Shown here: piece after piece, positions 1 to 58,570 of the stretch | Numbering within the stretch: position 1 is the stretch's first letter | How the letters are laid out: each line of letters opens with the position of its first letter | Source: a virus | Length of the DNA: 58,570 nt | IMG/VR virus record: IMGVR_UViG_3300021139_000016 | Coordinates: 1-58,570 of that record | Direction: 5' to 3' (one strand) | Position numbers and translations under genes: made by a program | The notes under the pieces: model-generated | The model's input: only the letters and a program-made list of their open reading frames with translations | Told to the model about the DNA's origin: nothing | The model's database searches: none

Positions 1-1
1 T

Positions 2-223
2 GAGAAGATCCTACGCATCAAGCAGATCGTAGGCGATGGCATGTTGGATGCATACGAGTTCGAGCCCATCCAGAAGGATGAAGTGGTAGAGTTTATCACA
101 GACAACCAAGCCAAGTTACGTGAGCTGAGCTTACGCATGGTGCTGAAAGTAGCAGACCTGCGCAAGGCATTCCCCACTAACTGGCAAGCCATGGCACGTA
201 CAACCTGTATGCGGAGGGCATGA
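2..223 (+). CDS. C-terminal end of a probable phage AAA+ ATPase (cut by window edge)
   Basis: An open frame runs from base 2 without a start; an internal ATG at 41 is probably just a methionine. The 73 visible residues contain a DEVVEFI segment followed by LRELSLRMVLKVADLRK and a conserved tryptophan. From memory this resembles the C-terminal helical lid of phage AAA+ ATPases, which typically read RELSLRT..KLA.LR. No P-loop is visible because it would lie outside the window. The stop overlaps the next start as ATGA, so the two genes are probably translationally coupled. The family call is an inference from a short motif. Confidence 0.4.
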   Translation, partial: EKILRIKQIVGDGMLDAYEFEPIQKDEVVEFITDNQAKLRELSLRMVLKVADLRKAFPTNWQAMARTTCMRRA

Positions 224-546
224 TGCGTTCAGCAGACAGCCAAGCACTGGCCAAGTACGGATGCACATACTTAGGCCCTGACTATGACCCACGCACACAT
301 GTAGGGCCCACACCCTACTGTGGGTGCAAGAGTCTAGTAGGTGACACGCTCTACTGTGCAGAGCACTACACGCTTATGTATCAAAAGGGTAGCGCACTAC
401 GCAAGCGTAAACGGGATGTGCGCCGTGCTGAAGCCTTCTGGGACCTAGAGAGTGCCTTCAATGACGCTGTACGTGAGCTAGAGGACGAAGGCTTCGACTT
501 CGATGCACCACCAGAGCTCACAGCGGAAAGCATGCTTAAGGCCTGA
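220..546 (+). CDS. small zinc-binding protein, GcrA-like C-terminal motif
   Basis: 108 residues. A GGAGG Shine-Dalgarno lies about 5 nt before ATG 220, which overlaps the upstream stop. The middle holds YCGCKSLVGDTLYCAEH, a C-x-C...YC-x-x-H pattern like the zinc-binding tail of GcrA-type regulators (CG-HPV...YC-EH). A basic stretch (RKRKRDVRR) and an acidic helix follow. GcrA proteins act with sigma70 at methylated promoters in alphaproteobacteria, but the N-terminal DNA-binding helix-turn-helix is not evident here, so a regulatory role is only a suggestion. The 3' end carries the first of three AAGCATGCTT palindromes found in and after the gene. Confidence 0.5.
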   Translation: MMRSADSQALAKYGCTYLGPDYDPRTHVGPTPYCGCKSLVGDTLYCAEHYTLMYQKGSALRKRKRDVRRAEAFWDLESAFNDAVRELEDEGFDFDAPPELTAESMLKA

Positions 547-608
547 GGATAAGCATGCTTAGGTGGGGGGTAGGCCGGTGGGGGTAGGCCGGTCACTAAG
601 CATGCTTA
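528..608. repeat. three copies of the palindrome AAGCATGCTT
   Basis: Perfect 10-bp palindromes at 528-537, 551-560 and 598-607; the last two extend to TAAGCATGCTTA (550-561 and 597-608). A further bare GCATGC lies at 630-635 and a related TAGCATGCTA at 2431-2440. The first is inside the 3' end of a gene and the others are intergenic. Such clustered palindromes could be operators or replication-protein sites; the sequence does not say which. Confidence 0.7.
567..594. repeat. 14-bp G-rich tandem repeat, two copies
   Basis: GGGGTAGGCCGGTG at 567-580 is followed directly by GGGGTAGGCCGGTC at 581-594 and is flanked by two AAGCATGCTT palindromes. The plus strand has several runs of two to six G, so a two-tier G-quadruplex is conceivable. 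No coding capacity. Confidence 0.7.
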
Positions 609-628
609 CTGTTGCGCAATAGCAACAG
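609..628. other. hairpin next to the palindrome cluster
   Basis: CTGTTGC (609-615) pairs perfectly with GCAACAG (622-628) around a 6-nt loop GCAATA. There is no T-run after it, so it does not look like an intrinsic terminator. It lies directly after the third AAGCATGCTT palindrome. Confidence 0.5.
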
Positions 629-747
629 CGCATGCCGTAAATTGTCAAAACCACCCCCCAGTTAGATTAGATCACCAGGGGCCGAGATCTGCCACCACTC
701 TTGATTTTTGCTACAAAATTTTTTATCATAGTCAAACTTTTCGGTCA

Positions 748-773
748 TAAAAAAGCACTAACGAATTAGTGCT
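748..773 (-). terminator. intrinsic terminator with UUCG loop (minus strand)
   Basis: Read on the minus strand, an 8-bp stem AGCACTAA/TTAGTGCT (arms at 766-773 and 754-761) closes a TTCG tetraloop and is followed by a run of T. It sits about 45 nt downstream of the 22-codon minus-strand ORF and is the natural end of that transcript. Confidence 0.8.
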
Positions 774-816
774 AAGGATTCGGGCATGTCCCGTATAGTA
801 ATTCAACAGTGATTGC

Positions 817-885
817 TTAGATCGTCTTTAGCGTTGCCGCCGGTGGATTTTCTAAATGGAGTAGCTTTTTAGCTCGTTTATACAT
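817..885 (-). CDS. 22-residue micro-ORF with a near-perfect ribosome binding site
   Basis: Minus-strand ATG at 885, stop TAA at 817-819. The peptide is basic at its N-terminus (MYKRAKKLL) and then proline-rich (ENPPAATLKTI). GAGGAGG lies 6 nt before the ATG, one of the strongest Shine-Dalgarno sequences in the window. A hairpin with a T-run lies about 45 nt further upstream in the presumed leader, and a UUCG-loop terminator closes the unit. It is the only minus-strand candidate gene in the first 2.4 kb. It could be a leader peptide, a small functional protein, or part of a small regulatory RNA. Homology cannot be judged at this length. Confidence 0.5.
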   Translation of the reverse strand: MYKRAKKLLHLENPPAATLKTI

Positions 886-927
886 AGTATACCTCCTCTG
901 TTGTATATGTAGTTATGTCCCACAGAT

Positions 928-948
928 AAAAACCACCCGTTATGGTGG
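928..948 (-). terminator. weak terminator-like or attenuator hairpin upstream of the micro-ORF
   Basis: On the minus strand a 5-bp CCACC/GGTGG stem (944-948 with 933-937) with a 6-nt loop is followed by five T. No minus-strand gene ends here, so it would lie in the leader of the micro-ORF at 817-885, suggesting attenuation. The stem is short and the call is tentative. Confidence 0.35.
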
Positions 949-959
949 GATTCAAGATC

Positions 960-984
960 AAAAATTTTTGCGCTAAAAATTTTT
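960..984. repeat. AAAAATTTTT direct repeat, 15-bp period
   Basis: AAAAATTTTT at 960-969 and 975-984, separated by GCGCT. The element is strongly AT-rich, intrinsically bent or easily melted, and lies 27 bp before the first gene of the small-membrane-protein operon. It may be an UP-element-like promoter part; TATATAG at 994-1000 could be its -10. No -35 is clear. Confidence 0.4.
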
Positions 985-1011
985 AAATACCCGTATATAG
1001 GACAGCCCACT

Positions 1012-1197
1012 ATGAACGAACTCTACAACGAAACCATAACTCGCAACGGTAAGATCTATCACTACGATCCAGACACGGACTGTTACTACCATAGATCTTC
1101 AGATGAAGGAATTGTCAGCAAATGGGCATGGCTTGTCTTATGTGTTCTATTGGCCATATGCGCTTACTGTATAGAATATAGACCCGGATTAGTCTAA
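1012..1197 (+). CDS. small single-pass membrane protein
   Basis: 61 residues. A soluble tyrosine-rich N-terminal half (residues 1-36, IYHYDPDTDCYYH) is followed by one hydrophobic segment (about 37-54, KWAWLVLCVLLAICAYC) and a short tail. First gene of a tightly packed plus-strand run. The next gene begins at the base after this stop. No recognised family. Many phages carry such small early membrane proteins that act on the host envelope, but nothing here proves that. Confidence 0.55.
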   Translation: MNELYNETITRNGKIYHYDPDTDCYYHRSSDEGIVSKWAWLVLCVLLAICAYCIEYRPGLV

Positions 1198-1419
1198 ATG
1201 CGTCAACACTATATACTCACTCTAGATCCACGCTGTCGGGAAGTATTTGCCTTTATACAGCAACATGATCTCAAACGCGATGTTCACCTAAATCGCACTC
1301 GTTTTTGGATTCCCGATAGTGGTCCCATTACTACAGAGTTCGCACTACGCTTTTTAGATTGCTGTCCCGAAGTCTTAGAAGATCCAGACAACTATGCGCT
1401 AGGCGGCTTACACGATTAA
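1198..1419 (+). CDS. small soluble protein of unknown function
   Basis: 73 residues, no membrane segment, with C and R residues throughout and an acidic C-terminus. It directly abuts the preceding stop and its own stop overlaps the next ATG (TAATG), so it belongs to the same operon. No motif recognised. Confidence 0.5.
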   Translation: MRQHYILTLDPRCREVFAFIQQHDLKRDVHLNRTRFWIPDSGPITTEFALRFLDCCPEVLEDPDNYALGGLHD

Positions 1420-1655
1420 TGACTCGCTTATACACTTACTACGTTATTAAGCAGATTCTTAAATTTGCTCCTTGCCCACTGTTTGCTTTAGGGTTTATAT
1501 ACAGTCTTTTTCAGTCATCTGCTATATGCGGGCTAAACGATCACACTATGACTTGTATGTGGGCTTTAATGGCTTTTGCTCATGCTTTACCATATGTACA
1601 GTATTTTGAAGTAAAAAACTGCCCAAAAGGCTGTGGTTGCAATGACTCGTTGTAA
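1419..1655 (+). CDS. small membrane protein with cysteine-rich tail
   Basis: 78 residues from the ATG at 1419, which overlaps the previous stop; the frame is open further upstream but that part overlaps the preceding gene. Two hydrophobic stretches (about residues 8-33 and 42-58) and a C-terminal CPKGCGC knot suggest two membrane passes with a metal- or disulfide-capable tail. Unknown function. Confidence 0.5.
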   Translation: MTRLYTYYVIKQILKFAPCPLFALGFIYSLFQSSAICGLNDHTMTCMWALMAFAHALPYVQYFEVKNCPKGCGCNDSL

Positions 1656-1663
1656 ATATCTGT

Positions 1664-1936
1664 ATGAGCAACTGCTTGGCTTTACCGGGCAAGATGTACT
1701 TGCCAGATCTACATCCATTTGAGCATATAGCCTGTGCTCCATGGCCCTGTATTGGTGAGCAAATAGATTGGATTGACAGTATACGCATACTAGAGGACTG
1801 GTTGGAGTCTTATGTAGGCAGTCACTACTCACACTGGGCATATCACAACATGGGTTGGGGAATTAAACCAGGATACTGCTCATTAGCCTTTAAACGAGCG
1901 CCAGATCGTACACTGTTTTTACTACGCTGGGGTTAA
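1664..1936 (+). CDS. small protein of unknown function
   Basis: 90 residues, rich in W, H and Y, with an amphipathic middle (WIDSIRILEDWLESYV). No membrane segment and no recognised domain. The start is not supported by a clear ribosome site. A 26-codon ORF beginning at 1642 in another frame competes with it. It is kept because it fills the operon to within 2 nt of the next gene. Confidence 0.4.
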   Translation: MSNCLALPGKMYLPDLHPFEHIACAPWPCIGEQIDWIDSIRILEDWLESYVGSHYSHWAYHNMGWGIKPGYCSLAFKRAPDRTLFLLRWG

Positions 1937-1938
1937 GT

Positions 1939-2121
1939 ATGAGTATGGAAACACATGCTCGCACACTTGCTCGTACTATCATATACAGAATCGTTGCACT
2001 ATTAATCACTGCCATTTGGACTGGGCTTTCAGACGCTGTTGTTATACACGTGATACTTACCGGCGTACATTACCTAATGGAGAGACTATGGATGAAGATC
2101 CGTTGGGGCAGGATTACCTAG
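1939..2121 (+). CDS. DUF2061-like membrane protein
   Basis: 60 residues. The order of features, R-T-L-A-R-T-I-I-Y-R-I at the start, one hydrophobic hairpin (about residues 15-45) and the ending HYLMERLWMKIRWGR, matches the DUF2061 family, whose members read K...WR...T...HERxWxxIxWG. DUF2061 proteins are small predicted inner-membrane proteins of unknown role in proteobacteria. The last 34 nt overlap the next gene. This is the only member of the small-gene run with a recognisable family. Confidence 0.6.
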   Translation: MSMETHARTLARTIIYRIVALLITAIWTGLSDAVVIHVILTGVHYLMERLWMKIRWGRIT

Positions 2122-2249
2122 AACCCACGCCCGAACCTTTGAGTTTGGTAGAATGGTTAACGTACCTGATAGTATTCTTTGTCTTAGGCTTGGAGCTTGC
2201 CTATATGTGGACGTGGTGTCAGTGGTTTACTAATTGTCCTAAGACTTAA
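2088..2249 (+). CDS. small single-pass membrane protein
   Basis: 53 residues from ATG 2088, chosen because GGAGAG lies just upstream; a longer open frame reaches back to 2016 but would fully overlap the DUF2061-like gene. An acidic, proline-rich N-terminus (MDEDPLGQDYLEPTPEP) precedes one transmembrane segment (about 22-46). Last gene of the run, followed by a rightward terminator at 2363. Confidence 0.5.
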   Translation: MDEDPLGQDYLEPTPEPLSLVEWLTYLIVFFVLGLELAYMWTWCQWFTNCPKT

Positions 2250-2362
2250 TATATACGCAGATAATCAGTTGGGAAAATGCGTTTTACCGTTCGCCGCTTC
2301 GCGGCTGTGATGCGTTCCGAACCTACCCTCTCCAAAAACACCAAGCTATGATTAAGACTATC

Positions 2363-2397
2363 AAGATGATCGGGAACCAATCCTTGAAGGTCATCTT
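2363..2397 (+). terminator. rightward intrinsic terminator of the small-gene operon
   Basis: AAGATGATC (2363-2371) pairs with GGTCATCTT (2389-2397) over 9 bp including one G-T pair, with a 17-nt loop, followed by TTGATTTT. It closes the plus-strand run before the convergent glycosyltransferase gene. A second small GC-rich hairpin (GCCGC-TTC-GCGGC) lies upstream near 2292-2304. Confidence 0.55.
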
Positions 2398-2437
2398 TTG
2401 ATTTTGTGGTACACGTGGTGGGGTGGGTCTTAGCATG

Positions 2438-3262
2438 CTAGAAGTAGAATCCGTTAGGTCTGCGGAAGTAAGTTTCACAGCCTTCTAGTGTACAGTTGTC
2501 CTTGCGGTGATCGCACCAGAATTGGACTCCCAGGCCTTGTGCTATGGCCATGCCCACTGATTGGTTGGCTACGTATAGTTGACCGCCTGCGATGACCTGT
2601 GCAAGTTCTAACAAGTCTTTGGTTGGGTAGTAGGTGACTTTGACTCCAAAATCCCGCTCGTAGTTGCGATGTTCTTCTTCTGTGCCCACGAACACACACT
2701 CGTCAATCTGATCACGGATCCGTCCCCAAACTTCATGCACTTGCCCGTTACCGTAGCGATCTGTTTTGGAGATAACGATCGACTTGCCCGGGATGACAAT
2801 TGGTTGCCGGTCACCTAAGGTCAGCCAAGGTTGGGTGACTGCTGGTTCCCACTGATTTGGGTCAAGTCCCACAGCATGAGCATAGATGCGACCATAGTGT
2901 CCTTTGTCTATGATGTTGCCGTAGAACCAACAGCAGATATTGTCTAGAGGATGTGTAATAGCTTCACCGTTATAAGGAGCCCATTTGGTAATATAGCTCT
3001 GTGCTTCAATGAGCGGTTTTAGAAGTTCAAAGTCCTTTTGCTTCATGCGACCTGAGTGCGTACCGCCATCGGGCCAGCCAATAACTGTTTTACACAAGTT
3101 ATCTAAATTTTCCAGGCGCAGATAAAACTCACCACCGCCTAGCAAGCGAATAGGAATTAGGCTATAGATAATATCGCCAAAAGTCCATGTTTGGCTAAAG
3201 GTCAGGGGCTTGCCCGCTTCTACTGGGGCTGGTTCGTAGGGTCCTGGAGTAAATTTATGCAT
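2438..3262 (-). CDS. GT9/heptosyltransferase-like glycosyltransferase
   Basis: 274 residues. The N-terminal half has a FGDIIYSLIPIRLL segment like the GD.i...P....L start of GT-B heptosyltransferases. The C-terminal half has an SIVISKTDRYGN strand, then VFVGTEEE and LLELAQVIAGGQLYVANQS..MA.AQGL, the nucleotide-sugar side of the fold (A..I...DL.I..dSG..H.A.GL in the family). It would transfer a sugar, either to phage DNA or proteins or to host surface glycans; the target is unknown. GAGGA precedes the start and a late-promoter-like CTTAAATA lies 32 nt upstream. It stands alone between the small-gene operon and the fibre locus. Confidence 0.6.
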   Translation of the reverse strand: MHKFTPGPYEPAPVEAGKPLTFSQTWTFGDIIYSLIPIRLLGGGEFYLRLENLDNLCKTVIGWPDGGTHSGRMKQKDFELLKPLIEAQSYITKWAPYNGEAITHPLDNICCWFYGNIIDKGHYGRIYAHAVGLDPNQWEPAVTQPWLTLGDRQPIVIPGKSIVISKTDRYGNGQVHEVWGRIRDQIDECVFVGTEEEHRNYERDFGVKVTYYPTKDLLELAQVIAGGQLYVANQSVGMAIAQGLGVQFWCDHRKDNCTLEGCETYFRRPNGFYF

Positions 3263-3294
3263 TGTGTCCTCAATTATATGCTATGATAATAACA

Positions 3295-3302
3295 TATTTA
3301 AG
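3295..3302 (-). promoter_or_regulatory. late-promoter-like octamer CTTAAATA
   Basis: Minus strand; 32 nt before the glycosyltransferase start at 3262, leaving room for a leader with the GAGGA ribosome site. T4 consensus is TATAAATA. Confidence 0.5.
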
Positions 3303-3327
3303 GTGCAAATGCAACCGCTAGATTAGA

Positions 3328-3759
3328 TTATGAATTGTACCAACGCTGTGTGAAATCGTACTTGACCGCGGTCTTGCCATCGCCATTTACCAGTTCTGCT
3401 AACCAGCTGACGTCCCAACAGCCTAGACGTGATTTGATGCGAGTAACTGTATAGCGCATGGTCACGGGCTTGTCCATTGTGATGTGCCCGGGCCAGTGGA
3501 ATTCTCTATAGCCCAAGTCTACTGCTCGCATGTTTATGACCTGTACACACTCACTAAATCCTCGCTGTAGCATGTCCATTTCTGGACGGCCTGGTAGGAT
3601 AGGACGGCCCTGCTGATCAACAGGTATTTGGCCTTCATAATTAAAGTCCTGGGCTGTGGGCGTGAATGGTGCGGTTTGTACTGCATATCCTACGTCTACG
3701 ATGCCTATGTAAACGGCCTGAGGAGGCTCTGGAAGTTTGATGTCAACGGTAAATAGCAT
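3328..3759 (-). CDS. protein of unknown function, possibly virion-associated
   Basis: 143 residues from the ATG at 3759 (MLFTVDIKLPEPP). The open frame extends to 3804 but the extra 15 residues would overlap the promoter octamer GTTAAATA and approach the divergent start at 3807. The mix of beta-strand-like segments (AVYIGIVDVGY, VTMRYTVTRIKS) with prolines looks like a small structural or beta-sandwich protein. It lies next to a divergent tail-fibre-like gene, which suggests a virion role by position only. No ribosome binding site is seen before 3759. Confidence 0.45.
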   Translation of the reverse strand: MLFTVDIKLPEPPQAVYIGIVDVGYAVQTAPFTPTAQDFNYEGQIPVDQQGRPILPGRPEMDMLQRGFSECVQVINMRAVDLGYREFHWPGHITMDKPVTMRYTVTRIKSRLGCWDVSWLAELVNGDGKTAVKYDFTQRWYNS

Positions 3760-3766
3760 AGTAACA

Positions 3767-3774
3767 TATTTAAC
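3767..3774 (-). promoter_or_regulatory. late-promoter-like octamer GTTAAATA, 7 nt from start codon
   Basis: Minus strand, 7 nt before ATG 3759 with no Shine-Dalgarno between. If transcription starts 6 nt after the octamer as in T4, the mRNA would have almost no leader. Confidence 0.55.
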
Positions 3775-3806
3775 CCTAGTCCGGATAATAAAAGGAAACA
3801 ACAACT

Positions 3807-5513
3807 ATGTCAGTACGTGTATTTCAAGGCAAGGATACCCTAGCTAACGCCAGTACCTATAACCCACATCGTGGCGAGATCTTCGTCAACCTCGATACTT
3901 TAACGCTGATGATCAGCGATGGCACAACACCAGGTGGAACACAAATTTCAGGTGGCAGTACAATGGGTGGCAGTTTTGCCATGCTTACCGGACAGATCAG
4001 CGAAATACAAATTCCTTCAGGACTAATTACCAATTCAATGTTGCGCACCGACTCTGTGGCCACAGCTACATGGTTGTTGAGCGCAAACTCAATGGGCGGG
4101 TTTACATGGGTCAATCCAGCGGCAGGTGGTGTACTACCACACCTAGCCAACGTGGCCACAACAGGCGACTACAACGACCTAACACACATTCCCCCATTCA
4201 AAACAGTTTCAACCAGCGGTAGCTTTTATGACCTTATTGACTACCCTACAGTAGTTTCAGCGTTCCGCAATGACACAGGTTATCTAACTTCAGCTACGCT
4301 CAGCGCATTTGTTACTACAACTACTCTAAACACAGCGGTTACTAATGCTGTATCAAATCTAGTTGGATCCAGCGGTACTACATTCGCAGTCATCCAACAG
4401 TTGAGCGCACTATTGAGCACCAGCACTTCTACACTGAGCTTACTAACAGGACAGATTGGCAACAAGTTGGATATTTCAACAGCCACTACCTATACCACAC
4501 AGCAAAAGGCCATTGGTGTTGCTAACCTAGGACTTGCCACAGTAGCGGTATCGGGCGACTACAATGACTTGTCAAACAAGCCAGCTACATTCTCAATCGC
4601 GGCCGCAACTACATCAACACTAGGTGGTGTTATCGTTGGACAAGGACTTTCAGTTGATAACACAGGACGCTTGACGCTAGGTACCAGCACAACCATATTG
4701 AGCATATCTAGTCCAGTTACACTCAAAGGTCAAGTCAATCAGATCGCAGGTACACTACAGGCTGACAACAATTATATCTACATGGCTAAGAGTGCGTTTA
4801 CGCCTACTTCATTCCAAACAGCCAGCGCCAGCTCAACCAGCACCAACGTTATTCCAACTATCGCCAGTCAATGGTTAGCACAGATCAACAACGTGGGCGC
4901 AGGATATCAAAGCGGACAGTGGGTAATTTTTGATCAGACACAAACACAAGTATATCCTGTGACCGCAGTAAGCACAGTAGGTGGTACTGCTTACTTTACT
5001 ATCAATGGTACGGTGACTTTTGGAGCGAGCCAGACCTACTACATACAGACAACTGACACTATCGCCCGAGTAGGCCTAGAAGACAGTTATGGTACAGCAC
5101 CAGGTGGCATACAAGGTTCAAATGTTATCTCAGTAAGCGGTACAGTTGACATGCCACAAGGACAAACTTACGGAACTACATCGACACTATTGACCATTGA
5201 CTGCTCAGGTATCACATACGGTGAGTTGGCTATCAGTTTCCAAGATTCTACTAACATGGAATACTACAAAGGTACTTGCGAAGTGTTTGTGTATCCAGAT
5301 TTAACCTACATCATACATCCTAACATTACTGGTAATAAAACTGACCGTATCACGTTAGGATTTAATTCAGGTAACTCAGCTGTGTATCAGATGTCTAACA
5401 ACATCCAGATTCCTGTTTACAACAGTGATAAAAACCTTTCTAACAATACATCAGCATCACACGCCAGTGCCGGCAATATTAAATATTCTTGGTTGGTTAG
5501 AACCAACATCTAA
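3807..5513 (+). CDS. tail-fibre-like structural protein
   Basis: 568 residues. The N-terminus has GEIFVNLDTLTLMISDGTTPGG, matching the short 'GEl....dt..l.iGDGtt' module common at the base of phage fibre and tropism-determinant proteins. Then come repeated GDYNDLxxxP motifs (about residues 121, 248 and a variant in between), typical linkers of fibre shafts, and a Ser/Thr/Gly-rich C-terminal half with short beta strands. It is preceded by AAAGGAA about 10 nt upstream. Two small genes follow on the same strand. Probably a host-range fibre or baseplate-attached adhesin; no enzymatic domain is visible. Confidence 0.65.
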   Translation: MSVRVFQGKDTLANASTYNPHRGEIFVNLDTLTLMISDGTTPGGTQISGGSTMGGSFAMLTGQISEIQIPSGLITNSMLRTDSVATATWLLSANSMGGFTWVNPAAGGVLPHLANVATTGDYNDLTHIPPFKTVSTSGSFYDLIDYPTVVSAFRNDTGYLTSATLSAFVTTTTLNTAVTNAVSNLVGSSGTTFAVIQQLSALLSTSTSTLSLLTGQIGNKLDISTATTYTTQQKAIGVANLGLATVAVSGDYNDLSNKPATFSIAAATTSTLGGVIVGQGLSVDNTGRLTLGTSTTILSISSPVTLKGQVNQIAGTLQADNNYIYMAKSAFTPTSFQTASASSTSTNVIPTIASQWLAQINNVGAGYQSGQWVIFDQTQTQVYPVTAVSTVGGTAYFTINGTVTFGASQTYYIQTTDTIARVGLEDSYGTAPGGIQGSNVISVSGTVDMPQGQTYGTTSTLLTIDCSGITYGELAISFQDSTNMEYYKGTCEVFVYPDLTYIIHPNITGNKTDRITLGFNSGNSAVYQMSNNIQIPVYNSDKNLSNNTSASHASAGNIKYSWLVRTNI

Positions 5514-5526
5514 GGAGCAATTATAA

Positions 5527-5826
5527 ATGACAACACCAAACCCAAACGCTTGTATACTATGGAGTAGACCTCTACCACAATGTAACATGAGCAACCATTT
5601 GATGAAAAGATTAAAAGACGCAGGTGTGCAAGTTGATCTGCGAGTAGTAGATAATTTTACATGGAAATGGAACGACTTCAAAGCCGCAGTTCCTGATTGG
5701 AGCATCTTGCCTTGCATTATTCGTGCAGACGGTGTTCGTGTTGCTACCAACAAAGAGTTAATTGACTGGATTGGTCCAGATCCTGCTCATGCTATAGAAA
5801 AACCAACTCCACAGATTCCAAAATAA
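5527..5826 (+). CDS. glutaredoxin/thioredoxin-fold-like small protein
   Basis: 99 residues; AAGGAG lies about 9 nt before the ATG. The start ACILWSRPLPQCNMSNHLMKRLKDAGV resembles a glutaredoxin beta1-loop-helix1 with only the second active-site cysteine. ILPCII would supply the cis-proline strand, and a final G....TNKELIDWIG matches the last glutaredoxin helix. With a single cysteine at the active loop it could be redox-inactive or work by a monothiol mechanism. It sits in a cassette between a fibre gene and a DUF7936-like gene, an odd place for a redox enzyme. Confidence 0.45.
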   Translation: MTTPNPNACILWSRPLPQCNMSNHLMKRLKDAGVQVDLRVVDNFTWKWNDFKAAVPDWSILPCIIRADGVRVATNKELIDWIGPDPAHAIEKPTPQIPK

Positions 5827-5827
5827 T

Positions 5828-6181
5828 ATGTCACAAATTCAATTTACATACTCTTGGGACATTACCAAATTTGAAACCACTGCCAAGGTTGGTACGTTCA
5901 CGGATGCTATCACACGTATCTATTGGACATTGACAGGCAGTGACGATCAAGGTAATAGTGCCAGCTTGTATGACAACACAGCAATCACACCTGCTTGGAT
6001 CCTAGCAAATGGTGGCCAGTTTATTCCTTTCAAAACTATGAGCAAGGAACAAGGTATAGAATTATTGGAAACAGTATTAGGTGAAGCAGAAATCACTAAA
6101 CTCACTGACAACTTGAAAATACAAATCCAGCAACTAGAAGCTACTAAGATTACTGCTCACGCTCCACCCTGGATCCGTTAA
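5828..6181 (+). CDS. small phage protein, DUF7936-like
   Basis: 117 residues. A beta-rich start (IQFTYSWDITKFET), then IYWTLTGSDDQGNSASLY and FIPFKTMSKEQGIELLETVLGE, and the ending APPWIR. This order (strand, 'vhWtltg', 'f.Py..lt...v..wv...LG', terminal PPW) resembles a small family found, from memory, beside tail genes of many phages. Function unknown, probably virion-linked by position. It starts 1 nt after the previous stop, and its stop overlaps the stop of the convergent gene by 4 nt. Confidence 0.5.
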   Translation: MSQIQFTYSWDITKFETTAKVGTFTDAITRIYWTLTGSDDQGNSASLYDNTAITPAWILANGGQFIPFKTMSKEQGIELLETVLGEAEITKLTDNLKIQIQQLEATKITAHAPPWIR

Positions 6182-6849
6182 TTTTCCAGGGTTTCGACAG
6201 CGTCGATTAAGTCCGCAATATGCCCTGAGTTACGCAGGGCTTTGAAAGCTAAATTCCCCGTACCGAACTCCCCATCACGTGCTAGACTCTTTCTACGGAA
6301 GATACTCAGCATGGTTTTGATTTTTTGTAGCACAGGCAGTTGGTTTAATTCAACCGCTCTTTTTATCACAATTTCCCACTGATAGGCTAGGTTTTTTACG
6401 CCATCATAATCATAGGTTTTTAGTGGTGGTGCAGGCTTCTTGAGCCACTGGTTTGTCAGTAGGCTATAGGTAGATGTTACTGCGGGCTCATTGGAATTTT
6501 CTGCATAAAGCTCTACAGGTATGCCTTTGAGTTTGAGCGGATACATGCGTTTCCACTCCTTTCTTTTGGCATCAAACAGCTTTTTTACATCCCCGTCGTA
6601 TTCTACTTTATTGTAGTCAATAACTAAATGAAGGTCTATATCAGACCATTTAGTATATACGTAGTTGGCTTGAGACCCCGTGATTAAAACGTCTTCGATC
6701 GGCGCCGAAACCGACAAAAAATCGTAGAATTCCTTGGCGATTTGAAGCAATTTGACCTGGATTTGACGCCGAATTTCCTCACCTTCCCATAGGGCAGGGT
6801 TTAGGTCGTCGTGCAGTTCGATAGGGGGATTATACTCAAAGATGTACAT
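6178..6849 (-). CDS. nucleotidyltransferase-fold protein
   Basis: 223 residues. VLITGSQANYVYTKWSDIDLHLVID (residues 54-78) holds the G-S-x(n)-D-x-D signature of the polymerase-beta nucleotidyltransferase superfamily (G58-S59, D70, D72), with a possible third acidic residue in GIPVELYAE near 113. The C-terminal half is helical. Relatives transfer NMP to RNA, drugs or proteins (for example MNT-type antitoxins, CCA enzymes); the substrate here is unknown. It lacks a visible ribosome site; the late-promoter-like octamer ends 7 nt before the ATG. Confidence 0.65.
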   Translation of the reverse strand: MYIFEYNPPIELHDDLNPALWEGEEIRRQIQVKLLQIAKEFYDFLSVSAPIEDVLITGSQANYVYTKWSDIDLHLVIDYNKVEYDGDVKKLFDAKRKEWKRMYPLKLKGIPVELYAENSNEPAVTSTYSLLTNQWLKKPAPPLKTYDYDGVKNLAYQWEIVIKRAVELNQLPVLQKIKTMLSIFRRKSLARDGEFGTGNLAFKALRNSGHIADLIDAVETLEN

Positions 6850-6856
6850 ATGATTA

Positions 6857-6864
6857 TATTTATG
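6857..6864 (-). promoter_or_regulatory. late-promoter-like octamer CATAAATA
   Basis: Minus strand, 7 nt before ATG 6849. Only 1 bp separates it from a plus-strand octamer (6866-6873) serving the AlgH-like gene, forming a divergent promoter pair. Confidence 0.6.
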
Positions 6865-6865
6865 G

Positions 6866-6873
6866 ATTAAATA
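6866..6873 (+). promoter_or_regulatory. late-promoter-like octamer ATTAAATA, 5 nt from start codon
   Basis: Plus strand; TGGCT is the only sequence between it and ATG 6879, so a T4-style start site would fall on the A of the start codon. Confidence 0.6.
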
Positions 6874-6878
6874 TGGCT

Positions 6879-7439
6879 ATGACCAGTTTTAATTCACTCG
6901 CAGGAAAAATCCTCGTTTCGCAACCAAAAAATCAAAGCCCGCACTTTGCAAAAAGTGTGATACTACTTGCCCAACACGGTGTTAATGGAGCATGGGGCGT
7001 CATGGTCAACAAAGAAGCATCCGCTGTGAATATTGCCACCGTAATGAGTGCGGCAGGTATCACGTACAATGGCCATGAGCCGGTTTATATAGGCGGTCCT
7101 GTAGAACCTACTAGGGTACATATTGTACATACTATGGATTGGTTTAGTGCAAGTACGCTACAGATTGCACCCAACCTAGGCATCACGGGAGACCTAGGAA
7201 TCCTAGCATCAATATCAGCAGGAGAAGGTCCTGAAATGTGGAGAGCGGGTATAGGTTTAGCGGCATGGAGCGCAGGACAGCTAGACGGGGAAATGAGCGG
7301 AATAGCACCTTGGCACAGTGATCATATTTGGTTAACTGCTGATGCTACTGAAGAAGTCTGTTTAAGCGGAACGGGCGAAGAGCAGTGGCAACGTGCGATT
7401 AGCCACTGCGTCAATCAAAAAATAGCAAATCTATTTTAA
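6879..7439 (+). CDS. AlgH/YqgE (UPF0301) family protein
   Basis: 186 residues from ATG 6879. An in-frame ATG at 6873 overlaps the promoter octamer; 6879 is preferred because it gives the same 5-nt spacing seen at other genes. Family features in order: SLAGKILVSQP, HFAKSVILLAQHG..GAWGVMVNK, YIGGPVEP, and a closing WRAGIGLAAWSAGQLDGEM. AlgH/YqgE proteins are widespread in proteobacteria, with no firm biochemical role; AlgH influences alginate gene expression in Pseudomonas. A host-derived copy beside helicase 41 is unusual. Its end overlaps the stop of the convergent helicase gene by 4 nt. Confidence 0.8.
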   Translation: MTSFNSLAGKILVSQPKNQSPHFAKSVILLAQHGVNGAWGVMVNKEASAVNIATVMSAAGITYNGHEPVYIGGPVEPTRVHIVHTMDWFSASTLQIAPNLGITGDLGILASISAGEGPEMWRAGIGLAAWSAGQLDGEMSGIAPWHSDHIWLTADATEEVCLSGTGEEQWQRAISHCVNQKIANLF

Positions 7440-8866
7440 TCTTTTTCTGGATTCAATCCAGCTAACAATTCTCGAACCTTACTGGTTCCACCGACACCCT
7501 TAATCTTGTTGATACCAATACCTTCCATTGGATTAGTTTTGATCTCACCTGTGTCTTTATCTACTACCGTAGAAGTTTTCTTCAAGCCTTCATAGATGCT
7601 AGGCTTAGGAGCATAGTTAGTTCCTTCATCCTCTCCCAGGTCTTTGATACGCAAAGTGTCTACGTCAAATTCTAAGTCTACCTTTTGACCTACACCAGAA
7701 CTATTACGCGTCTTCATAAACTGGATTTGATAACGCCCACGTTCCTTCATAGCACGACTTGTAAAAATACCAATCACATTATCTGCTGTCTGGATCTTAC
7801 TCAAGCCACCTGAAATATGGCTGTGATCAAATTCAATTTCTTCAACAGCTGAACGATTCAACTGTGAAGCAGTTACAACGATAGCCTGTGTTTCCATCGC
7901 TAGGTTACGCAATTCTTCTGACACATATTTGTCTTTAACAAACAAGTCACTTGGGCTAACTTTAATGCTTAATGGCATCATCAAGTCCAAATAGTCGATC
8001 AAAATCACGTCTGGTTTGTAACCTTTCTTGACTTGATATTCTTTCAAGTAACTGCGGATGTCATTGGCATTTTTTCCTGATGGCATATATTTGATTTGTA
8101 TGCTACCAGATTTTTTACCTGTCATCTTAACCTTAAGTTCGACGTCATCTAGACTCTTGAAAATTTCACGTGTTGGTATTTCAGTAAGCATACTATCCAT
8201 ACGCATAGCCACTAAATTTTCAGCCAATTCAAATGTTAGATATATTACATTCAATCCTGACAACGCCCAGTTAATTCCCTGATTAGCCAAGAACAAACTT
8301 TTTCCGCCTCCTGATGCCGCACACCAAATGTTAAGTTCACCCCTGTTGAACCCGCCATATAATTTCTTGTCTACGCTAGGCCATCCAGTGCTAACTTGAC
8401 CGTTTGTATTCTTCAATCCTTCGAGACGTGCTCTAGGATCTTCAAAATAATCTGTACCCATGTCTTTTTGCAAACTGATCTGCACAGCGTCTTTGATCAT
8501 TTTTTCAACTGGACCGTAGTCGCCTTTATCCAACAAATCAGCTGATTTTAAAATCGCTCTTTCCAGTGCTTTGTGGCGTGAAAATTGCTCAAATTCTGCC
8601 ATCAACCAATCATAGTTTTCTTTGGGCAAAGCCGCCGGATTTAAGTCAGTATCGCATGCCGCATTTACAATCATTGGCTCCGGCATGACTTTATATTCGT
8701 CAACATATTTTTTGATGAAGCCTGCAACATCCTGCAATTTTCTGTCAAAATTTTCGGGGTCAAATATGTTGTTACAACGCATGAATGTCTCAGCATCACT
8801 CATGAACATTTCAATATATAATTTTTGTACGTCTGAACTATAGTTTGGTATTGGGTTATTCATCAT
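7436..8866 (-). CDS. 41: replicative DNA helicase, T4 gp41-like (DnaB family)
   Basis: 476 residues. Walker A SGGGKS (about 185-190) in a GELNIWCAASGGGKS context, Walker B in VILIDYLDLMM (about 288-298), and the DnaB-family VVTASQLNR segment. The N-terminal 150 residues are helical, as in gp41. It unwinds DNA 5'-3' at the fork as a hexamer, together with primase. The start overlaps the last 11 nt of the primase gene, giving a 61-41 pair with coupled translation. T4 gp41 has 475 residues, so length agrees closely. Confidence 0.92.
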   Translation of the reverse strand: MMNNPIPNYSSDVQKLYIEMFMSDAETFMRCNNIFDPENFDRKLQDVAGFIKKYVDEYKVMPEPMIVNAACDTDLNPAALPKENYDWLMAEFEQFSRHKALERAILKSADLLDKGDYGPVEKMIKDAVQISLQKDMGTDYFEDPRARLEGLKNTNGQVSTGWPSVDKKLYGGFNRGELNIWCAASGGGKSLFLANQGINWALSGLNVIYLTFELAENLVAMRMDSMLTEIPTREIFKSLDDVELKVKMTGKKSGSIQIKYMPSGKNANDIRSYLKEYQVKKGYKPDVILIDYLDLMMPLSIKVSPSDLFVKDKYVSEELRNLAMETQAIVVTASQLNRSAVEEIEFDHSHISGGLSKIQTADNVIGIFTSRAMKERGRYQIQFMKTRNSSGVGQKVDLEFDVDTLRIKDLGEDEGTNYAPKPSIYEGLKKTSTVVDKDTGEIKTNPMEGIGINKIKGVGGTSKVRELLAGLNPEKD

Positions 8867-9854
8867 GTTTGTTTTCTAATTGTTTCTTTAAAAGTTTGAT
8901 CTTTGTCTCACCGTTTTCTCGGTAATGCAAAATGGTGGAAAATGTGTAAATTCTGCCAAATTTCTTCACTGCGTCTGCAACGTCTTTTACGTCCGGACCC
9001 CAGTCTGGCAAACTTACGGACCAGTGATTGTCTATGGCCGCGGATATTAATTTAGCCCCAGGCTTGTCATTGTCAGGCACAATAATGACTTCACGTCCTA
9101 GTGCAGAAATTCGTGAAATTTGAGTGGGATTTGGCTCATTATGCATGATAGCAACACCGTCGATTGCGATAGCATCAAACTGACCTTCAACAACAATCAC
9201 AAATTTCCTATTTTCGTCTTGTGCATCTAAATTAAAAACGTATCCTGGTTGAGCAGTGGTCAAGTACTTTGGCTTGCCATCACGAATTTTTCGGGCTGTC
9301 CAGCCTACAACCACATTTTTGTGAAAAAATGGGATGATAACACGATCCTTATAACCGGGCTCTGGAGTCCACATCCAATCATACCACTCAAGCTTCATGC
9401 CTCGATCAAGTATGTAAGCAATGACTTCTAAAAATTCTGGATCCTCGCAACCTTCATCAATCCACTTTTCTATGGTTTGGCAATTTTCTGGCAAATTTCG
9501 TGGTTCCAAGCCAAAATTTAGGGGTATAGGTGTTTTGTCTAATTCTTCTTTATTCTTGAGTGCTTCCAGTGACAGCTTGCTGATGTCGTCATCTGGTACT
9601 CCCATCCACCTCATGAGGTTTTTTGTATTCTTGCTGAGTAATTTTCCTGGCATCCAACCAGCTTTGAAGCCACAGTTGAAGCAATGATACTGAAATCCGT
9701 CATCACCTGAGGTTTTTACACCTCCACGTTGGCGTTTGTCTGGAGAGTCACCGTTGTGAACACAACAGGGTGCGTTAAAACTGATCCAGCCACTCGGAGT
9801 CGCCTTTCTTTTCGGAGGCAAGAAATTTAAAAATGTAGCTTGAATCAGGTTCAT
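8856..9854 (-). CDS. 61: DNA primase, T4 gp61-like
   Basis: 332 residues (T4 gp61 has 342). An N-terminal zinc site (C30, C31, H33, C58, C61 in a CFNCG context) is followed by a TOPRIM domain with E223 in VVEGQFDA and DND at 261-263 (IIVPDNDKPG). It synthesises RNA primers for lagging-strand replication and works with the helicase encoded directly downstream. The ATG at 9854 lacks an obvious Shine-Dalgarno; CTAAAATA, one base off the late-promoter octamer, ends 5 nt upstream. Confidence 0.92.
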   Translation of the reverse strand: MNLIQATFLNFLPPKRKATPSGWISFNAPCCVHNGDSPDKRQRGGVKTSGDDGFQYHCFNCGFKAGWMPGKLLSKNTKNLMRWMGVPDDDISKLSLEALKNKEELDKTPIPLNFGLEPRNLPENCQTIEKWIDEGCEDPEFLEVIAYILDRGMKLEWYDWMWTPEPGYKDRVIIPFFHKNVVVGWTARKIRDGKPKYLTTAQPGYVFNLDAQDENRKFVIVVEGQFDAIAIDGVAIMHNEPNPTQISRISALGREVIIVPDNDKPGAKLISAAIDNHWSVSLPDWGPDVKDVADAVKKFGRIYTFSTILHYRENGETKIKLLKKQLENKHDE

Positions 9855-9863
9855 GCTACTATT

Positions 9864-10772
9864 TTAGCTTCTAAATAGGATTTTGTCAATTTTTCCGTTA
9901 GGCCAGTATGGTTGTCCGGGGATTGGATTTCCAGGTACGCTGGCGCCATACCAATTTGCACCACTGCCGTCGGCATCTGGTACATACTTAACTTTGAAGT
10001 TGGTGTAATTTCCGGTAATATTTAGGTAGTCAACACCGGTAAAATTGCTATTGTATGGAACTGACTGTAAAAGTGCATAAGACTCATTTCCATTACCTTG
10101 CCCACTTGGTGTATTTTCCAAAGTTCCATAGATGTCGATATGTCCTTTGAAATTTGTCAGGTAAAATGCAAAGGTGTGTAGACCAATATTTGTGTTCAAT
10201 GCAGGATTTACTTCAATAGTACCACTACTAAAGGTCCACCAGTTAGACTGTGGTATGCCTTGACGGTCAATTGGAGTGTCTCGATACCAGTTGAAGGCAT
10301 CGGTTGAAAAACTTTCGGTCAAAAATGGTTCAACGTCTTCACGTATTTCGGCAGTGCCATTCACTCCGTAATAAGTATTCGCATAGGTTGGAACATAACT
10401 GCCGTCTGTATCGAGTGCAGTTATACTAAAGGTATATTTTTTAGGTGTGATGTCTAAAGTGTCGCCTTCAGTAAGCGTTAACAAGGCCAATCCACGTGTA
10501 CTTGTAGTAACTCCGTCATCGATGACATCTAGTTGTTTAGGTTCGAATGGCATAATGTTATCATTATCGAACATTCTGAAGAAAAATGTGCCACTCGTAA
10601 TTGAGACTGGTTTTTGATCGGAATTTTTGAATTGGATTTGGACCTTATTTTTAAGGCCTTTCTGAAATATAATATTGCGTTGGTACATGACGTTGTTAAC
10701 ACCCCGTGAGTTGTCCAAATCTAGTGTAATACTATAAGAGTTGGTATATAAATAGACTGGTAATTTCTGCAT
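9864..10772 (-). CDS. virion structural protein, beta-rich
   Basis: 302 residues. The first third (LPVYLYTNSYSITLDLD...IIFQKGLKNKVQIQFKNSDQKP) resembles the N-terminal 'baseplate upper protein'-type beta domain found in structural proteins of marine T4-like phages. The rest is aromatic- and glycine-rich beta structure (YWPNGKIDKILF at the end). It sits between primase and a divergent unknown gene, isolated from the main tail block. The promoter octamer here is an exact TATAAATA, as expected for a late structural gene. Confidence 0.55.
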   Translation of the reverse strand: MQKLPVYLYTNSYSITLDLDNSRGVNNVMYQRNIIFQKGLKNKVQIQFKNSDQKPVSITSGTFFFRMFDNDNIMPFEPKQLDVIDDGVTTSTRGLALLTLTEGDTLDITPKKYTFSITALDTDGSYVPTYANTYYGVNGTAEIREDVEPFLTESFSTDAFNWYRDTPIDRQGIPQSNWWTFSSGTIEVNPALNTNIGLHTFAFYLTNFKGHIDIYGTLENTPSGQGNGNESYALLQSVPYNSNFTGVDYLNITGNYTNFKVKYVPDADGSGANWYGASVPGNPIPGQPYWPNGKIDKILFRS

Positions 10773-10778
10773 AACACA

Positions 10779-10786
10779 TATTTATA
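10779..10786 (-). promoter_or_regulatory. exact T4 late-promoter octamer TATAAATA
   Basis: Minus strand, 6 nt before ATG 10772 with TGTGTT between and no Shine-Dalgarno. The only perfect match to the T4 consensus among those noted. Confidence 0.65.
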
Positions 10787-10792
10787 GGTTAA

Positions 10793-11182
10793 ATGAAGTC
10801 AAATAAAGATCAAGAATTCCAAAACAAGTTTCCTTTCATCAGTTGCGTTAAAGTTAATGAAAGCGAGTATGTCGGTATCATTATAAACAATGATTCTAAC
10901 GTCACCAGCATTTACGATTTTAGCGTAATGCGCACAGAATTTGAAAAAACCAGCTTTTTAGAGCTCGGAGAAACGTGGTGGTGGGAATCGAACCGTAAAA
11001 TTCCTATTAATATTTTCCTAAAGGCAGAAATGACGTTTTTCAGACCTTACATCAAAACTTTTGCCAGCAAAGACGTTCAAATACTATTTGGCCCTACTGT
11101 TAATTTAAGCGAAATCGCAGAAAAACGCATCAAACGCAAATCAATACAATTAGTTAGGGCGCCTAAGCGTAAGGATAGCTAA
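10793..11182 (+). CDS. conserved-looking T4-like phage protein of unknown function
   Basis: 129 residues. Features: PFISCVKVNESEYVGIIIN, LELGETWWWESNRKIPINIFLK, and a basic end IKRKSIQLVRAPKRK. The WWWES and SNR-IPI pattern looks like a conserved cyanophage-type protein I cannot assign. The basic tail suggests nucleic-acid contact. It is divergent from the structural gene at 10772 and its 3' end overlaps the DnaE-like gene by 20 nt (convergent). Confidence 0.5.
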   Translation: MKSNKDQEFQNKFPFISCVKVNESEYVGIIINNDSNVTSIYDFSVMRTEFEKTSFLELGETWWWESNRKIPINIFLKAEMTFFRPYIKTFASKDVQILFGPTVNLSEIAEKRIKRKSIQLVRAPKRKDS

Positions 11183-11729
11183 TTCCTTCGCAGATTAAAT
11201 TCATCTGTACTGTTACTGCAATAGCATAAGCAACTGCGTGAGCCTTTTTAAAGAAATACTCATCAGTCGTCGGCTTCGTCCATACTTCTTCGAATACTTC
11301 TTTCCAACTCTTTCCTAAAAGGTGTCTTTTCGCTGGTCGAATTATGGCCAGACAAGCCGCGAGCTCTTCTATACTTTTCGGTTTCATCGTTCTCAATACG
11401 TTCCCGTGCCCGTTCACGTGAAATAGTAGATTCGTAAAGTCGTCCTGTTCCAATAGATCCCATAGTGGTTCAACCTCCATTAAACTTTTTAGATGTTCCT
11501 CATTTTTAACGCCTGAATATATGTTTACGTTGAGAAAATCTAATTTAAAATAGCCTCTGTCTTCAGCTTCCTTATAATCTATTGTGCTTAACCCTGTTAA
11601 TGGATTATAAGGTATAGAATGACAGTAGACCCCTGTGTTGTGTTTTTTATCGCCATTGACTGCTGTGATAGTTTTCACTACCTCTAGCACTTTTGTCCTA
11701 TCTGCGAAGTCAATATCAATATCCGGCAT
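11163..11729 (-). CDS. miniature DnaE (Pol III alpha)-like protein
   Basis: 188 residues from ATG 11729 (MPDIDIDFADR), chosen because GGAGGTGA lies 5 nt upstream; an in-frame GTG three codons earlier is weaker. It reads like a shrunken Pol III alpha catalytic core in the correct order: PDIDIDF (E. coli PDFDVDF with D401/D403), KHNTGVY (KHAGGVV), YFKLDFLNV (VKFDFLGL with D555), LLFHVNGHG, ELAACLAIIRPA (DMIALVALFRPG) and FFKKAHAVAYA (FNKSHSAAYA). The three catalytic aspartates would be D5, D7 and D64. PHP, most of palm/fingers and OB domains are absent. Whether it polymerises is unknown. From memory similar proteins occur in cyanophages. Confidence 0.65.
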   Translation of the reverse strand: MPDIDIDFADRTKVLEVVKTITAVNGDKKHNTGVYCHSIPYNPLTGLSTIDYKEAEDRGYFKLDFLNVNIYSGVKNEEHLKSLMEVEPLWDLLEQDDFTNLLFHVNGHGNVLRTMKPKSIEELAACLAIIRPAKRHLLGKSWKEVFEEVWTKPTTDEYFFKKAHAVAYAIAVTVQMNLICEGISYPYA

Positions 11730-12072
11730 CGAAATCACCTCCGCACATCTTCAACAACATTCGATAACGTTCGTATGCTAATTTGACTGCTGGTACTTGC
11801 ATACGTATTTCCATTTCTCGGTAATGATGCTCTGGTATAGATTCTAAAAACTCTTCGAGTTTGTAAATTGGAATGTGTAAGGCCACGGCTTCAACTTCTT
11901 CATATCTTGCAGTTCCGTAAGGAGTGTTTGTATCTTGTTCCCAGTTGATTGGACTAGAAACAATTCGACGAAATCTTCTTTGGCTAGGCTCAACATGACC
12001 TTCAAATGTTTTTACGAAATCTTGTAGAGGTTTAGAATGAGGTAATGGTTTAGTCAATTCCGCTTCCCTCAC
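11716..12072 (-). CDS. conserved T4-like phage protein of unknown function
   Basis: 118 residues, mostly helical, with INWEQDTNTPYGTARYEEVEAV in the middle and RMQVPAVKLAYERYRMLLKMCGGDFDAGY at the end (quoted in parts: the C-terminal residues GGDFDAGY are encoded over the next gene's ribosome site). It overlaps both neighbours (23 nt upstream, 14 nt downstream), so the order zinc-finger protein - this - DnaE-like is tightly coupled. Linkage suggests a replication accessory role; no domain recognised. Confidence 0.6.
   Translation of the reverse strand: MREAELTKPLPHSKPLQDFVKTFEGHVEPSQRRFRRIVSSPINWEQDTNTPYGTARYEEVEAVALHIPIYKLEEFLESIPEHHYREMEIRMQVPAVKLAYERYRMLLKMCGGDFDAGY
11735..11742 (-). promoter_or_regulatory. 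strong ribosome binding site GGAGGTGA deciding the DnaE-like start
   Basis: Eight bases fully complementary to the 16S rRNA 3' end, 5 nt before ATG 11729 and inside the 3' end of the upstream gene, where it encodes part of its GGDFDAGY tail. Confidence 0.8.
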
Positions 12073-12745
12073 AAATTTCTCTCACAACAGCAACATCTTC
12101 TTTGTGAGTTTTAAAATGTTTAACCCAATAAGGAATATCAAGTGCTTTGTCGATCAGTTCTAATTGCTCGTCATTGAAGTTTTCAAGCATCTTCTTGCCA
12201 CTTGTACAGTTCAACATGACCCATGCTGAGATTCTTCCGTCTTTAATATCATGTACCGCACGATTAAAATTAACATAGTTAAAATAATGATTCCATTGAG
12301 CACCGCTTGTATCACCCCACTCGATCATTGTTGTAATTGTCCGTTGTACTGCGGCCTCAACTGGTTCAATCTTTAACATTTCATAAAGATATGTTTCGTA
12401 CAGTTCATCTCTACACCAGTGATCAAGTTTTACATCACTTTTAATTACAAATTCTATAAACTTTTCGGGATACAATGGATTCACATTGTTTAAGAAACTA
12501 CCAAACTTTACAAAGGCATTGTAGTATGCACTCTTACAAAATTCATCATAGGTTTTTTGTTTCTTGGAGCCTTGTCTAATTTTATAAAACTGATTAAATG
12601 CATAAAATCCGCTTTGAACTCGCTTTTCATCCTTTTGCATAGCTCTACGCTTAGGCTCACACATGTGGGCAAACAAGGTCTTCTCTTTCATGAAGGCCTT
12701 GCCACAATGTGCGCAATTAAAAGGTTGTTCAGCCAGTTGAATCAT
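12050..12745 (-). CDS. zinc-finger protein of the replication block
   Basis: 231 residues. A single N-terminal C2HC-type finger (FNCAHCGKAF...LFAHMC, residues 9-28) is followed by a helical body with YYNAFVKFGSFLNNVNPLYPEKF and WNHYFNYVNFNRAVHDI. From memory the same architecture is conserved in T4-like cyanophages next to replication genes, with no assigned function. A size like T4 gp59 (217) invites comparison with a helicase loader, but no sequence motif supports that. It overlaps the previous gene by 4 nt. Confidence 0.55.
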   Translation of the reverse strand: MIQLAEQPFNCAHCGKAFMKEKTLFAHMCEPKRRAMQKDEKRVQSGFYAFNQFYKIRQGSKKQKTYDEFCKSAYYNAFVKFGSFLNNVNPLYPEKFIEFVIKSDVKLDHWCRDELYETYLYEMLKIEPVEAAVQRTITTMIEWGDTSGAQWNHYFNYVNFNRAVHDIKDGRISAWVMLNCTSGKKMLENFNDEQLELIDKALDIPYWVKHFKTHKEDVAVVREICEGSGID

Positions 12746-13197
12746 TCGTATTCTTTTCGTTGCTTCTTGTCAAATCCCATTTTGTCAAATAGTTCTTCTC
12801 GATCTTCTTTAGTCATAATCTTAGCCCATGCCTTGATGTCGCTAAGTTTCATAGCAGGATTTAATTCAGCTAAAAGTTTTTCAATCTTAACTGCTTTTTC
12901 TTTAGTACCTGCTTTTAGATAAGGATGATAAGCAGTAACCCCAGTACCACAACCTGCAAATAGTTTCCAAAGCAACGCCTTGTGATTTTTACTTAATACC
13001 CAATGATTTTTGTTTACAAGTTCATTGGTTCTTTCTAAAAACCATTCAGCTGTATCCGTGTCGCCTTGCACGTTAGCAACATATCTCATGAGAATATACG
13101 GACTAAATTCTTTCTGTTCTTCTGGCGTGAGATTATCATAGAAATCATAGTTTCTAAGATCAACTGCCTTCAATTCTCTTTTGATGTCAAGTGCCAT
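12742..13197 (-). CDS. conserved phage protein, unknown; gp62-like role conceivable
   Basis: 151 residues. It begins with LKAVDLRNYDFYDNLTPEEQKEFSPYILMRYVA and ends with KIMTKEDREELFDKMGFDKKQ, helical throughout. The pattern 'NLT.EE....SP..LMR' followed by WFLERTNELVNK loosely recalls the small clamp-loader subunit gp62 (187 residues in T4), but no partner gp44 gene is in the window and the similarity is weak. It overlaps both neighbouring genes by 4-11 nt. Confidence 0.5.
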   Translation of the reverse strand: MALDIKRELKAVDLRNYDFYDNLTPEEQKEFSPYILMRYVANVQGDTDTAEWFLERTNELVNKNHWVLSKNHKALLWKLFAGCGTGVTAYHPYLKAGTKEKAVKIEKLLAELNPAMKLSDIKAWAKIMTKEDREELFDKMGFDKKQRKEYE

Positions 13198-13483
13198 CTT
13201 TTTCCTTGCTTAGATGATATATTATTTTAACACGTTCAAGTGCTTCTTGTAAAGTGGGATTGGTTTTAGCCATTCGACGGATTTCGCCCCATAACTTGTC
13301 TTCTCGTAACTGATCCATTAATGAGCGCCCATCTGAAGTACGTGGATCAAATTTTGGATCATCTTTATTATAATCCCAGCCAACTACCTGTCGAGTGCTA
13401 GGATCTGCTCCAAATTCTCTACTATAAACTACATCGTCTACACGTTCATGTATGTAAGTTGCGCCAGGTTTTAATTTTCCCAT
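13187..13483 (-). CDS. small conserved unknown protein of the replication block
   Basis: 98 residues. It contains GATYIHERVDDVVYSREFGADPSTRQVVGWDYNKD in its first half (two segments of this are the most distinctive: IHERVDDVVYSRE and VVGWDY) and a helical C-terminal half. No domain recognised. It is 1 nt downstream of the gene at 13485 and overlaps the next by 11 nt. Confidence 0.5.
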   Translation of the reverse strand: MGKLKPGATYIHERVDDVVYSREFGADPSTRQVVGWDYNKDDPKFDPRTSDGRSLMDQLREDKLWGEIRRMAKTNPTLQEALERVKIIYHLSKEKDGT

Positions 13484-13484
13484 T

Positions 13485-13988
13485 TTACCAACACTTAGTA
13501 TAGTCTACGATTTCACTTTGTCTGCTGACTTCTTTAATGAAATAAGCACACATGGGTTCCTCTCCACCTCGTAGCGGTGTTGTAAGCAACTGTCCGGGTT
13601 TCATTTTAGGAAAATACCATTTGACATCCTGATAGATATTGACAATGTCAATGTCGTGGAATTCAGGACGAAAACTGGTCAGTGGATTAAAACAAAATGT
13701 TCTAAATCCTCTATCATTTAAACTGGTCAGTGGCAATACTTCCATTTCAGGACCTTCAGGGTCTCCTACGATAGTACACCAATCTAATGGCATAGTCACT
13801 TGATAAGGACCAATCTGCAATACTGCCGCAGGTCCTGTAAAACTTTCTAAAAAGATTAATGGTAAGAAAAAATAGTCTGGATTTTGAGGATCGCTGTTAT
13901 CTAAAACTGAATATCTAAAATCTTCGTCTATTTCTTCTGGTAGATCATTCAAGTAGAATGTCTTGTTGTCAAGGGTTAGTATTTGCAT
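13485..13988 (-). CDS. conserved T4-like phage protein of unknown function
   Basis: 167 residues. Its distinctive core is MPLDWCTIVGDPEGPEMEVLPL followed by SLNDRGFRTFCFNPL and VKWYFPKMKPGQLLTTPL (each a separate conserved-looking block). It is predicted beta-rich, with no transmembrane part. From memory, relatives occur beside uvsW in marine T4-like phages without assigned function. The start at 13988 lies 4 nt after the uvsW stop; no clear Shine-Dalgarno. Confidence 0.55.
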   Translation of the reverse strand: MQILTLDNKTFYLNDLPEEIDEDFRYSVLDNSDPQNPDYFFLPLIFLESFTGPAAVLQIGPYQVTMPLDWCTIVGDPEGPEMEVLPLTSLNDRGFRTFCFNPLTSFRPEFHDIDIVNIYQDVKWYFPKMKPGQLLTTPLRGGEEPMCAYFIKEVSRQSEIVDYTKCW

Positions 13989-13992
13989 GTTA

Positions 13993-15447
13993 TTATATTT
14001 TTACCTTTTCGATACTGAAAGGATATTTTGCTTCCTTATAAAATTTCTTACGCTCTGTTAAATGTCTTTTTGCATACTTAGAGTTAGCAGTTATATCCCA
14101 GATTTGGACGAAGTCTTTGTCGTCTGCTTTCCTAATACCACGTCCAATAGATTGGATAACGCGGACAAAGCTCTTTCCGGGTTCCACAAGAACCAAGTTA
14201 AAGATCCTAGGAATATTAATCCCCACAGCGGCCACACCATAAGTCGCCACAATAATCTTATCATCACTTGTAGCAACTTCACGATATTGTTCCTTTCGTT
14301 TTACTGATTTGACCTTGCCGCTAATAAACACCGCTTCTGGTATCTGCTCAATGATAAAGTCTCCTGACTCAATCCTGTCTACTAATACCAGTGTATTTCC
14401 GTTTTCGGCAATACCTTTGATTAGTTTACTAACCCATCCCATCCTGTCTTTGTCTGTGACAAGATATTTTAATTCTGCCGGATAGCTTTCAAATTCTTTC
14501 CACTCTTGTGTCTGTACTACATTAACATGGCAAGTACTCAAGATACCTTTTTCTTGTAATTCGTGTGCAGTTACATATCCAACGACTGGTCCTAAACTAC
14601 ATTTAATACTTTCAAATTCTAAATCATCTTTAGGTACTGTACCAGTCAATCCCCATCGAATAGGAGCATTTCTTAAATTTTGTGTGAGTAAATTCTTTAG
14701 TACTTCGGCCTTTGCTTGATGGACTTCGTCAACAATGAGACAGTTAACTCCTTCAAGGAATTCGGCCAGCGTGATAAGATCTGCTTCTCCAGCTTTTGAT
14801 TTCTTATCTAATATATTAAGACTTTGCCATGTACAAATTGTATGTGTCTTGTTAAGGTCTTTCCTATCACCATAGTAAACACCAACATCTAACCCTACAT
14901 TGACATAATCTTCTTCGGTTTGCTCTACAAGACTTTTGTTTGGAACAATAACCAATGTACGACCATATTTTTCACATAGTTTACTCAGTGTAGCAGTCAT
15001 AATTGTTTTGCCTGCACCTGTTGCTACTGACTGCAATGCTTGAGGATTTTCGAGAAAGTTATTAACTACCTCAACTTGGTCATCGCGGAGTCTGATAGGT
15101 TGCCCAGCAAATCTATGTCCTTCCGGCCAGCAAAGATCTCCCCAAAAATCTTCTTTGATCTTTTCAAATTCTAGTGCTGGACTTTGTCTTAGATCTTCTA
15201 CCTCTACATAATATCCCCACTGGTCTAATAGAGGCAATATTCTATCAAGCATACTGACGTAGGTAGTTCCGCCCAGTCCAAAGAAAGAGGTACACCCGTC
15301 CCAACGGCCTAATTTATAAGCAGGTTGATAACGGGCGGCCTGATTAAAATACTTGAATTTTTTAACTAATTCTTTTCTAGTATCTAAATCTAAGTTCTCA
15401 AATTTTACATTGACCTCATCCCTGATGATCAGCTTTGCGGTAGACAA
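13993..15447 (-). CDS. uvsW: UvsW-like ATP-dependent helicase (SF2)
   Basis: 484 residues (T4 UvsW has 503), starting with TTG at 15447 behind an AAGGAG site 7 nt upstream. Motif I VATGAGKT (141-148), motif II DEVH (240-243), motif III TGT (268-270) and motif VI SIGRGIRK near 436. The N-terminal 110 residues form the small domain seen in UvsW (NQAARYQPAYKLGRWDG). It remodels recombination intermediates and R-loops and helps switch T4-type phages from origin- to recombination-dependent replication. It overlaps the upstream gene by 19 nt and belongs to the uvsX-uvsY-uvsW run. Confidence 0.92.
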   Translation of the reverse strand: MSTAKLIIRDEVNVKFENLDLDTRKELVKKFKYFNQAARYQPAYKLGRWDGCTSFFGLGGTTYVSMLDRILPLLDQWGYYVEVEDLRQSPALEFEKIKEDFWGDLCWPEGHRFAGQPIRLRDDQVEVVNNFLENPQALQSVATGAGKTIMTATLSKLCEKYGRTLVIVPNKSLVEQTEEDYVNVGLDVGVYYGDRKDLNKTHTICTWQSLNILDKKSKAGEADLITLAEFLEGVNCLIVDEVHQAKAEVLKNLLTQNLRNAPIRWGLTGTVPKDDLEFESIKCSLGPVVGYVTAHELQEKGILSTCHVNVVQTQEWKEFESYPAELKYLVTDKDRMGWVSKLIKGIAENGNTLVLVDRIESGDFIIEQIPEAVFISGKVKSVKRKEQYREVATSDDKIIVATYGVAAVGINIPRIFNLVLVEPGKSFVRVIQSIGRGIRKADDKDFVQIWDITANSKYAKRHLTERKKFYKEAKYPFSIEKVKI

Positions 15448-16655
15448 ACACTAACTCCTTGCGGCTTCTTATCATTATAATACACTATGTTAGGGGATGA
15501 TGTCAAGAGGATATTCATACTGAAGTGCATATTGCTGTAGTAACCTAAATTGATTACAGTATTGAATACTAATCCTGCCTTAACCAGTGGCTTAGGAATC
15601 TTTGTGCTAACAAAGATAATTTTGGTATTTTCGTCTGGCGTATTGTTAAGCTCATTTTCTTTAACATAGGTGTTAAACCCACCATTGTCTTGATTAGGAG
15701 TCCTAAACATCACAGCCATATCTTTATTTTCAATTCCAATACTTTTTGCATACTCGTGCCATGCTTTGGTATGTCTAATTTCACTACCACCTGGGATAAC
15801 AATTAGAATAGGACCACCATATAGCAAAGTATCTTTAAAATCGTCTAAAGGAATCTTAGTACTATCAACGTAGATAGTATTATGACCTTGTATCAATGCT
15901 GTAGTAACAGGAGAACACTCTTGTTGTTTTAATTCTGCATTGATCGTTTCGTCCCAAATACTAACACCGTAGTTTTTTGAGTGGAACAAAAATTCCATAA
16001 CATTGTTTGTTTCTGGAACAGGGATTCTGCCAGAATCATTTTTAAATTCATAGCCATCTCTAGTCTTGATGGCCATGATGGCATGTTGATCAGCATTACC
16101 GATGATCTCGTCTATCTGTCTAAACCATTCAGTAAATGTTGCGTCAACATCAAATCCTTTTGGAACAAAGTTTATACCTAACCATAGGATAGTTTCTTCA
16201 CGTAAAGAAAATTCCCAAGATTTAGAATCAGGATTCCAACCACCAATGTAAGACTTAGTATTTCCGTAATTATGTACGTGCGGAGGTGGAGCAACTTCTG
16301 TTACATATTCTTGTAAGAGTTTAATTAACTCCTGATCGTAAGGAAACTTTACTACGATTTTTTTATCTTCAATCGTAATCGATTTATTCTGATGCAATTT
16401 TCTAAAAGGATTTTGGAAAACAGGATTATCTAGATCAAGCGTTTGCTTAAAGTCTTTTTCTAAATCTGTCTTAAATCTTTTGAGTATCTTTAATGATAAG
16501 TGTGCTTGTTTTTCTGTAAGCGCATTACCCATTGATATTTGATTTGACACAGAGGTCAAGAAATTATAGTCCCAGCCGCCCGGAGGTACTATAGGGTCTT
16601 CAAAGATGTATTTGCCTTCTCCGACCAGACGTTGGATTAGTTGTTCTACAAACAT
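15429..16655 (-). CDS. unknown protein between uvsY and uvsW, possibly a degenerate helicase
   Basis: 408 residues. No Walker A motif is seen. The C-terminal third (TLLYGGPILIVIPGGSEIRH, KIIFVSTKIPKPLVKAG and FNTVINLGYYSN) has the strand pattern of a RecA-like fold, with a motif resembling helicase domain 2 in which stolen or inactive motifs would be expected. The N-terminal part is helical with PPPHVHNYG and IGGWNPDSKSWEF, the latter like the small W-rich accessory module of some SF2 enzymes. It overlaps uvsY by 1 nt and uvsW by 19 nt. Role unknown; a partner of UvsW is a reasonable guess from coupling. Confidence 0.5.
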   Translation of the reverse strand: MFVEQLIQRLVGEGKYIFEDPIVPPGGWDYNFLTSVSNQISMGNALTEKQAHLSLKILKRFKTDLEKDFKQTLDLDNPVFQNPFRKLHQNKSITIEDKKIVVKFPYDQELIKLLQEYVTEVAPPPHVHNYGNTKSYIGGWNPDSKSWEFSLREETILWLGINFVPKGFDVDATFTEWFRQIDEIIGNADQHAIMAIKTRDGYEFKNDSGRIPVPETNNVMEFLFHSKNYGVSIWDETINAELKQQECSPVTTALIQGHNTIYVDSTKIPLDDFKDTLLYGGPILIVIPGGSEIRHTKAWHEYAKSIGIENKDMAVMFRTPNQDNGGFNTYVKENELNNTPDENTKIIFVSTKIPKPLVKAGLVFNTVINLGYYSNMHFSMNILLTSSPNIVYYNDKKPQGVSVCLPQS

Positions 16656-17107
16656 TAGATATGCACATCTTCCATTCCGGCAGTTCTAAGTTTGATTATG
16701 TTAGAAACTTGCCATTGTTTAATATCAAGACCTTTAATAATCCCTAGCCATTGATTGCGTAACAAGGCAAACTCGTTAACAATTTTTTCTAGATCGACTA
16801 CGTCGGCCTCACCGTCAACATACTTTTCGCAGTCTCTGCTACTCAAAACACGTTGATAATTTTCTAGATACTTCTTAAACGCTTTCGAGCGAGTGCGTCT
16901 AAGTTCAATATTCAAATATTCCAAAACAGCTTCAATTTCTTGAAGCTGATTGAAACGTTGTTCGACGATGCCAGGAAGACCTGCAGAAGCCTTTTCAAGA
17001 TTTCCGTAGACTTTTACTTCCTTCCTAGCCTCTTCTAATTGAGAATAAAAATACTCAATACAGTCGGGCAAGTGAGAAATATCTCGACTAACCTTACTGT
17101 ACCACAT
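16655..17107 (-). CDS. uvsY: UvsY-like recombination mediator
   Basis: 150 residues (T4 UvsY has 137). Helical with a coiled N-terminal part, and the family block FKKYLENYQRVLSSRD-CEKYVDGE followed by VNEFALLRNQWLGIIKGLDIKQWQ, ending LRTAGMEDV. UvsY loads UvsX recombinase onto gp32-coated single-stranded DNA. Its start overlaps the stop of the small acidic gene (1 nt), which in turn follows uvsX, so all three are co-translated. Confidence 0.88.
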   Translation of the reverse strand: MWYSKVSRDISHLPDCIEYFYSQLEEARKEVKVYGNLEKASAGLPGIVEQRFNQLQEIEAVLEYLNIELRRTRSKAFKKYLENYQRVLSSRDCEKYVDGEADVVDLEKIVNEFALLRNQWLGIIKGLDIKQWQVSNIIKLRTAGMEDVHI

Positions 17108-17361
17108 TAATATTCCTCGTCTTCGTAGCCCATATTATCTTCATCATATGGTTCGTCATCATCCACACCCTCTTCTTCGATTACTAATTTAATAGCATCA
17201 TCCAAATGTGGGTCATAGCCTGTATAACCAGACAATGTATCTGCGCTGATATCGTTGCCTAGCAGAAAATCTACGTACTGATTAGCCGCCATTTCACGAT
17301 TCTTTTCAGGGATATATTCACGGAACATATCCCAAACTGTGATAATTAGATTCTCATCCAT
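17107..17361 (-). CDS. small acidic protein between uvsX and uvsY
   Basis: 84 residues. A helical start (LIITVWDMFREYIPEKNREMAANQYVDFLL is its first block) is followed by a very acidic tail with 15 D/E in the last 22 residues. Start and stop each overlap a neighbour by one base, so it is part of the uvsX-uvsY unit. The acidic tail could mimic DNA or bind a basic partner; gp32 in T4 uses its own acidic tail for such contacts. Function not known. Confidence 0.6.
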   Translation of the reverse strand: MDENLIITVWDMFREYIPEKNREMAANQYVDFLLGNDISADTLSGYTGYDPHLDDAIKLVIEEEGVDDDEPYDEDNMGYEDEEY

Positions 17362-18419
17362 TATGCTTCTTCTTCCTCTGATTCAATAGTTGTAGTAGTT
17401 GCGAGTGCTGAAGCATCCCACTCTTTCATGATGATATGTAACTTATCTTCAGTCCAGTTCTTGCGGAATTCTGCAACAATCTCACCAGTTTCCTTACTGG
17501 TGTATGCTAATTTATTACCTACCTTAGATAATACACCCATCTTTTCGAACATGTCAACTAATCCGGAAGTCGGCGCCATACCTGTTGAATAAGGAATTTT
17601 AACCTGTACACTTTCAAAAGGTTTAGCGTAACGTGTTTTCATAATCTTACACGCACTACGAATACCTAATACATCACTAACCTTGTTACCATCCTCATCC
17701 TCTTTGAGTTTGAGTTTCTTCATGGCAACCACGATAGAAGATGCGTAAACGAAGCCTTGTCCGCCTGAGATTTTATCATCTGGATCAAACATATCTTGCG
17801 AAGCGTATGTGTGATTAGTACATACCAGGCCGACGTTGTAATTACCAAACATATTAACACAATTACGAACCAGCGCCGTAAGTGCTTTAGGCTTTCTACC
17901 CATATCACCTTTTAAGTCTCCTGCTTCAAATTGATTAACGTCTGTTGGTGTTAACAACATACCTAATGAATCGATTACAAATAAAACTTTAGGACGATCT
18001 GCGGCATCCATAGCCTTATATTCAGTCATAAACTCGTTGATAGTTTTGGCTACATCATCAATCATAGCCATGTTAAGTTTCAACAGTTTATCTTCTGAAA
18101 TATCAACACCCAACGCTTCTAGCCACGCTTTATCTAAGGCATTTTCTGTGTCAACTAGGACAACATAAATTCCTTGTTCTTGAGCATGTTTAATAATGTT
18201 ACCAGAGCAGATATAACTTTTACCTGCACCAGATTCGCCTGCAAAAACTGTAACTTTTCCCAAAGGGACTCCTTTGAAGAAGTCCCCCGAGATAAGATAG
18301 TTTAGGGCGTAGTTACCGGTTGAAATCCAATCGGTAGGGTCGTTAAACCCGATTCCGAGTCCATCAATACTTTTGGTGATAGACTTGCGGAACTTCGAAA
18401 TATCGAAGGCCTTTCCCAT
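17361..18419 (-). CDS. uvsX: UvsX, RecA-family recombinase
   Basis: 352 residues (T4 UvsX has 391). Walker A GESGAGKS at 61-68, VDTENALD at 89-96, Walker B in VLFVIDSLGM (D150), and a GGQGFVYASS loop typical of the DNA-binding L2 region. It forms presynaptic filaments on single-stranded DNA and drives strand exchange for repair and recombination-primed replication. AAGGAGA lies 8 nt before ATG 18419, the strongest ribosome site in the block, and it follows gene 32 by 11 nt. Confidence 0.95.
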   Translation of the reverse strand: MGKAFDISKFRKSITKSIDGLGIGFNDPTDWISTGNYALNYLISGDFFKGVPLGKVTVFAGESGAGKSYICSGNIIKHAQEQGIYVVLVDTENALDKAWLEALGVDISEDKLLKLNMAMIDDVAKTINEFMTEYKAMDAADRPKVLFVIDSLGMLLTPTDVNQFEAGDLKGDMGRKPKALTALVRNCVNMFGNYNVGLVCTNHTYASQDMFDPDDKISGGQGFVYASSIVVAMKKLKLKEDEDGNKVSDVLGIRSACKIMKTRYAKPFESVQVKIPYSTGMAPTSGLVDMFEKMGVLSKVGNKLAYTSKETGEIVAEFRKNWTEDKLHIIMKEWDASALATTTTIESEEEEA

Positions 18420-18430
18420 AGTCTATCTCC

Positions 18431-19441
18431 TTATTGTTTTTGACGGTTACGGATCATTGCAAGAATGTCTTGCGCTCTTGCACTTGCCTCACTGCCAGCC
18501 GCTGGTGTAGCTTTCTCCGCCACAGGAGCAGATTCAGCAACTTGACTTGCGGGTGCTGATGCCGCACTCTCAAAAGGGATGTCATCTTCTTCCCCTGCTG
18601 GAGCACTTACCTTAGCAGATGTTGTGCCACTACCAGTTGCAGAGCCACTTCCGCCCATACCAGCTGGTTTGAAGTACTGACCCCAACGTTCCATGTCAAA
18701 TGCTTCGCCATCAACTGATGCTTCGAACATTTCTTTCATAACCTTGAGTTCAACTTCACCTGGTTTCTTAGGTAGGAAGTCTTTTAGATTGAACAAGCCA
18801 TATTGCTTGATTGCCGCTTGTTCTTCATCTGTCAATGCACGTTCACGACGAGCATACTTAGATGTTGAATAGTCAGCGTAGCCACCTTTTGATGTTTTAG
18901 TGATTTTGAAATCAACACCACGAAGTGTATCTGTTGGCAAATCTTCCATGTCTGGATCCATCAATGCCGCTTTAACGATGTTAAAGATTTGGCTACCGAT
19001 GATGAATCTACGGATTGGATTCTCAGGAGTCTTATCTTCCTTGAGTGGGCTGTCAACTACAAAGCCTTGGAACAAGTATGAACGCTTCTTCCAATACTTA
19101 CGACCCATATCTTCCAAACTCTTATCTTTAAACCAAGGACGAACCTCAGTAAGAATAGGACAGGTCTCGCCCCACATTTCCATGCAAGGTACTTGTACTG
19201 TTACGGGTTTAGAATTTGTTTCTCCCTTAACTCCTGCGAATGGCAATTTGATCATTGCACGTTCGATCCAGAAGAAAGTGTTGTCACCATCTGCATCTGG
19301 TAAAAAGCGTACTACCGCTTCTGAGTTTTCTGGGATATTCCAATGTGGGTAAATTGCGTTGTCGCCACCACCGGTCGATTGACCACTTGATTTGTTTTGC
19401 GCCTCTTGAAGTTTAGCGCGGATTTCTGCCAAAGTTGCCAT
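18431..19441 (-). CDS. 32: gp32 single-stranded DNA binding protein
   Basis: 336 residues (T4 gp32 has 301). The N-terminal B-like region (MATLAEIRAKLQEAQ) is followed by the OB-fold core with PHWNIPENSEAVVRFLPD and the zinc region PCMEMWGETCPI..VRPWFK, then YLFQGFVVDSP. The histidine often found after the first cysteine is methionine here. A low-complexity Ala/Ser/Gly linker leads to an acidic segment (GEEDDIPFE) and a helical tip, longer than in T4. It covers ssDNA and organises the replisome and recombination. AAGGAG precedes ATG 19441. Confidence 0.93.
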   Translation of the reverse strand: MATLAEIRAKLQEAQNKSSGQSTGGGDNAIYPHWNIPENSEAVVRFLPDADGDNTFFWIERAMIKLPFAGVKGETNSKPVTVQVPCMEMWGETCPILTEVRPWFKDKSLEDMGRKYWKKRSYLFQGFVVDSPLKEDKTPENPIRRFIIGSQIFNIVKAALMDPDMEDLPTDTLRGVDFKITKTSKGGYADYSTSKYARRERALTDEEQAAIKQYGLFNLKDFLPKKPGEVELKVMKEMFEASVDGEAFDMERWGQYFKPAGMGGSGSATGSGTTSAKVSAPAGEEDDIPFESAASAPASQVAESAPVAEKATPAAGSEASARAQDILAMIRNRQKQ

Positions 19442-19536
19442 AATGTTTCTCCTTAAATTTTATGCCTTTGTTTTGCCTGTTTCTTAAATGCAACTACATC
19501 TAAGAATCTGCATACATTAATTGTATGCTACTTTAT

Positions 19537-20337
19537 TTAGCTTGTCAAGCCTAAATCTCTTTTATTCTGATTATATTTTATCAATTGTGCTACGGTGTTA
19601 GGCCAGTTACGTTCTTCTTCTGGACTCCACCATATTTTAGCTTCTGCTGGAAAACTTCTGCAGAAGTTATGCTGTGCCTTATAGGTATTACCGGTAATTT
19701 CACGAAGTACATCTATACATTCGAAACTGTATAGTTCCGAGCGTTGCGCTGTTAATATAGAGCTATCAAAGTATTGAGGATGTATCCACCAGTCTTCAAA
19801 AAATTCGTTTTCTGAATACTGTTCTGGTTTTGCCGCCCAGGCTTTGACATCTCCAAACAAAGGAATGTATCCTAAGTCGGTTAATAATTTTCTCGATTCA
19901 TTTCTTGGCTCATCACCGTGCATGTATTTTTCATGCTCAAATGTCATGGCTTTGAATTTGATTCCTGCGTCTAAAATTCGTTTTAAGACAGCAAGACTTA
20001 GGCTTGTACCATCCGCATCTACGTCTAATGATATGTAATCAACTACTAGATCTGCTGGTATGTTTGCCTTGAGAAATTCGGTTAATTGACTAGATGTAGC
20101 ATCTGCTTGCACAAATGAATTGGCACGTTTACTGCTCCACTGCCAGCGAGCTTCACAATCTTGTATGTCAAACGCAAAGCCTGTCCATCCAAAATGCTGT
20201 TCTAATGTATAAGAATTGCTGGCTACTACCGGATGCCCTGCACTTATATCTAAGAAAAAACCATTACGTTTTTTGTTGAACAAATTAACAATAAATTCGT
20301 CCTGCTGTTCCAATGAGTGAAATTCAATAATATCCAT
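19537..20337 (-). CDS. FkbM-like methyltransferase
   Basis: 266 residues. A Rossmann-like start GFFLDISAGHPVVASNSYTLEQ (residues 26-47), WTGFAFDIQDCEA (50-63), SFVQADA, and YISLDVDADGTSLSLAV followed by AMTFEHEKY. This order matches FkbM-family class I SAM methyltransferases (G.f.DvG...G.nS..LE, G...E.....Y.vDa, iD.le.D.EG). The usual target is a sugar or other small molecule hydroxyl; the substrate here is unknown. It diverges from the oxygenase-like gene at 20378. The start is 6 nt after ATAAATT, a near-match to the promoter octamer. Confidence 0.65.
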   Translation of the reverse strand: MDIIEFHSLEQQDEFIVNLFNKKRNGFFLDISAGHPVVASNSYTLEQHFGWTGFAFDIQDCEARWQWSSKRANSFVQADATSSQLTEFLKANIPADLVVDYISLDVDADGTSLSLAVLKRILDAGIKFKAMTFEHEKYMHGDEPRNESRKLLTDLGYIPLFGDVKAWAAKPEQYSENEFFEDWWIHPQYFDSSILTAQRSELYSFECIDVLREITGNTYKAQHNFCRSFPAEAKIWWSPEEERNWPNTVAQLIKYNQNKRDLGLTS

Positions 20338-20364
20338 ATACTAATTTATCCTGTAAGGTTAGGT

Positions 20365-20372
20365 GTTAAATA
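20365..20372 (+). promoter_or_regulatory. late-promoter-like octamer GTTAAATA, 5 nt from start codon
   Basis: Plus strand; spacer TTCTT then ATG 20378, no Shine-Dalgarno. Confidence 0.6.
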
Positions 20373-20377
20373 TTCTT

Positions 20378-21004
20378 ATGAAATTTCCCACTCTGATAAT
20401 AGATGATTTTTTAGATGATCCAGACCTAATTAGGCACATGGCATTGTCTATGGATTATGCGCCTGCCCCTACAGGATTTTTTCCTGGTAAGCGCACAGGT
20501 CCTTTACATCTGATTGAGGAGCAATACTTTAACTACTTCTGCCACAAGTTATTTCGCATGGTACCGGGCGGATTTGAAGATTGGAAGATTGATACTTACT
20601 TCCAGTTGATAGATCCATTTATTAATGAGGCAGGCGAAATAGATCCTGATCTAAATTGGGGTTGGGTGCATACAGATGGAAAAAGTTGTGATCTAGCTGG
20701 AATACTATATCTTAATCCTACAGCAAATTTAGATGCTGGAACCAGTGTGTTCAGATCAGCTACTCCTGGAATTGATCCTCCAGACATAGGGCCAAAAAGA
20801 GAATTTTTTAAAACCAATAAGGGAAATAAAGCGATAGCTGATAGTATTAAAAACAATAGAGCACAATTTACTGAAGTTACTAGAATCAATAACGTTTACA
20901 ATAGATTGGCTTATTATGATGGACAAGATTACCATGCGGCTGGTAACTTGATTACTGGACCTGAGCCAAGATTGACTCAGGTATTTTTTGCTAGAAAGAT
21001 TTAG
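20378..21004 (+). CDS. 2-oxoglutarate/Fe(II) oxygenase-like protein
   Basis: 208 residues from ATG 20378; a GTG at 20363 is in frame but lies across the promoter octamer. WGWVHTDG...DLAGILYLNP (95-114) provides H98 and D100 of an H-x-D iron triad. YYDGQDYHAAGN supplies H186 and EPRLTQVFFARKI supplies R198 for 2-oxoglutarate. The layout matches the DUF6445/prolyl-hydroxylase-like double-stranded beta-helix proteins of bacteria and phages. Substrate unknown. It lies against a divergent methyltransferase gene, so a joint modification of a glycan or virion component is possible. Confidence 0.65.
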   Translation: MKFPTLIIDDFLDDPDLIRHMALSMDYAPAPTGFFPGKRTGPLHLIEEQYFNYFCHKLFRMVPGGFEDWKIDTYFQLIDPFINEAGEIDPDLNWGWVHTDGKSCDLAGILYLNPTANLDAGTSVFRSATPGIDPPDIGPKREFFKTNKGNKAIADSIKNNRAQFTEVTRINNVYNRLAYYDGQDYHAAGNLITGPEPRLTQVFFARKI

Positions 21005-21038
21005 TCTTTATACTTGTTGTATTTGTCGCGTACTTTAT

Positions 21039-23294
21039 CTAAGCTCTTGCTTTCTTTTTAGCTTGCATTTTTTCTTTAGCTAAACGTGCTACACGTTGAC
21101 TATCGGTTTCAAAACGCTTAGAAGAAACATTACCTTCTGGTTCTTTTTCTTTCTTAGCTTCGGCTAATGGAGGTAAACCGGCCAGTCTGCGCATACTTTC
21201 CATTTGCTGTCTGGATTCGCTTTCTGCTTGATACTTGGCTTGTAAGTGGTGTACTAATTTCTCTGCTAACTTACCAGCTCTTTCAGAACCAGTTTGTTTT
21301 TTGATATTAATACCAACACCTGTTGCACCTAATGGGCAACCGCCTGTTTCACGATCAATATGTGGTAATACTAATTCTGCAATCTGAGCAGGATGGATAT
21401 TGGTTTCTTCCATCTCTTCATCTACTTCGCCTGTATCTGCACCTTGCTGGATAGAACCACCTTTGGCCTGCATACGTAGCTTCTGTAAGAAACTTGCATC
21501 ATCATCTTCATCATCGTCACCTGCACCAGGAGCACTGATTGGGGGAGCAGATTTTTTATATTTTGGATCTAGTGTAGGTGTTGAAGAATTACCAGTAATT
21601 CTATTCCACTCTCTTTCTGCAAATTCTGGATCCATACCAGCACCAACTAACAGTTGATCAAACTGGCTTTGCATTTTTTCATTAGGAGTGATTTCACCAC
21701 TACGTATCTTGTCGCGCAATGCTTGAACCTTTGCATAAATTTCTCTGCCATTTGGGCCTAGATCTTGATAAGCACCTTCTTCTACACTTGACGATTTTTT
21801 ATTGATAGCAATAGCGGCTTGTTGTTCTGGGCTACCTGCTTCATCTACTGCGTTACCTTCATTAAAGTCATCCCAATCTTTAGGATCATGTTTTTCATAA
21901 TGTAGATATTCCATAGCCTCTTGACGACTCCACCCGTATTTTCGCATTAAATGTTGAATTTTTTCACTTTCGTCGTCATCAAACACTTCCATAGCAACTT
22001 TATCGGCCCATGCTTCAAATTCTGCACTTGGAGAACGCTGAGTTACCGGTCGACCGTCTCTTATAGTTCCGACATCATCAATTGGATATTGTACTACACT
22101 TCCACCGTTGTGATTAGCTTGCTGTGCTTCTTGTGGACTATTGAATGGGCCATCTGTGGGATCCTTGCTGAATCTATCAACGACATAATATCCCATTCTC
22201 CCGCCTAGGCTTTCTTTTGTTTCTTCGTGATCATCACAGCCACAATGTGAAACTGGCTCGTCACACGCATCACACATTTCTTCTTTTTCTTCACCTACGT
22301 AGTCTTCAAGATCGATTTCGCTTGTTTCTCTCATGATACTGTACAGCAACGGAAAGTATTGTGTTAAGTCTTCTTTGTAATGTGATATTGTAAATTTAGA
22401 TTTATAATCTTCTAGTGTTGCTGGATCTAGTTCTGATTGTTCTGAAAGATCAACGTTCTCTAGATTCTCTCTCCAAGATTCGTAATGTGTTTGCTTGGAT
22501 AAATTTTCAATCATTGATCTTAGTGTAGCCAATTTACTGCTTGCACGATCAACGATGCCTACGGCTTCTTGTGTTAATTGTTCTGCATTTCCAACTTGAC
22601 GTTTGAATGTACTTAATGCACGGATAGTTTCGCTCATTTTGATAATGGCAGTACCTGCTTCATCGTATGGCATACCGCCATTAGCAACGTGACGTTGCAT
22701 AGCTTTGGCACCTGCTAGATGAACAAAAGGATATTTGAATCTTTCTCCTGCTTCATTTTGAATGAACACAGATTTAATATTGTTAGGACGGCTACGAGCG
22801 CCTCTGTCTTCACCGACTTTGGTATTGTGGCGAATGATTAGTAATGTTTTTTCTAACGGGCGATAGCTACTCTTTGAACTACCGTACATTTGTGATTCTG
22901 TCATGTTATCTTCCTTAGATCCATTTACTGCAAGATATTGAAAATCGTTTTTCTCTAAGTTACCTTTTGTAATATCTCTTGTGTCAAATCGTAATAATCT
23001 ACGTTTAGCAAACTGGCGCATTTCTCTTAAAAAATTGAACCAAAAATCTTGGGTAACTGGATCGTGATCTTCTACGATTCCTTGGCTATAGAATAATTTT
23101 AAATTACCTAAATCGTTGATGCTTACGCTAACTCGTCCTAGGTTATTGCCTTCGACTACAAAGTCAAAATCAAAGAAACGAGCTTCTGTTGGGTTGATGG
23201 TTACAGCGCCAGTTTCGTCACCCATTTGTAGGTTAGAAAAGCGACTGCGTACTTTGTCAAATAAATCTTGTGCAATTAGTTCTATAGCATTCAT
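21039..23294 (-). CDS. large acidic phage protein of unknown function
   Basis: 751 residues. An ordered N-terminal domain (1-130, with ARFFDFDFVVEGNNLGRVSVS) is followed by helical segments. A possible zinc knot CDACDEPVSHCGCDDHEE lies in the middle (about 345-360), and the C-terminal half is long and low-complexity, acidic then basic (GAGDDDEDDD; ending KMQAKKKARA). It follows terminase gp17 by 11 nt and starts 5 nt after AATAAATA. Position and late promoter suggest a virion or packaging-related protein. Not recognised. Confidence 0.55.
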   Translation of the reverse strand: MNAIELIAQDLFDKVRSRFSNLQMGDETGAVTINPTEARFFDFDFVVEGNNLGRVSVSINDLGNLKLFYSQGIVEDHDPVTQDFWFNFLREMRQFAKRRLLRFDTRDITKGNLEKNDFQYLAVNGSKEDNMTESQMYGSSKSSYRPLEKTLLIIRHNTKVGEDRGARSRPNNIKSVFIQNEAGERFKYPFVHLAGAKAMQRHVANGGMPYDEAGTAIIKMSETIRALSTFKRQVGNAEQLTQEAVGIVDRASSKLATLRSMIENLSKQTHYESWRENLENVDLSEQSELDPATLEDYKSKFTISHYKEDLTQYFPLLYSIMRETSEIDLEDYVGEEKEEMCDACDEPVSHCGCDDHEETKESLGGRMGYYVVDRFSKDPTDGPFNSPQEAQQANHNGGSVVQYPIDDVGTIRDGRPVTQRSPSAEFEAWADKVAMEVFDDDESEKIQHLMRKYGWSRQEAMEYLHYEKHDPKDWDDFNEGNAVDEAGSPEQQAAIAINKKSSSVEEGAYQDLGPNGREIYAKVQALRDKIRSGEITPNEKMQSQFDQLLVGAGMDPEFAEREWNRITGNSSTPTLDPKYKKSAPPISAPGAGDDDEDDDASFLQKLRMQAKGGSIQQGADTGEVDEEMEETNIHPAQIAELVLPHIDRETGGCPLGATGVGINIKKQTGSERAGKLAEKLVHHLQAKYQAESESRQQMESMRRLAGLPPLAEAKKEKEPEGNVSSKRFETDSQRVARLAKEKMQAKKKARA

Positions 23295-23299
23295 GTGTG

Positions 23300-23307
23300 T
23301 ATTTATT
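23300..23307 (-). promoter_or_regulatory. late-promoter-like octamer AATAAATA, 5 nt from start codon
   Basis: Minus strand; spacer CACAC then ATG 23294. It overlaps the stop codon region of gene 17 (ends 23306). Confidence 0.6.
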
Positions 23308-24898
23308 AAAAACCGCTACTTATATAAATTGGTAAGGGTAGTTCCATCTCGTTGTTTACATAGTCGTGCATGGTATCGTAAACAGCAGGATCCCAGTCTT
23401 GTAACTGCATAACCATGCGTAGATTTACTAACATAGACGCTACTAAGTCATCTGGTTCTTCGTTTTTACCCGCAAAACTTGTACCTGTAGCGATGTAGGT
23501 TTTAAGCTGACTTATGAAAGGTGTAGAGTTAATTGTTAATTTTTTAGTTTCTATTAGGTGTTTTAATTTAGCACAGGTAGCAATTTTTGCCTTTTCTGTA
23601 GTATTGTAGCCCTTACGATATCTGCGTACATGCCCTTTCTTAATTGGCTCGCTTAAGAACAATCCGGGGAAAGTTTCTTCACCTAGTTCGTTGATAGCAA
23701 CTAGAGCACCCTCGCCTAGTGTGTTATTTTCTACTGAATAATAGATTGTACTCTGCACACCTCTTTCTGTGCAAGCGTCATCTATAAATTTACAGATGTC
23801 GCGCATGATCTTAACTTGACTTTGTACCGGCGTTAAGTTATGATGCCATTCACCTACTTGTATCATGCTAGGTATCTCTACAACTTCAATAGCCGCATAG
23901 TTTCCGCCAGTACCTAACGCAGGATCTAAGCTAACAATATAGGTCATTTTAGGATCTATCTTTTTGTACCAGCGACATTGTCCCATCTTCATTATAGGCT
24001 CAATACCTTGCATCGCGGCTAGATGTATACTGTTGATAAGCGTTTCATCGTAGACTAAGAATTCACAACCATATTCACGGCGGAAACGCTCTTCACCAAT
24101 ACGTCCTCTTTCTACTGCCGCCCAATCTTCATCACGATCCGGGTGCTCTGACCAGTGACTTGTGTATGCATGGAATCCATTAACACCTATTTTGTTTGGA
24201 TTTTCGTTTCCGTATTCGTCTTCAATTTTAATAGCACCAAACCATATCTCAGCAAACTGATCTTCGTCTGAGTTAGGAGTTGAAGTAATAATTGCCTTAC
24301 CACCAGTTGCCAGTGTAGGGGATATTGAAGTCCAGAATTCTTTACCAATGTTGTCTGGAACGAACGCAAACTCGTCACAATATAGTAGTGATATAGACAT
24401 ACCACGACCTGTGTTTTCTGTTGTTGTTTGTGCTACGATACGTGAGTCGTTGTCAAATTCAATCGACTGTTTGTTATAACTTTTGACTCCGCAACGAATA
24501 TGATTAGGGCAAGTCTCATATGCATACCGTAGACGTTGCATAATTTCTTGTGCGCCTGTATACTTGTGGGCGGCAATTAGAATAGTAACGTTAGGGTTGA
24601 ACATTGCATACCACAACAAATAACCAACGGCTGTTGTAGTCTTACCACTTTGACGTGGCAACATGTTTACGTTAAATCGATATTCATGCAAACTATCAAC
24701 AAGACGATCTTGATATTCATACGCTTCGTATTTTATTTGACCGCGTGTAGGATGTTGGATAAAGAAAAAATTCTTTAGGAAATGTTTATGCCCTGTTTTA
24801 AGATCAGAACATAATTGCAGATCAAGAATATCCTGCTCAGAATATCTTACGGCTTTGTTAGCTGTCTTGATTAGATTGTTACTATTGGATAAACTCAT
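23306..24898 (-). CDS. 17: terminase large subunit, T4 gp17-like
   Basis: 530 residues (T4 gp17 has 610). ATPase Walker A RQSGKTT at 82-88 with the Q-motif-like MLP just before, Walker B LLYCDE (D175, E176), coupling motif TST at 205-207. Nuclease domain with the first catalytic aspartate D325 in IVSLDPALG and a late DDLVASML motif. It cuts concatemeric DNA and pumps it into the prohead. The start lies 5 nt after AGTAAATA and has no Shine-Dalgarno. It is separated from the upstream gene by a terminator. Confidence 0.95.
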   Translation of the reverse strand: MSLSNSNNLIKTANKAVRYSEQDILDLQLCSDLKTGHKHFLKNFFFIQHPTRGQIKYEAYEYQDRLVDSLHEYRFNVNMLPRQSGKTTTAVGYLLWYAMFNPNVTILIAAHKYTGAQEIMQRLRYAYETCPNHIRCGVKSYNKQSIEFDNDSRIVAQTTTENTGRGMSISLLYCDEFAFVPDNIGKEFWTSISPTLATGGKAIITSTPNSDEDQFAEIWFGAIKIEDEYGNENPNKIGVNGFHAYTSHWSEHPDRDEDWAAVERGRIGEERFRREYGCEFLVYDETLINSIHLAAMQGIEPIMKMGQCRWYKKIDPKMTYIVSLDPALGTGGNYAAIEVVEIPSMIQVGEWHHNLTPVQSQVKIMRDICKFIDDACTERGVQSTIYYSVENNTLGEGALVAINELGEETFPGLFLSEPIKKGHVRRYRKGYNTTEKAKIATCAKLKHLIETKKLTINSTPFISQLKTYIATGTSFAGKNEEPDDLVASMLVNLRMVMQLQDWDPAVYDTMHDYVNNEMELPLPIYISSGF

Positions 24899-24903
24899 AC
24901 TTT

Positions 24904-24911
24904 TATTTACT
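24904..24911 (-). promoter_or_regulatory. late-promoter-like octamer AGTAAATA, 5 nt from start codon of gene 17
   Basis: Minus strand; spacer AAAGT then ATG 24898. It lies directly after the T-run of the terminator at 24913-24940, so gene 17 has its own promoter. Confidence 0.65.
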
Positions 24912-24912
24912 G

Positions 24913-24940
24913 AAAAAAATAGGCTCCGAAGAGCCTATTT
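24913..24940 (-). terminator. intrinsic terminator with UUCG loop before gene 17
   Basis: Minus strand: stem AAATAGGCTC/GAGCCTATTT (24931-24940 with 24917-24926) around TTCG, followed by seven T. It begins 16 nt after the stop of the gene at 24957. A 10-bp stem and a stable tetraloop make this the clearest terminator in the window. Confidence 0.92.
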
Positions 24941-24956
24941 GGTAATTTAAAATTAA

Positions 24957-25748
24957 TTAAATGTTCTTAATAAAACTTTGATAATCTTGGAATAACTTGT
25001 TAGTCATGTCTAATAGTGATTCGCCTTCTTGTACAGGAGCCTCTGCTTTTTCAACTGCTTCTGGTAAATTGTTGTTAGCTGGAGTAGATGTGTAATCAAA
25101 TTGACGGACTTTATTAATAATGTTAGCAAAATCGTTTGGATTGTAATCTTTAATTGCCTCTTGTGGACTATTATCAAACATTCTTAAACTTTCTAAGCCT
25201 AATTCTTCTTTGCTTGTGCCTGCTAATTGATCAGCCATATCGCTAACTTCGTCAGCCATAGTAGCTACGTCATTACCGCCTGCTGGACCTGCTGTACCCA
25301 TTTCGGCACCAGTATCGCCCATATCCATTGGAGGCTCGCCACCCATTTGTGCAGGATCCATGCCGCCCATATCTTCGTCTTCAATGTTACCAATAGCATC
25401 AAGTGCTTGTTTGATATCATCACCACCTTGACCTGGTTCAGCTGTTAATGCTTGTGGATGCTCAGGTTGATTAATATCTTGAGGACCAACTTCCTTAACG
25501 CCTGCTAGGTTAAGAATGTCTCTTAGCATTGTGCTAACTTCGTTGCCATTTGCGGCAGAAGCATTAATGCTAAAACTTGCAGGTACTGTTGGAGCCGCTG
25601 TTGGAGCCGCTACTGGTAATCCTGCTTCACCTGTGATAGATTCTGTAATGACTGCGACTGTTGGGTCGTTGGCCATTTGAACCATTGGCTTTGGCGAAGT
25701 TGCCTCATCAAGTTCAGCCAACTTTTTTAATACGTCGATCATTTGCAT
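24957..25748 (-). CDS. low-complexity acidic protein, possible head-internal or scaffold-type protein
   Basis: 263 residues from ATG 25748, chosen because AAGGAAG lies 8 nt upstream; an earlier ATG at 25769 is inside the preceding gene. After MQMIDVLKKLAELDEAT comes a long Ala/Pro/Gly/Asp/Met-rich disordered stretch, with a helical end (SLLDMTNKLFQDYQSF). The early AELDE-A fits the L-x-E cleavage consensus of T4 prohead protease gp21. It lies between gp16 and gp17 with the next gene. Unrecognised; packaging or internal head role is inferred from context. Confidence 0.55.
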   Translation of the reverse strand: MQMIDVLKKLAELDEATSPKPMVQMANDPTVAVITESITGEAGLPVAAPTAAPTVPASFSINASAANGNEVSTMLRDILNLAGVKEVGPQDINQPEHPQALTAEPGQGGDDIKQALDAIGNIEDEDMGGMDPAQMGGEPPMDMGDTGAEMGTAGPAGGNDVATMADEVSDMADQLAGTSKEELGLESLRMFDNSPQEAIKDYNPNDFANIINKVRQFDYTSTPANNNLPEAVEKAEAPVQEGESLLDMTNKLFQDYQSFIKNI

Positions 25749-25749
25749 G

Positions 25750-26337
25750 TTATTTCTTCCTTGGATCATAGTCCGTTTGTTGAATTGGACTTTGGTTGTT
25801 TTGAGCTATACTATTTGTTGTCTTTCCCTCTGCGGTACTTGGAATAGTTTCGCTTCTTTCTTTACGCATGGCCTTAAGGTCATCGTTCAATGTCTTTACA
25901 AGACTTTCATTGTATTCAGTGCCATAATAGTCTTTGGTATCTATTTTTGCCACTTCAGTATAGTTTGGATCTTGAAGCAAAGAACCTTCACGCACTTCTG
26001 CATCTAGTTGATATGCTTCTGTAGGCTCACCAGGTTTTCTTACCACAACATAATCCGGTCCCTTCTCAATGCCAGCTGAAATATATTCATGTAGTTCGTA
26101 TGGTGTAGTTGGATACTCTAGAGCAACCTCATACACAGTAACTTGTGAATTGCGAATTTTTGGAAAATCTAATGGTAATGCCTGGATTGGAGTAGTGCCT
26201 GTTTTTTTGAAACTTGATACAACAAAGCGTTCTAGCATTTGTTTTAATTTGTCTTCGGCGGCAAAATCGCCTGCGATTTTAATTTTAAAATCGTATACTT
26301 TCTTGCTTTCGGACAGGTATTCTTTAAATGTTTTCAT
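25750..26337 (-). CDS. candidate internal head protein with T4-type capsid targeting sequence
   Basis: 195 residues. The start MKTFKEYLSESKK strongly recalls the T4 capsid targeting sequence of internal proteins (MKTYQEFIAE), with LSE as the gp21 cleavage site. The body is alpha/beta up to about residue 120, then a flexible K/E/N/Q-rich tail. Its neighbours are gp16 upstream and the disordered protein downstream. If the targeting reading is right it is packed in the head, trimmed, and ejected into the host with the DNA. Alternatively it is just a conserved unknown beside the terminase. A GATAAATA octamer with AGGAA-containing 17-nt leader precedes it. Confidence 0.55.
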   Translation of the reverse strand: MKTFKEYLSESKKVYDFKIKIAGDFAAEDKLKQMLERFVVSSFKKTGTTPIQALPLDFPKIRNSQVTVYEVALEYPTTPYELHEYISAGIEKGPDYVVVRKPGEPTEAYQLDAEVREGSLLQDPNYTEVAKIDTKDYYGTEYNESLVKTLNDDLKAMRKERSETIPSTAEGKTTNSIAQNNQSPIQQTDYDPRKK

Positions 26338-26353
26338 AGTTAATTCCTACCCT

Positions 26354-26836
26354 TTATTTATCCATGTTTTTAAGTTTTGCCAGGAGACTATTGCGGTCAG
26401 CGATCACAAAACCTTCGCCAGCTACAACGCCGTTACCGTCACCGGGATTATCTTTCTTATCAATAGCCAGCTTTTTCAACTGTAGCTCAACCATCTTTAA
26501 TTTCTTATCTATCTTAGCTGACTTAGCTGTAATAGCGGCATTAAGCATATTTCCAGCAACTTCAAACATTCTGGTGCTGTAACGTGCTTCAACATTCATG
26601 CCTAGATCGTATATATCATCAAACGCTTCTTCAGCTTTTTTAGCCAGTGCATCTAGCTCGCTATCACTGATATCGCCCAGCCCTTTTACTTGTGGAAGAG
26701 CCGCCGAAATCTTGTCAAATTCTTCTAAAGTTTGCTGTAGATTTAAGTGTGTAGGAACAGGTGCTACAGGTGCCGCTTCTACAGGTTTTTCTTCTGCAGG
26801 ATTGATGTTTAGTAGTTCTTCAAGTTTCTTAGTCAT
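26354..26836 (-). CDS. 16: terminase small subunit, T4 gp16-like
   Basis: 160 residues (T4 gp16 has 164). A Pro/Ala-rich N-terminus is followed by LEEFDKISAALPQVKGLGDISDSELDALAKKA, a helix pair with IYDLGMNVEARYSTRMFEVAGNMLNAAI and KIDKKLKMVELQLKKL (given as three separate blocks). This is the coiled-coil core of gp16 from marine T4-like phages as I remember it. It forms a ring that recognises viral DNA and stimulates gp17. Unlike T4, genes 16 and 17 are separated by two other genes. Confidence 0.82.
   Translation of the reverse strand: MTKKLEELLNINPAEEKPVEAAPVAPVPTHLNLQQTLEEFDKISAALPQVKGLGDISDSELDALAKKAEEAFDDIYDLGMNVEARYSTRMFEVAGNMLNAAITAKSAKIDKKLKMVELQLKKLAIDKKDNPGDGNGVVAGEGFVIADRNSLLAKLKNMDK
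26355..26362 (-). promoter_or_regulatory. late-promoter-like octamer GATAAATA with leader
   Basis: Minus strand, 17 nt before ATG 26337; the spacer contains TAGGAA as a ribosome site. It overlaps the 3' end of gene 16. Confidence 0.55.
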
Positions 26837-26849
26837 AATATTACTTATT

Positions 26850-27284
26850 TTATTTCTTCCCAGTATGGAAAATATCGTTCTCGTTTAGAACCCTAAATTT
26901 CATACCCTTTTGCGAGGCCCACGCATTTGCCGCGGCCCATTTGGCATGATTTTTTACAAACTGCGCTTGGTTGTAAGGGTTTTTTCCGACCTTTTCTAAT
27001 ATCTGTTGATTAGCTGGTTTGATTTCCCATAACTCAACATGCTTCTTTTCCTGCTTGTCCTGAAATGATACTAAGAAATCAGGAACGTAAACTGTTTGTT
27101 TTCCAGTTAACGGATCTCTGTAGGGAATCTGTACAGCTTCGCTGGCCCATTGCTGAATTGCTGGATTGTTGTCACACATGCGCATGACTGCCATTTCCCA
27201 ACTACTACGATAGATGGGAGCTTTGGTCCCTATATATTTTTCCGGGTTCTTCATATTGAATCGACCCTTGGCGGTATTTCTCAT
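26850..27284 (-). CDS. 4: head completion protein, T4 gp4-like
   Basis: 144 residues (T4 gp4 has 150). It starts with KGRFNMKNPEKYIGTKAPIYRSSWE and continues with WASEAVQIPYRDPLTGK, VPDFLVSF and HVELWEIKPANQQ, the D...E-x-K nuclease-like core. The protein is needed after packaging to make heads competent for tail joining; DNA without it has no gp2-like protection. It overlaps the preceding gene by 1 nt and precedes gp16. Confidence 0.88.
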   Translation of the reverse strand: MRNTAKGRFNMKNPEKYIGTKAPIYRSSWEMAVMRMCDNNPAIQQWASEAVQIPYRDPLTGKQTVYVPDFLVSFQDKQEKKHVELWEIKPANQQILEKVGKNPYNQAQFVKNHAKWAAANAWASQKGMKFRVLNENDIFHTGKK

Positions 27285-27658
27285 TAAGCTAAAATCTCTT
27301 TACTTACTAATGAATTGGCCTTGTAACTTACACTAAGGCCTAGGAAACTTGTTTTAAATCTATTAAAATTTAAAATCTCTGTAACTAACGCATTTAATTG
27401 TACGCCAGATAATCCTTGTATGTTTTCTAATACTTGCATAGGATTATAGCCGTCAATGTATGCTTGATAAAGAATTGTATAAGCAATAGTTTCTGAAGAA
27501 ACTTTACTAAATCCATTACCTTCAAAAAATCCTTTGATAGCATCAAACGTACTTGCATCAATAGGAAGGTCTACAGAATAAAAATTATTGATAGTATTTT
27601 TTGTACTATCAGCACTATCTGCATTTTTTACTTTTGGAATGTTAGTGTATATTGTCAT
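27284..27658 (-). CDS. conserved T4-like virion-region protein of unknown function
   Basis: 124 residues. The pattern DASTFDAIKGFFEGNGFSK..SETIAYTILYQA followed by LNALVTEILNFNRFKTS-LG is one I remember from cyanophage genomes beside gp4, without a firm role. A helical core with a beta end. It is 1 nt after the tube-initiator-like gene and overlaps gp4, so it is co-expressed with head-completion and tail genes. Confidence 0.6.
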   Translation of the reverse strand: MTIYTNIPKVKNADSADSTKNTINNFYSVDLPIDASTFDAIKGFFEGNGFSKVSSETIAYTILYQAYIDGYNPMQVLENIQGLSGVQLNALVTEILNFNRFKTSFLGLSVSYKANSLVSKEILA

Positions 27659-27659
27659 A

Positions 27660-29243
27660 TTATTGTTGAGCCGAAGGAGCTGGTGCTGTACTTAAATTAC
27701 TTTGTAGATTATTAATATTATCAGTAATCGCTTGCATTTGTGCTTGGTATTGATTTGGTGCAACATATCCTGCTTGAGCATATTGTTGTCTTATCAATGC
27801 GGCCGCTTCTGGTCCGTCTGATGCAAGAGCGGCATTCACTGCGGCATTCACAGTAGCCTGTTGATCTGTTGCGGTAGCAGAGGCATTTTGCAATGCTGTT
27901 AGAGCAGTCTGTTGTTTTTCAATTTCTGCATTAATAGCGGCATCCCCCCCTCCGGATAGATCTGTTAAATCAGTTCCTGTCAATACAAGATTTTTTGCAC
28001 TTAGTGGAGGTGGTGTTCCTGCATAATAATTAGCTGATGCAGATGAAGAAGTTGCTCCGAGTGAAGAACCTAATGCGACCGCAGGAGTTGGATTGAAATT
28101 TGTGCCTACTAACATAGTTCCAACACCTGGACCAAAACCTAGTGATTTACCTAATGCACCTAAGCCGCCGCCGATCAAGCCCGATAGTCCGCCGCCAGAC
28201 CCATTCAATGCTCCTTTGACAGCACTATTTAAAATGCTTTGACCTTCTGCCTGCAACGATGCTTGTGTAATATTTCGATAGTTCTTTATCAAATTAGAAC
28301 CTTGTATAGCAATACCTGCCGCACCAAGGAAGCCGCCAGCTGATTGACCACTTAGTAATCTGCTGGTTGATCCGAATAGGTCTTCTGCACCTTGAACAAT
28401 ACCACCAGGTCCAAATAAACTACTATTGCCGCCACCTGCAATGCTCAACGGACTTGGTGTTAGATCATAGTGGAAAGTAGCAAAGCCTGCAGGATTATCT
28501 CTAGCAACACGACCTTCACCATAAAATACAGTTTCGTAACCAATACTGCATCTGCTCTGCGCAAATTTGCTTCCTTGGGTTTGATCTAGTTGATCGTGTT
28601 CCCAAGATTCTATTAATGGATTTACTAAAATGTAACTTGTGAATCTTTTTTGATTTAACTGATAGATAGTTATTGCATTGAAAAAAGGAACGCTTTGATT
28701 ATTGTTAAGACCAAACTTACCGTTAATACCTGTACGACCTAACGGATCTTTAATTTCAATCTCTGGACTATATTTCCAGTTATTTTGGAATGCCGCAGGT
28801 CTTTGTCCTGCTGTTAGTGTGCTACCTGTTTTAACACTTTGCCCCCACCATGTATCTCTATAGTAGTAGCGAAAATAGTTGACCCACAAACTGTTTGTCA
28901 CGTTGCTCATATCATCGTGGAATGATAGAGAAACAGGTTCATAAGTGATTTTTTGTTGTACTAGGGTTTTTCTATTATACTGATTTATAGTTTCAGTTTG
29001 TATTTTAAATTTTGGTAAGTCGGCAGACTTGACCAGCATACCTGCTTCATACTCTCTATTTTGATTGATCCACTGCACTTCTGAAATAGCGGCAGGATTG
29101 ATAGAAAATACAACATAAAAGATCCAGCTGTTTTTAGGAGCAAGAGCATAGGTATCGTCAAGATACAACCGACTGGCATGAGCGTAATCGTGTAGTTGAC
29201 CTTGATTAGTAAAACCGGTAAGATAATCGACTATTGATGGCAT
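27660..29243 (-). CDS. 54: gp54-like baseplate/tail-tube initiator
   Basis: 527 residues. The N-terminal 280 residues look like a tail-tube fold: WIFYVVFSINPAA, EYEAGMLVKSADLPKFKIQTE, TINQYNRKTLVQQKITYEPVSLSFHDD and WVNYFRYYY, then NAITIYQL and YILVNPLIESWEHD (separate blocks). The C-terminal half is Gly/Ala/Ser-rich and probably flexible. It is longer than T4 gp54 (320 residues) owing to this tail. It sits next to tail tube gp19, as expected for the piece that starts tube polymerisation on the baseplate. A gp48-like role is the main alternative. Late promoter 5 nt from ATG. Confidence 0.6.
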   Translation of the reverse strand: MPSIVDYLTGFTNQGQLHDYAHASRLYLDDTYALAPKNSWIFYVVFSINPAAISEVQWINQNREYEAGMLVKSADLPKFKIQTETINQYNRKTLVQQKITYEPVSLSFHDDMSNVTNSLWVNYFRYYYRDTWWGQSVKTGSTLTAGQRPAAFQNNWKYSPEIEIKDPLGRTGINGKFGLNNNQSVPFFNAITIYQLNQKRFTSYILVNPLIESWEHDQLDQTQGSKFAQSRCSIGYETVFYGEGRVARDNPAGFATFHYDLTPSPLSIAGGGNSSLFGPGGIVQGAEDLFGSTSRLLSGQSAGGFLGAAGIAIQGSNLIKNYRNITQASLQAEGQSILNSAVKGALNGSGGGLSGLIGGGLGALGKSLGFGPGVGTMLVGTNFNPTPAVALGSSLGATSSSASANYYAGTPPPLSAKNLVLTGTDLTDLSGGGDAAINAEIEKQQTALTALQNASATATDQQATVNAAVNAALASDGPEAAALIRQQYAQAGYVAPNQYQAQMQAITDNINNLQSNLSTAPAPSAQQ

Positions 29244-29248
29244 ATGAA

Positions 29249-29256
29249 TATTTAGT
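29249..29256 (-). promoter_or_regulatory. late-promoter-like octamer ACTAAATA, 5 nt from start codon
   Basis: Minus strand; spacer TTCAT then ATG 29243. Directly downstream of the gp19 terminator. Confidence 0.6.
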
Positions 29257-29257
29257 C

Positions 29258-29288
29258 ATAAAAAAGCCTGGAGATAAATCCAGGCTTT
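29258..29288 (-). terminator. intrinsic terminator after gene 19
   Basis: Minus strand: AAAGCCTGG (29280-29288) pairs with CCAGGCTTT (29263-29271) over 9 bp with an 8-nt loop, followed by a T-run. It begins 22 nt after the gene 19 stop. Confidence 0.9.
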
Positions 29289-29310
29289 GTGTGTGATCCT
29301 ACTATGTAGA

Positions 29311-29937
29311 TTAACCTGTAGCTAATGTGCCTAAGGTACGTCCAACAGCAACACCAATGCCGATCGGAGCACCAGTTGCGTCTGTCTGTATAGCGTTATC
29401 ATAAGCAATAGATAGTGTGATATCCATTGGGTCTGAAGAACTGTAATCACCTTGTTGATATTGAGCTTGTTTAACGTAGCAACCATCTAACTCAAATGTT
29501 TCTAAAACATTAGGAGTATAAGCGCCGTTACCGCCATCAAGGATTTCAATCTTTGTAGTAAACTTGTAGTCGATACCCGAACTTGCAACTGCTTGTTCAA
29601 AGAAGTCAAATTGTTTCTGTAGCTGTTCGCCAACTAATCTGCTTACAGCACCAGTCATATCATCACGTACAACAAGTTGAATATCTTCCCACTTGTGTTT
29701 GCCAGCATACTTAACACGGCTGTTATAAACGTGTAATTCAACTTCGTCAAAACTTAGATTAGGACGACCAACAGTCATAACCTGTTTGGTTATTTCTGTA
29801 GTTGGCTTTGATACTCCAAAATTCTCTAATGTTACACGAAATCTGTACTTAACCTTTGGCATCAACAAGCCTTGGCTTGTTGAGCTCTGTCCTGGCGGTA
29901 GTGGTACAGATAATTTACTTAAACTTGCAATAGCCAT
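29311..29937 (-). CDS. 19: tail tube protein, T4 gp19-like
   Basis: 208 residues (T4 gp19 has 163). VKYRFRVTLENFGVSK, VMTVGRPNLSFDEVELHVYNSRVKYAGKHKWEDIQLVVRDD (in two blocks) and FELDGCYVKQAQYQQGDYSSSDPMDITLSIAYDNA (in two blocks) are the conserved tube-protein segments. Hexamer rings stack into the inner tube through which DNA passes. AAGGAG lies 8 nt before ATG 29937, and GGTAAATA 23 nt before it. It is flanked by gene 18 upstream and a terminator downstream, allowing high separate expression. Confidence 0.92.
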   Translation of the reverse strand: MAIASLSKLSVPLPPGQSSTSQGLLMPKVKYRFRVTLENFGVSKPTTEITKQVMTVGRPNLSFDEVELHVYNSRVKYAGKHKWEDIQLVVRDDMTGAVSRLVGEQLQKQFDFFEQAVASSGIDYKFTTKIEILDGGNGAYTPNVLETFELDGCYVKQAQYQQGDYSSSDPMDITLSIAYDNAIQTDATGAPIGIGVAVGRTLGTLATG

Positions 29938-29960
29938 TTAATATGCTCCTTGTTCTATAT

Positions 29961-29968
29961 TATTTACC
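29961..29968 (-). promoter_or_regulatory. late-promoter-like octamer GGTAAATA with leader, gene 19
   Basis: Minus strand, 23 nt before ATG 29937; the leader contains AAGGAG. Confidence 0.6.
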
Positions 29969-29975
29969 ATTCCTA

Positions 29976-32900
29976 TTAACCCTGTGCTGTCTGGCCAAAA
30001 TTGCCTGACTTAATAGCGCCAGTGTTTAGCAAGCGAACTGGAATGTAAATGAATTCAACTGCTTTAACTGGTTCAACAGCTATATCAACCCATAGTTCTG
30101 AACGGTCAATTCTTGCTGGTGTATTGTTGCTTGTGTCGCATACAACGATATAGTCGTATAAAGCACGTTGACCAACTAACTCTAACAAGAAACTTTCAAC
30201 AGAGTTTTTAACTTCGTTACGTGTGATTTGATCATTAGGTTCAAACAAGTATGGACGAACAATAATGTCTAACTGTCTACGTAAGTAAGCTACTAAACGT
30301 GAAACGTTGATACGATCTACTGCACTTGTAGAATTACTACGAGTATAGTTACCAAAGTTTAAAATACCAGAACCATTCAATGTAGCAATAGGATTGATTC
30401 TAACATCTTGTAGAGCCATTGTATCACGGATACCTTGTGGTAATGCAGACGGTACAAATTCGCCTGTTGTTGCATCTACGTAACCTACTGAAGAAGCATT
30501 GTCAACGATACCACGGCGTGTACCTGCTGGTGCAAACCATTGATAGCTTACAGCATCACTGTTGATAAATGTGCGTAGCATCATGTGGCTTGGAGGAACA
30601 ACGATGTAGTTACCTAAGTTGTCATTTGTATAACCACTTGGGTAGAACAATGCTGTGTAGTCATCACGTGTTACTGCTCCTGCTTCGCCATTGTCAAGTG
30701 CTGTTGTGCTTGCACCCCATGCTTGGATAGCTGTTGCATTAGCTGGTAAACGGAATGGTGTATCACCGATAACAAATGCTGTTTGAGCACGATCATCATT
30801 CAAACCAACCATGTTCTGGATAGTTTCAGGATAACCTGGGCAAGCCATGATGTTGAATACTAATGTATCTGTATCTTTCAATGCATCGTTTGTATCAATC
30901 AATGCTTTTAGAGATTTAACAACAAAACCGCGTTGTGCTAAACGACCAAATGTACCAACTCCGTAATCATTGTTAGGACTTACAGAAACCCAACGAGCAG
31001 GATTGTAAGGAGTTGTTGAATTAGAACCATTCATTGGATCGCCAGTACGAATATTAACACCATTGTTATCATTAATATTGATGTAGTTTGCTTCGTATTG
31101 TTTTACGTTGTAGCCAGAACGACGTAGGTTCCATAGGCGTGTACCACGTGGGTATAAACCTGGATCTGGTGCATCTGGATCAACATAATCGCTCGCTAAT
31201 AACTGTGGGATAGTTCCAGGTGTTGTTGCATAGCCATTTGTTGCCCAACGTGCATCATGGAAAACCCAACCATTTGGACTTGTGTGATCTGTTGGATCTT
31301 GTAATTCCCATTTTAGAGTATTACCGTTGTAAACATAAATGTTTTGACCATATAGATCCATGTCACCTGTTTGGATCCAAATATCACCGTTTGCTAATGC
31401 AGAACCAGTGCTTTGTGTAACAGGCTGTGTTACTGAAATGATAGGACCTGCTGGGTCGGTGGATGGGAAAGCATTTTTATAACCTTGCCATTTCTGACCA
31501 TTGTGATACATGATATCAACTTGATTGAATACGTTGCTATACCATAATGTACCATTTTCTGGGCTTGATGTTGGTGTTGTTTGTGATGATGTATATACTA
31601 ATGGAGCCCAGTTGCTGGCTTTGAATGTATATCCGTCAACTTCTTTTGTACCTGCCGCATAGAAATTAGTAGTACCAGACCATGTGTCTGCTACACTATT
31701 AAATGTGTAAGGTGTAAATCCAGCTGACGCTAAAATGTTGCCTGGATCTTTAAATTTAATTTCGCCACCAGTTGCATGTATAATAGAAATAGTTCCGTCG
31801 CCGTTTAGAGTTGCGGAAGTATTTTGTAGTGTACCTGCACCGTTAATTTGCAATACTAATTGACTTAGTGTTGTACCGCTTAATGTGATAGCTACTTCGT
31901 TAGTTAATGTTGCAGAACCTGGAACGCTTTCTTTGATTGTTAGAACAGCACCATTTGGTAGTGTAGGAGGATTAGCTTGTGAAGTACTTGTAATCACTGT
32001 TGGTGATACAGCTGAACGTCTCCAAACACGGAAATCTGCAAATGAAGCAAAATTGCTTGATGTTGTTGCAGTACCGTTACCATGGTTAAAATTGCTCTCA
32101 ACGAACAATGTACCAACAGCAACGTTTGTTCCGCCGCCTGCTAGATCTAAGTTATAGATAGCTGTCTGTGCATCTGGATAGATAGGAGCGGCAATTTGTG
32201 TAAAGGCCTGTGTTGTACCACTGTATTGTTTTACAATCCAGCTGGCGCCTGCATTAGGACTTGTTGTTTTTACATATACAGAACCGCTTGGTCGTGTGCT
32301 GAAATCAGGATACTGTGTATGCGGTCCGATGAACAATGATGGAGCATAATATGTCTTAGCACTCCAACCTAACTCAGCGATAGTAGAAGCTGTTCCGCCG
32401 ATTGTGATAGTACCTGGATATTGATCAACATACAATTCTAGTTGGCTACTGCTGTTAACTTTAGCACCAACACCGCTTGTATGCAATGTTGAGTTAATGC
32501 TTTGAGCAACTGTGATCGCTGTACTTGCTGTACTAACAGCAATAGTTGTACCATTAATGATCAATGAACCTGATGCAGATGCAAAAGTTGGATTTGATGT
32601 TACACCAGCAACTGTTGGATAGCTTGTTACCCAAGAAGTAGATTTAAATGTGCTTACGTTAGCATTAGTAGCAAAGTTCGTTTCGCCAGATGATCCAACA
32701 TGCACCCAGTTACCGTCTTGGTTCTTGTATTGTACTTCGTTAGTATTACCATCGTCTGTTGTGATAGCATAAGAACCAACCGCACCAAAACTTGGAGCAA
32801 TAGTTACGCCGTCACCGTTTACAGTAGCGATAGCTTTGTTGCTGTCGTCAATAACAGACAAACTTTGAACGCTAAATGACTGTGCGCCAGCATCCCATTC

Positions 32901-33344
32901 AAAAATACCAAATTTTGTATTTGAAGTGTCTAGCCAGTATGTACCACTTGGAGGAGCACCTGCAGGAGCAGAGCTTGTTCCAACTAATTGTCCTAGGTCA
33001 ACATCAGCACGGGCAACAAATACTTTACTGCTTACGCCTAAAACTGAGTATGCGGCTTGTAGACCGTACTCGTTACGCTCTCCGCCGTTTACTGGATTGT
33101 TACTAGAATCAACTTCAAAGTATGGTGTGCCAAATGTATCTGTAAGGTCACGTTGACTTGTGATAGTCCACACTTGATTTTTGTACTGACTTGTAGTACC
33201 AGCGGCTACGCCAGTACCTGATGAATTTTGTTTGTTGGCCGCAGTAGCGATAAAGATCAAAGGCACTGTTCCTGGTGCCGCTGGTGTGTAAAAACTTTCG
33301 TTTACTATGCTTACTGATACGCCTGGTGAATTTAATGTTGCCAT
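29976..33344 (-). CDS. 18: tail sheath protein, T4 gp18-like, enlarged
   Basis: 1,122 residues from ATG 33344 (MATLNSPGVSVS), preferred over an ATG three codons earlier because GGGAG is correctly spaced. T4 gp18 has 659 residues. The N-terminal sheath domain (PGVSVSIVNESFY, VPLIFIATAANKQ, YGLQAAYSVLGVSSKVFVARADVDLGQL) and the C-terminal core (MLRTFINSDAVSYQWFAPAGTRRGIVDN; ARIDRSELWVDIAVEPVKAVEFIYIPVRL in two blocks) flank a Thr/Ser/Gly-rich insertion of several hundred residues that includes IYVYNGNTLKWELQD-type repeats. Sheath hexamers contract to drive the tube into the host. Confidence 0.93.
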   Translation of the reverse strand: MATLNSPGVSVSIVNESFYTPAAPGTVPLIFIATAANKQNSSGTGVAAGTTSQYKNQVWTITSQRDLTDTFGTPYFEVDSSNNPVNGGERNEYGLQAAYSVLGVSSKVFVARADVDLGQLVGTSSAPAGAPPSGTYWLDTSNTKFGIFEWDAGAQSFSVQSLSVIDDSNKAIATVNGDGVTIAPSFGAVGSYAITTDDGNTNEVQYKNQDGNWVHVGSSGETNFATNANVSTFKSTSWVTSYPTVAGVTSNPTFASASGSLIINGTTIAVSTASTAITVAQSINSTLHTSGVGAKVNSSSQLELYVDQYPGTITIGGTASTIAELGWSAKTYYAPSLFIGPHTQYPDFSTRPSGSVYVKTTSPNAGASWIVKQYSGTTQAFTQIAAPIYPDAQTAIYNLDLAGGGTNVAVGTLFVESNFNHGNGTATTSSNFASFADFRVWRRSAVSPTVITSTSQANPPTLPNGAVLTIKESVPGSATLTNEVAITLSGTTLSQLVLQINGAGTLQNTSATLNGDGTISIIHATGGEIKFKDPGNILASAGFTPYTFNSVADTWSGTTNFYAAGTKEVDGYTFKASNWAPLVYTSSQTTPTSSPENGTLWYSNVFNQVDIMYHNGQKWQGYKNAFPSTDPAGPIISVTQPVTQSTGSALANGDIWIQTGDMDLYGQNIYVYNGNTLKWELQDPTDHTSPNGWVFHDARWATNGYATTPGTIPQLLASDYVDPDAPDPGLYPRGTRLWNLRRSGYNVKQYEANYININDNNGVNIRTGDPMNGSNSTTPYNPARWVSVSPNNDYGVGTFGRLAQRGFVVKSLKALIDTNDALKDTDTLVFNIMACPGYPETIQNMVGLNDDRAQTAFVIGDTPFRLPANATAIQAWGASTTALDNGEAGAVTRDDYTALFYPSGYTNDNLGNYIVVPPSHMMLRTFINSDAVSYQWFAPAGTRRGIVDNASSVGYVDATTGEFVPSALPQGIRDTMALQDVRINPIATLNGSGILNFGNYTRSNSTSAVDRINVSRLVAYLRRQLDIIVRPYLFEPNDQITRNEVKNSVESFLLELVGQRALYDYIVVCDTSNNTPARIDRSELWVDIAVEPVKAVEFIYIPVRLLNTGAIKSGNFGQTAQG

Positions 33345-33379
33345 CCTATGCATCTCCCATGTAATGGTTTGTTCATCAG

Positions 33380-33387
33380 TATTTAGT
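33380..33387 (-). promoter_or_regulatory. late-promoter-like octamer ACTAAATA with leader, gene 18
   Basis: Minus strand, 35 nt before ATG 33344; the leader contains GGGAG. Confidence 0.55.
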
Positions 33388-33408
33388 GGTTATACCAATT
33401 TTCTATTG

Positions 33409-33416
33409 GTTAAATA
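33409..33416 (+). promoter_or_regulatory. late-promoter-like octamer GTTAAATA before the HNH-like gene
   Basis: Plus strand, 21 bp from the minus-strand octamer of gene 18. It lies 30 nt before ATG 33447, or 3 nt before a possible TTG start at 33420. Confidence 0.5.
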
Positions 33417-33446
33417 CCATTGAAAAGGGCACGAAAAAGGGCGGGT

Positions 33447-33785
33447 ATGATCAGATCATTGTGTAAAACATGCGGTAAAAGACCGGTTGCTATCAACTAT
33501 CACAAAGAGGGTAAGGTATTTTACAGGAAGTCTTGCGACCATTGTTCGAGAGATAGAAAGCCTGGTCTTACTAAATGGCAGTTAGCAGGCTATAAGAAAA
33601 AGGATACTTGCGATCGGTGTAATTTCACCAGCAAGTATCCTGATCAATTTGATGTGTTTTTTGTCGACGGAAATCTAGAAAATTGTCGGCATGCAAATTT
33701 AAAAACTATATGTGCTAACTGCCAACGATTACTACATCAGCTCAAGCTACCATGGAAACGGGGAGATCTCCGACCAGACTTTTAA
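33447..33785 (+). CDS. HNH-endonuclease-like zinc protein, probably inactive
   Basis: 112 residues from ATG 33447, behind AAAGGG; a TTG at 33420 would add nine basic residues. Four C-x-x-C pairs (C6/C9, C30/C33, C55/C58, C89/C92) hold two zinc knuckles. The HNH core reads FDVFFVDGNLENCRHANLKTICANC, where the usual first histidine of 'HIDGN' is phenylalanine, so catalysis is doubtful while DNA binding may remain. From memory, close relatives sit in the tail region of cyanophages as a stable gene rather than a mobile homing enzyme. Its end overlaps the dNMP kinase gene end by 44 nt (convergent). Confidence 0.65.
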   Translation: MIRSLCKTCGKRPVAINYHKEGKVFYRKSCDHCSRDRKPGLTKWQLAGYKKKDTCDRCNFTSKYPDQFDVFFVDGNLENCRHANLKTICANCQRLLHQLKLPWKRGDLRPDF

Positions 33786-34398
33786 CCTGATCGTATAAGT
33801 CATCAATACTTCCGTTATTATCTAGGATAGCATCGAACTTGGTTCCTACCCATGCTGTTTCTGATGCATGGATCCCTGTTTTTTCTAATCTATGTTTACT
33901 GGTTGCCCATGTTAAATTACCGTTCGGGCCTTGATTTACACTAACTGCGGCATCGTACCATTCGGGCTCTAGCCCGCGGACTACACGGACAACAATGCCG
34001 CCAGCGGCTTTAATTGATTTAATTTCATTAGGAAAACGGCAGTCACTAATGACTATGTCATCTTTCGAGTTGCGTAGTTTATTCTCTAATGCGGCAATCC
34101 AAATATCGTCATGGAAGCCTTTGCGACAAACTTCAGTTCCCCAGTATTGTAATACCCAACGTGGTGTTAAATGAGGCATACCTAAACGTTCTGCCCACCA
34201 CGGATCTACTTGTTCTCGCCATTCGCGGGCTGATTTAGTTCGCCCCTCTAACATTGTACGGTCCCAGCCAAACACTTGTGCCACAGCATCTTTAAGGCTG
34301 TTGGCAAAACTTTCTCTTCTAAATTCGTGGAAATTTGTTAGATAGTCGGCAATAGTATCTTTGCCTGATCCAATAAAACCGCACACACCTATAATCAT
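33742..34398 (-). CDS. 1: deoxynucleoside monophosphate kinase, T4 gp1-like
   Basis: 218 residues (T4 gp1 has 241). P-loop GFIGSGKDT at 7-15, then FANSLKDAVAQVFGWDRTMLEG, the family block WVLQYWGTEVCR and VISDCRFPNEI with the LID-like R. It phosphorylates dNMPs to dNDPs for phage DNA synthesis. AGGAGA precedes the ATG. Its place among tail genes is the same kind of arrangement seen in marine T4-like phages. The 3' end overlaps a convergent gene by 44 nt. Confidence 0.88.
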   Translation of the reverse strand: MIIGVCGFIGSGKDTIADYLTNFHEFRRESFANSLKDAVAQVFGWDRTMLEGRTKSAREWREQVDPWWAERLGMPHLTPRWVLQYWGTEVCRKGFHDDIWIAALENKLRNSKDDIVISDCRFPNEIKSIKAAGGIVVRVVRGLEPEWYDAAVSVNQGPNGNLTWATSKHRLEKTGIHASETAWVGTKFDAILDNNGSIDDLYDQVKSLVGDLPVSMVA

Positions 34399-34445
34399 AG
34401 TATCTCCTAGTCGATACTATATTTTATTACAATGTGATTACAAGG

Positions 34446-34829
34446 TCAATCTTTTTTGGTTCTTTTTGTGGTCTTTTTTGCGTTCCAGTTGTTTACCGGA
34501 CTTGTTGTTGATACGTCTTTATTTTCGTGGCTTCCGCCAGGAGTTAATTGTACTTTAGGAGTACCTACTAGATTAGCCGCGGCTTGTAAAATGCTATCTT
34601 CAACATCAGTGTATCCAATAGTAACCATTTTCAAACCTGTTGGGCCTGCAACATCCATTTTATTATCAGGAAGGCCGGCCATAGCAACACCAAAGCGATA
34701 TGCAAGATAACCGGAGCTGTTATCTAGTTCTGGAAAAATATGTGAGTTAGGTAGTGCCTGGGCAACATCCGGAGTCCAACCTTTAGCTCCTGTATAATCT
34801 CTCGCTTCGACTAATTCTCTTATTTTCAT
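34446..34829 (-). CDS. small protein of unknown function with prohead-cleavage-like start
   Basis: 127 residues. It starts MKIRELVEARDYTGAKGW, where LVE-A fits the L-x-E consensus of the T4 prohead protease. A globular middle (SGYLAYRFGVAMAGLPD, LKMVTIGYTDVEDSILQAAANLV) is followed by a basic flexible tail. AGAGGA precedes the ATG. Located between gene 13 and gene 1. Virion association is suggested by position only. Confidence 0.5.
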   Translation of the reverse strand: MKIRELVEARDYTGAKGWTPDVAQALPNSHIFPELDNSSGYLAYRFGVAMAGLPDNKMDVAGPTGLKMVTIGYTDVEDSILQAAANLVGTPKVQLTPGGSHENKDVSTTSPVNNWNAKKTTKRTKKD

Positions 34830-34830
34830 A

Positions 34831-35589
34831 TTATCCTCTTACAAACCACATCGGAGTTTCACCGGTCTCGCTATTTCTAATAGCTAATTCTAATTTTTCA
34901 ATTTCTTCTTTACCGGCAGATATCAATGCATCACCATTTAATGATGTGCCGCCTTGTGGACCAGCGATCTGATTAAACTTACTACGAGCTTCACCTAGTA
35001 TAATCTTACAGGTTGCCAGTGTATAATCTTTAATCCAAATACCTGCGTATGGATCTTTTACAAGATCAAAGTCTGGTCTATGATTGTTCACCCATAACAA
35101 TAGTGTTTCTTGTCCTCTTGGACGTTGCATTAATGTTAATTTTTTATTAGAAGGATTAAAACGAAAGTTGATAAAACTACCAAACATTTTACCCACTAAA
35201 TTCTGATAACTTGCAAACGCAAAATAGGTTGCTAAACCGCCCATGTTGCTAGAGCTTAACAAATAGGTATTTGTATAAGCCAAGTTAAACGGTTCAAATA
35301 ATGTACCTGTATCGCCACCGCCTGTTCTACTACCAATACTTCTACGGAATACTTCGCGCACACTCATAATTTCTGGTGCTAATTGATATTCGTTAACGTC
35401 TTGATCTACAGTTATAAAAGCATAGCTTTCTTCAACAGAATTTGCACTACGTTGACGATATACGGCTAGGGCACGGTCTATAGCTGTTTGGTAATTAGAG
35501 GGCTCTAATTCAACATCGACCATACCGCCACCCAACATATTGGTAACGTAATCTATAATTTCTTGGCGGGCATCAGTTGTATCACTCAT
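34831..35589 (-). CDS. 13: neck (head closure) protein, T4 gp13-like
   Basis: 252 residues (T4 gp13 has 309). EIIDYVTNMLGGGMVDVELEP, YQTAIDRALAVYRQR, YAFITVDQDVNEYQLAPEIMSVREVFRR, and near the end IWIKDYTLATCKIILGEARSKFNQI, GPQGGTSLNGDALISAGKEEIEKLE (separate blocks). These match gp13 of marine T4-like phages as I know it. gp13 with gp14 forms the neck that closes the filled head. The ATG is 5 nt after ACTAAATA; gene 14 starts divergently 27 bp away. Confidence 0.78.
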   Translation of the reverse strand: MSDTTDARQEIIDYVTNMLGGGMVDVELEPSNYQTAIDRALAVYRQRSANSVEESYAFITVDQDVNEYQLAPEIMSVREVFRRSIGSRTGGGDTGTLFEPFNLAYTNTYLLSSSNMGGLATYFAFASYQNLVGKMFGSFINFRFNPSNKKLTLMQRPRGQETLLLWVNNHRPDFDLVKDPYAGIWIKDYTLATCKIILGEARSKFNQIAGPQGGTSLNGDALISAGKEEIEKLELAIRNSETGETPMWFVRG

Positions 35590-35594
35590 GCTTA

Positions 35595-35602
35595 TATTTA
35601 GT
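35595..35602 (-). promoter_or_regulatory. late-promoter-like octamer ACTAAATA, 5 nt from start of gene 13
   Basis: Minus strand; spacer TAAGC then ATG 35589. Overlaps by 2 bp the oppositely oriented octamer of gene 14. Confidence 0.65.
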
Positions 35603-35608
35603 TAAATA
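35601..35608 (+). promoter_or_regulatory. late-promoter-like octamer GTTAAATA, 7 nt from start of gene 14
   Basis: Plus strand; spacer CACTACT then ATG 35616. The two octamers form TATTTAGTTAAATA, a face-to-back divergent pair that could not be occupied by two polymerases at once. Confidence 0.65.
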
Positions 35609-35615
35609 CACTACT

Positions 35616-36821
35616 ATGCCAAGACTATCTCTATACCGTCCCGAAAAGGGCAACGATTTCAAGTTCTTTGACCGCCTAATTAATGAACAATTTCAGGTGG
35701 GCGGAACAGACATCTACATACACAAATATGCAGGCCCTGTAGCACCAGAAACCGGAGAGTCCACTCCTAGCCAGCCTACAAATACTAATTATGATCCTAC
35801 ATTAGGGATACAAGATCTGCTCCTAATGGAAAACAGAGACCGTCATTACGAGCCAGATGTTTACATCGCTCGTGCAATTTATACAATGCAGGATTTGGAC
35901 TTTAACCTAAGTCAGTTTGGCATATTTTTAACTAACGATAACGTGATGATTCACGTACATTTACGTACTATAGTAGAGCTACTAGGACGTAAGCCTGTAT
36001 CTGGTGACGTGTTAGAACTACCCCATTTAAAAGATGAATATGCATTGGGTGATGCGACTATTGCTTTGAAACGATTTTATGTAGTCCAAGATGTTACTCG
36101 TCCGTCTACTGGATTTAGTCCAACATGGTATCCGCACTTGTTAAGATTAAAATGTGCTCCGATGGTCAACAGTCAAGAATTTGCAGAGATACTTAATCAA
36201 GAACAGTATGATACTCAAGGTAATCCTGCTGGCACATTAAAAGAATTAAACACAACGTTTGATATTGCACAACAAATTAACGATGCAATCATAGCGCAAG
36301 CAGAAGCAGATTTACCTATGAGTGGATATGACACAACTCCTTACTATGTGGTACCATTAAACACACAAGGATTTGCAGATGTTGAAGATGTTAGTGATAC
36401 CAATGTTGATGTTACCGCAGAAGGTACCATTGATGCATCTGTAGTACTGCGCACACCCGATCACGAATATTATCTCGGATATAACACAGGTGGAAGTGTT
36501 CCACCAAACGGTGCTCCTTATACGTTTGGCATTGATTGGCCAGCAAGACCTATTCTAGGTCAATTCCACTTGCGAACTGATTATTTTCCAAATAGATTGT
36601 TTAGATATGATGGTAGTTACTGGCTCAAGTTTGAAGACAATGTACGTATGGAAGTAACTAACACTCCTGCTGATGGTGATATGAATACTCCAAATAGCCA
36701 AACACGTCAGACAGAAGTTACCAGCTTTATCAATAATACAAATACTGCTACTATCGGTACTAAAGTTGTACAGGAACGTCAAGCACTAAGTAAAGCACTA
36801 CGATTAAAGGCGGACAATTAA
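35616..36821 (+). CDS. 14: neck protein, T4 gp14-like
   Basis: 401 residues from ATG 35616 (MPRLSLYRPEKGNDF); an in-frame start at 35577 would overlap gene 13. Family blocks: FFDRLINEQFQVGGTDIYIHKY, GIQDLLLMENRDRHYEPDVY, FNLSQFGIFLTNDNVMIHVH, LGRKPVSGDVLELPHLKDEY, ALKRFYVVQDV and FSPTWYPHLLRLK (each separate). T4 gp14 has 256 residues; the enlarged form is normal for marine relatives as I remember. It builds the neck with gp13. Transcribed opposite to gene 13, which is unusual for a fixed pair. Confidence 0.8.
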   Translation: MPRLSLYRPEKGNDFKFFDRLINEQFQVGGTDIYIHKYAGPVAPETGESTPSQPTNTNYDPTLGIQDLLLMENRDRHYEPDVYIARAIYTMQDLDFNLSQFGIFLTNDNVMIHVHLRTIVELLGRKPVSGDVLELPHLKDEYALGDATIALKRFYVVQDVTRPSTGFSPTWYPHLLRLKCAPMVNSQEFAEILNQEQYDTQGNPAGTLKELNTTFDIAQQINDAIIAQAEADLPMSGYDTTPYYVVPLNTQGFADVEDVSDTNVDVTAEGTIDASVVLRTPDHEYYLGYNTGGSVPPNGAPYTFGIDWPARPILGQFHLRTDYFPNRLFRYDGSYWLKFEDNVRMEVTNTPADGDMNTPNSQTRQTEVTSFINNTNTATIGTKVVQERQALSKALRLKADN

Positions 36822-36822
36822 G

Positions 36823-38253
36823 ATGGAGTATTTTTACGATGGTCAGATAAGACGCTACTTAACACAATTTATGCGTCTAATGAGTAACTTTAGTTACAGC
36901 GACAACAAAGGAAATCTAACAAGAGTACCTGTTCGCTACGGTGACATGAATAGACAAGTTGCTCAGATACTAAACAAAAATAGTGAAAACACTATGCCAA
37001 CTGCGCCTCTTATTGGTTGCTATATTAAAAATCTAGAAGTTGCACGTAACAGATTGCAAGAACCTACTCATATCAGTAAGGTACAAATCAAAGAGCGCGA
37101 TACATGGGTTAACCCGCAAACAGGAATAGAAGAATACATAAACATCGAAGGCGAAAATTACACAGTCGAAAGACTAATGCCTGTTCCATATGATCTAACA
37201 TTCCAAGCAGATATATGGACTACAAACACAGATCAAAAATTACAGTTGATTGAGCAGATGTTAGTATTATTCCGCCCTAGTTTAGAACTACAAACAACTG
37301 ACAACTATCTAGACTGGACCAGTTTAAGTGTTCTCGAATTAACTGAACTAACATTTAGTAGTCGTCAAATACCTCAAGGTACAGAGCAAGATATAGATAT
37401 CGCAACACTACAGTTCTTAACACCAATTTGGTTAACCACTCCTGCCAAAGTTAAGCAGATGGGAATTATTACAAATATTATTACATCTATATTTGTCGAA
37501 CCTGAAGGAACACTAGGTGCTGGTGAATATCATACCTACACAGAAACAGATTTCTTTGGTGGTAGATCACCAACAGCAGTCGATGGGACTACATTAGGTA
37601 ATCTAGGTGTGTTGATCCTAGATGGCACAGCTAAATTGTTAGCGCCTGCAGAAGGTGTATCTAATGATGAAGTTCCTTACAAGTATGGCCTAAACATCAG
37701 TTGGTTAAGAATCCTCGATCAATATCCTGGAAAATTCCAGGCAGGACTTAGCCAGATTAGATTAAAGAAACCATCCGGTACAGAAATTATAGCACGTATT
37801 AGTTTAGATCCTGCAGACGAATCAGTCATGCACCTAGACTTTGATGCTGATACTATACCAGCCGACAGTCAAGTTCCTCCGAACAGTGGCAAAACTTACA
37901 TCGATGCTATCATAGATCCAACAACATTTGATCCAGTTAATCCTGTAGCAGGTATACGCTATTTGATATTAGAAGATATCAATACAGATCCTAAATTAGC
38001 ACAGGCCATATTTGAAGACCAAGCGGCAAAAGCATGGCGCAATACAGATGGAACATATCTACAGGCTCATGCCAACGATATCATTACATGGAGCGGAACA
38101 ACATGGGCTGTTGTTTTCGATTCACAGTCAGTTACTGATCTCACTTACATAACTAACATTAGAACAGGCATACAATATGTATGGGACGGTTCTATGTGGT
38201 CTAAGAGTTTTGAAGGTGAATATAGATCTGGTAATTGGCGATTAATTTTATGA
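36823..38253 (+). CDS. 15: tail completion/sheath stabiliser protein, T4 gp15-like, enlarged
   Basis: 476 residues (T4 gp15 has 272). EYFYDGQIRRYLTQFMRLMSNFSY, VPVRYGDMNRQVAQIL, VERLMPVPYDLTFQADIWTTNTDQKLQLIEQMLVLFRPSLELQ (in blocks) match the gp15 core, including the F-F-Y...R-P start and the 'QI.EQ.L..F.P' helix. The C-terminal 200 residues are extra. It caps the tail and contacts the neck. It begins 1 nt after gene 14 and overlaps the Nudix gene by 4 nt (ATGA). Confidence 0.85.
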   Translation: MEYFYDGQIRRYLTQFMRLMSNFSYSDNKGNLTRVPVRYGDMNRQVAQILNKNSENTMPTAPLIGCYIKNLEVARNRLQEPTHISKVQIKERDTWVNPQTGIEEYINIEGENYTVERLMPVPYDLTFQADIWTTNTDQKLQLIEQMLVLFRPSLELQTTDNYLDWTSLSVLELTELTFSSRQIPQGTEQDIDIATLQFLTPIWLTTPAKVKQMGIITNIITSIFVEPEGTLGAGEYHTYTETDFFGGRSPTAVDGTTLGNLGVLILDGTAKLLAPAEGVSNDEVPYKYGLNISWLRILDQYPGKFQAGLSQIRLKKPSGTEIIARISLDPADESVMHLDFDADTIPADSQVPPNSGKTYIDAIIDPTTFDPVNPVAGIRYLILEDINTDPKLAQAIFEDQAAKAWRNTDGTYLQAHANDIITWSGTTWAVVFDSQSVTDLTYITNIRTGIQYVWDGSMWSKSFEGEYRSGNWRLIL

Positions 38254-38678
38254 ACAATGTAATTTGTAGTGGTGGAATATTTTTCTCAAAAGAGACTCAA
38301 AGGTTCTTGTTTTTGCTCCGTAATCAAGGAAAAACAGCAGGAACTTGGGGAATAGTAGGGGGTAAAAATGAGCCACTGGACACAGCACCCATTAACACTC
38401 TAAAAAGAGAAATCACAGAAGAAGTTGGATTCTTACCAGAGATATGCAAATATGTTCCATTAGAACTGTTTACCAGCAAAGATGAAGGCTTTTATTATCA
38501 CACATATTTGCTGGTAGTCAACGAAGAATTTATTCCTAAACTAAACGAAGAACACGTGGGCTATGCCTGGTGTAATTTAGAACACTGGCCAAAGCCATTA
38601 CACAACGGTGTTCGTGTTACCCTCAATAATAAAATCATCAAGGCTAAGATCGATACTATAATCGATATCTTAGCTTGA
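38250..38678 (+). CDS. Nudix hydrolase
   Basis: 142 residues from ATG 38250, which overlaps the gene 15 stop. The Nudix box is GGKNEPLDTAPINTLKREITEEVGF (read as GG at 37-38, then R53-E54-I-T-E57-E58-V-G60); REITEEVG is intact, while the upstream glutamate of the box is replaced. Such enzymes cleave nucleoside diphosphates linked to other groups (capped RNA ends, NAD, mutagenic dNTPs, nucleotide sugars). T4 has NudE in another place. Coupling with gp15 would make it a late protein. Substrate unknown. Confidence 0.82.
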   Translation: MNNVICSGGIFFSKETQRFLFLLRNQGKTAGTWGIVGGKNEPLDTAPINTLKREITEEVGFLPEICKYVPLELFTSKDEGFYYHTYLLVVNEEFIPKLNEEHVGYAWCNLEHWPKPLHNGVRVTLNNKIIKAKIDTIIDILA

Positions 38679-40364
38679 TTTTCTCACTACTAATAGATAG
38701 AATCCATTCCACCAAGCAGTTAGATCTTCTTGGTCATTCAAAATCACTTTAGAATAAACAACGTCTAAACCTGCGGCTTTGATTCCTGCATCGGTGCCGT
38801 CTACAACACCTTCCCAATTAGCATCATCGACTAAGATAAATGCTTCATCGGCGAGTACTTTAGAAAAATACTTGATAGCCTTAGCTGTAGTATTAGGATC
38901 GTGAGGACCATCATAGAAGAAAAAGTCTACAGGTTCAACTTCTTCTAGATTGACATCAAACATATCAGATTCATAAACGATAACTTTGTTGTCGCCCTTG
39001 AATCGTTTGACATTAGTAATAAAATCTTCTTTGTTGTTAGGCGGCATTTCAAAAATATCATTAGCAGGTTGATATGTATCTTTCCATGTATCAATACAAA
39101 TAACTTCTAATGAATTATCTTTTAGGGCGGCACAAGCAGTTGCACCTAACGCACTTCCTACTTCTAAGTAACGTGTAGAATTTTTCGCTAATTTATTGAT
39201 AAGACTTTCCATCTTCCAGCTTGTTAACCCAGGAACATCAATATTGATCATATCAATTGAGCTACCTAGCACTGCATCAATGGCTTGTTGTATTCTAGGA
39301 GTTAATGGTTCAGTCTTTTTCTTGTTAACAACTTTATCGCAGTATTGACATTCCCAGCAATCAAACTTGCAGTTCTTAATTTTTTCACGCCAAATGTTAA
39401 TAGGCTTTTCAGTAAGATTACCTTCTTCAATGTACTCTTCAAATCCGTCAAATAAGATTTCGTCACCTTCAATAAATCCTGCAACAATGTCTAGTGTTTC
39501 ATTGAATCTTTCAATACTTTCTCTGCCATGCATTTTAAACACATCAACATAGTCAAGCAATTCTACCCAATCTTCTCTCCAAGGAGGTAAGTTTGCAGTT
39601 TTTAATGGAACAGCAGGATCTTCGTGATCCCATTTAGGACAACTTACACGGCTAATGCTGTCATTAAAATATTGAGGACGTGACATATCTCTGCTGTTGT
39701 TAAATTGATAGTGTTCATCCATCATAGGGCATGCACCTAAACAACCTTCATTAGCCAACAAACTAATTGTTACATCTTTACCAAGATGTTCTTTGACCCA
39801 TTCTTTAGCAGTTTTCAATCTTTTGAGAGCATCTCTATCACGCATTAGATCTCGGTCAATACAAACATAATCAAATCCTGCTTTGGCATGCGCTACAAAT
39901 TCTGCAGGAGTGCGTACATTTCTTAAGATTGTGTTTTTAACATACAGTTCTGGGTAACGTGCTTGTATCTGTCCTGTACTCATCCAATGTATATGTGGTA
40001 AAATAACAGAACGGATTCCAGCATCATACAAGGGCTGAAAATGTTCTAACCATATATCGAGATTTTTTTGTGTAGGAGCTACATCGATGTTGTTGAATGT
40101 AGCGCAAAGATTGATGCCGGTCTCCCGGTGAAGGTTGAACGCGGCATCTATTACAGAGAAAGCATCTTGTTGAGAGACAAAAATATCTCCCATTGCATCT
40201 TGATTGAACGGAGGAATTCTTGATGTAAAATACACATCAAAAATAAAGTCCTTATAGTACTTACAAAACTCTAAAAAATTAAAGTATTGTTGTTCCGTTA
40301 ATTTTGGGTTGATCGGTAAGCTGAATATTTTTTGCGTCGTCGCAGATATCTGGGATTCTTTCAT
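38670..40364 (-). CDS. fusion of U32-peptidase-like Fe-S domain and class I methyltransferase
   Basis: 564 residues. Residues 1-350 resemble a TIM-barrel of the U32 family (YhbU/UbiV/RlhA type): SRIPPFNQDA, ATFNNI, the key block LLANEGCLGACPMMDEHY (203-219; C208, C212), SCPKWD (C242) and a second cluster CKFDCWECQYC (C332, C336, C339, C342). Residues 360-564 are a SAM methyltransferase of the Methyltransf_24 type: YLEVGSALGATACAA (399-413), VICIDTW, FFFYDGPHD, AFILVDDANWEG. U32 relatives hydroxylate rRNA, tRNA or ubiquinone precursors using iron-sulfur clusters. A joint hydroxylation-methylation is an inference. Overlaps the next gene upstream by 86 nt. Confidence 0.6.
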   Translation of the reverse strand: MKESQISATTQKIFSLPINPKLTEQQYFNFLEFCKYYKDFIFDVYFTSRIPPFNQDAMGDIFVSQQDAFSVIDAAFNLHRETGINLCATFNNIDVAPTQKNLDIWLEHFQPLYDAGIRSVILPHIHWMSTGQIQARYPELYVKNTILRNVRTPAEFVAHAKAGFDYVCIDRDLMRDRDALKRLKTAKEWVKEHLGKDVTISLLANEGCLGACPMMDEHYQFNNSRDMSRPQYFNDSISRVSCPKWDHEDPAVPLKTANLPPWREDWVELLDYVDVFKMHGRESIERFNETLDIVAGFIEGDEILFDGFEEYIEEGNLTEKPINIWREKIKNCKFDCWECQYCDKVVNKKKTEPLTPRIQQAIDAVLGSSIDMINIDVPGLTSWKMESLINKLAKNSTRYLEVGSALGATACAALKDNSLEVICIDTWKDTYQPANDIFEMPPNNKEDFITNVKRFKGDNKVIVYESDMFDVNLEEVEPVDFFFYDGPHDPNTTAKAIKYFSKVLADEAFILVDDANWEGVVDGTDAGIKAAGLDVVYSKVILNDQEDLTAWWNGFYLLVVRKSS

Positions 40365-41115
40365 CTCTACTCTCTAATAATTTATCGACAGCACCTTGTG
40401 CTCCTAGCGATATATTATGTATCCCTGCTTGGACTAGGCCTGCATACTTTGTGGCCATTTGTAAAGCTTCGATTTGATCTGTTTCAGGCATCATAGCGAT
40501 ACTATCCATGTTACCATGGCCAACACGACCATAGCTGATAATATCCATTGCGGCCTGCTTACCCATACGTGCGATCCAATACTTGCGTTCTTCTTCTGCA
40601 TTTTCTTCAGCAAACCATTCTAGGTCTTCTTCAGTTTTTGCATAGTATTTTACGATTTCTAAAAACGCATTGATTTCACGTTCTGCTTGTAGCATCTTAC
40701 GTTTCCAAATAGTAATATCGTAATCATTCTTATCGATATCTACTTGTAACATTTCTTTAGCGATCTCATCAACTGCTTCTGCTTGATCTCTCAACCATTT
40801 TTTACGAAGCAATTCTGCTTTTCGCAAGCTGGCTTTAATTTCTTGATGAGCGTGATAGCGTGTTTCAAGTTCCATATATGCTTGGCGAACTTGACGCCAT
40901 GGTGTCAGCTGACTTCTTGCTACGAAGTTTTGACATTGATATGCGGTCATACCCATATTAGAGTGGATCGCATAAGTCATGATTTCTTTATCGAAATCAT
41001 CCATACCGTAGCGTGTTAAGAAATCGTCATCAACTTTGATTTCGTTTACATCTGACGCTACGATATTTTCTAGGTCTTTTATATATTTGTTTGTTTTGTT
41101 AGAATTGGAATCCAT
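40279..41115 (-). CDS. helical protein of unknown function near fibre genes
   Basis: 278 residues, largely helical and charged, with a long coiled-coil-like centre (KASLRKAELLRKKWLRDQAEAVDEIAKEM is part of it) and YYAKTEEDLEWFAEENAEEERKYW (read as separate stretches). No family recognised. It overlaps the fibre-side gene by 17 nt and the U32 fusion gene by 86 nt, an unusually long overlap for this window. Could be a fibre or virion assembly chaperone. Confidence 0.5.
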   Translation of the reverse strand: MDSNSNKTNKYIKDLENIVASDVNEIKVDDDFLTRYGMDDFDKEIMTYAIHSNMGMTAYQCQNFVARSQLTPWRQVRQAYMELETRYHAHQEIKASLRKAELLRKKWLRDQAEAVDEIAKEMLQVDIDKNDYDITIWKRKMLQAEREINAFLEIVKYYAKTEEDLEWFAEENAEEERKYWIARMGKQAAMDIISYGRVGHGNMDSIAMMPETDQIEALQMATKYAGLVQAGIHNISLGAQGAVDKLLESRDERIPDICDDAKNIQLTDQPKINGTTIL

Positions 41116-42052
41116 ATGGCACCGGTGTTTTTCTTGTTAAACTATCGGGTCCTTCTGTCAATCCCATTGCTTGTGCTTGCAAACCTGGAATAGCTAACCC
41201 GAAGTACCTTTCGTACTGGATATTTATATCCCACACATTTTGGCATGCTTGGAAATCGGCTAAGATTTTCTGTTGCTGTACCAATAGATCTGCAACTTGT
41301 TTTTCAAACGCTTTGGCCTTTGCTACTATGCTGTTAGCCAATTCGGTTTTATCACGACCATGCGATGTTGCTAGGTAATCTAAGAAATCAGTATCGCCCG
41401 GTTGAGCTTGACCTGATAACCATAGCTTTGCTTCATCTTTCTGTATATCCCAAGTTTCCTGTTCTAGGCGTCCGCTTGGAGCCATAGATAAGAATCTACG
41501 TTCAAATTCATCTTCGATCACTTCTTTCGCAAACAAATACATAAAGTCACGTACTTCTTGTACGATATCATCTGTAAGTGCTACAGGAATCTTTACACCT
41601 GCTGGTAAATTTTGGCTAGGTGTAATACCGTCGACCGGATTGATTTTTGACATGATCGAATCGTCAGTATTAGATACCCAAACTTTGGCCGCCGCACGAT
41701 AGTCAGCAAAGAATTGCTTACCGTTAATCGCCATTGACTCAGTAATGAATGTGATTTTTTCTCTTGGCCATGTATAGCAAAGTGTATCGTAAAGATTCTT
41801 GCTCATTGCTACACATTGTACATTGAATAAACTGTACAATTCTTCGCAATACATCGCAGGATCTTGGTGACTGCTGTCAAATACTGATTGATCTAACACA
41901 TGATCACCAACAATCATAAAAAGTGTTGATGTATTGATAAATGGGTTGATATCGTAAGCAGGATCTCCGCCACCTAGAATAGGAGGAAGAGCTTCTACGT
42001 TCTTTACTACAGATACGTCCCAGTAGTCTACTGAATATGTTGATGTTGTCAT
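41099..42052 (-). CDS. tail-fibre-locus protein, unknown
   Basis: 317 residues. The N-terminal part contains FMIVGDHVLDQSVFDSSHQDPAMY; the C-terminal part is helical (FEKQVADLLVQQQKILADFQACQNVWDI, in two stretches) and ends LTRKTPVPYGFQF. AGGAG lies about 9 nt before ATG 42052. It follows the 373-residue adhesin-like gene by 3 nt. The helical end followed by an aromatic tail recalls small fibre-assembly proteins, but no family was recognised. Confidence 0.45.
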   Translation of the reverse strand: MTTSTYSVDYWDVSVVKNVEALPPILGGGDPAYDINPFINTSTLFMIVGDHVLDQSVFDSSHQDPAMYCEELYSLFNVQCVAMSKNLYDTLCYTWPREKITFITESMAINGKQFFADYRAAAKVWVSNTDDSIMSKINPVDGITPSQNLPAGVKIPVALTDDIVQEVRDFMYLFAKEVIEDEFERRFLSMAPSGRLEQETWDIQKDEAKLWLSGQAQPGDTDFLDYLATSHGRDKTELANSIVAKAKAFEKQVADLLVQQQKILADFQACQNVWDINIQYERYFGLAIPGLQAQAMGLTEGPDSLTRKTPVPYGFQF

Positions 42053-42055
42053 TGA

Positions 42056-43177
42056 TTAAACTCCTGGACGTCCTGAACTTGCTACTGTTGCGGCCGCGCT
42101 ACATGCGTGTCCTGAACTTGCGCCGTAGTGACCTTTGTTACGTGTAGCCGCTTGCATACGTGTTTGTGCGTTGTTATTATAAGTTGTCTTATCGCACTTG
42201 TTATTTTGTTGGCCGTCATAGTTACCAGTCATGTAACCCCAGTCTTGACCTGCCATCATAACGTCCTCACCATATGCTGAAATTTGTGAGAATGTTGTGA
42301 TACTGTTACCGTTAGTTTCGTTAAACACAACACGACCTTGTTGTACGTTGTTACCTGTACCAACATAGTGCCATCCGTATTTAGAACTTAAGAATTTCAT
42401 AAACCCGTCTGGTGTAAACTGTGTTGGGCTTCCAAACCAGCTGTCGTTGGAGTGTGTAATACCACTTGAACCGCCACCAATTGAGAACCAAGAAATTTCT
42501 TGGCCACCACAACCTGAAGTAGGACCACCTCCGCGGTTGTTACCGTTAGTTGTGTACATAACTTCTGTAGGCATGTGCATTTTTTCTGTAGAGCTTGGGC
42601 CGCCGCCTGTTGCGTATCCATATTGATATGTCATAGCACTTGCCGCACCGTGAGCACGACGAGCTACTGACATGTCCCATCCACCAACTGTTCCGTAACC
42701 CATAACTGACTGAGGATCGTCACCTGAGTAACCAAAAGAGTAAGGACTAAATGTACCACCTGTTTTACTGCGGTTAATACCTGTGTATAAGTTGTAGCTG
42801 TCGGTGTGTTGTGAAGCGCCACCAAATCCGTTGTTTGTTCCTAGCGAATAACCGTTGTAATCTGAGAAGAAACCATCCATGTAATCGCCCGTGTACATCA
42901 ACTGCTCACCGCAATAGTAGGTGATATCAGTTGAATGCCATGTCTTGTTCAAGGCACGCCATGCATTTGAACCCTTGTAACCTGCAGAACTAAATCCGTG
43001 TGTATAAATGCTACGATATCTGTAGCCTGATTGTGGGTTTCCTGATGGGCTACCTGGATATGTCCAGAACGCTACGGAACCGTCAGTAACTAATGTTGCG
43101 CCGCGGCAGTATGAGTCCGCGCTAGGTAGCGGATAAATGCCCGGAATAATGTTAGTGTTACCAATGTATAATGCCAT
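42056..43177 (-). CDS. adhesin-like virion structural protein
   Basis: 373 residues, extremely rich in G, Y, S, N and T with many isolated aromatic residues and repeated motifs such as GYxSxx, YGxxGGWDMSVARRAHGAAS and YGYATGGGP. This kelch/propeller-like pattern (Gly-Gly before strand, spaced Tyr and Trp) is seen in tail-tip structural proteins of marine T4-like phages. AGAGGAAA lies before ATG 43177 and AATAAATA 22 nt before it. Probably binds the host surface. No enzyme motif. Confidence 0.55.
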   Translation of the reverse strand: MALYIGNTNIIPGIYPLPSADSYCRGATLVTDGSVAFWTYPGSPSGNPQSGYRYRSIYTHGFSSAGYKGSNAWRALNKTWHSTDITYYCGEQLMYTGDYMDGFFSDYNGYSLGTNNGFGGASQHTDSYNLYTGINRSKTGGTFSPYSFGYSGDDPQSVMGYGTVGGWDMSVARRAHGAASAMTYQYGYATGGGPSSTEKMHMPTEVMYTTNGNNRGGGPTSGCGGQEISWFSIGGGSSGITHSNDSWFGSPTQFTPDGFMKFLSSKYGWHYVGTGNNVQQGRVVFNETNGNSITTFSQISAYGEDVMMAGQDWGYMTGNYDGQQNNKCDKTTYNNNAQTRMQAATRNKGHYGASSGHACSAAATVASSGRPGV

Positions 43178-43199
43178 GTTAGTTTCCTCTTGTTGCTAT

Positions 43200-43207
43200 T
43201 ATTTATT
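43200..43207 (-). promoter_or_regulatory. late-promoter-like octamer AATAAATA with leader
   Basis: Minus strand, 22 nt before ATG 43177; the leader contains AGAGGAAA. It overlaps the stop region of the fibre gene at 43203. Confidence 0.6.
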
Positions 43208-45719
43208 TGAGTAGCTTTGCTACCAATGCTTTTAGTTCCGCTACTTCTTGTTTTAGTGCGGCAATTTCGTCTGAATGTTCGTTGTGACCTGCAATTACTA
43301 ACGGTACTAATTTTTCGTACTGTACAGTTAGATAATTTTCACCTGTTTTGCTGTTTCCTTCTGCATCTACGTCAAAAGGAGCAGGGCCTGTAGCTTCTGG
43401 TTGTACTGCTTGCACTTGTGCCGCGTTCAAACCAACTTGTACTCTAGTAGATTTTTGTCCTAAACTGATAGCAAGTTCGTTGTTTACGTAGGTAAATGTA
43501 TCAAGTGTTCTTAGTTTAGCACTTGCGCCAGTTACAGGAGCAAGAACTGTTTTTAATCTAATATCAGAAGTATTAGTGTACAAGTCGCCTGTTACATATA
43601 ACACACCGTTGACCTGCATCGCGCCTGTACCGTTAGTCTGGAACAAGTTGTTACCTGAACGATACATGTAAATTTCGCCAGTTTGGTAACCGCGAATATA
43701 TGATCCAGCACCATAGTTATAAGATCCAAAGAATAGTGATCCACCAGTAGTAATGTTAATATCGCCAGACCCTGCTACAGTTAAGCAGACGCCAGCACCG
43801 TTAGCGGCTGAGTTATTGTTTACAGTTAATGCACCGCTTGTTTGACCTGTAATAGTATGTGTATATCCAGTTGCGCTAATTGCAAACTGTCCAGATCCAG
43901 CAATACCTGTAAAGTTACCTGAATAGGCAGTAACACCAGAACCAATTGGTCCCTGAAATGTTGAGCTGGCTATGTGGACTGCGGCAGATAATGTACCACT
44001 GCTAGGATTATAAGTTAAGTGAGATGAGTCAACATATTCGTTTGTTACTGCACCACTTACTGAGTTAGTAAACAAAGGATAGTAAGTCGCGTTTGTTGTA
44101 ATATTGGAAACAGTAACACCAGTTTGTGCCCAAGCAAGACCGGTACCAGTTGATGTTAGAGCGTATCCCGAAGTACCTGAAGAGCCACCAATATACAATG
44201 CACCACCTAAGGTAAGACCTGCTGATATACTTGCACCGCCTGTAATAGCTAATGTGCCAACACCTGTTGTACCGTTTGCCGCAGTACCTGCAGTCATCGA
44301 CCAGTTACCGGATCCATCGCTTTGTAAACGGATGTTACCTGCACCGTCTGAAATAAGGATACCGTTGTTTACCGCAGTACCACCACTGGCTCCGCCAAGT
44401 ATGACTACGTTCTGTGCAGATGCTGATAATGAAGATCCAGCACCATAGCCAACTAAAGTATTACTAAATCCGTTAGTTAATGGGTTACCTGCGTTATAAC
44501 CAATCAGCGTATTCTGATATCCGCCGACCATCTGGAAACCTGCTTGGTAACCAATAGCAGTATTACTGTAGAAACCGCCGTTACCTGTACCCAATGCGCG
44601 ATAGCCGATAGCTACGTTGTTGGTTAAGCCGCTATTGTTAGCGGTATACATAGCTTGATAACCGATAGCTACGTTGTTACCGCCGGTAGCAGTTTGTGAC
44701 AACAATGCCTGATAACCAATTGCTGTATTACCTGCTGAACTTGTTAGTGCGTTACCTGCATAGTAACCAATTAAAGCATTAGTACCACCAGTTAATAAGT
44801 TAGCACCTGCGGCAGTACCAATTACCAAGTTAGTTGAAATACTTGATTGTCCAGTACCGACACGTACACCGCTGATGAACGCATCGCCGGCCGTAACAAT
44901 GCTACCACCTGCAGATATGCCGCCTAGTGTAACAATAGCACCGGTTCCTGTAGAAGCAACACCGGATGCTAATGTAATCGCGGTGCTCTGTGGAACTGAA
45001 ATACCCGTAGCTGAAACAGTTAATCCGTTTAGCTGAGTTGCAATAGCACCAGATGATTGACTGGCGCTTGAAACTAAAAATTGTAAGTTACCTGAATTTA
45101 ATTGTACTTGGGCATTGTAGCCAGTTCCCATTACATAAGTAGTACCAGCATTATTATAGCTGTTGATGCCAATACCCATTGGGTACGTACTTGCACCAAC
45201 CTGAAGTGAAATTCCAGTTAAGTTAGTTGAGTTGTATAGGTAAGCCGCAACGTTAGTAGTTGTGTTAACGTTAAGACCGTATGTTGCTTGTGATCCGCCA
45301 ATTGCTAAGTTTGCGCTTAGTGCAAATGATCCGCCAATATTTAAGTTTCCAGATATACCCAATCCGCCCGCAACTACTAACGAACCAGTACCAGTTGTAG
45401 TACTTTGTGTAGGTGCTGTATAAGATCCAACGTAGGTTACACCTTGATAAGGTGCTATCTGAATTTGACCGCTTGCTTGTACTATTAAACTTGGAATACC
45501 GCTGGCATCGTTAACGGTATAAATGTTACCGGCCATACTATCAATAACACTTTGTAACTGTCCTGATAGACCTTCCCATGCTTGTGCCCCCGTGTCTAGA
45601 ACACGGATATAGGTCGTACCAGAACTTGTTGCACTACCGCCCTGGAAGGCTATGATAGGTTCCTGTGCGCTATTACCTATGTTTGGCGTTATTAAAATGT
45701 TACGATTGGTATATGCCAT
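43203..45719 (-). CDS. tail fibre with C-terminal self-cleaving chaperone (peptidase S74)
   Basis: 838 residues. The shaft contains TGSLVVAGGLGISGNLNIGG modules like those of the giant fibre at 46411, and YadA-head-type repeats NTAIGYQAL / NVAIGYQAM / NVAIGYRAL / NTLIGYNAG (coded near 44400-44790). The C-terminal 125 residues are an intramolecular chaperone: TSDIRLK with candidate catalytic S718, then VGLNAAQVQAVQPEA, YLTVQYEKLVPLVI and a final coiled coil IAALKQEVAELKALVAKLL. The chaperone folds the trimer and cuts itself off. Host-binding fibre. AATAAATA lies 21 nt before ATG 45719. Confidence 0.85.
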   Translation of the reverse strand: MAYTNRNILITPNIGNSAQEPIIAFQGGSATSSGTTYIRVLDTGAQAWEGLSGQLQSVIDSMAGNIYTVNDASGIPSLIVQASGQIQIAPYQGVTYVGSYTAPTQSTTTGTGSLVVAGGLGISGNLNIGGSFALSANLAIGGSQATYGLNVNTTTNVAAYLYNSTNLTGISLQVGASTYPMGIGINSYNNAGTTYVMGTGYNAQVQLNSGNLQFLVSSASQSSGAIATQLNGLTVSATGISVPQSTAITLASGVASTGTGAIVTLGGISAGGSIVTAGDAFISGVRVGTGQSSISTNLVIGTAAGANLLTGGTNALIGYYAGNALTSSAGNTAIGYQALLSQTATGGNNVAIGYQAMYTANNSGLTNNVAIGYRALGTGNGGFYSNTAIGYQAGFQMVGGYQNTLIGYNAGNPLTNGFSNTLVGYGAGSSLSASAQNVVILGGASGGTAVNNGILISDGAGNIRLQSDGSGNWSMTAGTAANGTTGVGTLAITGGASISAGLTLGGALYIGGSSGTSGYALTSTGTGLAWAQTGVTVSNITTNATYYPLFTNSVSGAVTNEYVDSSHLTYNPSSGTLSAAVHIASSTFQGPIGSGVTAYSGNFTGIAGSGQFAISATGYTHTITGQTSGALTVNNNSAANGAGVCLTVAGSGDINITTGGSLFFGSYNYGAGSYIRGYQTGEIYMYRSGNNLFQTNGTGAMQVNGVLYVTGDLYTNTSDIRLKTVLAPVTGASAKLRTLDTFTYVNNELAISLGQKSTRVQVGLNAAQVQAVQPEATGPAPFDVDAEGNSKTGENYLTVQYEKLVPLVIAGHNEHSDEIAALKQEVAELKALVAKLLK

Positions 45720-45740
45720 CTCTTATTCCGTTTGTTCCTA

Positions 45741-45748
45741 TATTTATT
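45741..45748 (-). promoter_or_regulatory. late-promoter-like octamer AATAAATA with leader
   Basis: Minus strand, 21 nt before ATG 45719; leader contains TAGGA. Confidence 0.6.
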
Positions 45749-45754
45749 GGTCTA

Positions 45755-46411
45755 TTACAGTCCAAAATATGAGCGATATGCTTGAAAAACTGATCTTACT
45801 TCGCTGTCACTTAATACTCTGTTATAAAATAATGTTGGTCCTATCTGTCCGTTAGGAGGTCCACTATAAAATAACTGTATTGATGCGTTGTTTGATGCTG
45901 AACCTGCTTGCGTTGCTTGATTGTCTAAGACGCCGTTATAGTAAATCTTAGCGGTCGCTGTTCCGCCAGGTGTTCCAGTTCCGCTAAATGTTCCTGCCCA
46001 AGAATGCCATTGGTTCAATGGTACTGTTGTATTTGATTGTAGCGTAGTAACTGGGCTCAAATAAGTGCCCCATAACATGTTGTTACCGTTACCCATATAC
46101 ATATAAGCTGTGTTAGATCCAGAAGTATAACCAAATGTACCACCTGCCTTTGAAGTCAAGTTCATGAACTGTATAACACTATAACCAGAACTCAATGAAA
46201 GGTTGTAGTTATTGTTTGAAGTAATGGTATAGCTGGCATTAGGAGTGAAATAGTTTCCACTCCATGCGCTTGCACTACTTAATGTCAATGCACTATTATC
46301 AATTTGATTATACGCAGTAGTACCTGTTCCTGGATAACATTTTGTGTTACGAGGATCGGCCATGTAGACCAATCCCGATAACGGTACATACGGTCCAATA
46401 TTAATTGCCAT
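45755..46411 (-). CDS. LamG/concanavalin-like carbohydrate-binding virion protein
   Basis: 218 residues. After a short attachment-like start (MAINIGPYVPLSGLVYMADP) comes a jelly-roll with SVIQFMNL, NQWHSWAGTFSGTG, TAKIYYNGVL and the closing GPTLFYNRVLSDSEVRSVF, the classic LamG/Laminin_G_3 ending. The fold binds glycans. Its ATG overlaps the stop of the giant fibre gene by 1 nt, so it is translated with it and probably forms a fibre tip or partner. Confidence 0.7.
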   Translation of the reverse strand: MAINIGPYVPLSGLVYMADPRNTKCYPGTGTTAYNQIDNSALTLSSASAWSGNYFTPNASYTITSNNNYNLSLSSGYSVIQFMNLTSKAGGTFGYTSGSNTAYMYMGNGNNMLWGTYLSPVTTLQSNTTVPLNQWHSWAGTFSGTGTPGGTATAKIYYNGVLDNQATQAGSASNNASIQLFYSGPPNGQIGPTLFYNRVLSDSEVRSVFQAYRSYFGL

Positions 46412-49400
46412 TACAGATCTCCCTCTACGTCTAATTTGCCTACATCTTTACGTTCGGCCCATACTGTATAGAAACAGTTGATTTTCTTATTCATAATATT
46501 TTCATTACCAATGTAGACTTTATTGTTTTCAATACGATCTACATAAAGTTTCTGATGTGAACCAATCGGTGTTATATCTACAGTAATAGAACTTTCGTCA
46601 ACTAATGCAGTCCAGTAATCTGGAAGCTCAATAACTCCTGTATCACAACGTCCACGAACATAAACACCATTTTCTGGTCCTTCTAAACTACCATATTGTA
46701 ATTTCTGTCCAGGTTTAGTTGGATGGTCAATCAAGAAGCTCTTAGCAGTAGCATACAATGTACCACCAATATAAACGTTTCCGCCAACTCCAATACCACC
46801 ATTAGTAATTACTAACGCACCTGTTGTTGTGCTTGTTGAGTTTACACCAGATGCAATAGTTAAACTATTGTTTGTTGTACCACCAAATTGTGTCATCAAG
46901 TTTGCAAATGTAGTAACTGTGCTACCTGCAACTGTTGCGGTTGTTGCAACAAACAAACTACCACCTGTGTAGATGTTATTGCTTGTTGATGGAAGAGCAC
47001 TTCCTGAAGTTGGTGTATAGTAACCTGCGATATAACCTGGCTCGGCTTGAGCACCATATATATAGATACCAAATCCATTACCAGTATAGCTGGTTAAGCT
47101 GTCATTGATAACTGTACCAGCACCAATTGCTGTGTAGATACCAAATGTAGTAGCAGTAGCAGTACCCGGAGCATTAACTGTTAATGAACAACGATACCAG
47201 TTACCAGTTCCTACATAAGGAACTAATTCAATACGACCAGTTACTGGATATAATCCAGCGGCTGTACTTGCAACAACACCAGTTGATAAGTTATACCAAG
47301 CTGAGTGTGCCTGACCTGCTACAGTTACGTTGATTGCACCATATGTACGATCAGCGGCTTGTAAGAATACGCTAACTGTTACAGGACCAGTTTGACTAAT
47401 TGTTTGTTGGAAATAATGGTTACCTCCAGTGGTACTTTCAATAAGTTTAGTAGCATTTAATGTGCCGTCTGGACTGTATGTACTACCTGCCTGGAAGGTT
47501 GAATTTAATTTAACCCAGTTAGACTGTGAATAGTCACTTGAATAAACTAAAATATTACCACCCTGTGAATATATACCGTTAGCGATAGTTGCACCGCCGT
47601 GGATAGCATTATTCTGTGTTATTAAGTTAGCACCGCTGTTAATAAAGACACTTGAGTTACCAATTACAACAGGTCCGCCAACAAATAAATCTTTACCAAT
47701 ACCAGCACCGCCAACTGTTGTTAAGCCGCCGGTTAGTGTTGAAACAGAAACTGTAGCTGTGTAAACGTTAATGTATGGTGTGCTGGTTGAGCTACCACCG
47801 CCACCGCCACCACCACCGGTGCTTACAGCTGAACCGTTAACATAAATGTTACCTTGGACGTATAATGAACCGCCAATACCAACACCGCCTGCAACTGTCA
47901 ACGCACCTGTTGTAGTGCTTGTTGCTGAAGTAATGTTTGTGATGTTTGTAACACCAGGCATTGTCATTGTGCCTGCGGCATTGAACGATACTTTTAAGTT
48001 ACCTTGACCGTCTGATATCAATACGTTATTGCTTGAAGTAGCAATAGTAGCACCAGTGTTACCACCAATAATAACGTTATATGCACCGGATGTGATTGCG
48101 TTACCAGCTTGGTAACCAAGCATCACGTTCTGTGTACCAATCGCTTGTTGTAGGGCTTGGTAACCAATAGCAATGTTATTAGATAGTGTTGTTGAATTTC
48201 CGTAACCTGCTTGGTAACCAATTAATACGTTATTAGTACCAGCCGCAATGTAATAACCTGCGCTTTGACCAAATATGGTATTAGCAGTACCGTTAGTTAA
48301 TGAGTAACCTGCAGAGTTACCAACTACTGTATTTTGTGCGCCACTTACTGTGATACCTGCGTAAGCACCAATAATAACAGATTGTGCTGAACTTGTAGTT
48401 GCTGGATAACCTGCGTTACCGCCGTTCAAGAATATTGAGCCTTGGCCTGCACCGCCATCATCATTTACTGCAAGTTGTATTGTCTGCCAACGAACTTTGC
48501 CTACGTTAGTACCAAAGTTTAAGTTGCCGCCAGTCCAAACGTTTCCGCCTAGACCTAAACCACCGTTAGTAATAATAACTGCACCAGTTTGTGTGCTTGT
48601 AGCCTGTGTAGCATTGATGTGTGTTGTAACACCAGTAATGTTTACTGAGTTAGCCAACGTTGTGATGCCGCCAACATATAATTGTCGACTGATACCAACA
48701 CCACCTGTTGTGTATAATGCACCAGAGCTGGTTGATCCAGAATCTGTATTATTTTGTATAAAGATCTGACCTGTTACAGTACCACCATTGAACGCTCCTG
48801 AGAAGCTACCAATGTTTTGTGTTGTAACAATCTGATATCCATTAATCCAACTGTTATTGGTTAGATAGATACTTTGTGCGCCAATACCACCAGTGACTTG
48901 TAATGCGTTACCTGCAATAGTTGATGTACTTGCAATATTAGAACTGATATATGTTGTGCCAGTAATGTGTGCTGTCGATCCAACATACAAATCACCGCCA
49001 ATACCGACACCACCGTATGTTACAATACTACCGCTTTGTGTGCTAATTGATACTGTTGCTGTTGCAATAGTAAATGCACCATTGCCAAAGCGAGCCATTT
49101 CATAGTTAGATTGGTTAGCAAATATCAAGTTACTGCTGTAGCTCATTACAGCATCACCTTGAGCCGCAGTAGCAATAAAGTTACTTGGAGCACCTGCTAT
49201 ACCAATACGCCAGTCAGCTTGAGCACCTGTAGTTGTTCGTGTTACTTCTAGGTCAATATATGAACCTGCTGAGTTTGAACGTAGTTGATGGCTCTGTGCA
49301 CCTGTAGCATATATACCATAACCGGCACTTGCCGCGCCGCTGATATGTAATTTACCTTGTAAGTTGCTGGTTGCACCAACACCTAAGTTACCGCCTGCGG

Positions 49401-52400
49401 CACCACTGTCAATGATACCACGCAAGGTCATTGATGTACCGTTAGTTGTATAGAATCCTAGTGCGCCGTTTAATCCGCTTACAGCACCAATCGAAGCACC
49501 GCCACTGGCAAATGCTTGGTTGCTGTTCATGAAAGCTATACCAGCTGTACCAATTCCTAATAGGTCACGACCGATCTGCCAACGGTTATAAGCTTCTGTT
49601 GAAGCAACTTCATATATTGCTTGTGAGCCACCACCGTTTGTAATCTGTACACGAGAGTTAGCATAGTTACCAACAACCACGTTGCCGTTAACTTCGAGTG
49701 CTTGTCCTGGAAGTGTTGTATTAATACCAACGTTTCCGCCAAAGTAACCTTGGCTTGCAACTGTTAAGTTACCATTAATACCCGCTCCACCGAATACTTG
49801 CAAGCTACCAGATGCAGTATTGCCTAATGTACCTGCGCTATTGTATACTTGACCAATCGCGGCATATCCACCTGTGTATAGGTTACCACCAATACCAACA
49901 CCGCCATTTTGAACAATCAATGCACCTGTTGTTGTGCTTACGGCTTGTGTACCGTTGTTGATTGTTAAGGCCGCATTAATTGTACCACCAGAGAAGCTGT
50001 TAATATTAGCCGCTGTAATAATCGGACTTGTGCCAATGAAACCAGCTGTTGCGATATACAATGTATTAGCACCAATACCACCTGTTACAGTTACAGCATT
50101 ACCTGCGATTGTACCTGTATTAGATAGTGTGCTGGCTACGTTGATTGTACCGCCATGATATGTATCTTTTGTAACTGCTAGGCCACCGTAGGTTACGATA
50201 GAACCTGTGTTTAGTGCCGCTGTAGCATTTGTTGTTGTGTTAACAACGATTGCATTGTTTACGTATCCACCGTTGTATGCGTATCCACCAATGTTAGCTA
50301 CAGTAATAACTGCACTACCATTAACGTATGCATTGGTATCGATAGTTAAGTATTTTGCACCAATACCGCCAGGTGTGTAAATTGCGTTACCTGTTGCACT
50401 GGTTAAGTTGTATAGTGTACTTTGTACTGTTGCTGTATTTCCGACAGTTAAACTCTTACCGATACCAACGCCACCGATTACTTGCAAACTACCCGATTGT
50501 GTTGTGTTAGAATCAACTGTACCAGAAATTCTGCCAGTTACAGAAAAAAGTGTGTTCCATGGTAATGTTGCGCTACCCAAATACATACCACCTGCTGTAG
50601 AAGGATTAATACCAACATTCGATACCCAGCTACTAATACCATCAAACAATAACGTAGCATAAGGAGAAAGTGTATTGCCAACAGCAATACCTGAATTAAT
50701 TGCAAGAGCCGGGTTAGTTGAATTAGTGCTTAGGTATAGAACCTTGTCACCAGTTTGGATGTTTGTTGAGTTAACATAAGTTTGTGTGCCATCAACATAC
50801 AAATCGCCTGTTAGGTACATGCTACCTAATACGTTGGCATTACCACCAACCCATAAGTTGCCGCCCATACCCAAGCCACCATTGGTAATAACGATAGCAC
50901 CAGTTGTTGTGCTTACTGATTGAGTAGGATTGTTAATAGTCAACGCATTGTTGATTGTACCACCAGAGAAGCTGTTGATGTTAGCACTGGTAACAATCTG
51001 TGCGTTACCAATATAACCATTACCGCTTAGGTATAAGTTAACTGCACCGATACCACCATTCGGTACTTGTATCGCATTGCCTGCGATAGTGCTTGTGCTT
51101 AGTAGACTTGAACCAACATATAAACTTTGTGTGATTGCCGCACCACCAGTTACCTGTAGGGCACCTGTTCCTGCACCAGTTTGATCTGTACCTGTGCTTA
51201 GTGTTAATGTTCCCCCAATAGTTAATGGGCTTCCTGGAACGTTAATATTAGTTGCTGTAATATTTGTAGCAACTAGATTACCGTAGAAGTTAGCACCTGC
51301 ATAGATATTACCGACTGCTGATATACCACCAGCTGTACGGATAGCACCGCTTGAATTATTAACTGCTTGTGTTGTTGTGTTTACATACAATGGTGCAGTA
51401 ATTGTACCACCATTGAATGAGTATGAGCCAATGTTAGCCGCTGTAATAACTTTACTGTTACCAACCCATGCCGCACCTGTTACGTTTAAGCTACCAAACC
51501 AACCGCCACCACTTACTTGCAGAGCGTTTGTACCGATAGTACTTGTGCTTGCGCCTGCGGCTGTTGTAATGATCTGACCTTTAGCGGCAAAGTTTCCGGC
51601 TGAAGTAAATCTTGCCCATTCAACTGTTGTATTTGCGTTGGTGTTGTTGTCCCATGCACCGCCTGCAAATACCAATGCACTTGGGCTACCTGCAGACTGT
51701 GTACCAGAAGCAATCCAATGTTCGAATGTTGTACCATCACCGTTAGGATTGAATGCGGCAAATGCTAATTTGCTGATATCCGAGCTACCAATACCTAATG
51801 CGTTTTCTAAAGTATTGTTCAAGCTCATCAAGTTGGTCATTGTATTGGCAGTTTGTATCCAATTCCATGTACCTGCAGAACTTGCATTTAGGTGTATACC
51901 GTATTGTGGATTAGTGTTACCTACTCCAAATACAGCACCTTGCGCTCCACCGACAGCATTGTATACTGTGTAGCGAGCTATTTCATTCTTGTTTTGAACT
52001 ATAGCAAAAGGTAAGTTGGTATTATTTGAACCAATGTTTATTGCATTGAGTGTTGAGTTGATACCAAAATAGCCATCATATGATGCAGAGAACGGATCAA
52101 CAAACGCAAAATATCCGCCCGACCAAATGTTTCCGCCAGCGCCTATACCGCCATTCAATACTTGTAGAGCACCAGTTGTGGTTGATGTTGCCTGTGTTGC
52201 GTAATTAATAACCAATGGGTTATTAATTGTACCACCAGAGAAGCTATTGATGTTAGCCGCTGTAATTACTGGACTACCTGCGATCCATGCTTGATTCTTG
52301 ATGTTCAAGTAACCTGCATAAACACCACCAACTACTTGTAAAGCATTACCTGCCTGTGTTGATGTGTTGAATATTGCAGAACTTACTGTACCAGTTGTAA

Positions 52401-55400
52401 TTGTTGCTGTACCAGCAGTAATTGTCTTGAATGTTGATGAGTTAGCAGTAACATTCAATGCTCCGCCAATCCATACATTACCACCGATACCAGCACCGCC
52501 ATTAGTTACTTGGAATGCTCCAGTGATTGTTGAAGTAGCTTGTGTTGCACTATTAATAATAATAGGTTTGCTAATCGTACCACCGTTGAATGAGAAGTTA
52601 CCAATAGTTGCTGTTGTAATTACAACACCACCGTTGACTGTTGCGATCTGGTTGACCATCAACATGTCTGAGTAGATACCGCCAGATACTACTAACGCAT
52701 TTTGTGTATTAGTTACTGTAGATTCTAGTAAGCTGGTGATGTACTGTTGGCCGCCGACAATTAATGTGCTACCAACACCTAATCCACCTGCGACTGTAAC
52801 AGCCGCGCTTTGAGTGCTTGTTGCATCAGTTGTATTTGTAAATGTTGTTACATATCCATTATTGGCTGTAAGAATTGGACTACCTGCCAACCATGCATCT
52901 GGACCGTTGATGTTTAATTGTCCACCAATGTATGCACCACCGACTGTGTATAATGAATTAGATAAGTTTGTAAGCGTACTGCTTAATGGAGAACCTAAGT
53001 ATGCATTTGCACTTGCGGCAATACCACCAGTAATCTGTAAGCTACCAGTTAGTGTACTTGTTGCAGAAGTATTTCCAACAATTTTAATTGTGTTGAAATA
53101 ACCATAACTCCATGCAGATGTAAATGTTCCTAGTCCAATACCTACTTGACTTGGATTGATACCTGCGCTAGATTGCCAGCTTCCAACACCATCAAATGTT
53201 AAACTTGAGAATACAGAACCTGTATGTCCTACTACTAGACCAGAACCGCTTGCTGAAAGAGCGTTTGAAGATCCTGTGCTTAGGTATATTAGTTTATCAC
53301 CAGTTTGAATACTGGTTGAGTTAACGATTGTATTAATACCATCAACAAATAAATCTCCGCCAACGTGCAATGCTCCGCCAATGAAAACTGATTTGCCAAT
53401 ACCAACACCGCCGGCTACAGTTAATGCACCAGTTGCAGTAGATATAGAATCTGTTGTGTTAGATAAGTTTAATGTGTTACCAATTGAACCACCAGAGTAT
53501 TGATTCAATGTTGCAGTTGTAACAATCAACGCACCATTTAGATAACCGTTATTAGCACCATATATGTTTCCGCCAACCCATAGATCTTGTTGAACGCTGG
53601 CTCCGCCTGCTACAGTCAATGCACCTGTTGTAGTACTTGTTGCATTTGTTGTAGACGTAATTGCTACAGAACTATTGAACTGTGCCGAAGGAGAGTAAAC
53701 TACAAACGGACCATAAGAAACTAAACCGTTGTTAAATGTTGTTTGTGCATTATTAAATGTTGCGGCACCATTAATTACAGCAGGACCATTTACATTTAAT
53801 TGTGTAAACGGATTAATATTAATTGCACCAGCAGTTGTGCTGATAGATAGTGTGTTAGCAACGTTTACATAATTTGTAACAGTATTGTTAAGATTTATAA
53901 CACCAGATGTTAGATTTAAATTGCCGCCAACGGTAGCGGTGTTTGTAACAGCTATTGAATCATTAACATTGATTGTAGAATTAACCCATAGATTACCTAA
54001 TACGCCAACGCCACCGCTTACTTGCAATGCACCTGTTGTTGGTGATGTTGCTAATGTTGTACTTTGTATTGTGGCTGTATTTGTTACATATAAATTCTTG
54101 CCAAAATGTCCGGACCCGCCTACCCATAGATCAAGCAGTATGCCAGCACCACCACTTACCTGTAGAGCACCTGTTGTAACACTTGTCGAACTGCTTGTGT
54201 TCACAACTTGTAATGGATTATGGATCGGTGTTAAGCCGTCATATGTTCCTGCGTATGTACTAATGTTACCAGAAGTAACAATTGGATAACCATTGATCCA
54301 ACCATCTGTAGTTAGATATAAATGTGCGGCTCCAATACCACCAGTAACTTGTAATGCGTTACCTGAAATTGTGCTTGTGCTGTAAGCAGAGCTTGTTGTT
54401 AGAACTGAGCTTGCGTTTACAGTTTTGATATATGCACTATTCCATTGAAGTGCTACACTACCAATTCCGTATGTGCTGTCAGTAAATGGATTCAATCCAC
54501 CTTTGCTGATCCAGTTACCTGCCGCGGCTGATCCGCCGTCAAACAATAAACTTGCCCAACGATCGTTTTCAATTCCGTCATCTTTACCTACAACAATACC
54601 AGAACCTGCTGACTGTAGAGCATTTCCTGTTTGTGTACTTAAGAATATAATCTTGTTACCAATATCAACGCTTGTGCTATTGATTGATGTAACTGTTCCT
54701 GCAACATTCAAGCTACCTTGAATAAGCATGTTGCCACCGATTAAGGCGCCACCACCTACTTGAAGAGCGTATGTTGCTGTACTTGTAATTTGTAAAGGAC
54801 TTGTAACAGCTGATCCGCCAACAAAACTACCAATCGTACTTGAAGTAACAATCTGCGCTCCGTTGATCCAACCATCTGTACTTAGATATAAGTGTGCCGC
54901 ACCAATACCACCACTTACCATTAATGCATTACCAGCAATAGTACCGGTGTTATAAGCAACATCAGTCATTGTTATTGCCTGAGAAGTTGAAGAACCTCTA
55001 GACAATACTGTATCTAATGTGCTAATATCACTAACTGTTATTGAACCTGTGTTACCTGTTAGAGAAATATCAGATCCAGCTGTTAATCTTTGAACACCTA
55101 AGTTAACAATATTAATTGTAGCTGTTGTACCAGATTTGGTTACGCTTGCACCAATGTAGGCATCCGTAGTTGCAGTAACGTTTGTTAATACACTACCGCC
55201 GCCTAATAGATTTAGGTTGCCACCAACTGTTAAATTACCACCAACTCCAACTCCGCCATCAACAATCAATGCACCTGTTGTAGTGCTTGTAGATTGTGCT
55301 AGGGCAGTAATATGGATTGGGTTTGGAACGATACCACCAAGACTTGCTCCAATACTTGCAGTGGTAACAATCTGATAGCCACCAATCCACCCGCTGTTAG

Positions 55401-58400
55401 TTAGATATAATGTTTGAGCGCCAATGCCGCCGTTAGGAGCAACAAAAGCGTTGTTTAAAATTGAGCTTGTAGAAATCGCAGAGCTATAAGATGTAACAGT
55501 ATTGCCTGCATACACAGCTCCGGCAATACCTGCACCGCCTGCAACGGTAAACGCACCAGTTGCTGTTGATGTACTTGCTTGTGTACTTGGTACAGCAAAC
55601 GAACCTGTGATACTTAACGAACCGTTAACCTGCGCATTGCTGTTGATAATGGTACTGCTACCGCTGTCAGGGCTGATTGTGATATTACCGGTCAAGCTGG
55701 CAATAGTTCCACCCGACAATGCAAGATCGCCAACTGCAACGCTTGTTGGCAATATAACTGCATTGTTAGTGCCATCAGTAATAATTAATTCGTTAATACT
55801 GCTCAGGTTAACGTTAGCAGAACCAAAGCTAACTGCACCTGTTTGTTCGTTGACTAAGAAACTGTTACCAACACGGAAGTTACCACCTTGGTCGACTGTT
55901 TGGTAGTAAACAATACCACCGTTAGTTTGTGTTACTTCATTTGTTTGTACAACTAAAGTAGAATCATTAGTAATGTCGCCGCCTGCACCAATGAATGCCA
56001 TGTTGAAGGCAATTAGTTTTAAGTCTGTACCTGTACCATTAGCAACAACACCCTTGTTACCATATACAGCGGCTGAACCAATACAACGGAGTTCTGCACC
56101 AAACTGATGATAGTCTGCTAGAGTAATTCTTGTAGCAGTCTGTGGACTTGTTCCTGTTGAGAAAACATTTTGTGTTGCTGTGCCGTCATCGATAAATGAT
56201 GTCGAATTATTTCCGCTATCAAAATGCAACATTAATACTGTTGCAACATCGCTTGTTTGTGCGGCTGACGGAACTGTATAACTGCTTACGTATCTATCTA
56301 CGTTACTGATACGTAGATCGTCCATGTAACCGTTGAACCAGTTGATACCAGTTGCATCTGCACCGATGTTTAATGGATCTGTAGAGTTTACGTTTGCTAC
56401 TGCACCTAATGCATATCCATCAATCGTTCCGTTAACAAAAACTGCAACGCGATTTAGGCTGGCATCACGTGTCATTGCAACATGATACCAAGTGCCAGTT
56501 GATAGAGATGTAGTACCTACGGCATTAGCGATGCCCCAGTAACCAGATAAATGTCCAGTTGAGTTAACTTGCAACATGACCTGGCTTCCAGAGCTAGATC
56601 CTTTGTTGAAAATTGTGTTAGTAACTCCGTTACCATTTAACCAAATCCATGATTCAAATGTAAAGCTACCTACGCCAAATTGATAATCAACATCGCTTAA
56701 TACTTGTAAGTATCCTGATGTTCCATCAAAGTAAGCGGCACTGGTTCCAAATTTCTTCTGGGTAGTGCTTTGTTTAGCAGTAGCAATAGGTGTTACAGTT
56801 TTTGGTGTACGATCATTAACTGTAGCAAAGCCCCAAACTGGCCCTGTCATATAGACATAACCATTTGATGCAGTTGTGATTGTGCCTTGCGCTAGAGTGT
56901 TGCCAGCAGGATCTTTGTAATTTAATACATCACCGGACGCAAATGCACCGCTTGCTCCAGATAATTTAATTCTTGTTTGTCCAGATCCGCTTAGACCAGT
57001 TGCGCCAGCTTGGGCGTTAATTGCAGTATTGGCAAAATATACGAAACCGTTCAATAGTTCTGCGCGAACACCGTTGGTCATGTAGATACCAGTAGCGTTC
57101 GGAGTAACAAATGTTACTTCATTGAACAACATAGCAGGTTCTAAACTGCCTGCGGCTAAGACACCTGCGTCTAAGTAAACACCGCTACCAGCATTAGCCG
57201 ATGCGTAACCAAATGGATCAGTTGCTGTTTGAACTGTACCTTTAGTAATAAAACTTACACGCTCAACATAAGGGCTCTTACTTGTGATCTTAGCGCCGGA
57301 TGCAAATGCAATACCGTAACCAGGTTGGTAGTAATTGGCTAAAGTTAAATCAGTGATTAATGTTTCACCATTTAACAAGAAACCATTTAATGTATTTGTT
57401 GCTGTTGTCGGTTGGATTACAGTTGAACGTAATCCGCCACCTTGGATAATAACACCAGCCGGAACAGTTAAAGGCCATGTTTCAGTATAGATACCTTGGG
57501 CTAGATAAATTGTTGTACCTGTGGTAGCAACGCTCAGAGCTTTTGCGACTGTAGCAAATGGACTTATTGGTCTTAGACCGTCATTAGAATCATTACCGCT
57601 GGTTGCGCTAACATAACGAACATTGTTTGCATGATTTAACAAATCAACGCCGTTGGCCCAAACAGTGCCTGTACCTGTACCTGTAGTCAAATACAGATTG
57701 TTTACTAAAGCTGATACTGTGTTTACATAAATGGTACTGCTAAAATAAGCATTGCCATATGAATTTAGAGATGTACCAGTATTGAATAAAGTAACTGGAC
57801 CACCAACGTTTAAGTTGCTCGAGAATCCAACACCGCCTGCTACTCTTAATGCGCCACTGTTACTTGAAGTAGATGTTGCGGTTGATGCGATGTACAATGA
57901 ATTGTTAATTGTACCGCCAGAGAATGCATTGATTGTTGCCGATGTAACAATTTGTGCGTTATTAATATAACCAGCTTGTGCAATGTACAATGTTGTAGCA
58001 GTAATACCGCCTGCAACATTTAATGCGTATGGTCCGTTACCTGGAATGATACTTACATTAGTACCGCTAACAATCATCTGTGTAGATGTATTGTTGATAT
58101 AAACTGTATTAGTTGTAGTATTGCCGCGATCAGTTACTGTCTGTAGTGTAGACAAGTTAGAAAGAATAACGTCACCGGTATAATACTTAGTACCATTCCA
58201 TGATACTCCTAAGTCGCCTGTTGTGCTTACAGTTAACACACCTAAGTTAGTTACTGTTGCAACACCAACTTGCATTCCGTTTGACGCAGTAGTAGCAGTA
58301 ATACCAATACCAGGACTTCCAAGTAAACCAATAATACCTGTATTGGTTAGATTAACTGTTACAAAAGAACCAGTTACTACTGTTGATTGTACAGCAATAC

Positions 58401-58570
58401 CAGACCCAGCAAATGTTGGAGTTACTAAAGTTGAAGTAACATTTATGTTAGTTACTACACGATTTCCGTTGTCAAATGTATTGCCTAAGTTAGCATTACC
58501 TGCTACGTTCAATGCACCTTGTATGCCAACACCGCCAGCGACAGTTAATGCGCCAGAGAGTGAGCTTGTG
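46411..58570 (-). CDS. giant modular tail fibre protein (N-terminus beyond window)
   Basis: At least 4,052 residues; the frame is open to the window edge and the TTG at 58510-58512 is an internal Leu codon. Dozens of modules of the form TSTxTGALxVxGGxGIGGNLyVGG alternate with GNALQVTGGIGAAHLYL..GWINGYQIVT modules. Inserted domains, by coding position: beta-helix of DUF1565 type (about 57290-57620, SATSGNDSNDG, PTV-rich), LamG jelly-roll (about 56270-56750), YadA-head-like GYQAG repeats (about 48050-48370), a poly-Gly hinge (near 47810), a beta-sandwich possibly carbohydrate-binding (about 46990-47560) and a conserved fibre C-terminus FLIDHPTKPGQKL...YGSLEGPE...YVRG (46411-46740). Likely a long side fibre; over 20% of the window. 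Confidence 0.85.
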   Translation of the reverse strand, partial: TSSLSGALTVAGGVGIQGALNVAGNANLGNTFDNGNRVVTNINVTSTLVTPTFAGSGIAVQSTVVTGSFVTVNLTNTGIIGLLGSPGIGITATTASNGMQVGVATVTNLGVLTVSTTGDLGVSWNGTKYYTGDVILSNLSTLQTVTDRGNTTTNTVYINNTSTQMIVSGTNVSIIPGNGPYALNVAGGITATTLYIAQAGYINNAQIVTSATINAFSGGTINNSLYIASTATSTSSNSGALRVAGGVGFSSNLNVGGPVTLFNTGTSLNSYGNAYFSSTIYVNTVSALVNNLYLTTGTGTGTVWANGVDLLNHANNVRYVSATSGNDSNDGLRPISPFATVAKALSVATTGTTIYLAQGIYTETWPLTVPAGVIIQGGGLRSTVIQPTTATNTLNGFLLNGETLITDLTLANYYQPGYGIAFASGAKITSKSPYVERVSFITKGTVQTATDPFGYASANAGSGVYLDAGVLAAGSLEPAMLFNEVTFVTPNATGIYMTNGVRAELLNGFVYFANTAINAQAGATGLSGSGQTRIKLSGASGAFASGDVLNYKDPAGNTLAQGTITTASNGYVYMTGPVWGFATVNDRTPKTVTPIATAKQSTTQKKFGTSAAYFDGTSGYLQVLSDVDYQFGVGSFTFESWIWLNGNGVTNTIFNKGSSSGSQVMLQVNSTGHLSGYWGIANAVGTTSLSTGTWYHVAMTRDASLNRVAVFVNGTIDGYALGAVANVNSTDPLNIGADATGINWFNGYMDDLRISNVDRYVSSYTVPSAAQTSDVATVLMLHFDSGNNSTSFIDDGTATQNVFSTGTSPQTATRITLADYHQFGAELRCIGSAAVYGNKGVVANGTGTDLKLIAFNMAFIGAGGDITNDSTLVVQTNEVTQTNGGIVYYQTVDQGGNFRVGNSFLVNEQTGAVSFGSANVNLSSINELIITDGTNNAVILPTSVAVGDLALSGGTIASLTGNITISPDSGSSTIINSNAQVNGSLSITGSFAVPSTQASTSTATGAFTVAGGAGIAGAVYAGNTVTSYSSAISTSSILNNAFVAPNGGIGAQTLYLTNSGWIGGYQIVTTASIGASLGGIVPNPIHITALAQSTSTTTGALIVDGGVGVGGNLTVGGNLNLLGGGSVLTNVTATTDAYIGASVTKSGTTATINIVNLGVQRLTAGSDISLTGNTGSITVSDISTLDTVLSRGSSTSQAITMTDVAYNTGTIAGNALMVSGGIGAAHLYLSTDGWINGAQIVTSSTIGSFVGGSAVTSPLQITSTATYALQVGGGALIGGNMLIQGSLNVAGTVTSINSTSVDIGNKIIFLSTQTGNALQSAGSGIVVGKDDGIENDRWASLLFDGGSAAAGNWISKGGLNPFTDSTYGIGSVALQWNSAYIKTVNASSVLTTSSAYSTSTISGNALQVTGGIGAAHLYLTTDGWINGYPIVTSGNISTYAGTYDGLTPIHNPLQVVNTSSSTSVTTGALQVSGGAGILLDLWVGGSGHFGKNLYVTNTATIQSTTLATSPTTGALQVSGGVGVLGNLWVNSTINVNDSIAVTNTATVGGNLNLTSGVINLNNTVTNYVNVANTLSISTTAGAININPFTQLNVNGPAVINGAATFNNAQTTFNNGLVSYGPFVVYSPSAQFNSSVAITSTTNATSTTTGALTVAGGASVQQDLWVGGNIYGANNGYLNGALIVTTATLNQYSGGSIGNTLNLSNTTDSISTATGALTVAGGVGIGKSVFIGGALHVGGDLFVDGINTIVNSTSIQTGDKLIYLSTGSSNALSASGSGLVVGHTGSVFSSLTFDGVGSWQSSAGINPSQVGIGLGTFTSAWSYGYFNTIKIVGNTSATSTLTGSLQITGGIAASANAYLGSPLSSTLTNLSNSLYTVGGAYIGGQLNINGPDAWLAGSPILTANNGYVTTFTNTTDATSTQSAAVTVAGGLGVGSTLIVGGQQYITSLLESTVTNTQNALVVSGGIYSDMLMVNQIATVNGGVVITTATIGNFSFNGGTISKPIIINSATQATSTITGAFQVTNGGAGIGGNVWIGGALNVTANSSTFKTITAGTATITTGTVSSAIFNTSTQAGNALQVVGGVYAGYLNIKNQAWIAGSPVITAANINSFSGGTINNPLVINYATQATSTTTGALQVLNGGIGAGGNIWSGGYFAFVDPFSASYDGYFGINSTLNAINIGSNNTNLPFAIVQNKNEIARYTVYNAVGGAQGAVFGVGNTNPQYGIHLNASSAGTWNWIQTANTMTNLMSLNNTLENALGIGSSDISKLAFAAFNPNGDGTTFEHWIASGTQSAGSPSALVFAGGAWDNNTNANTTVEWARFTSAGNFAAKGQIITTAAGASTSTIGTNALQVSGGGWFGSLNVTGAAWVGNSKVITAANIGSYSFNGGTITAPLYVNTTTQAVNNSSGAIRTAGGISAVGNIYAGANFYGNLVATNITATNINVPGSPLTIGGTLTLSTGTDQTGAGTGALQVTGGAAITQSLYVGSSLLSTSTIAGNAIQVPNGGIGAVNLYLSGNGYIGNAQIVTSANINSFSGGTINNALTINNPTQSVSTTTGAIVITNGGLGMGGNLWVGGNANVLGSMYLTGDLYVDGTQTYVNSTNIQTGDKVLYLSTNSTNPALAINSGIAVGNTLSPYATLLFDGISSWVSNVGINPSTAGGMYLGSATLPWNTLFSVTGRISGTVDSNTTQSGSLQVIGGVGIGKSLTVGNTATVQSTLYNLTSATGNAIYTPGGIGAKYLTIDTNAYVNGSAVITVANIGGYAYNGGYVNNAIVVNTTTNATAALNTGSIVTYGGLAVTKDTYHGGTINVASTLSNTGTIAGNAVTVTGGIGANTLYIATAGFIGTSPIITAANINSFSGGTINAALTINNGTQAVSTTTGALIVQNGGVGIGGNLYTGGYAAIGQVYNSAGTLGNTASGSLQVFGGAGINGNLTVASQGYFGGNVGINTTLPGQALEVNGNVVVGNYANSRVQITNGGGSQAIYEVASTEAYNRWQIGRDLLGIGTAGIAFMNSNQAFASGGASIGAVSGLNGALGFYTTNGTSMTLRGIIDSGAAGGNLGVGATSNLQGKLHISGAASAGYGIYATGAQSHQLRSNSAGSYIDLEVTRTTTGAQADWRIGIAGAPSNFIATAAQGDAVMSYSSNLIFANQSNYEMARFGNGAFTIATATVSISTQSGSIVTYGGVGIGGDLYVGSTAHITGTTYISSNIASTSTIAGNALQVTGGIGAQSIYLTNNSWINGYQIVTTQNIGSFSGAFNGGTVTGQIFIQNNTDSGSTSSGALYTTGGVGISRQLYVGGITTLANSVNITGVTTHINATQATSTQTGAVIITNGGLGLGGNVWTGGNLNFGTNVGKVRWQTIQLAVNDDGGAGQGSIFLNGGNAGYPATTSSAQSVIIGAYAGITVSGAQNTVVGNSAGYSLTNGTANTIFGQSAGYYIAAGTNNVLIGYQAGYGNSTTLSNNIAIGYQALQQAIGTQNVMLGYQAGNAITSGAYNVIIGGNTGATIATSSNNVLISDGQGNLKVSFNAAGTMTMPGVTNITNITSATSTTTGALTVAGGVGIGGSLYVQGNIYVNGSAVSTGGGGGGGGSSTSTPYINVYTATVSVSTLTGGLTTVGGAGIGKDLFVGGPVVIGNSSVFINSGANLITQNNAIHGGATIANGIYSQGGNILVYSSDYSQSNWVKLNSTFQAGSTYSPDGTLNATKLIESTTGGNHYFQQTISQTGPVTVSVFLQAADRTYGAINVTVAGQAHSAWYNLSTGVVASTAAGLYPVTGRIELVPYVGTGNWYRCSLTVNAPGTATATTFGIYTAIGAGTVINDSLTSYTGNGFGIYIYGAQAEPGYIAGYYTPTSGSALPSTSNNIYTGGSLFVATTATVAGSTVTTFANLMTQFGGTTNNSLTIASGVNSTSTTTGALVITNGGIGVGGNVYIGGTLYATAKSFLIDHPTKPGQKLQYGSLEGPENGVYVRGRCDTGVIELPDYWTALVDESSITVDITPIGSHQKLYVDRIENNKVYIGNENIMNKKINCFYTVWAERKDVGKLDVEGDL
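50600..54690 (-). repeat. three diverged copies of a ~70-residue fibre module
   Basis: Within the giant fibre gene the block GDKxxYLSTxxxxALxxxSGxxVG followed by a LLFDG...W.S..G.NP segment occurs three times, coded at about 54480-54690, 53130-53330 and 50600-50780. Spacing is about 1.35 and 2.5 kb. Each copy is preceded by a VDGxxTxVNST segment. They point to growth of the gene by duplication of larger units than the short GG modules. Confidence 0.65.

Follow-up and report, generated by a model that had tools for sequence, protein, structure and literature searches.

A cyanophage-type fusion of a distant U32-like domain with a SAM methyltransferase: a candidate enzyme of the tail-gene region

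The window analysed here, a 58,570-nt stretch of DNA from an aquatic phage, carries on its minus strand an open reading frame (38670..40364; ATG start, 564 aa) whose product raises the question of which chemistry it performs and on which substrate. A first-pass annotation had read it as a U32-like Fe-S domain fused to a SAM methyltransferase, one polypeptide that could hydroxylate and then O-methylate the same RNA base or quinone. Hydroxylation factors of the U32 type are an emerging class, so far known for RNA and ubiquinone: the best-studied relatives, TrhP and RlhA, act on RNA (PMC6599085), and UbiU/V act on ubiquinone (PMC6747719).

The fusion gene and its distribution

The fusion protein belongs to the T4-GC 354 / phrog_1458 family, and it matches phrog_1458, to which PHROGs assigns no function, over nearly its full length (E 6.7e-163). 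Conservation across the homologues rules out that the frame is a chance ORF or an artefact. At its 5' end the gene shares 86 nt with the gene upstream of it (40279-41115), and identity within the family is low only at residues 1-13 (0.34), being normal at residues 14-28 (0.59). The U32-like TIM-barrel domain takes up approximately residues 1-350 (39315..40364, minus strand, as for all parts of the gene), and the class I SAM methyltransferase domain residues 376-564 (38673..39239), within which lies the sole Pfam match of the protein, Methyltransf_24 (PF13578; residues 400-514, E 4.7e-12).

The motifs picked out in the first-pass annotation (NEGCLGACP, C242, CxxxCxxCxxC at 332-342, EVGSALGATA, IDTW and DDANW) are all present on the minus strand. 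The NEGCLGACP block (residues 205-213; 39726..39752), with C208 and C212, directly follows the barrel strand at 199-204, with H218 further on; C242 sits in an SCP triplet (residues 241-243; 39636..39644) within RVSCPKW; and the CX3CX2CX2C cluster CKFDCWECQYC (C332/C336/C339/C342; residues 332-342; 39339..39371) lies past the barrel. These elements are invariant, and all seven cysteines, spaced C208-x3-C212-x29-C242-x89-C332-x3-C336-x2-C339-x2-C342, are kept across 46 homologues with identities of 41-82%; the remaining cysteine positions are not conserved.

Homologues of the fusion were found by tblastn in 123 cyanophage records, in 121 of which they cover at least 80% of the query, with about 41-46% identity among the matches listed. 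The records that were opened annotate the protein as hypothetical, in several cases as T4-GC 354. The IMG/VR matches amount to 290 loci for the full fusion protein and at least 554 contigs for the N-terminal domain. Among the loci retrieved, some of them overlapping, the methyltransferase is carried by 163 of 192 N-domain ORFs. The architecture that the first-pass annotation had proposed to seek in other phages is thus widespread in cyanomyoviruses, and the fusion is a common but unannotated phage protein rather than a one-off. No homologue was found in the plasmids searched, and the literature searched contained no characterised phage U32 fusion, U32 enzyme of a RiPP cluster or Dehalogenimonas pair. 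The present analysis provides a starting annotation for a "hypothetical" protein of more than 120 sequenced cyanophage records.

The N-terminal domain and its relation to U32

Because the N-terminal domain alone has no significant match in Pfam or NCBIfam, its assignment to U32 required profile, intermediate-sequence and fold evidence. The PF01136 model matches neither the fusion protein nor its closest bacterial homologues, and a direct sequence search of the PDB with the fusion protein and with the N-domain profile gave no useful match. Profile-profile comparison of the domain with U32 (hhalign, broad alignments) gives a score of 64.7 and a probability of 95% over 192 columns. The corresponding controls score 21 for MTHFR, 17.7 for reversed U32, at most 22.6 among 40 column shuffles, and 33.8 over 11 columns only for radical SAM; comparison with only six close U32 sequences scores 17.6. 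The N-domain profile also retrieves chromosomal proteins of Chloroflexota (L262 at E 2e-16), three of which (L261-L263) score above the PF01136 threshold; for L262 there is also a sequence match (E 1.2e-7) to 5d88, a U32 protein of solved structure. Two weak matches, G206 and G510, were set aside as unrelated proteins.

Structure prediction, a check suggested in the first-pass annotation, yields the TIM-barrel fold of U32: the AlphaFold2 model is an eight-strand alpha/beta barrel (pLDDT 81, pTM 0.81), with low local confidence at the cysteines, and Foldseek places 5d88 third among PDB matches, with a target-normalised TMt of 0.59 that is the highest among the 50 matches listed. The fold alone is not decisive, since other TIM barrels also match the model. 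An alignment of the phage, Campylobacterota and Chloroflexota proteins retains all seven cysteines, including in the PF01136-positive proteins, together with a histidine after CP (EHY/FH/YH) and an FK..GR motif, the latter with minor exceptions. Because profile, intermediates, fold and shared cysteines and motifs agree, the view that the domain is a distant relative of U32 at the superfamily level, forming a seven-cysteine branch of it, holds, and the first-pass assignment is borne out at that level. The domain should be termed U32-like rather than a UbiU/TrhP-type member.

A plain radical SAM domain, the outcome that the first-pass annotation had set against its own reading, is rejected: the profile match is confined to the 11 columns noted above, the CX3CX2C segment (332-339) lies past the barrel and not after strand 1, and the Pfam search finds no radical SAM PF04055 match in the fusion protein. 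A subtler alternative is that the domain carries out Fe-S chemistry other than hydroxylation, such as a radical or redox modification of another kind, and that the methyltransferase modifies the same substrate independently of it. The canonical U32 motif has four cysteines, CX6CX15CX3/4C, with CXnCX12CX3C in UbiV and CX6CX16CX38C in UbiU (PMC6747719), whereas the phage domain has seven and the canonical spacing is absent from it. TrhP in addition has an essential glutamate, E162, eight residues ahead of its first cysteine (PMC6599085), for which no counterpart is evident: the position corresponds by ungapped count to I200, where there is no conserved glutamate, although E206 nearby is conserved. 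These differences count against hydroxylation of the U32 type and in favour of a different chemistry, as does the local resemblance of the CX3CX2C segment to a radical-SAM signature. The rest of the barrel nevertheless matches U32 and not radical SAM, and partners of the O-methyltransferase type fit the prior formation of a hydroxyl, and a departure from hydroxylation is rated as unlikely.

The barrel would most likely hold at least one [4Fe-4S] cluster, whose ligands may be C208, C212, C242 and one of the C332-C342 group, or in which H218 may contribute to an open site. A second cluster or zinc could be bound by the other cysteines, and the conceivable arrangements are one four-cysteine cluster with cysteines to spare, a pair of sites, or a single site with open iron. 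Hydroxylation would proceed without direct use of O2, as is thought for UbiU/UbiV, RlhA and TrhP.

The methyltransferase and its coupling to the U32-like domain

The C-terminal domain is, by its predicted fold and motifs, a class I SAM methyltransferase, as the first-pass annotation had stated. In addition to the Pfam match, G403, G407 and D425 are invariant, as are D485, D513, D514 and N516 in the 46 homologues, with H488 present in 40 of the 46, and Foldseek with the full-length model returns methyltransferases, including RNA methyltransferases and TrmR among the best matches, although the class I fold is generic. The spacing of D485, H488 and D514 equals that of Asp275, His278 and Asp304 (Asp...His(+3)...Asp(+29)) in the Mg-dependent O-methyltransferases of MycE type, residues that are typical of natural-product sugar O-methyltransferases (PMC9275233). 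This spacing suggests a metal-dependent O-methyltransferase activity, by which the domain would cap the hydroxyl newly formed by the U32-like domain, hydroxylation presumably coming first.

The two activities are linked by more than the fusion itself. In two phage groups (L158, L165, L167, L169 and L172 in one, L170 and L173 in the other) the N-terminal domain and the methyltransferase are separate, overlapping neighbour genes. In Dehalococcoidia, 3 of 6 full-length seven-cysteine U32-like genes directly follow an O-methyltransferase of a different family, Methyltransf_2/Dimerisation, in chromosomal pairs (L268 3239-5514; L269 3409-5676; L271 4452-6723) that adjoin TAT-signal reductive-dehalogenase-like genes; the pairing may be one event, since the three genomes are closely related. 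The Campylobacterota homologues are without the methyltransferase. The fusion, the split genes and the Dehalococcoidia pairing support a coupling of hydroxylation with O-methylation, and the seven-cysteine phage branch joined to an O-methyltransferase would offer a compact, testable hydroxylate-then-methylate enzyme.

Gene context, candidate substrates and known systems

Upstream of the fusion in the window runs a series of genes, those listed with coordinates being likewise on the minus strand: the T4-GC 353 / phrog_1409 gene (40279..41115, 278 aa), which overlaps the fusion, and a phrog_1604 gene of the same cluster (41099..42052, 317 aa), neither with an assigned function; a Gly/Tyr/Ser-rich protein, phrog_1417 (42056..43177, 373 aa); a tail-fibre protein with a C-terminal Peptidase_S74 chaperone domain (43203..45719, 838 aa); a Laminin_G protein; and, heading this run of tail genes, a giant ORF of 4033 aa with a TTG start (46411..58512). 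The phrog_1417 protein, the S74 tail-fibre protein and the giant ORF are candidate substrates. This order recurs: of 167 viral loci, 124 have phrog_1417 upstream of the fusion, and a GC353 homologue is upstream on the same strand in 144 of the 145 loci with enough upstream DNA, overlapping the fusion or lying within 800 nt of it in 147 of 155 cases. GC353 and GC354 also occur in equal numbers of cyanophage records (77+38+8), as totals by organism name rather than record by record. The T4 late-promoter motif TATAAATA is no more frequent than expected by chance.

Other genes of the window may be recorded here. A NUDIX hydrolase gene (38235-38678) is convergent with the fusion gene, with a 9-nt overlap, and 38 viral loci have such a gene downstream of the fusion, on the other strand. 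The terminase and the tail-sheath stabiliser (23306-24898 and 36823-38253) are closest to those of jumbo phages of the PA5oct/Atu_ph07 type, yet the module of tail-fibre genes surrounding the fusion is cyanophage-like, which makes this a mosaic phage. The tail sheath protein (29976-33353, phrog_10581) is unusually long at 1125 aa.

The bacterial homologues of the N-terminal domain stand in more varied surroundings. In two Campylobacterota MAGs (L092 147-5921; L093 311-6070) the U32-like gene heads a type I secretion operon (OEP, C39-type ABC transporter, HlyD), preceded in L093 by the end of a repeat-like ORF. In L106 (1722-5679), genes for a 300 aa protein, the U32-like protein, DUF6445 and a SPASM radical SAM protein occur together in what looks like a peptide-maturation cluster, and in L107 the U32-like gene is near tryptophan halogenase, M50/HlyD and SecA-like genes. 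One U32-like gene is an orphan beside genes judged by eye to be CRISPR-like (L105), and L108 (662-3954) holds two tandem, divergent U32-like proteins of 540-555 aa with an extra N-terminal half. Known U32 hydroxylations require prephenate, which gives some interest to a DAHP synthase gene that adjoins a seven-cysteine U32-like gene in L267 (2737-5200).

The gene nearly always follows tail genes, and some bacterial homologues have genes for secretion or peptide maturation as neighbours, which favours a polypeptide of the tail (or a secreted one) as the target. Taken together, the phage and standalone bacterial surroundings make a polypeptide likelier than RNA or quinone, though only by association. 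The preferred reading, to which a probability of roughly 0.4 may be attached, is that the fusion is a two-domain enzyme which would hydroxylate, by Fe-S chemistry of the U32-like kind, and then O-methylate a polypeptide encoded by the neighbouring tail-fibre genes, or a group attached to that polypeptide. The argument for a tail target is one of gene order only, which in phages can reflect late expression. It is also weakened by S-RIM14 (L087), where the fusion gene is surrounded by metabolic genes, those for plastocyanin and 6PGDH among them, some 6 kb away from GC353, and by the variety of the bacterial partners, from the orphan in L105 to the reductive-dehalogenase genes of Dehalococcoidia. 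Furthermore, 2OG-Fe(II) oxygenases are common in cyanophage tail regions and could perform the hydroxylation instead.

The same context bears on the remaining alternatives. The position beside GC353 and the tail fibres would also be expected of a non-catalytic tail-assembly factor or minor virion component derived from an old enzyme, but this is very improbable, because the SAM-site, metal-site and cysteine residues are invariant across divergent phages, a sign that catalysis is retained. An RNA-modifying enzyme, in which the U32 domain would hydroxylate a base of tRNA or rRNA, to be turned by the methyltransferase into a methoxy base, would accord with the substrates of TrhP and RlhA, with the methylation of ho5U to mo5U in B. 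subtilis, and with the RNA methyltransferases among the Foldseek matches. It is improbable, given that no RNA-binding domain was found in the protein, none of the genes nearby was recognised as a translation gene, an ARAGORN scan of the window finds no tRNA, and the gene is tied to tail genes. A small-molecule or glycan enzyme, acting on a quinone, another metabolite or a sugar, for example one later added to the tail fibre, draws on the MycE-type residues, the ubiquinone substrate of UbiU/V and the small-molecule type of the Dehalococcoidia Methyltransf_2 partner. It too is distinctly unlikely: the annotated flanks contain no recognised gene for a glycosyltransferase or for quinone metabolism, and a protein target better fits the standalone homologues in secretion operons. 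With no RNA-modification or quinone gene recognised near the fusion, and tail-fibre genes nearly always adjoining it, the first-pass proposal of a tRNA, rRNA or quinone substrate finds no support, while its linkage of the two activities is supported.

A bolder form of the preferred reading is that in many cyanophages and related phages an O2-independent hydroxylase and an O-methyltransferase, joined in a single polypeptide, place methoxy groups on residues of the phage's own tail-fibre proteins, and that in bacteria secreted proteins are the target of the enzyme in its unfused form, which would make this the first protein-modifying branch of U32. Such a proposal is doubtful at present, but if true it would give U32 chemistry a part in how marine viruses of very high abundance recognise their hosts.

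Among known systems, the pathway of TrhP and a tRNA methyltransferase (ho5U to mo5U/cmo5U) shares with the preferred reading the logic of U32 hydroxylation followed by methylation, but its proteins are separate and its substrate is RNA, to which no link was found for the phage fusion. The metal-dependent O-methyltransferases of MycE/TylF type have the same class I fold and equal D...H...D spacing, whereas the Pfam family of the fusion is Methyltransf_24, no sugar substrate is known for it, and H488 is lost in 6 of the 46 homologues. The T4-GC 354 / phrog_1458 proteins of cyanomyoviruses, known only as hypothetical proteins, have a homologous full-length architecture at 42-46% identity and the same neighbours, and do not differ substantially from the fusion. 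With the PF01136 superfamily (UbiU/UbiV, RlhA, TrhP) the N-terminal domain shares the TIM barrel, cysteines after barrel strand 7 and FK..GR near the barrel end; it differs in falling below PF01136 detection, in having CX3C - C - CX3CX2CX2C in place of CX6CX15CX3/4C, and in belonging to a phage protein that is fused to a methyltransferase in a tail-gene context. The seven-cysteine U32-like proteins of Chloroflexota (L256-L266) and Campylobacterota (L092, L093, L105-L108) are standalone, chromosomal and uncharacterised, with varied partner enzymes, but they share the cysteines, the histidine and the barrel motifs of the fusion, and some adjoin an O-methyltransferase gene in an arrangement that echoes it.
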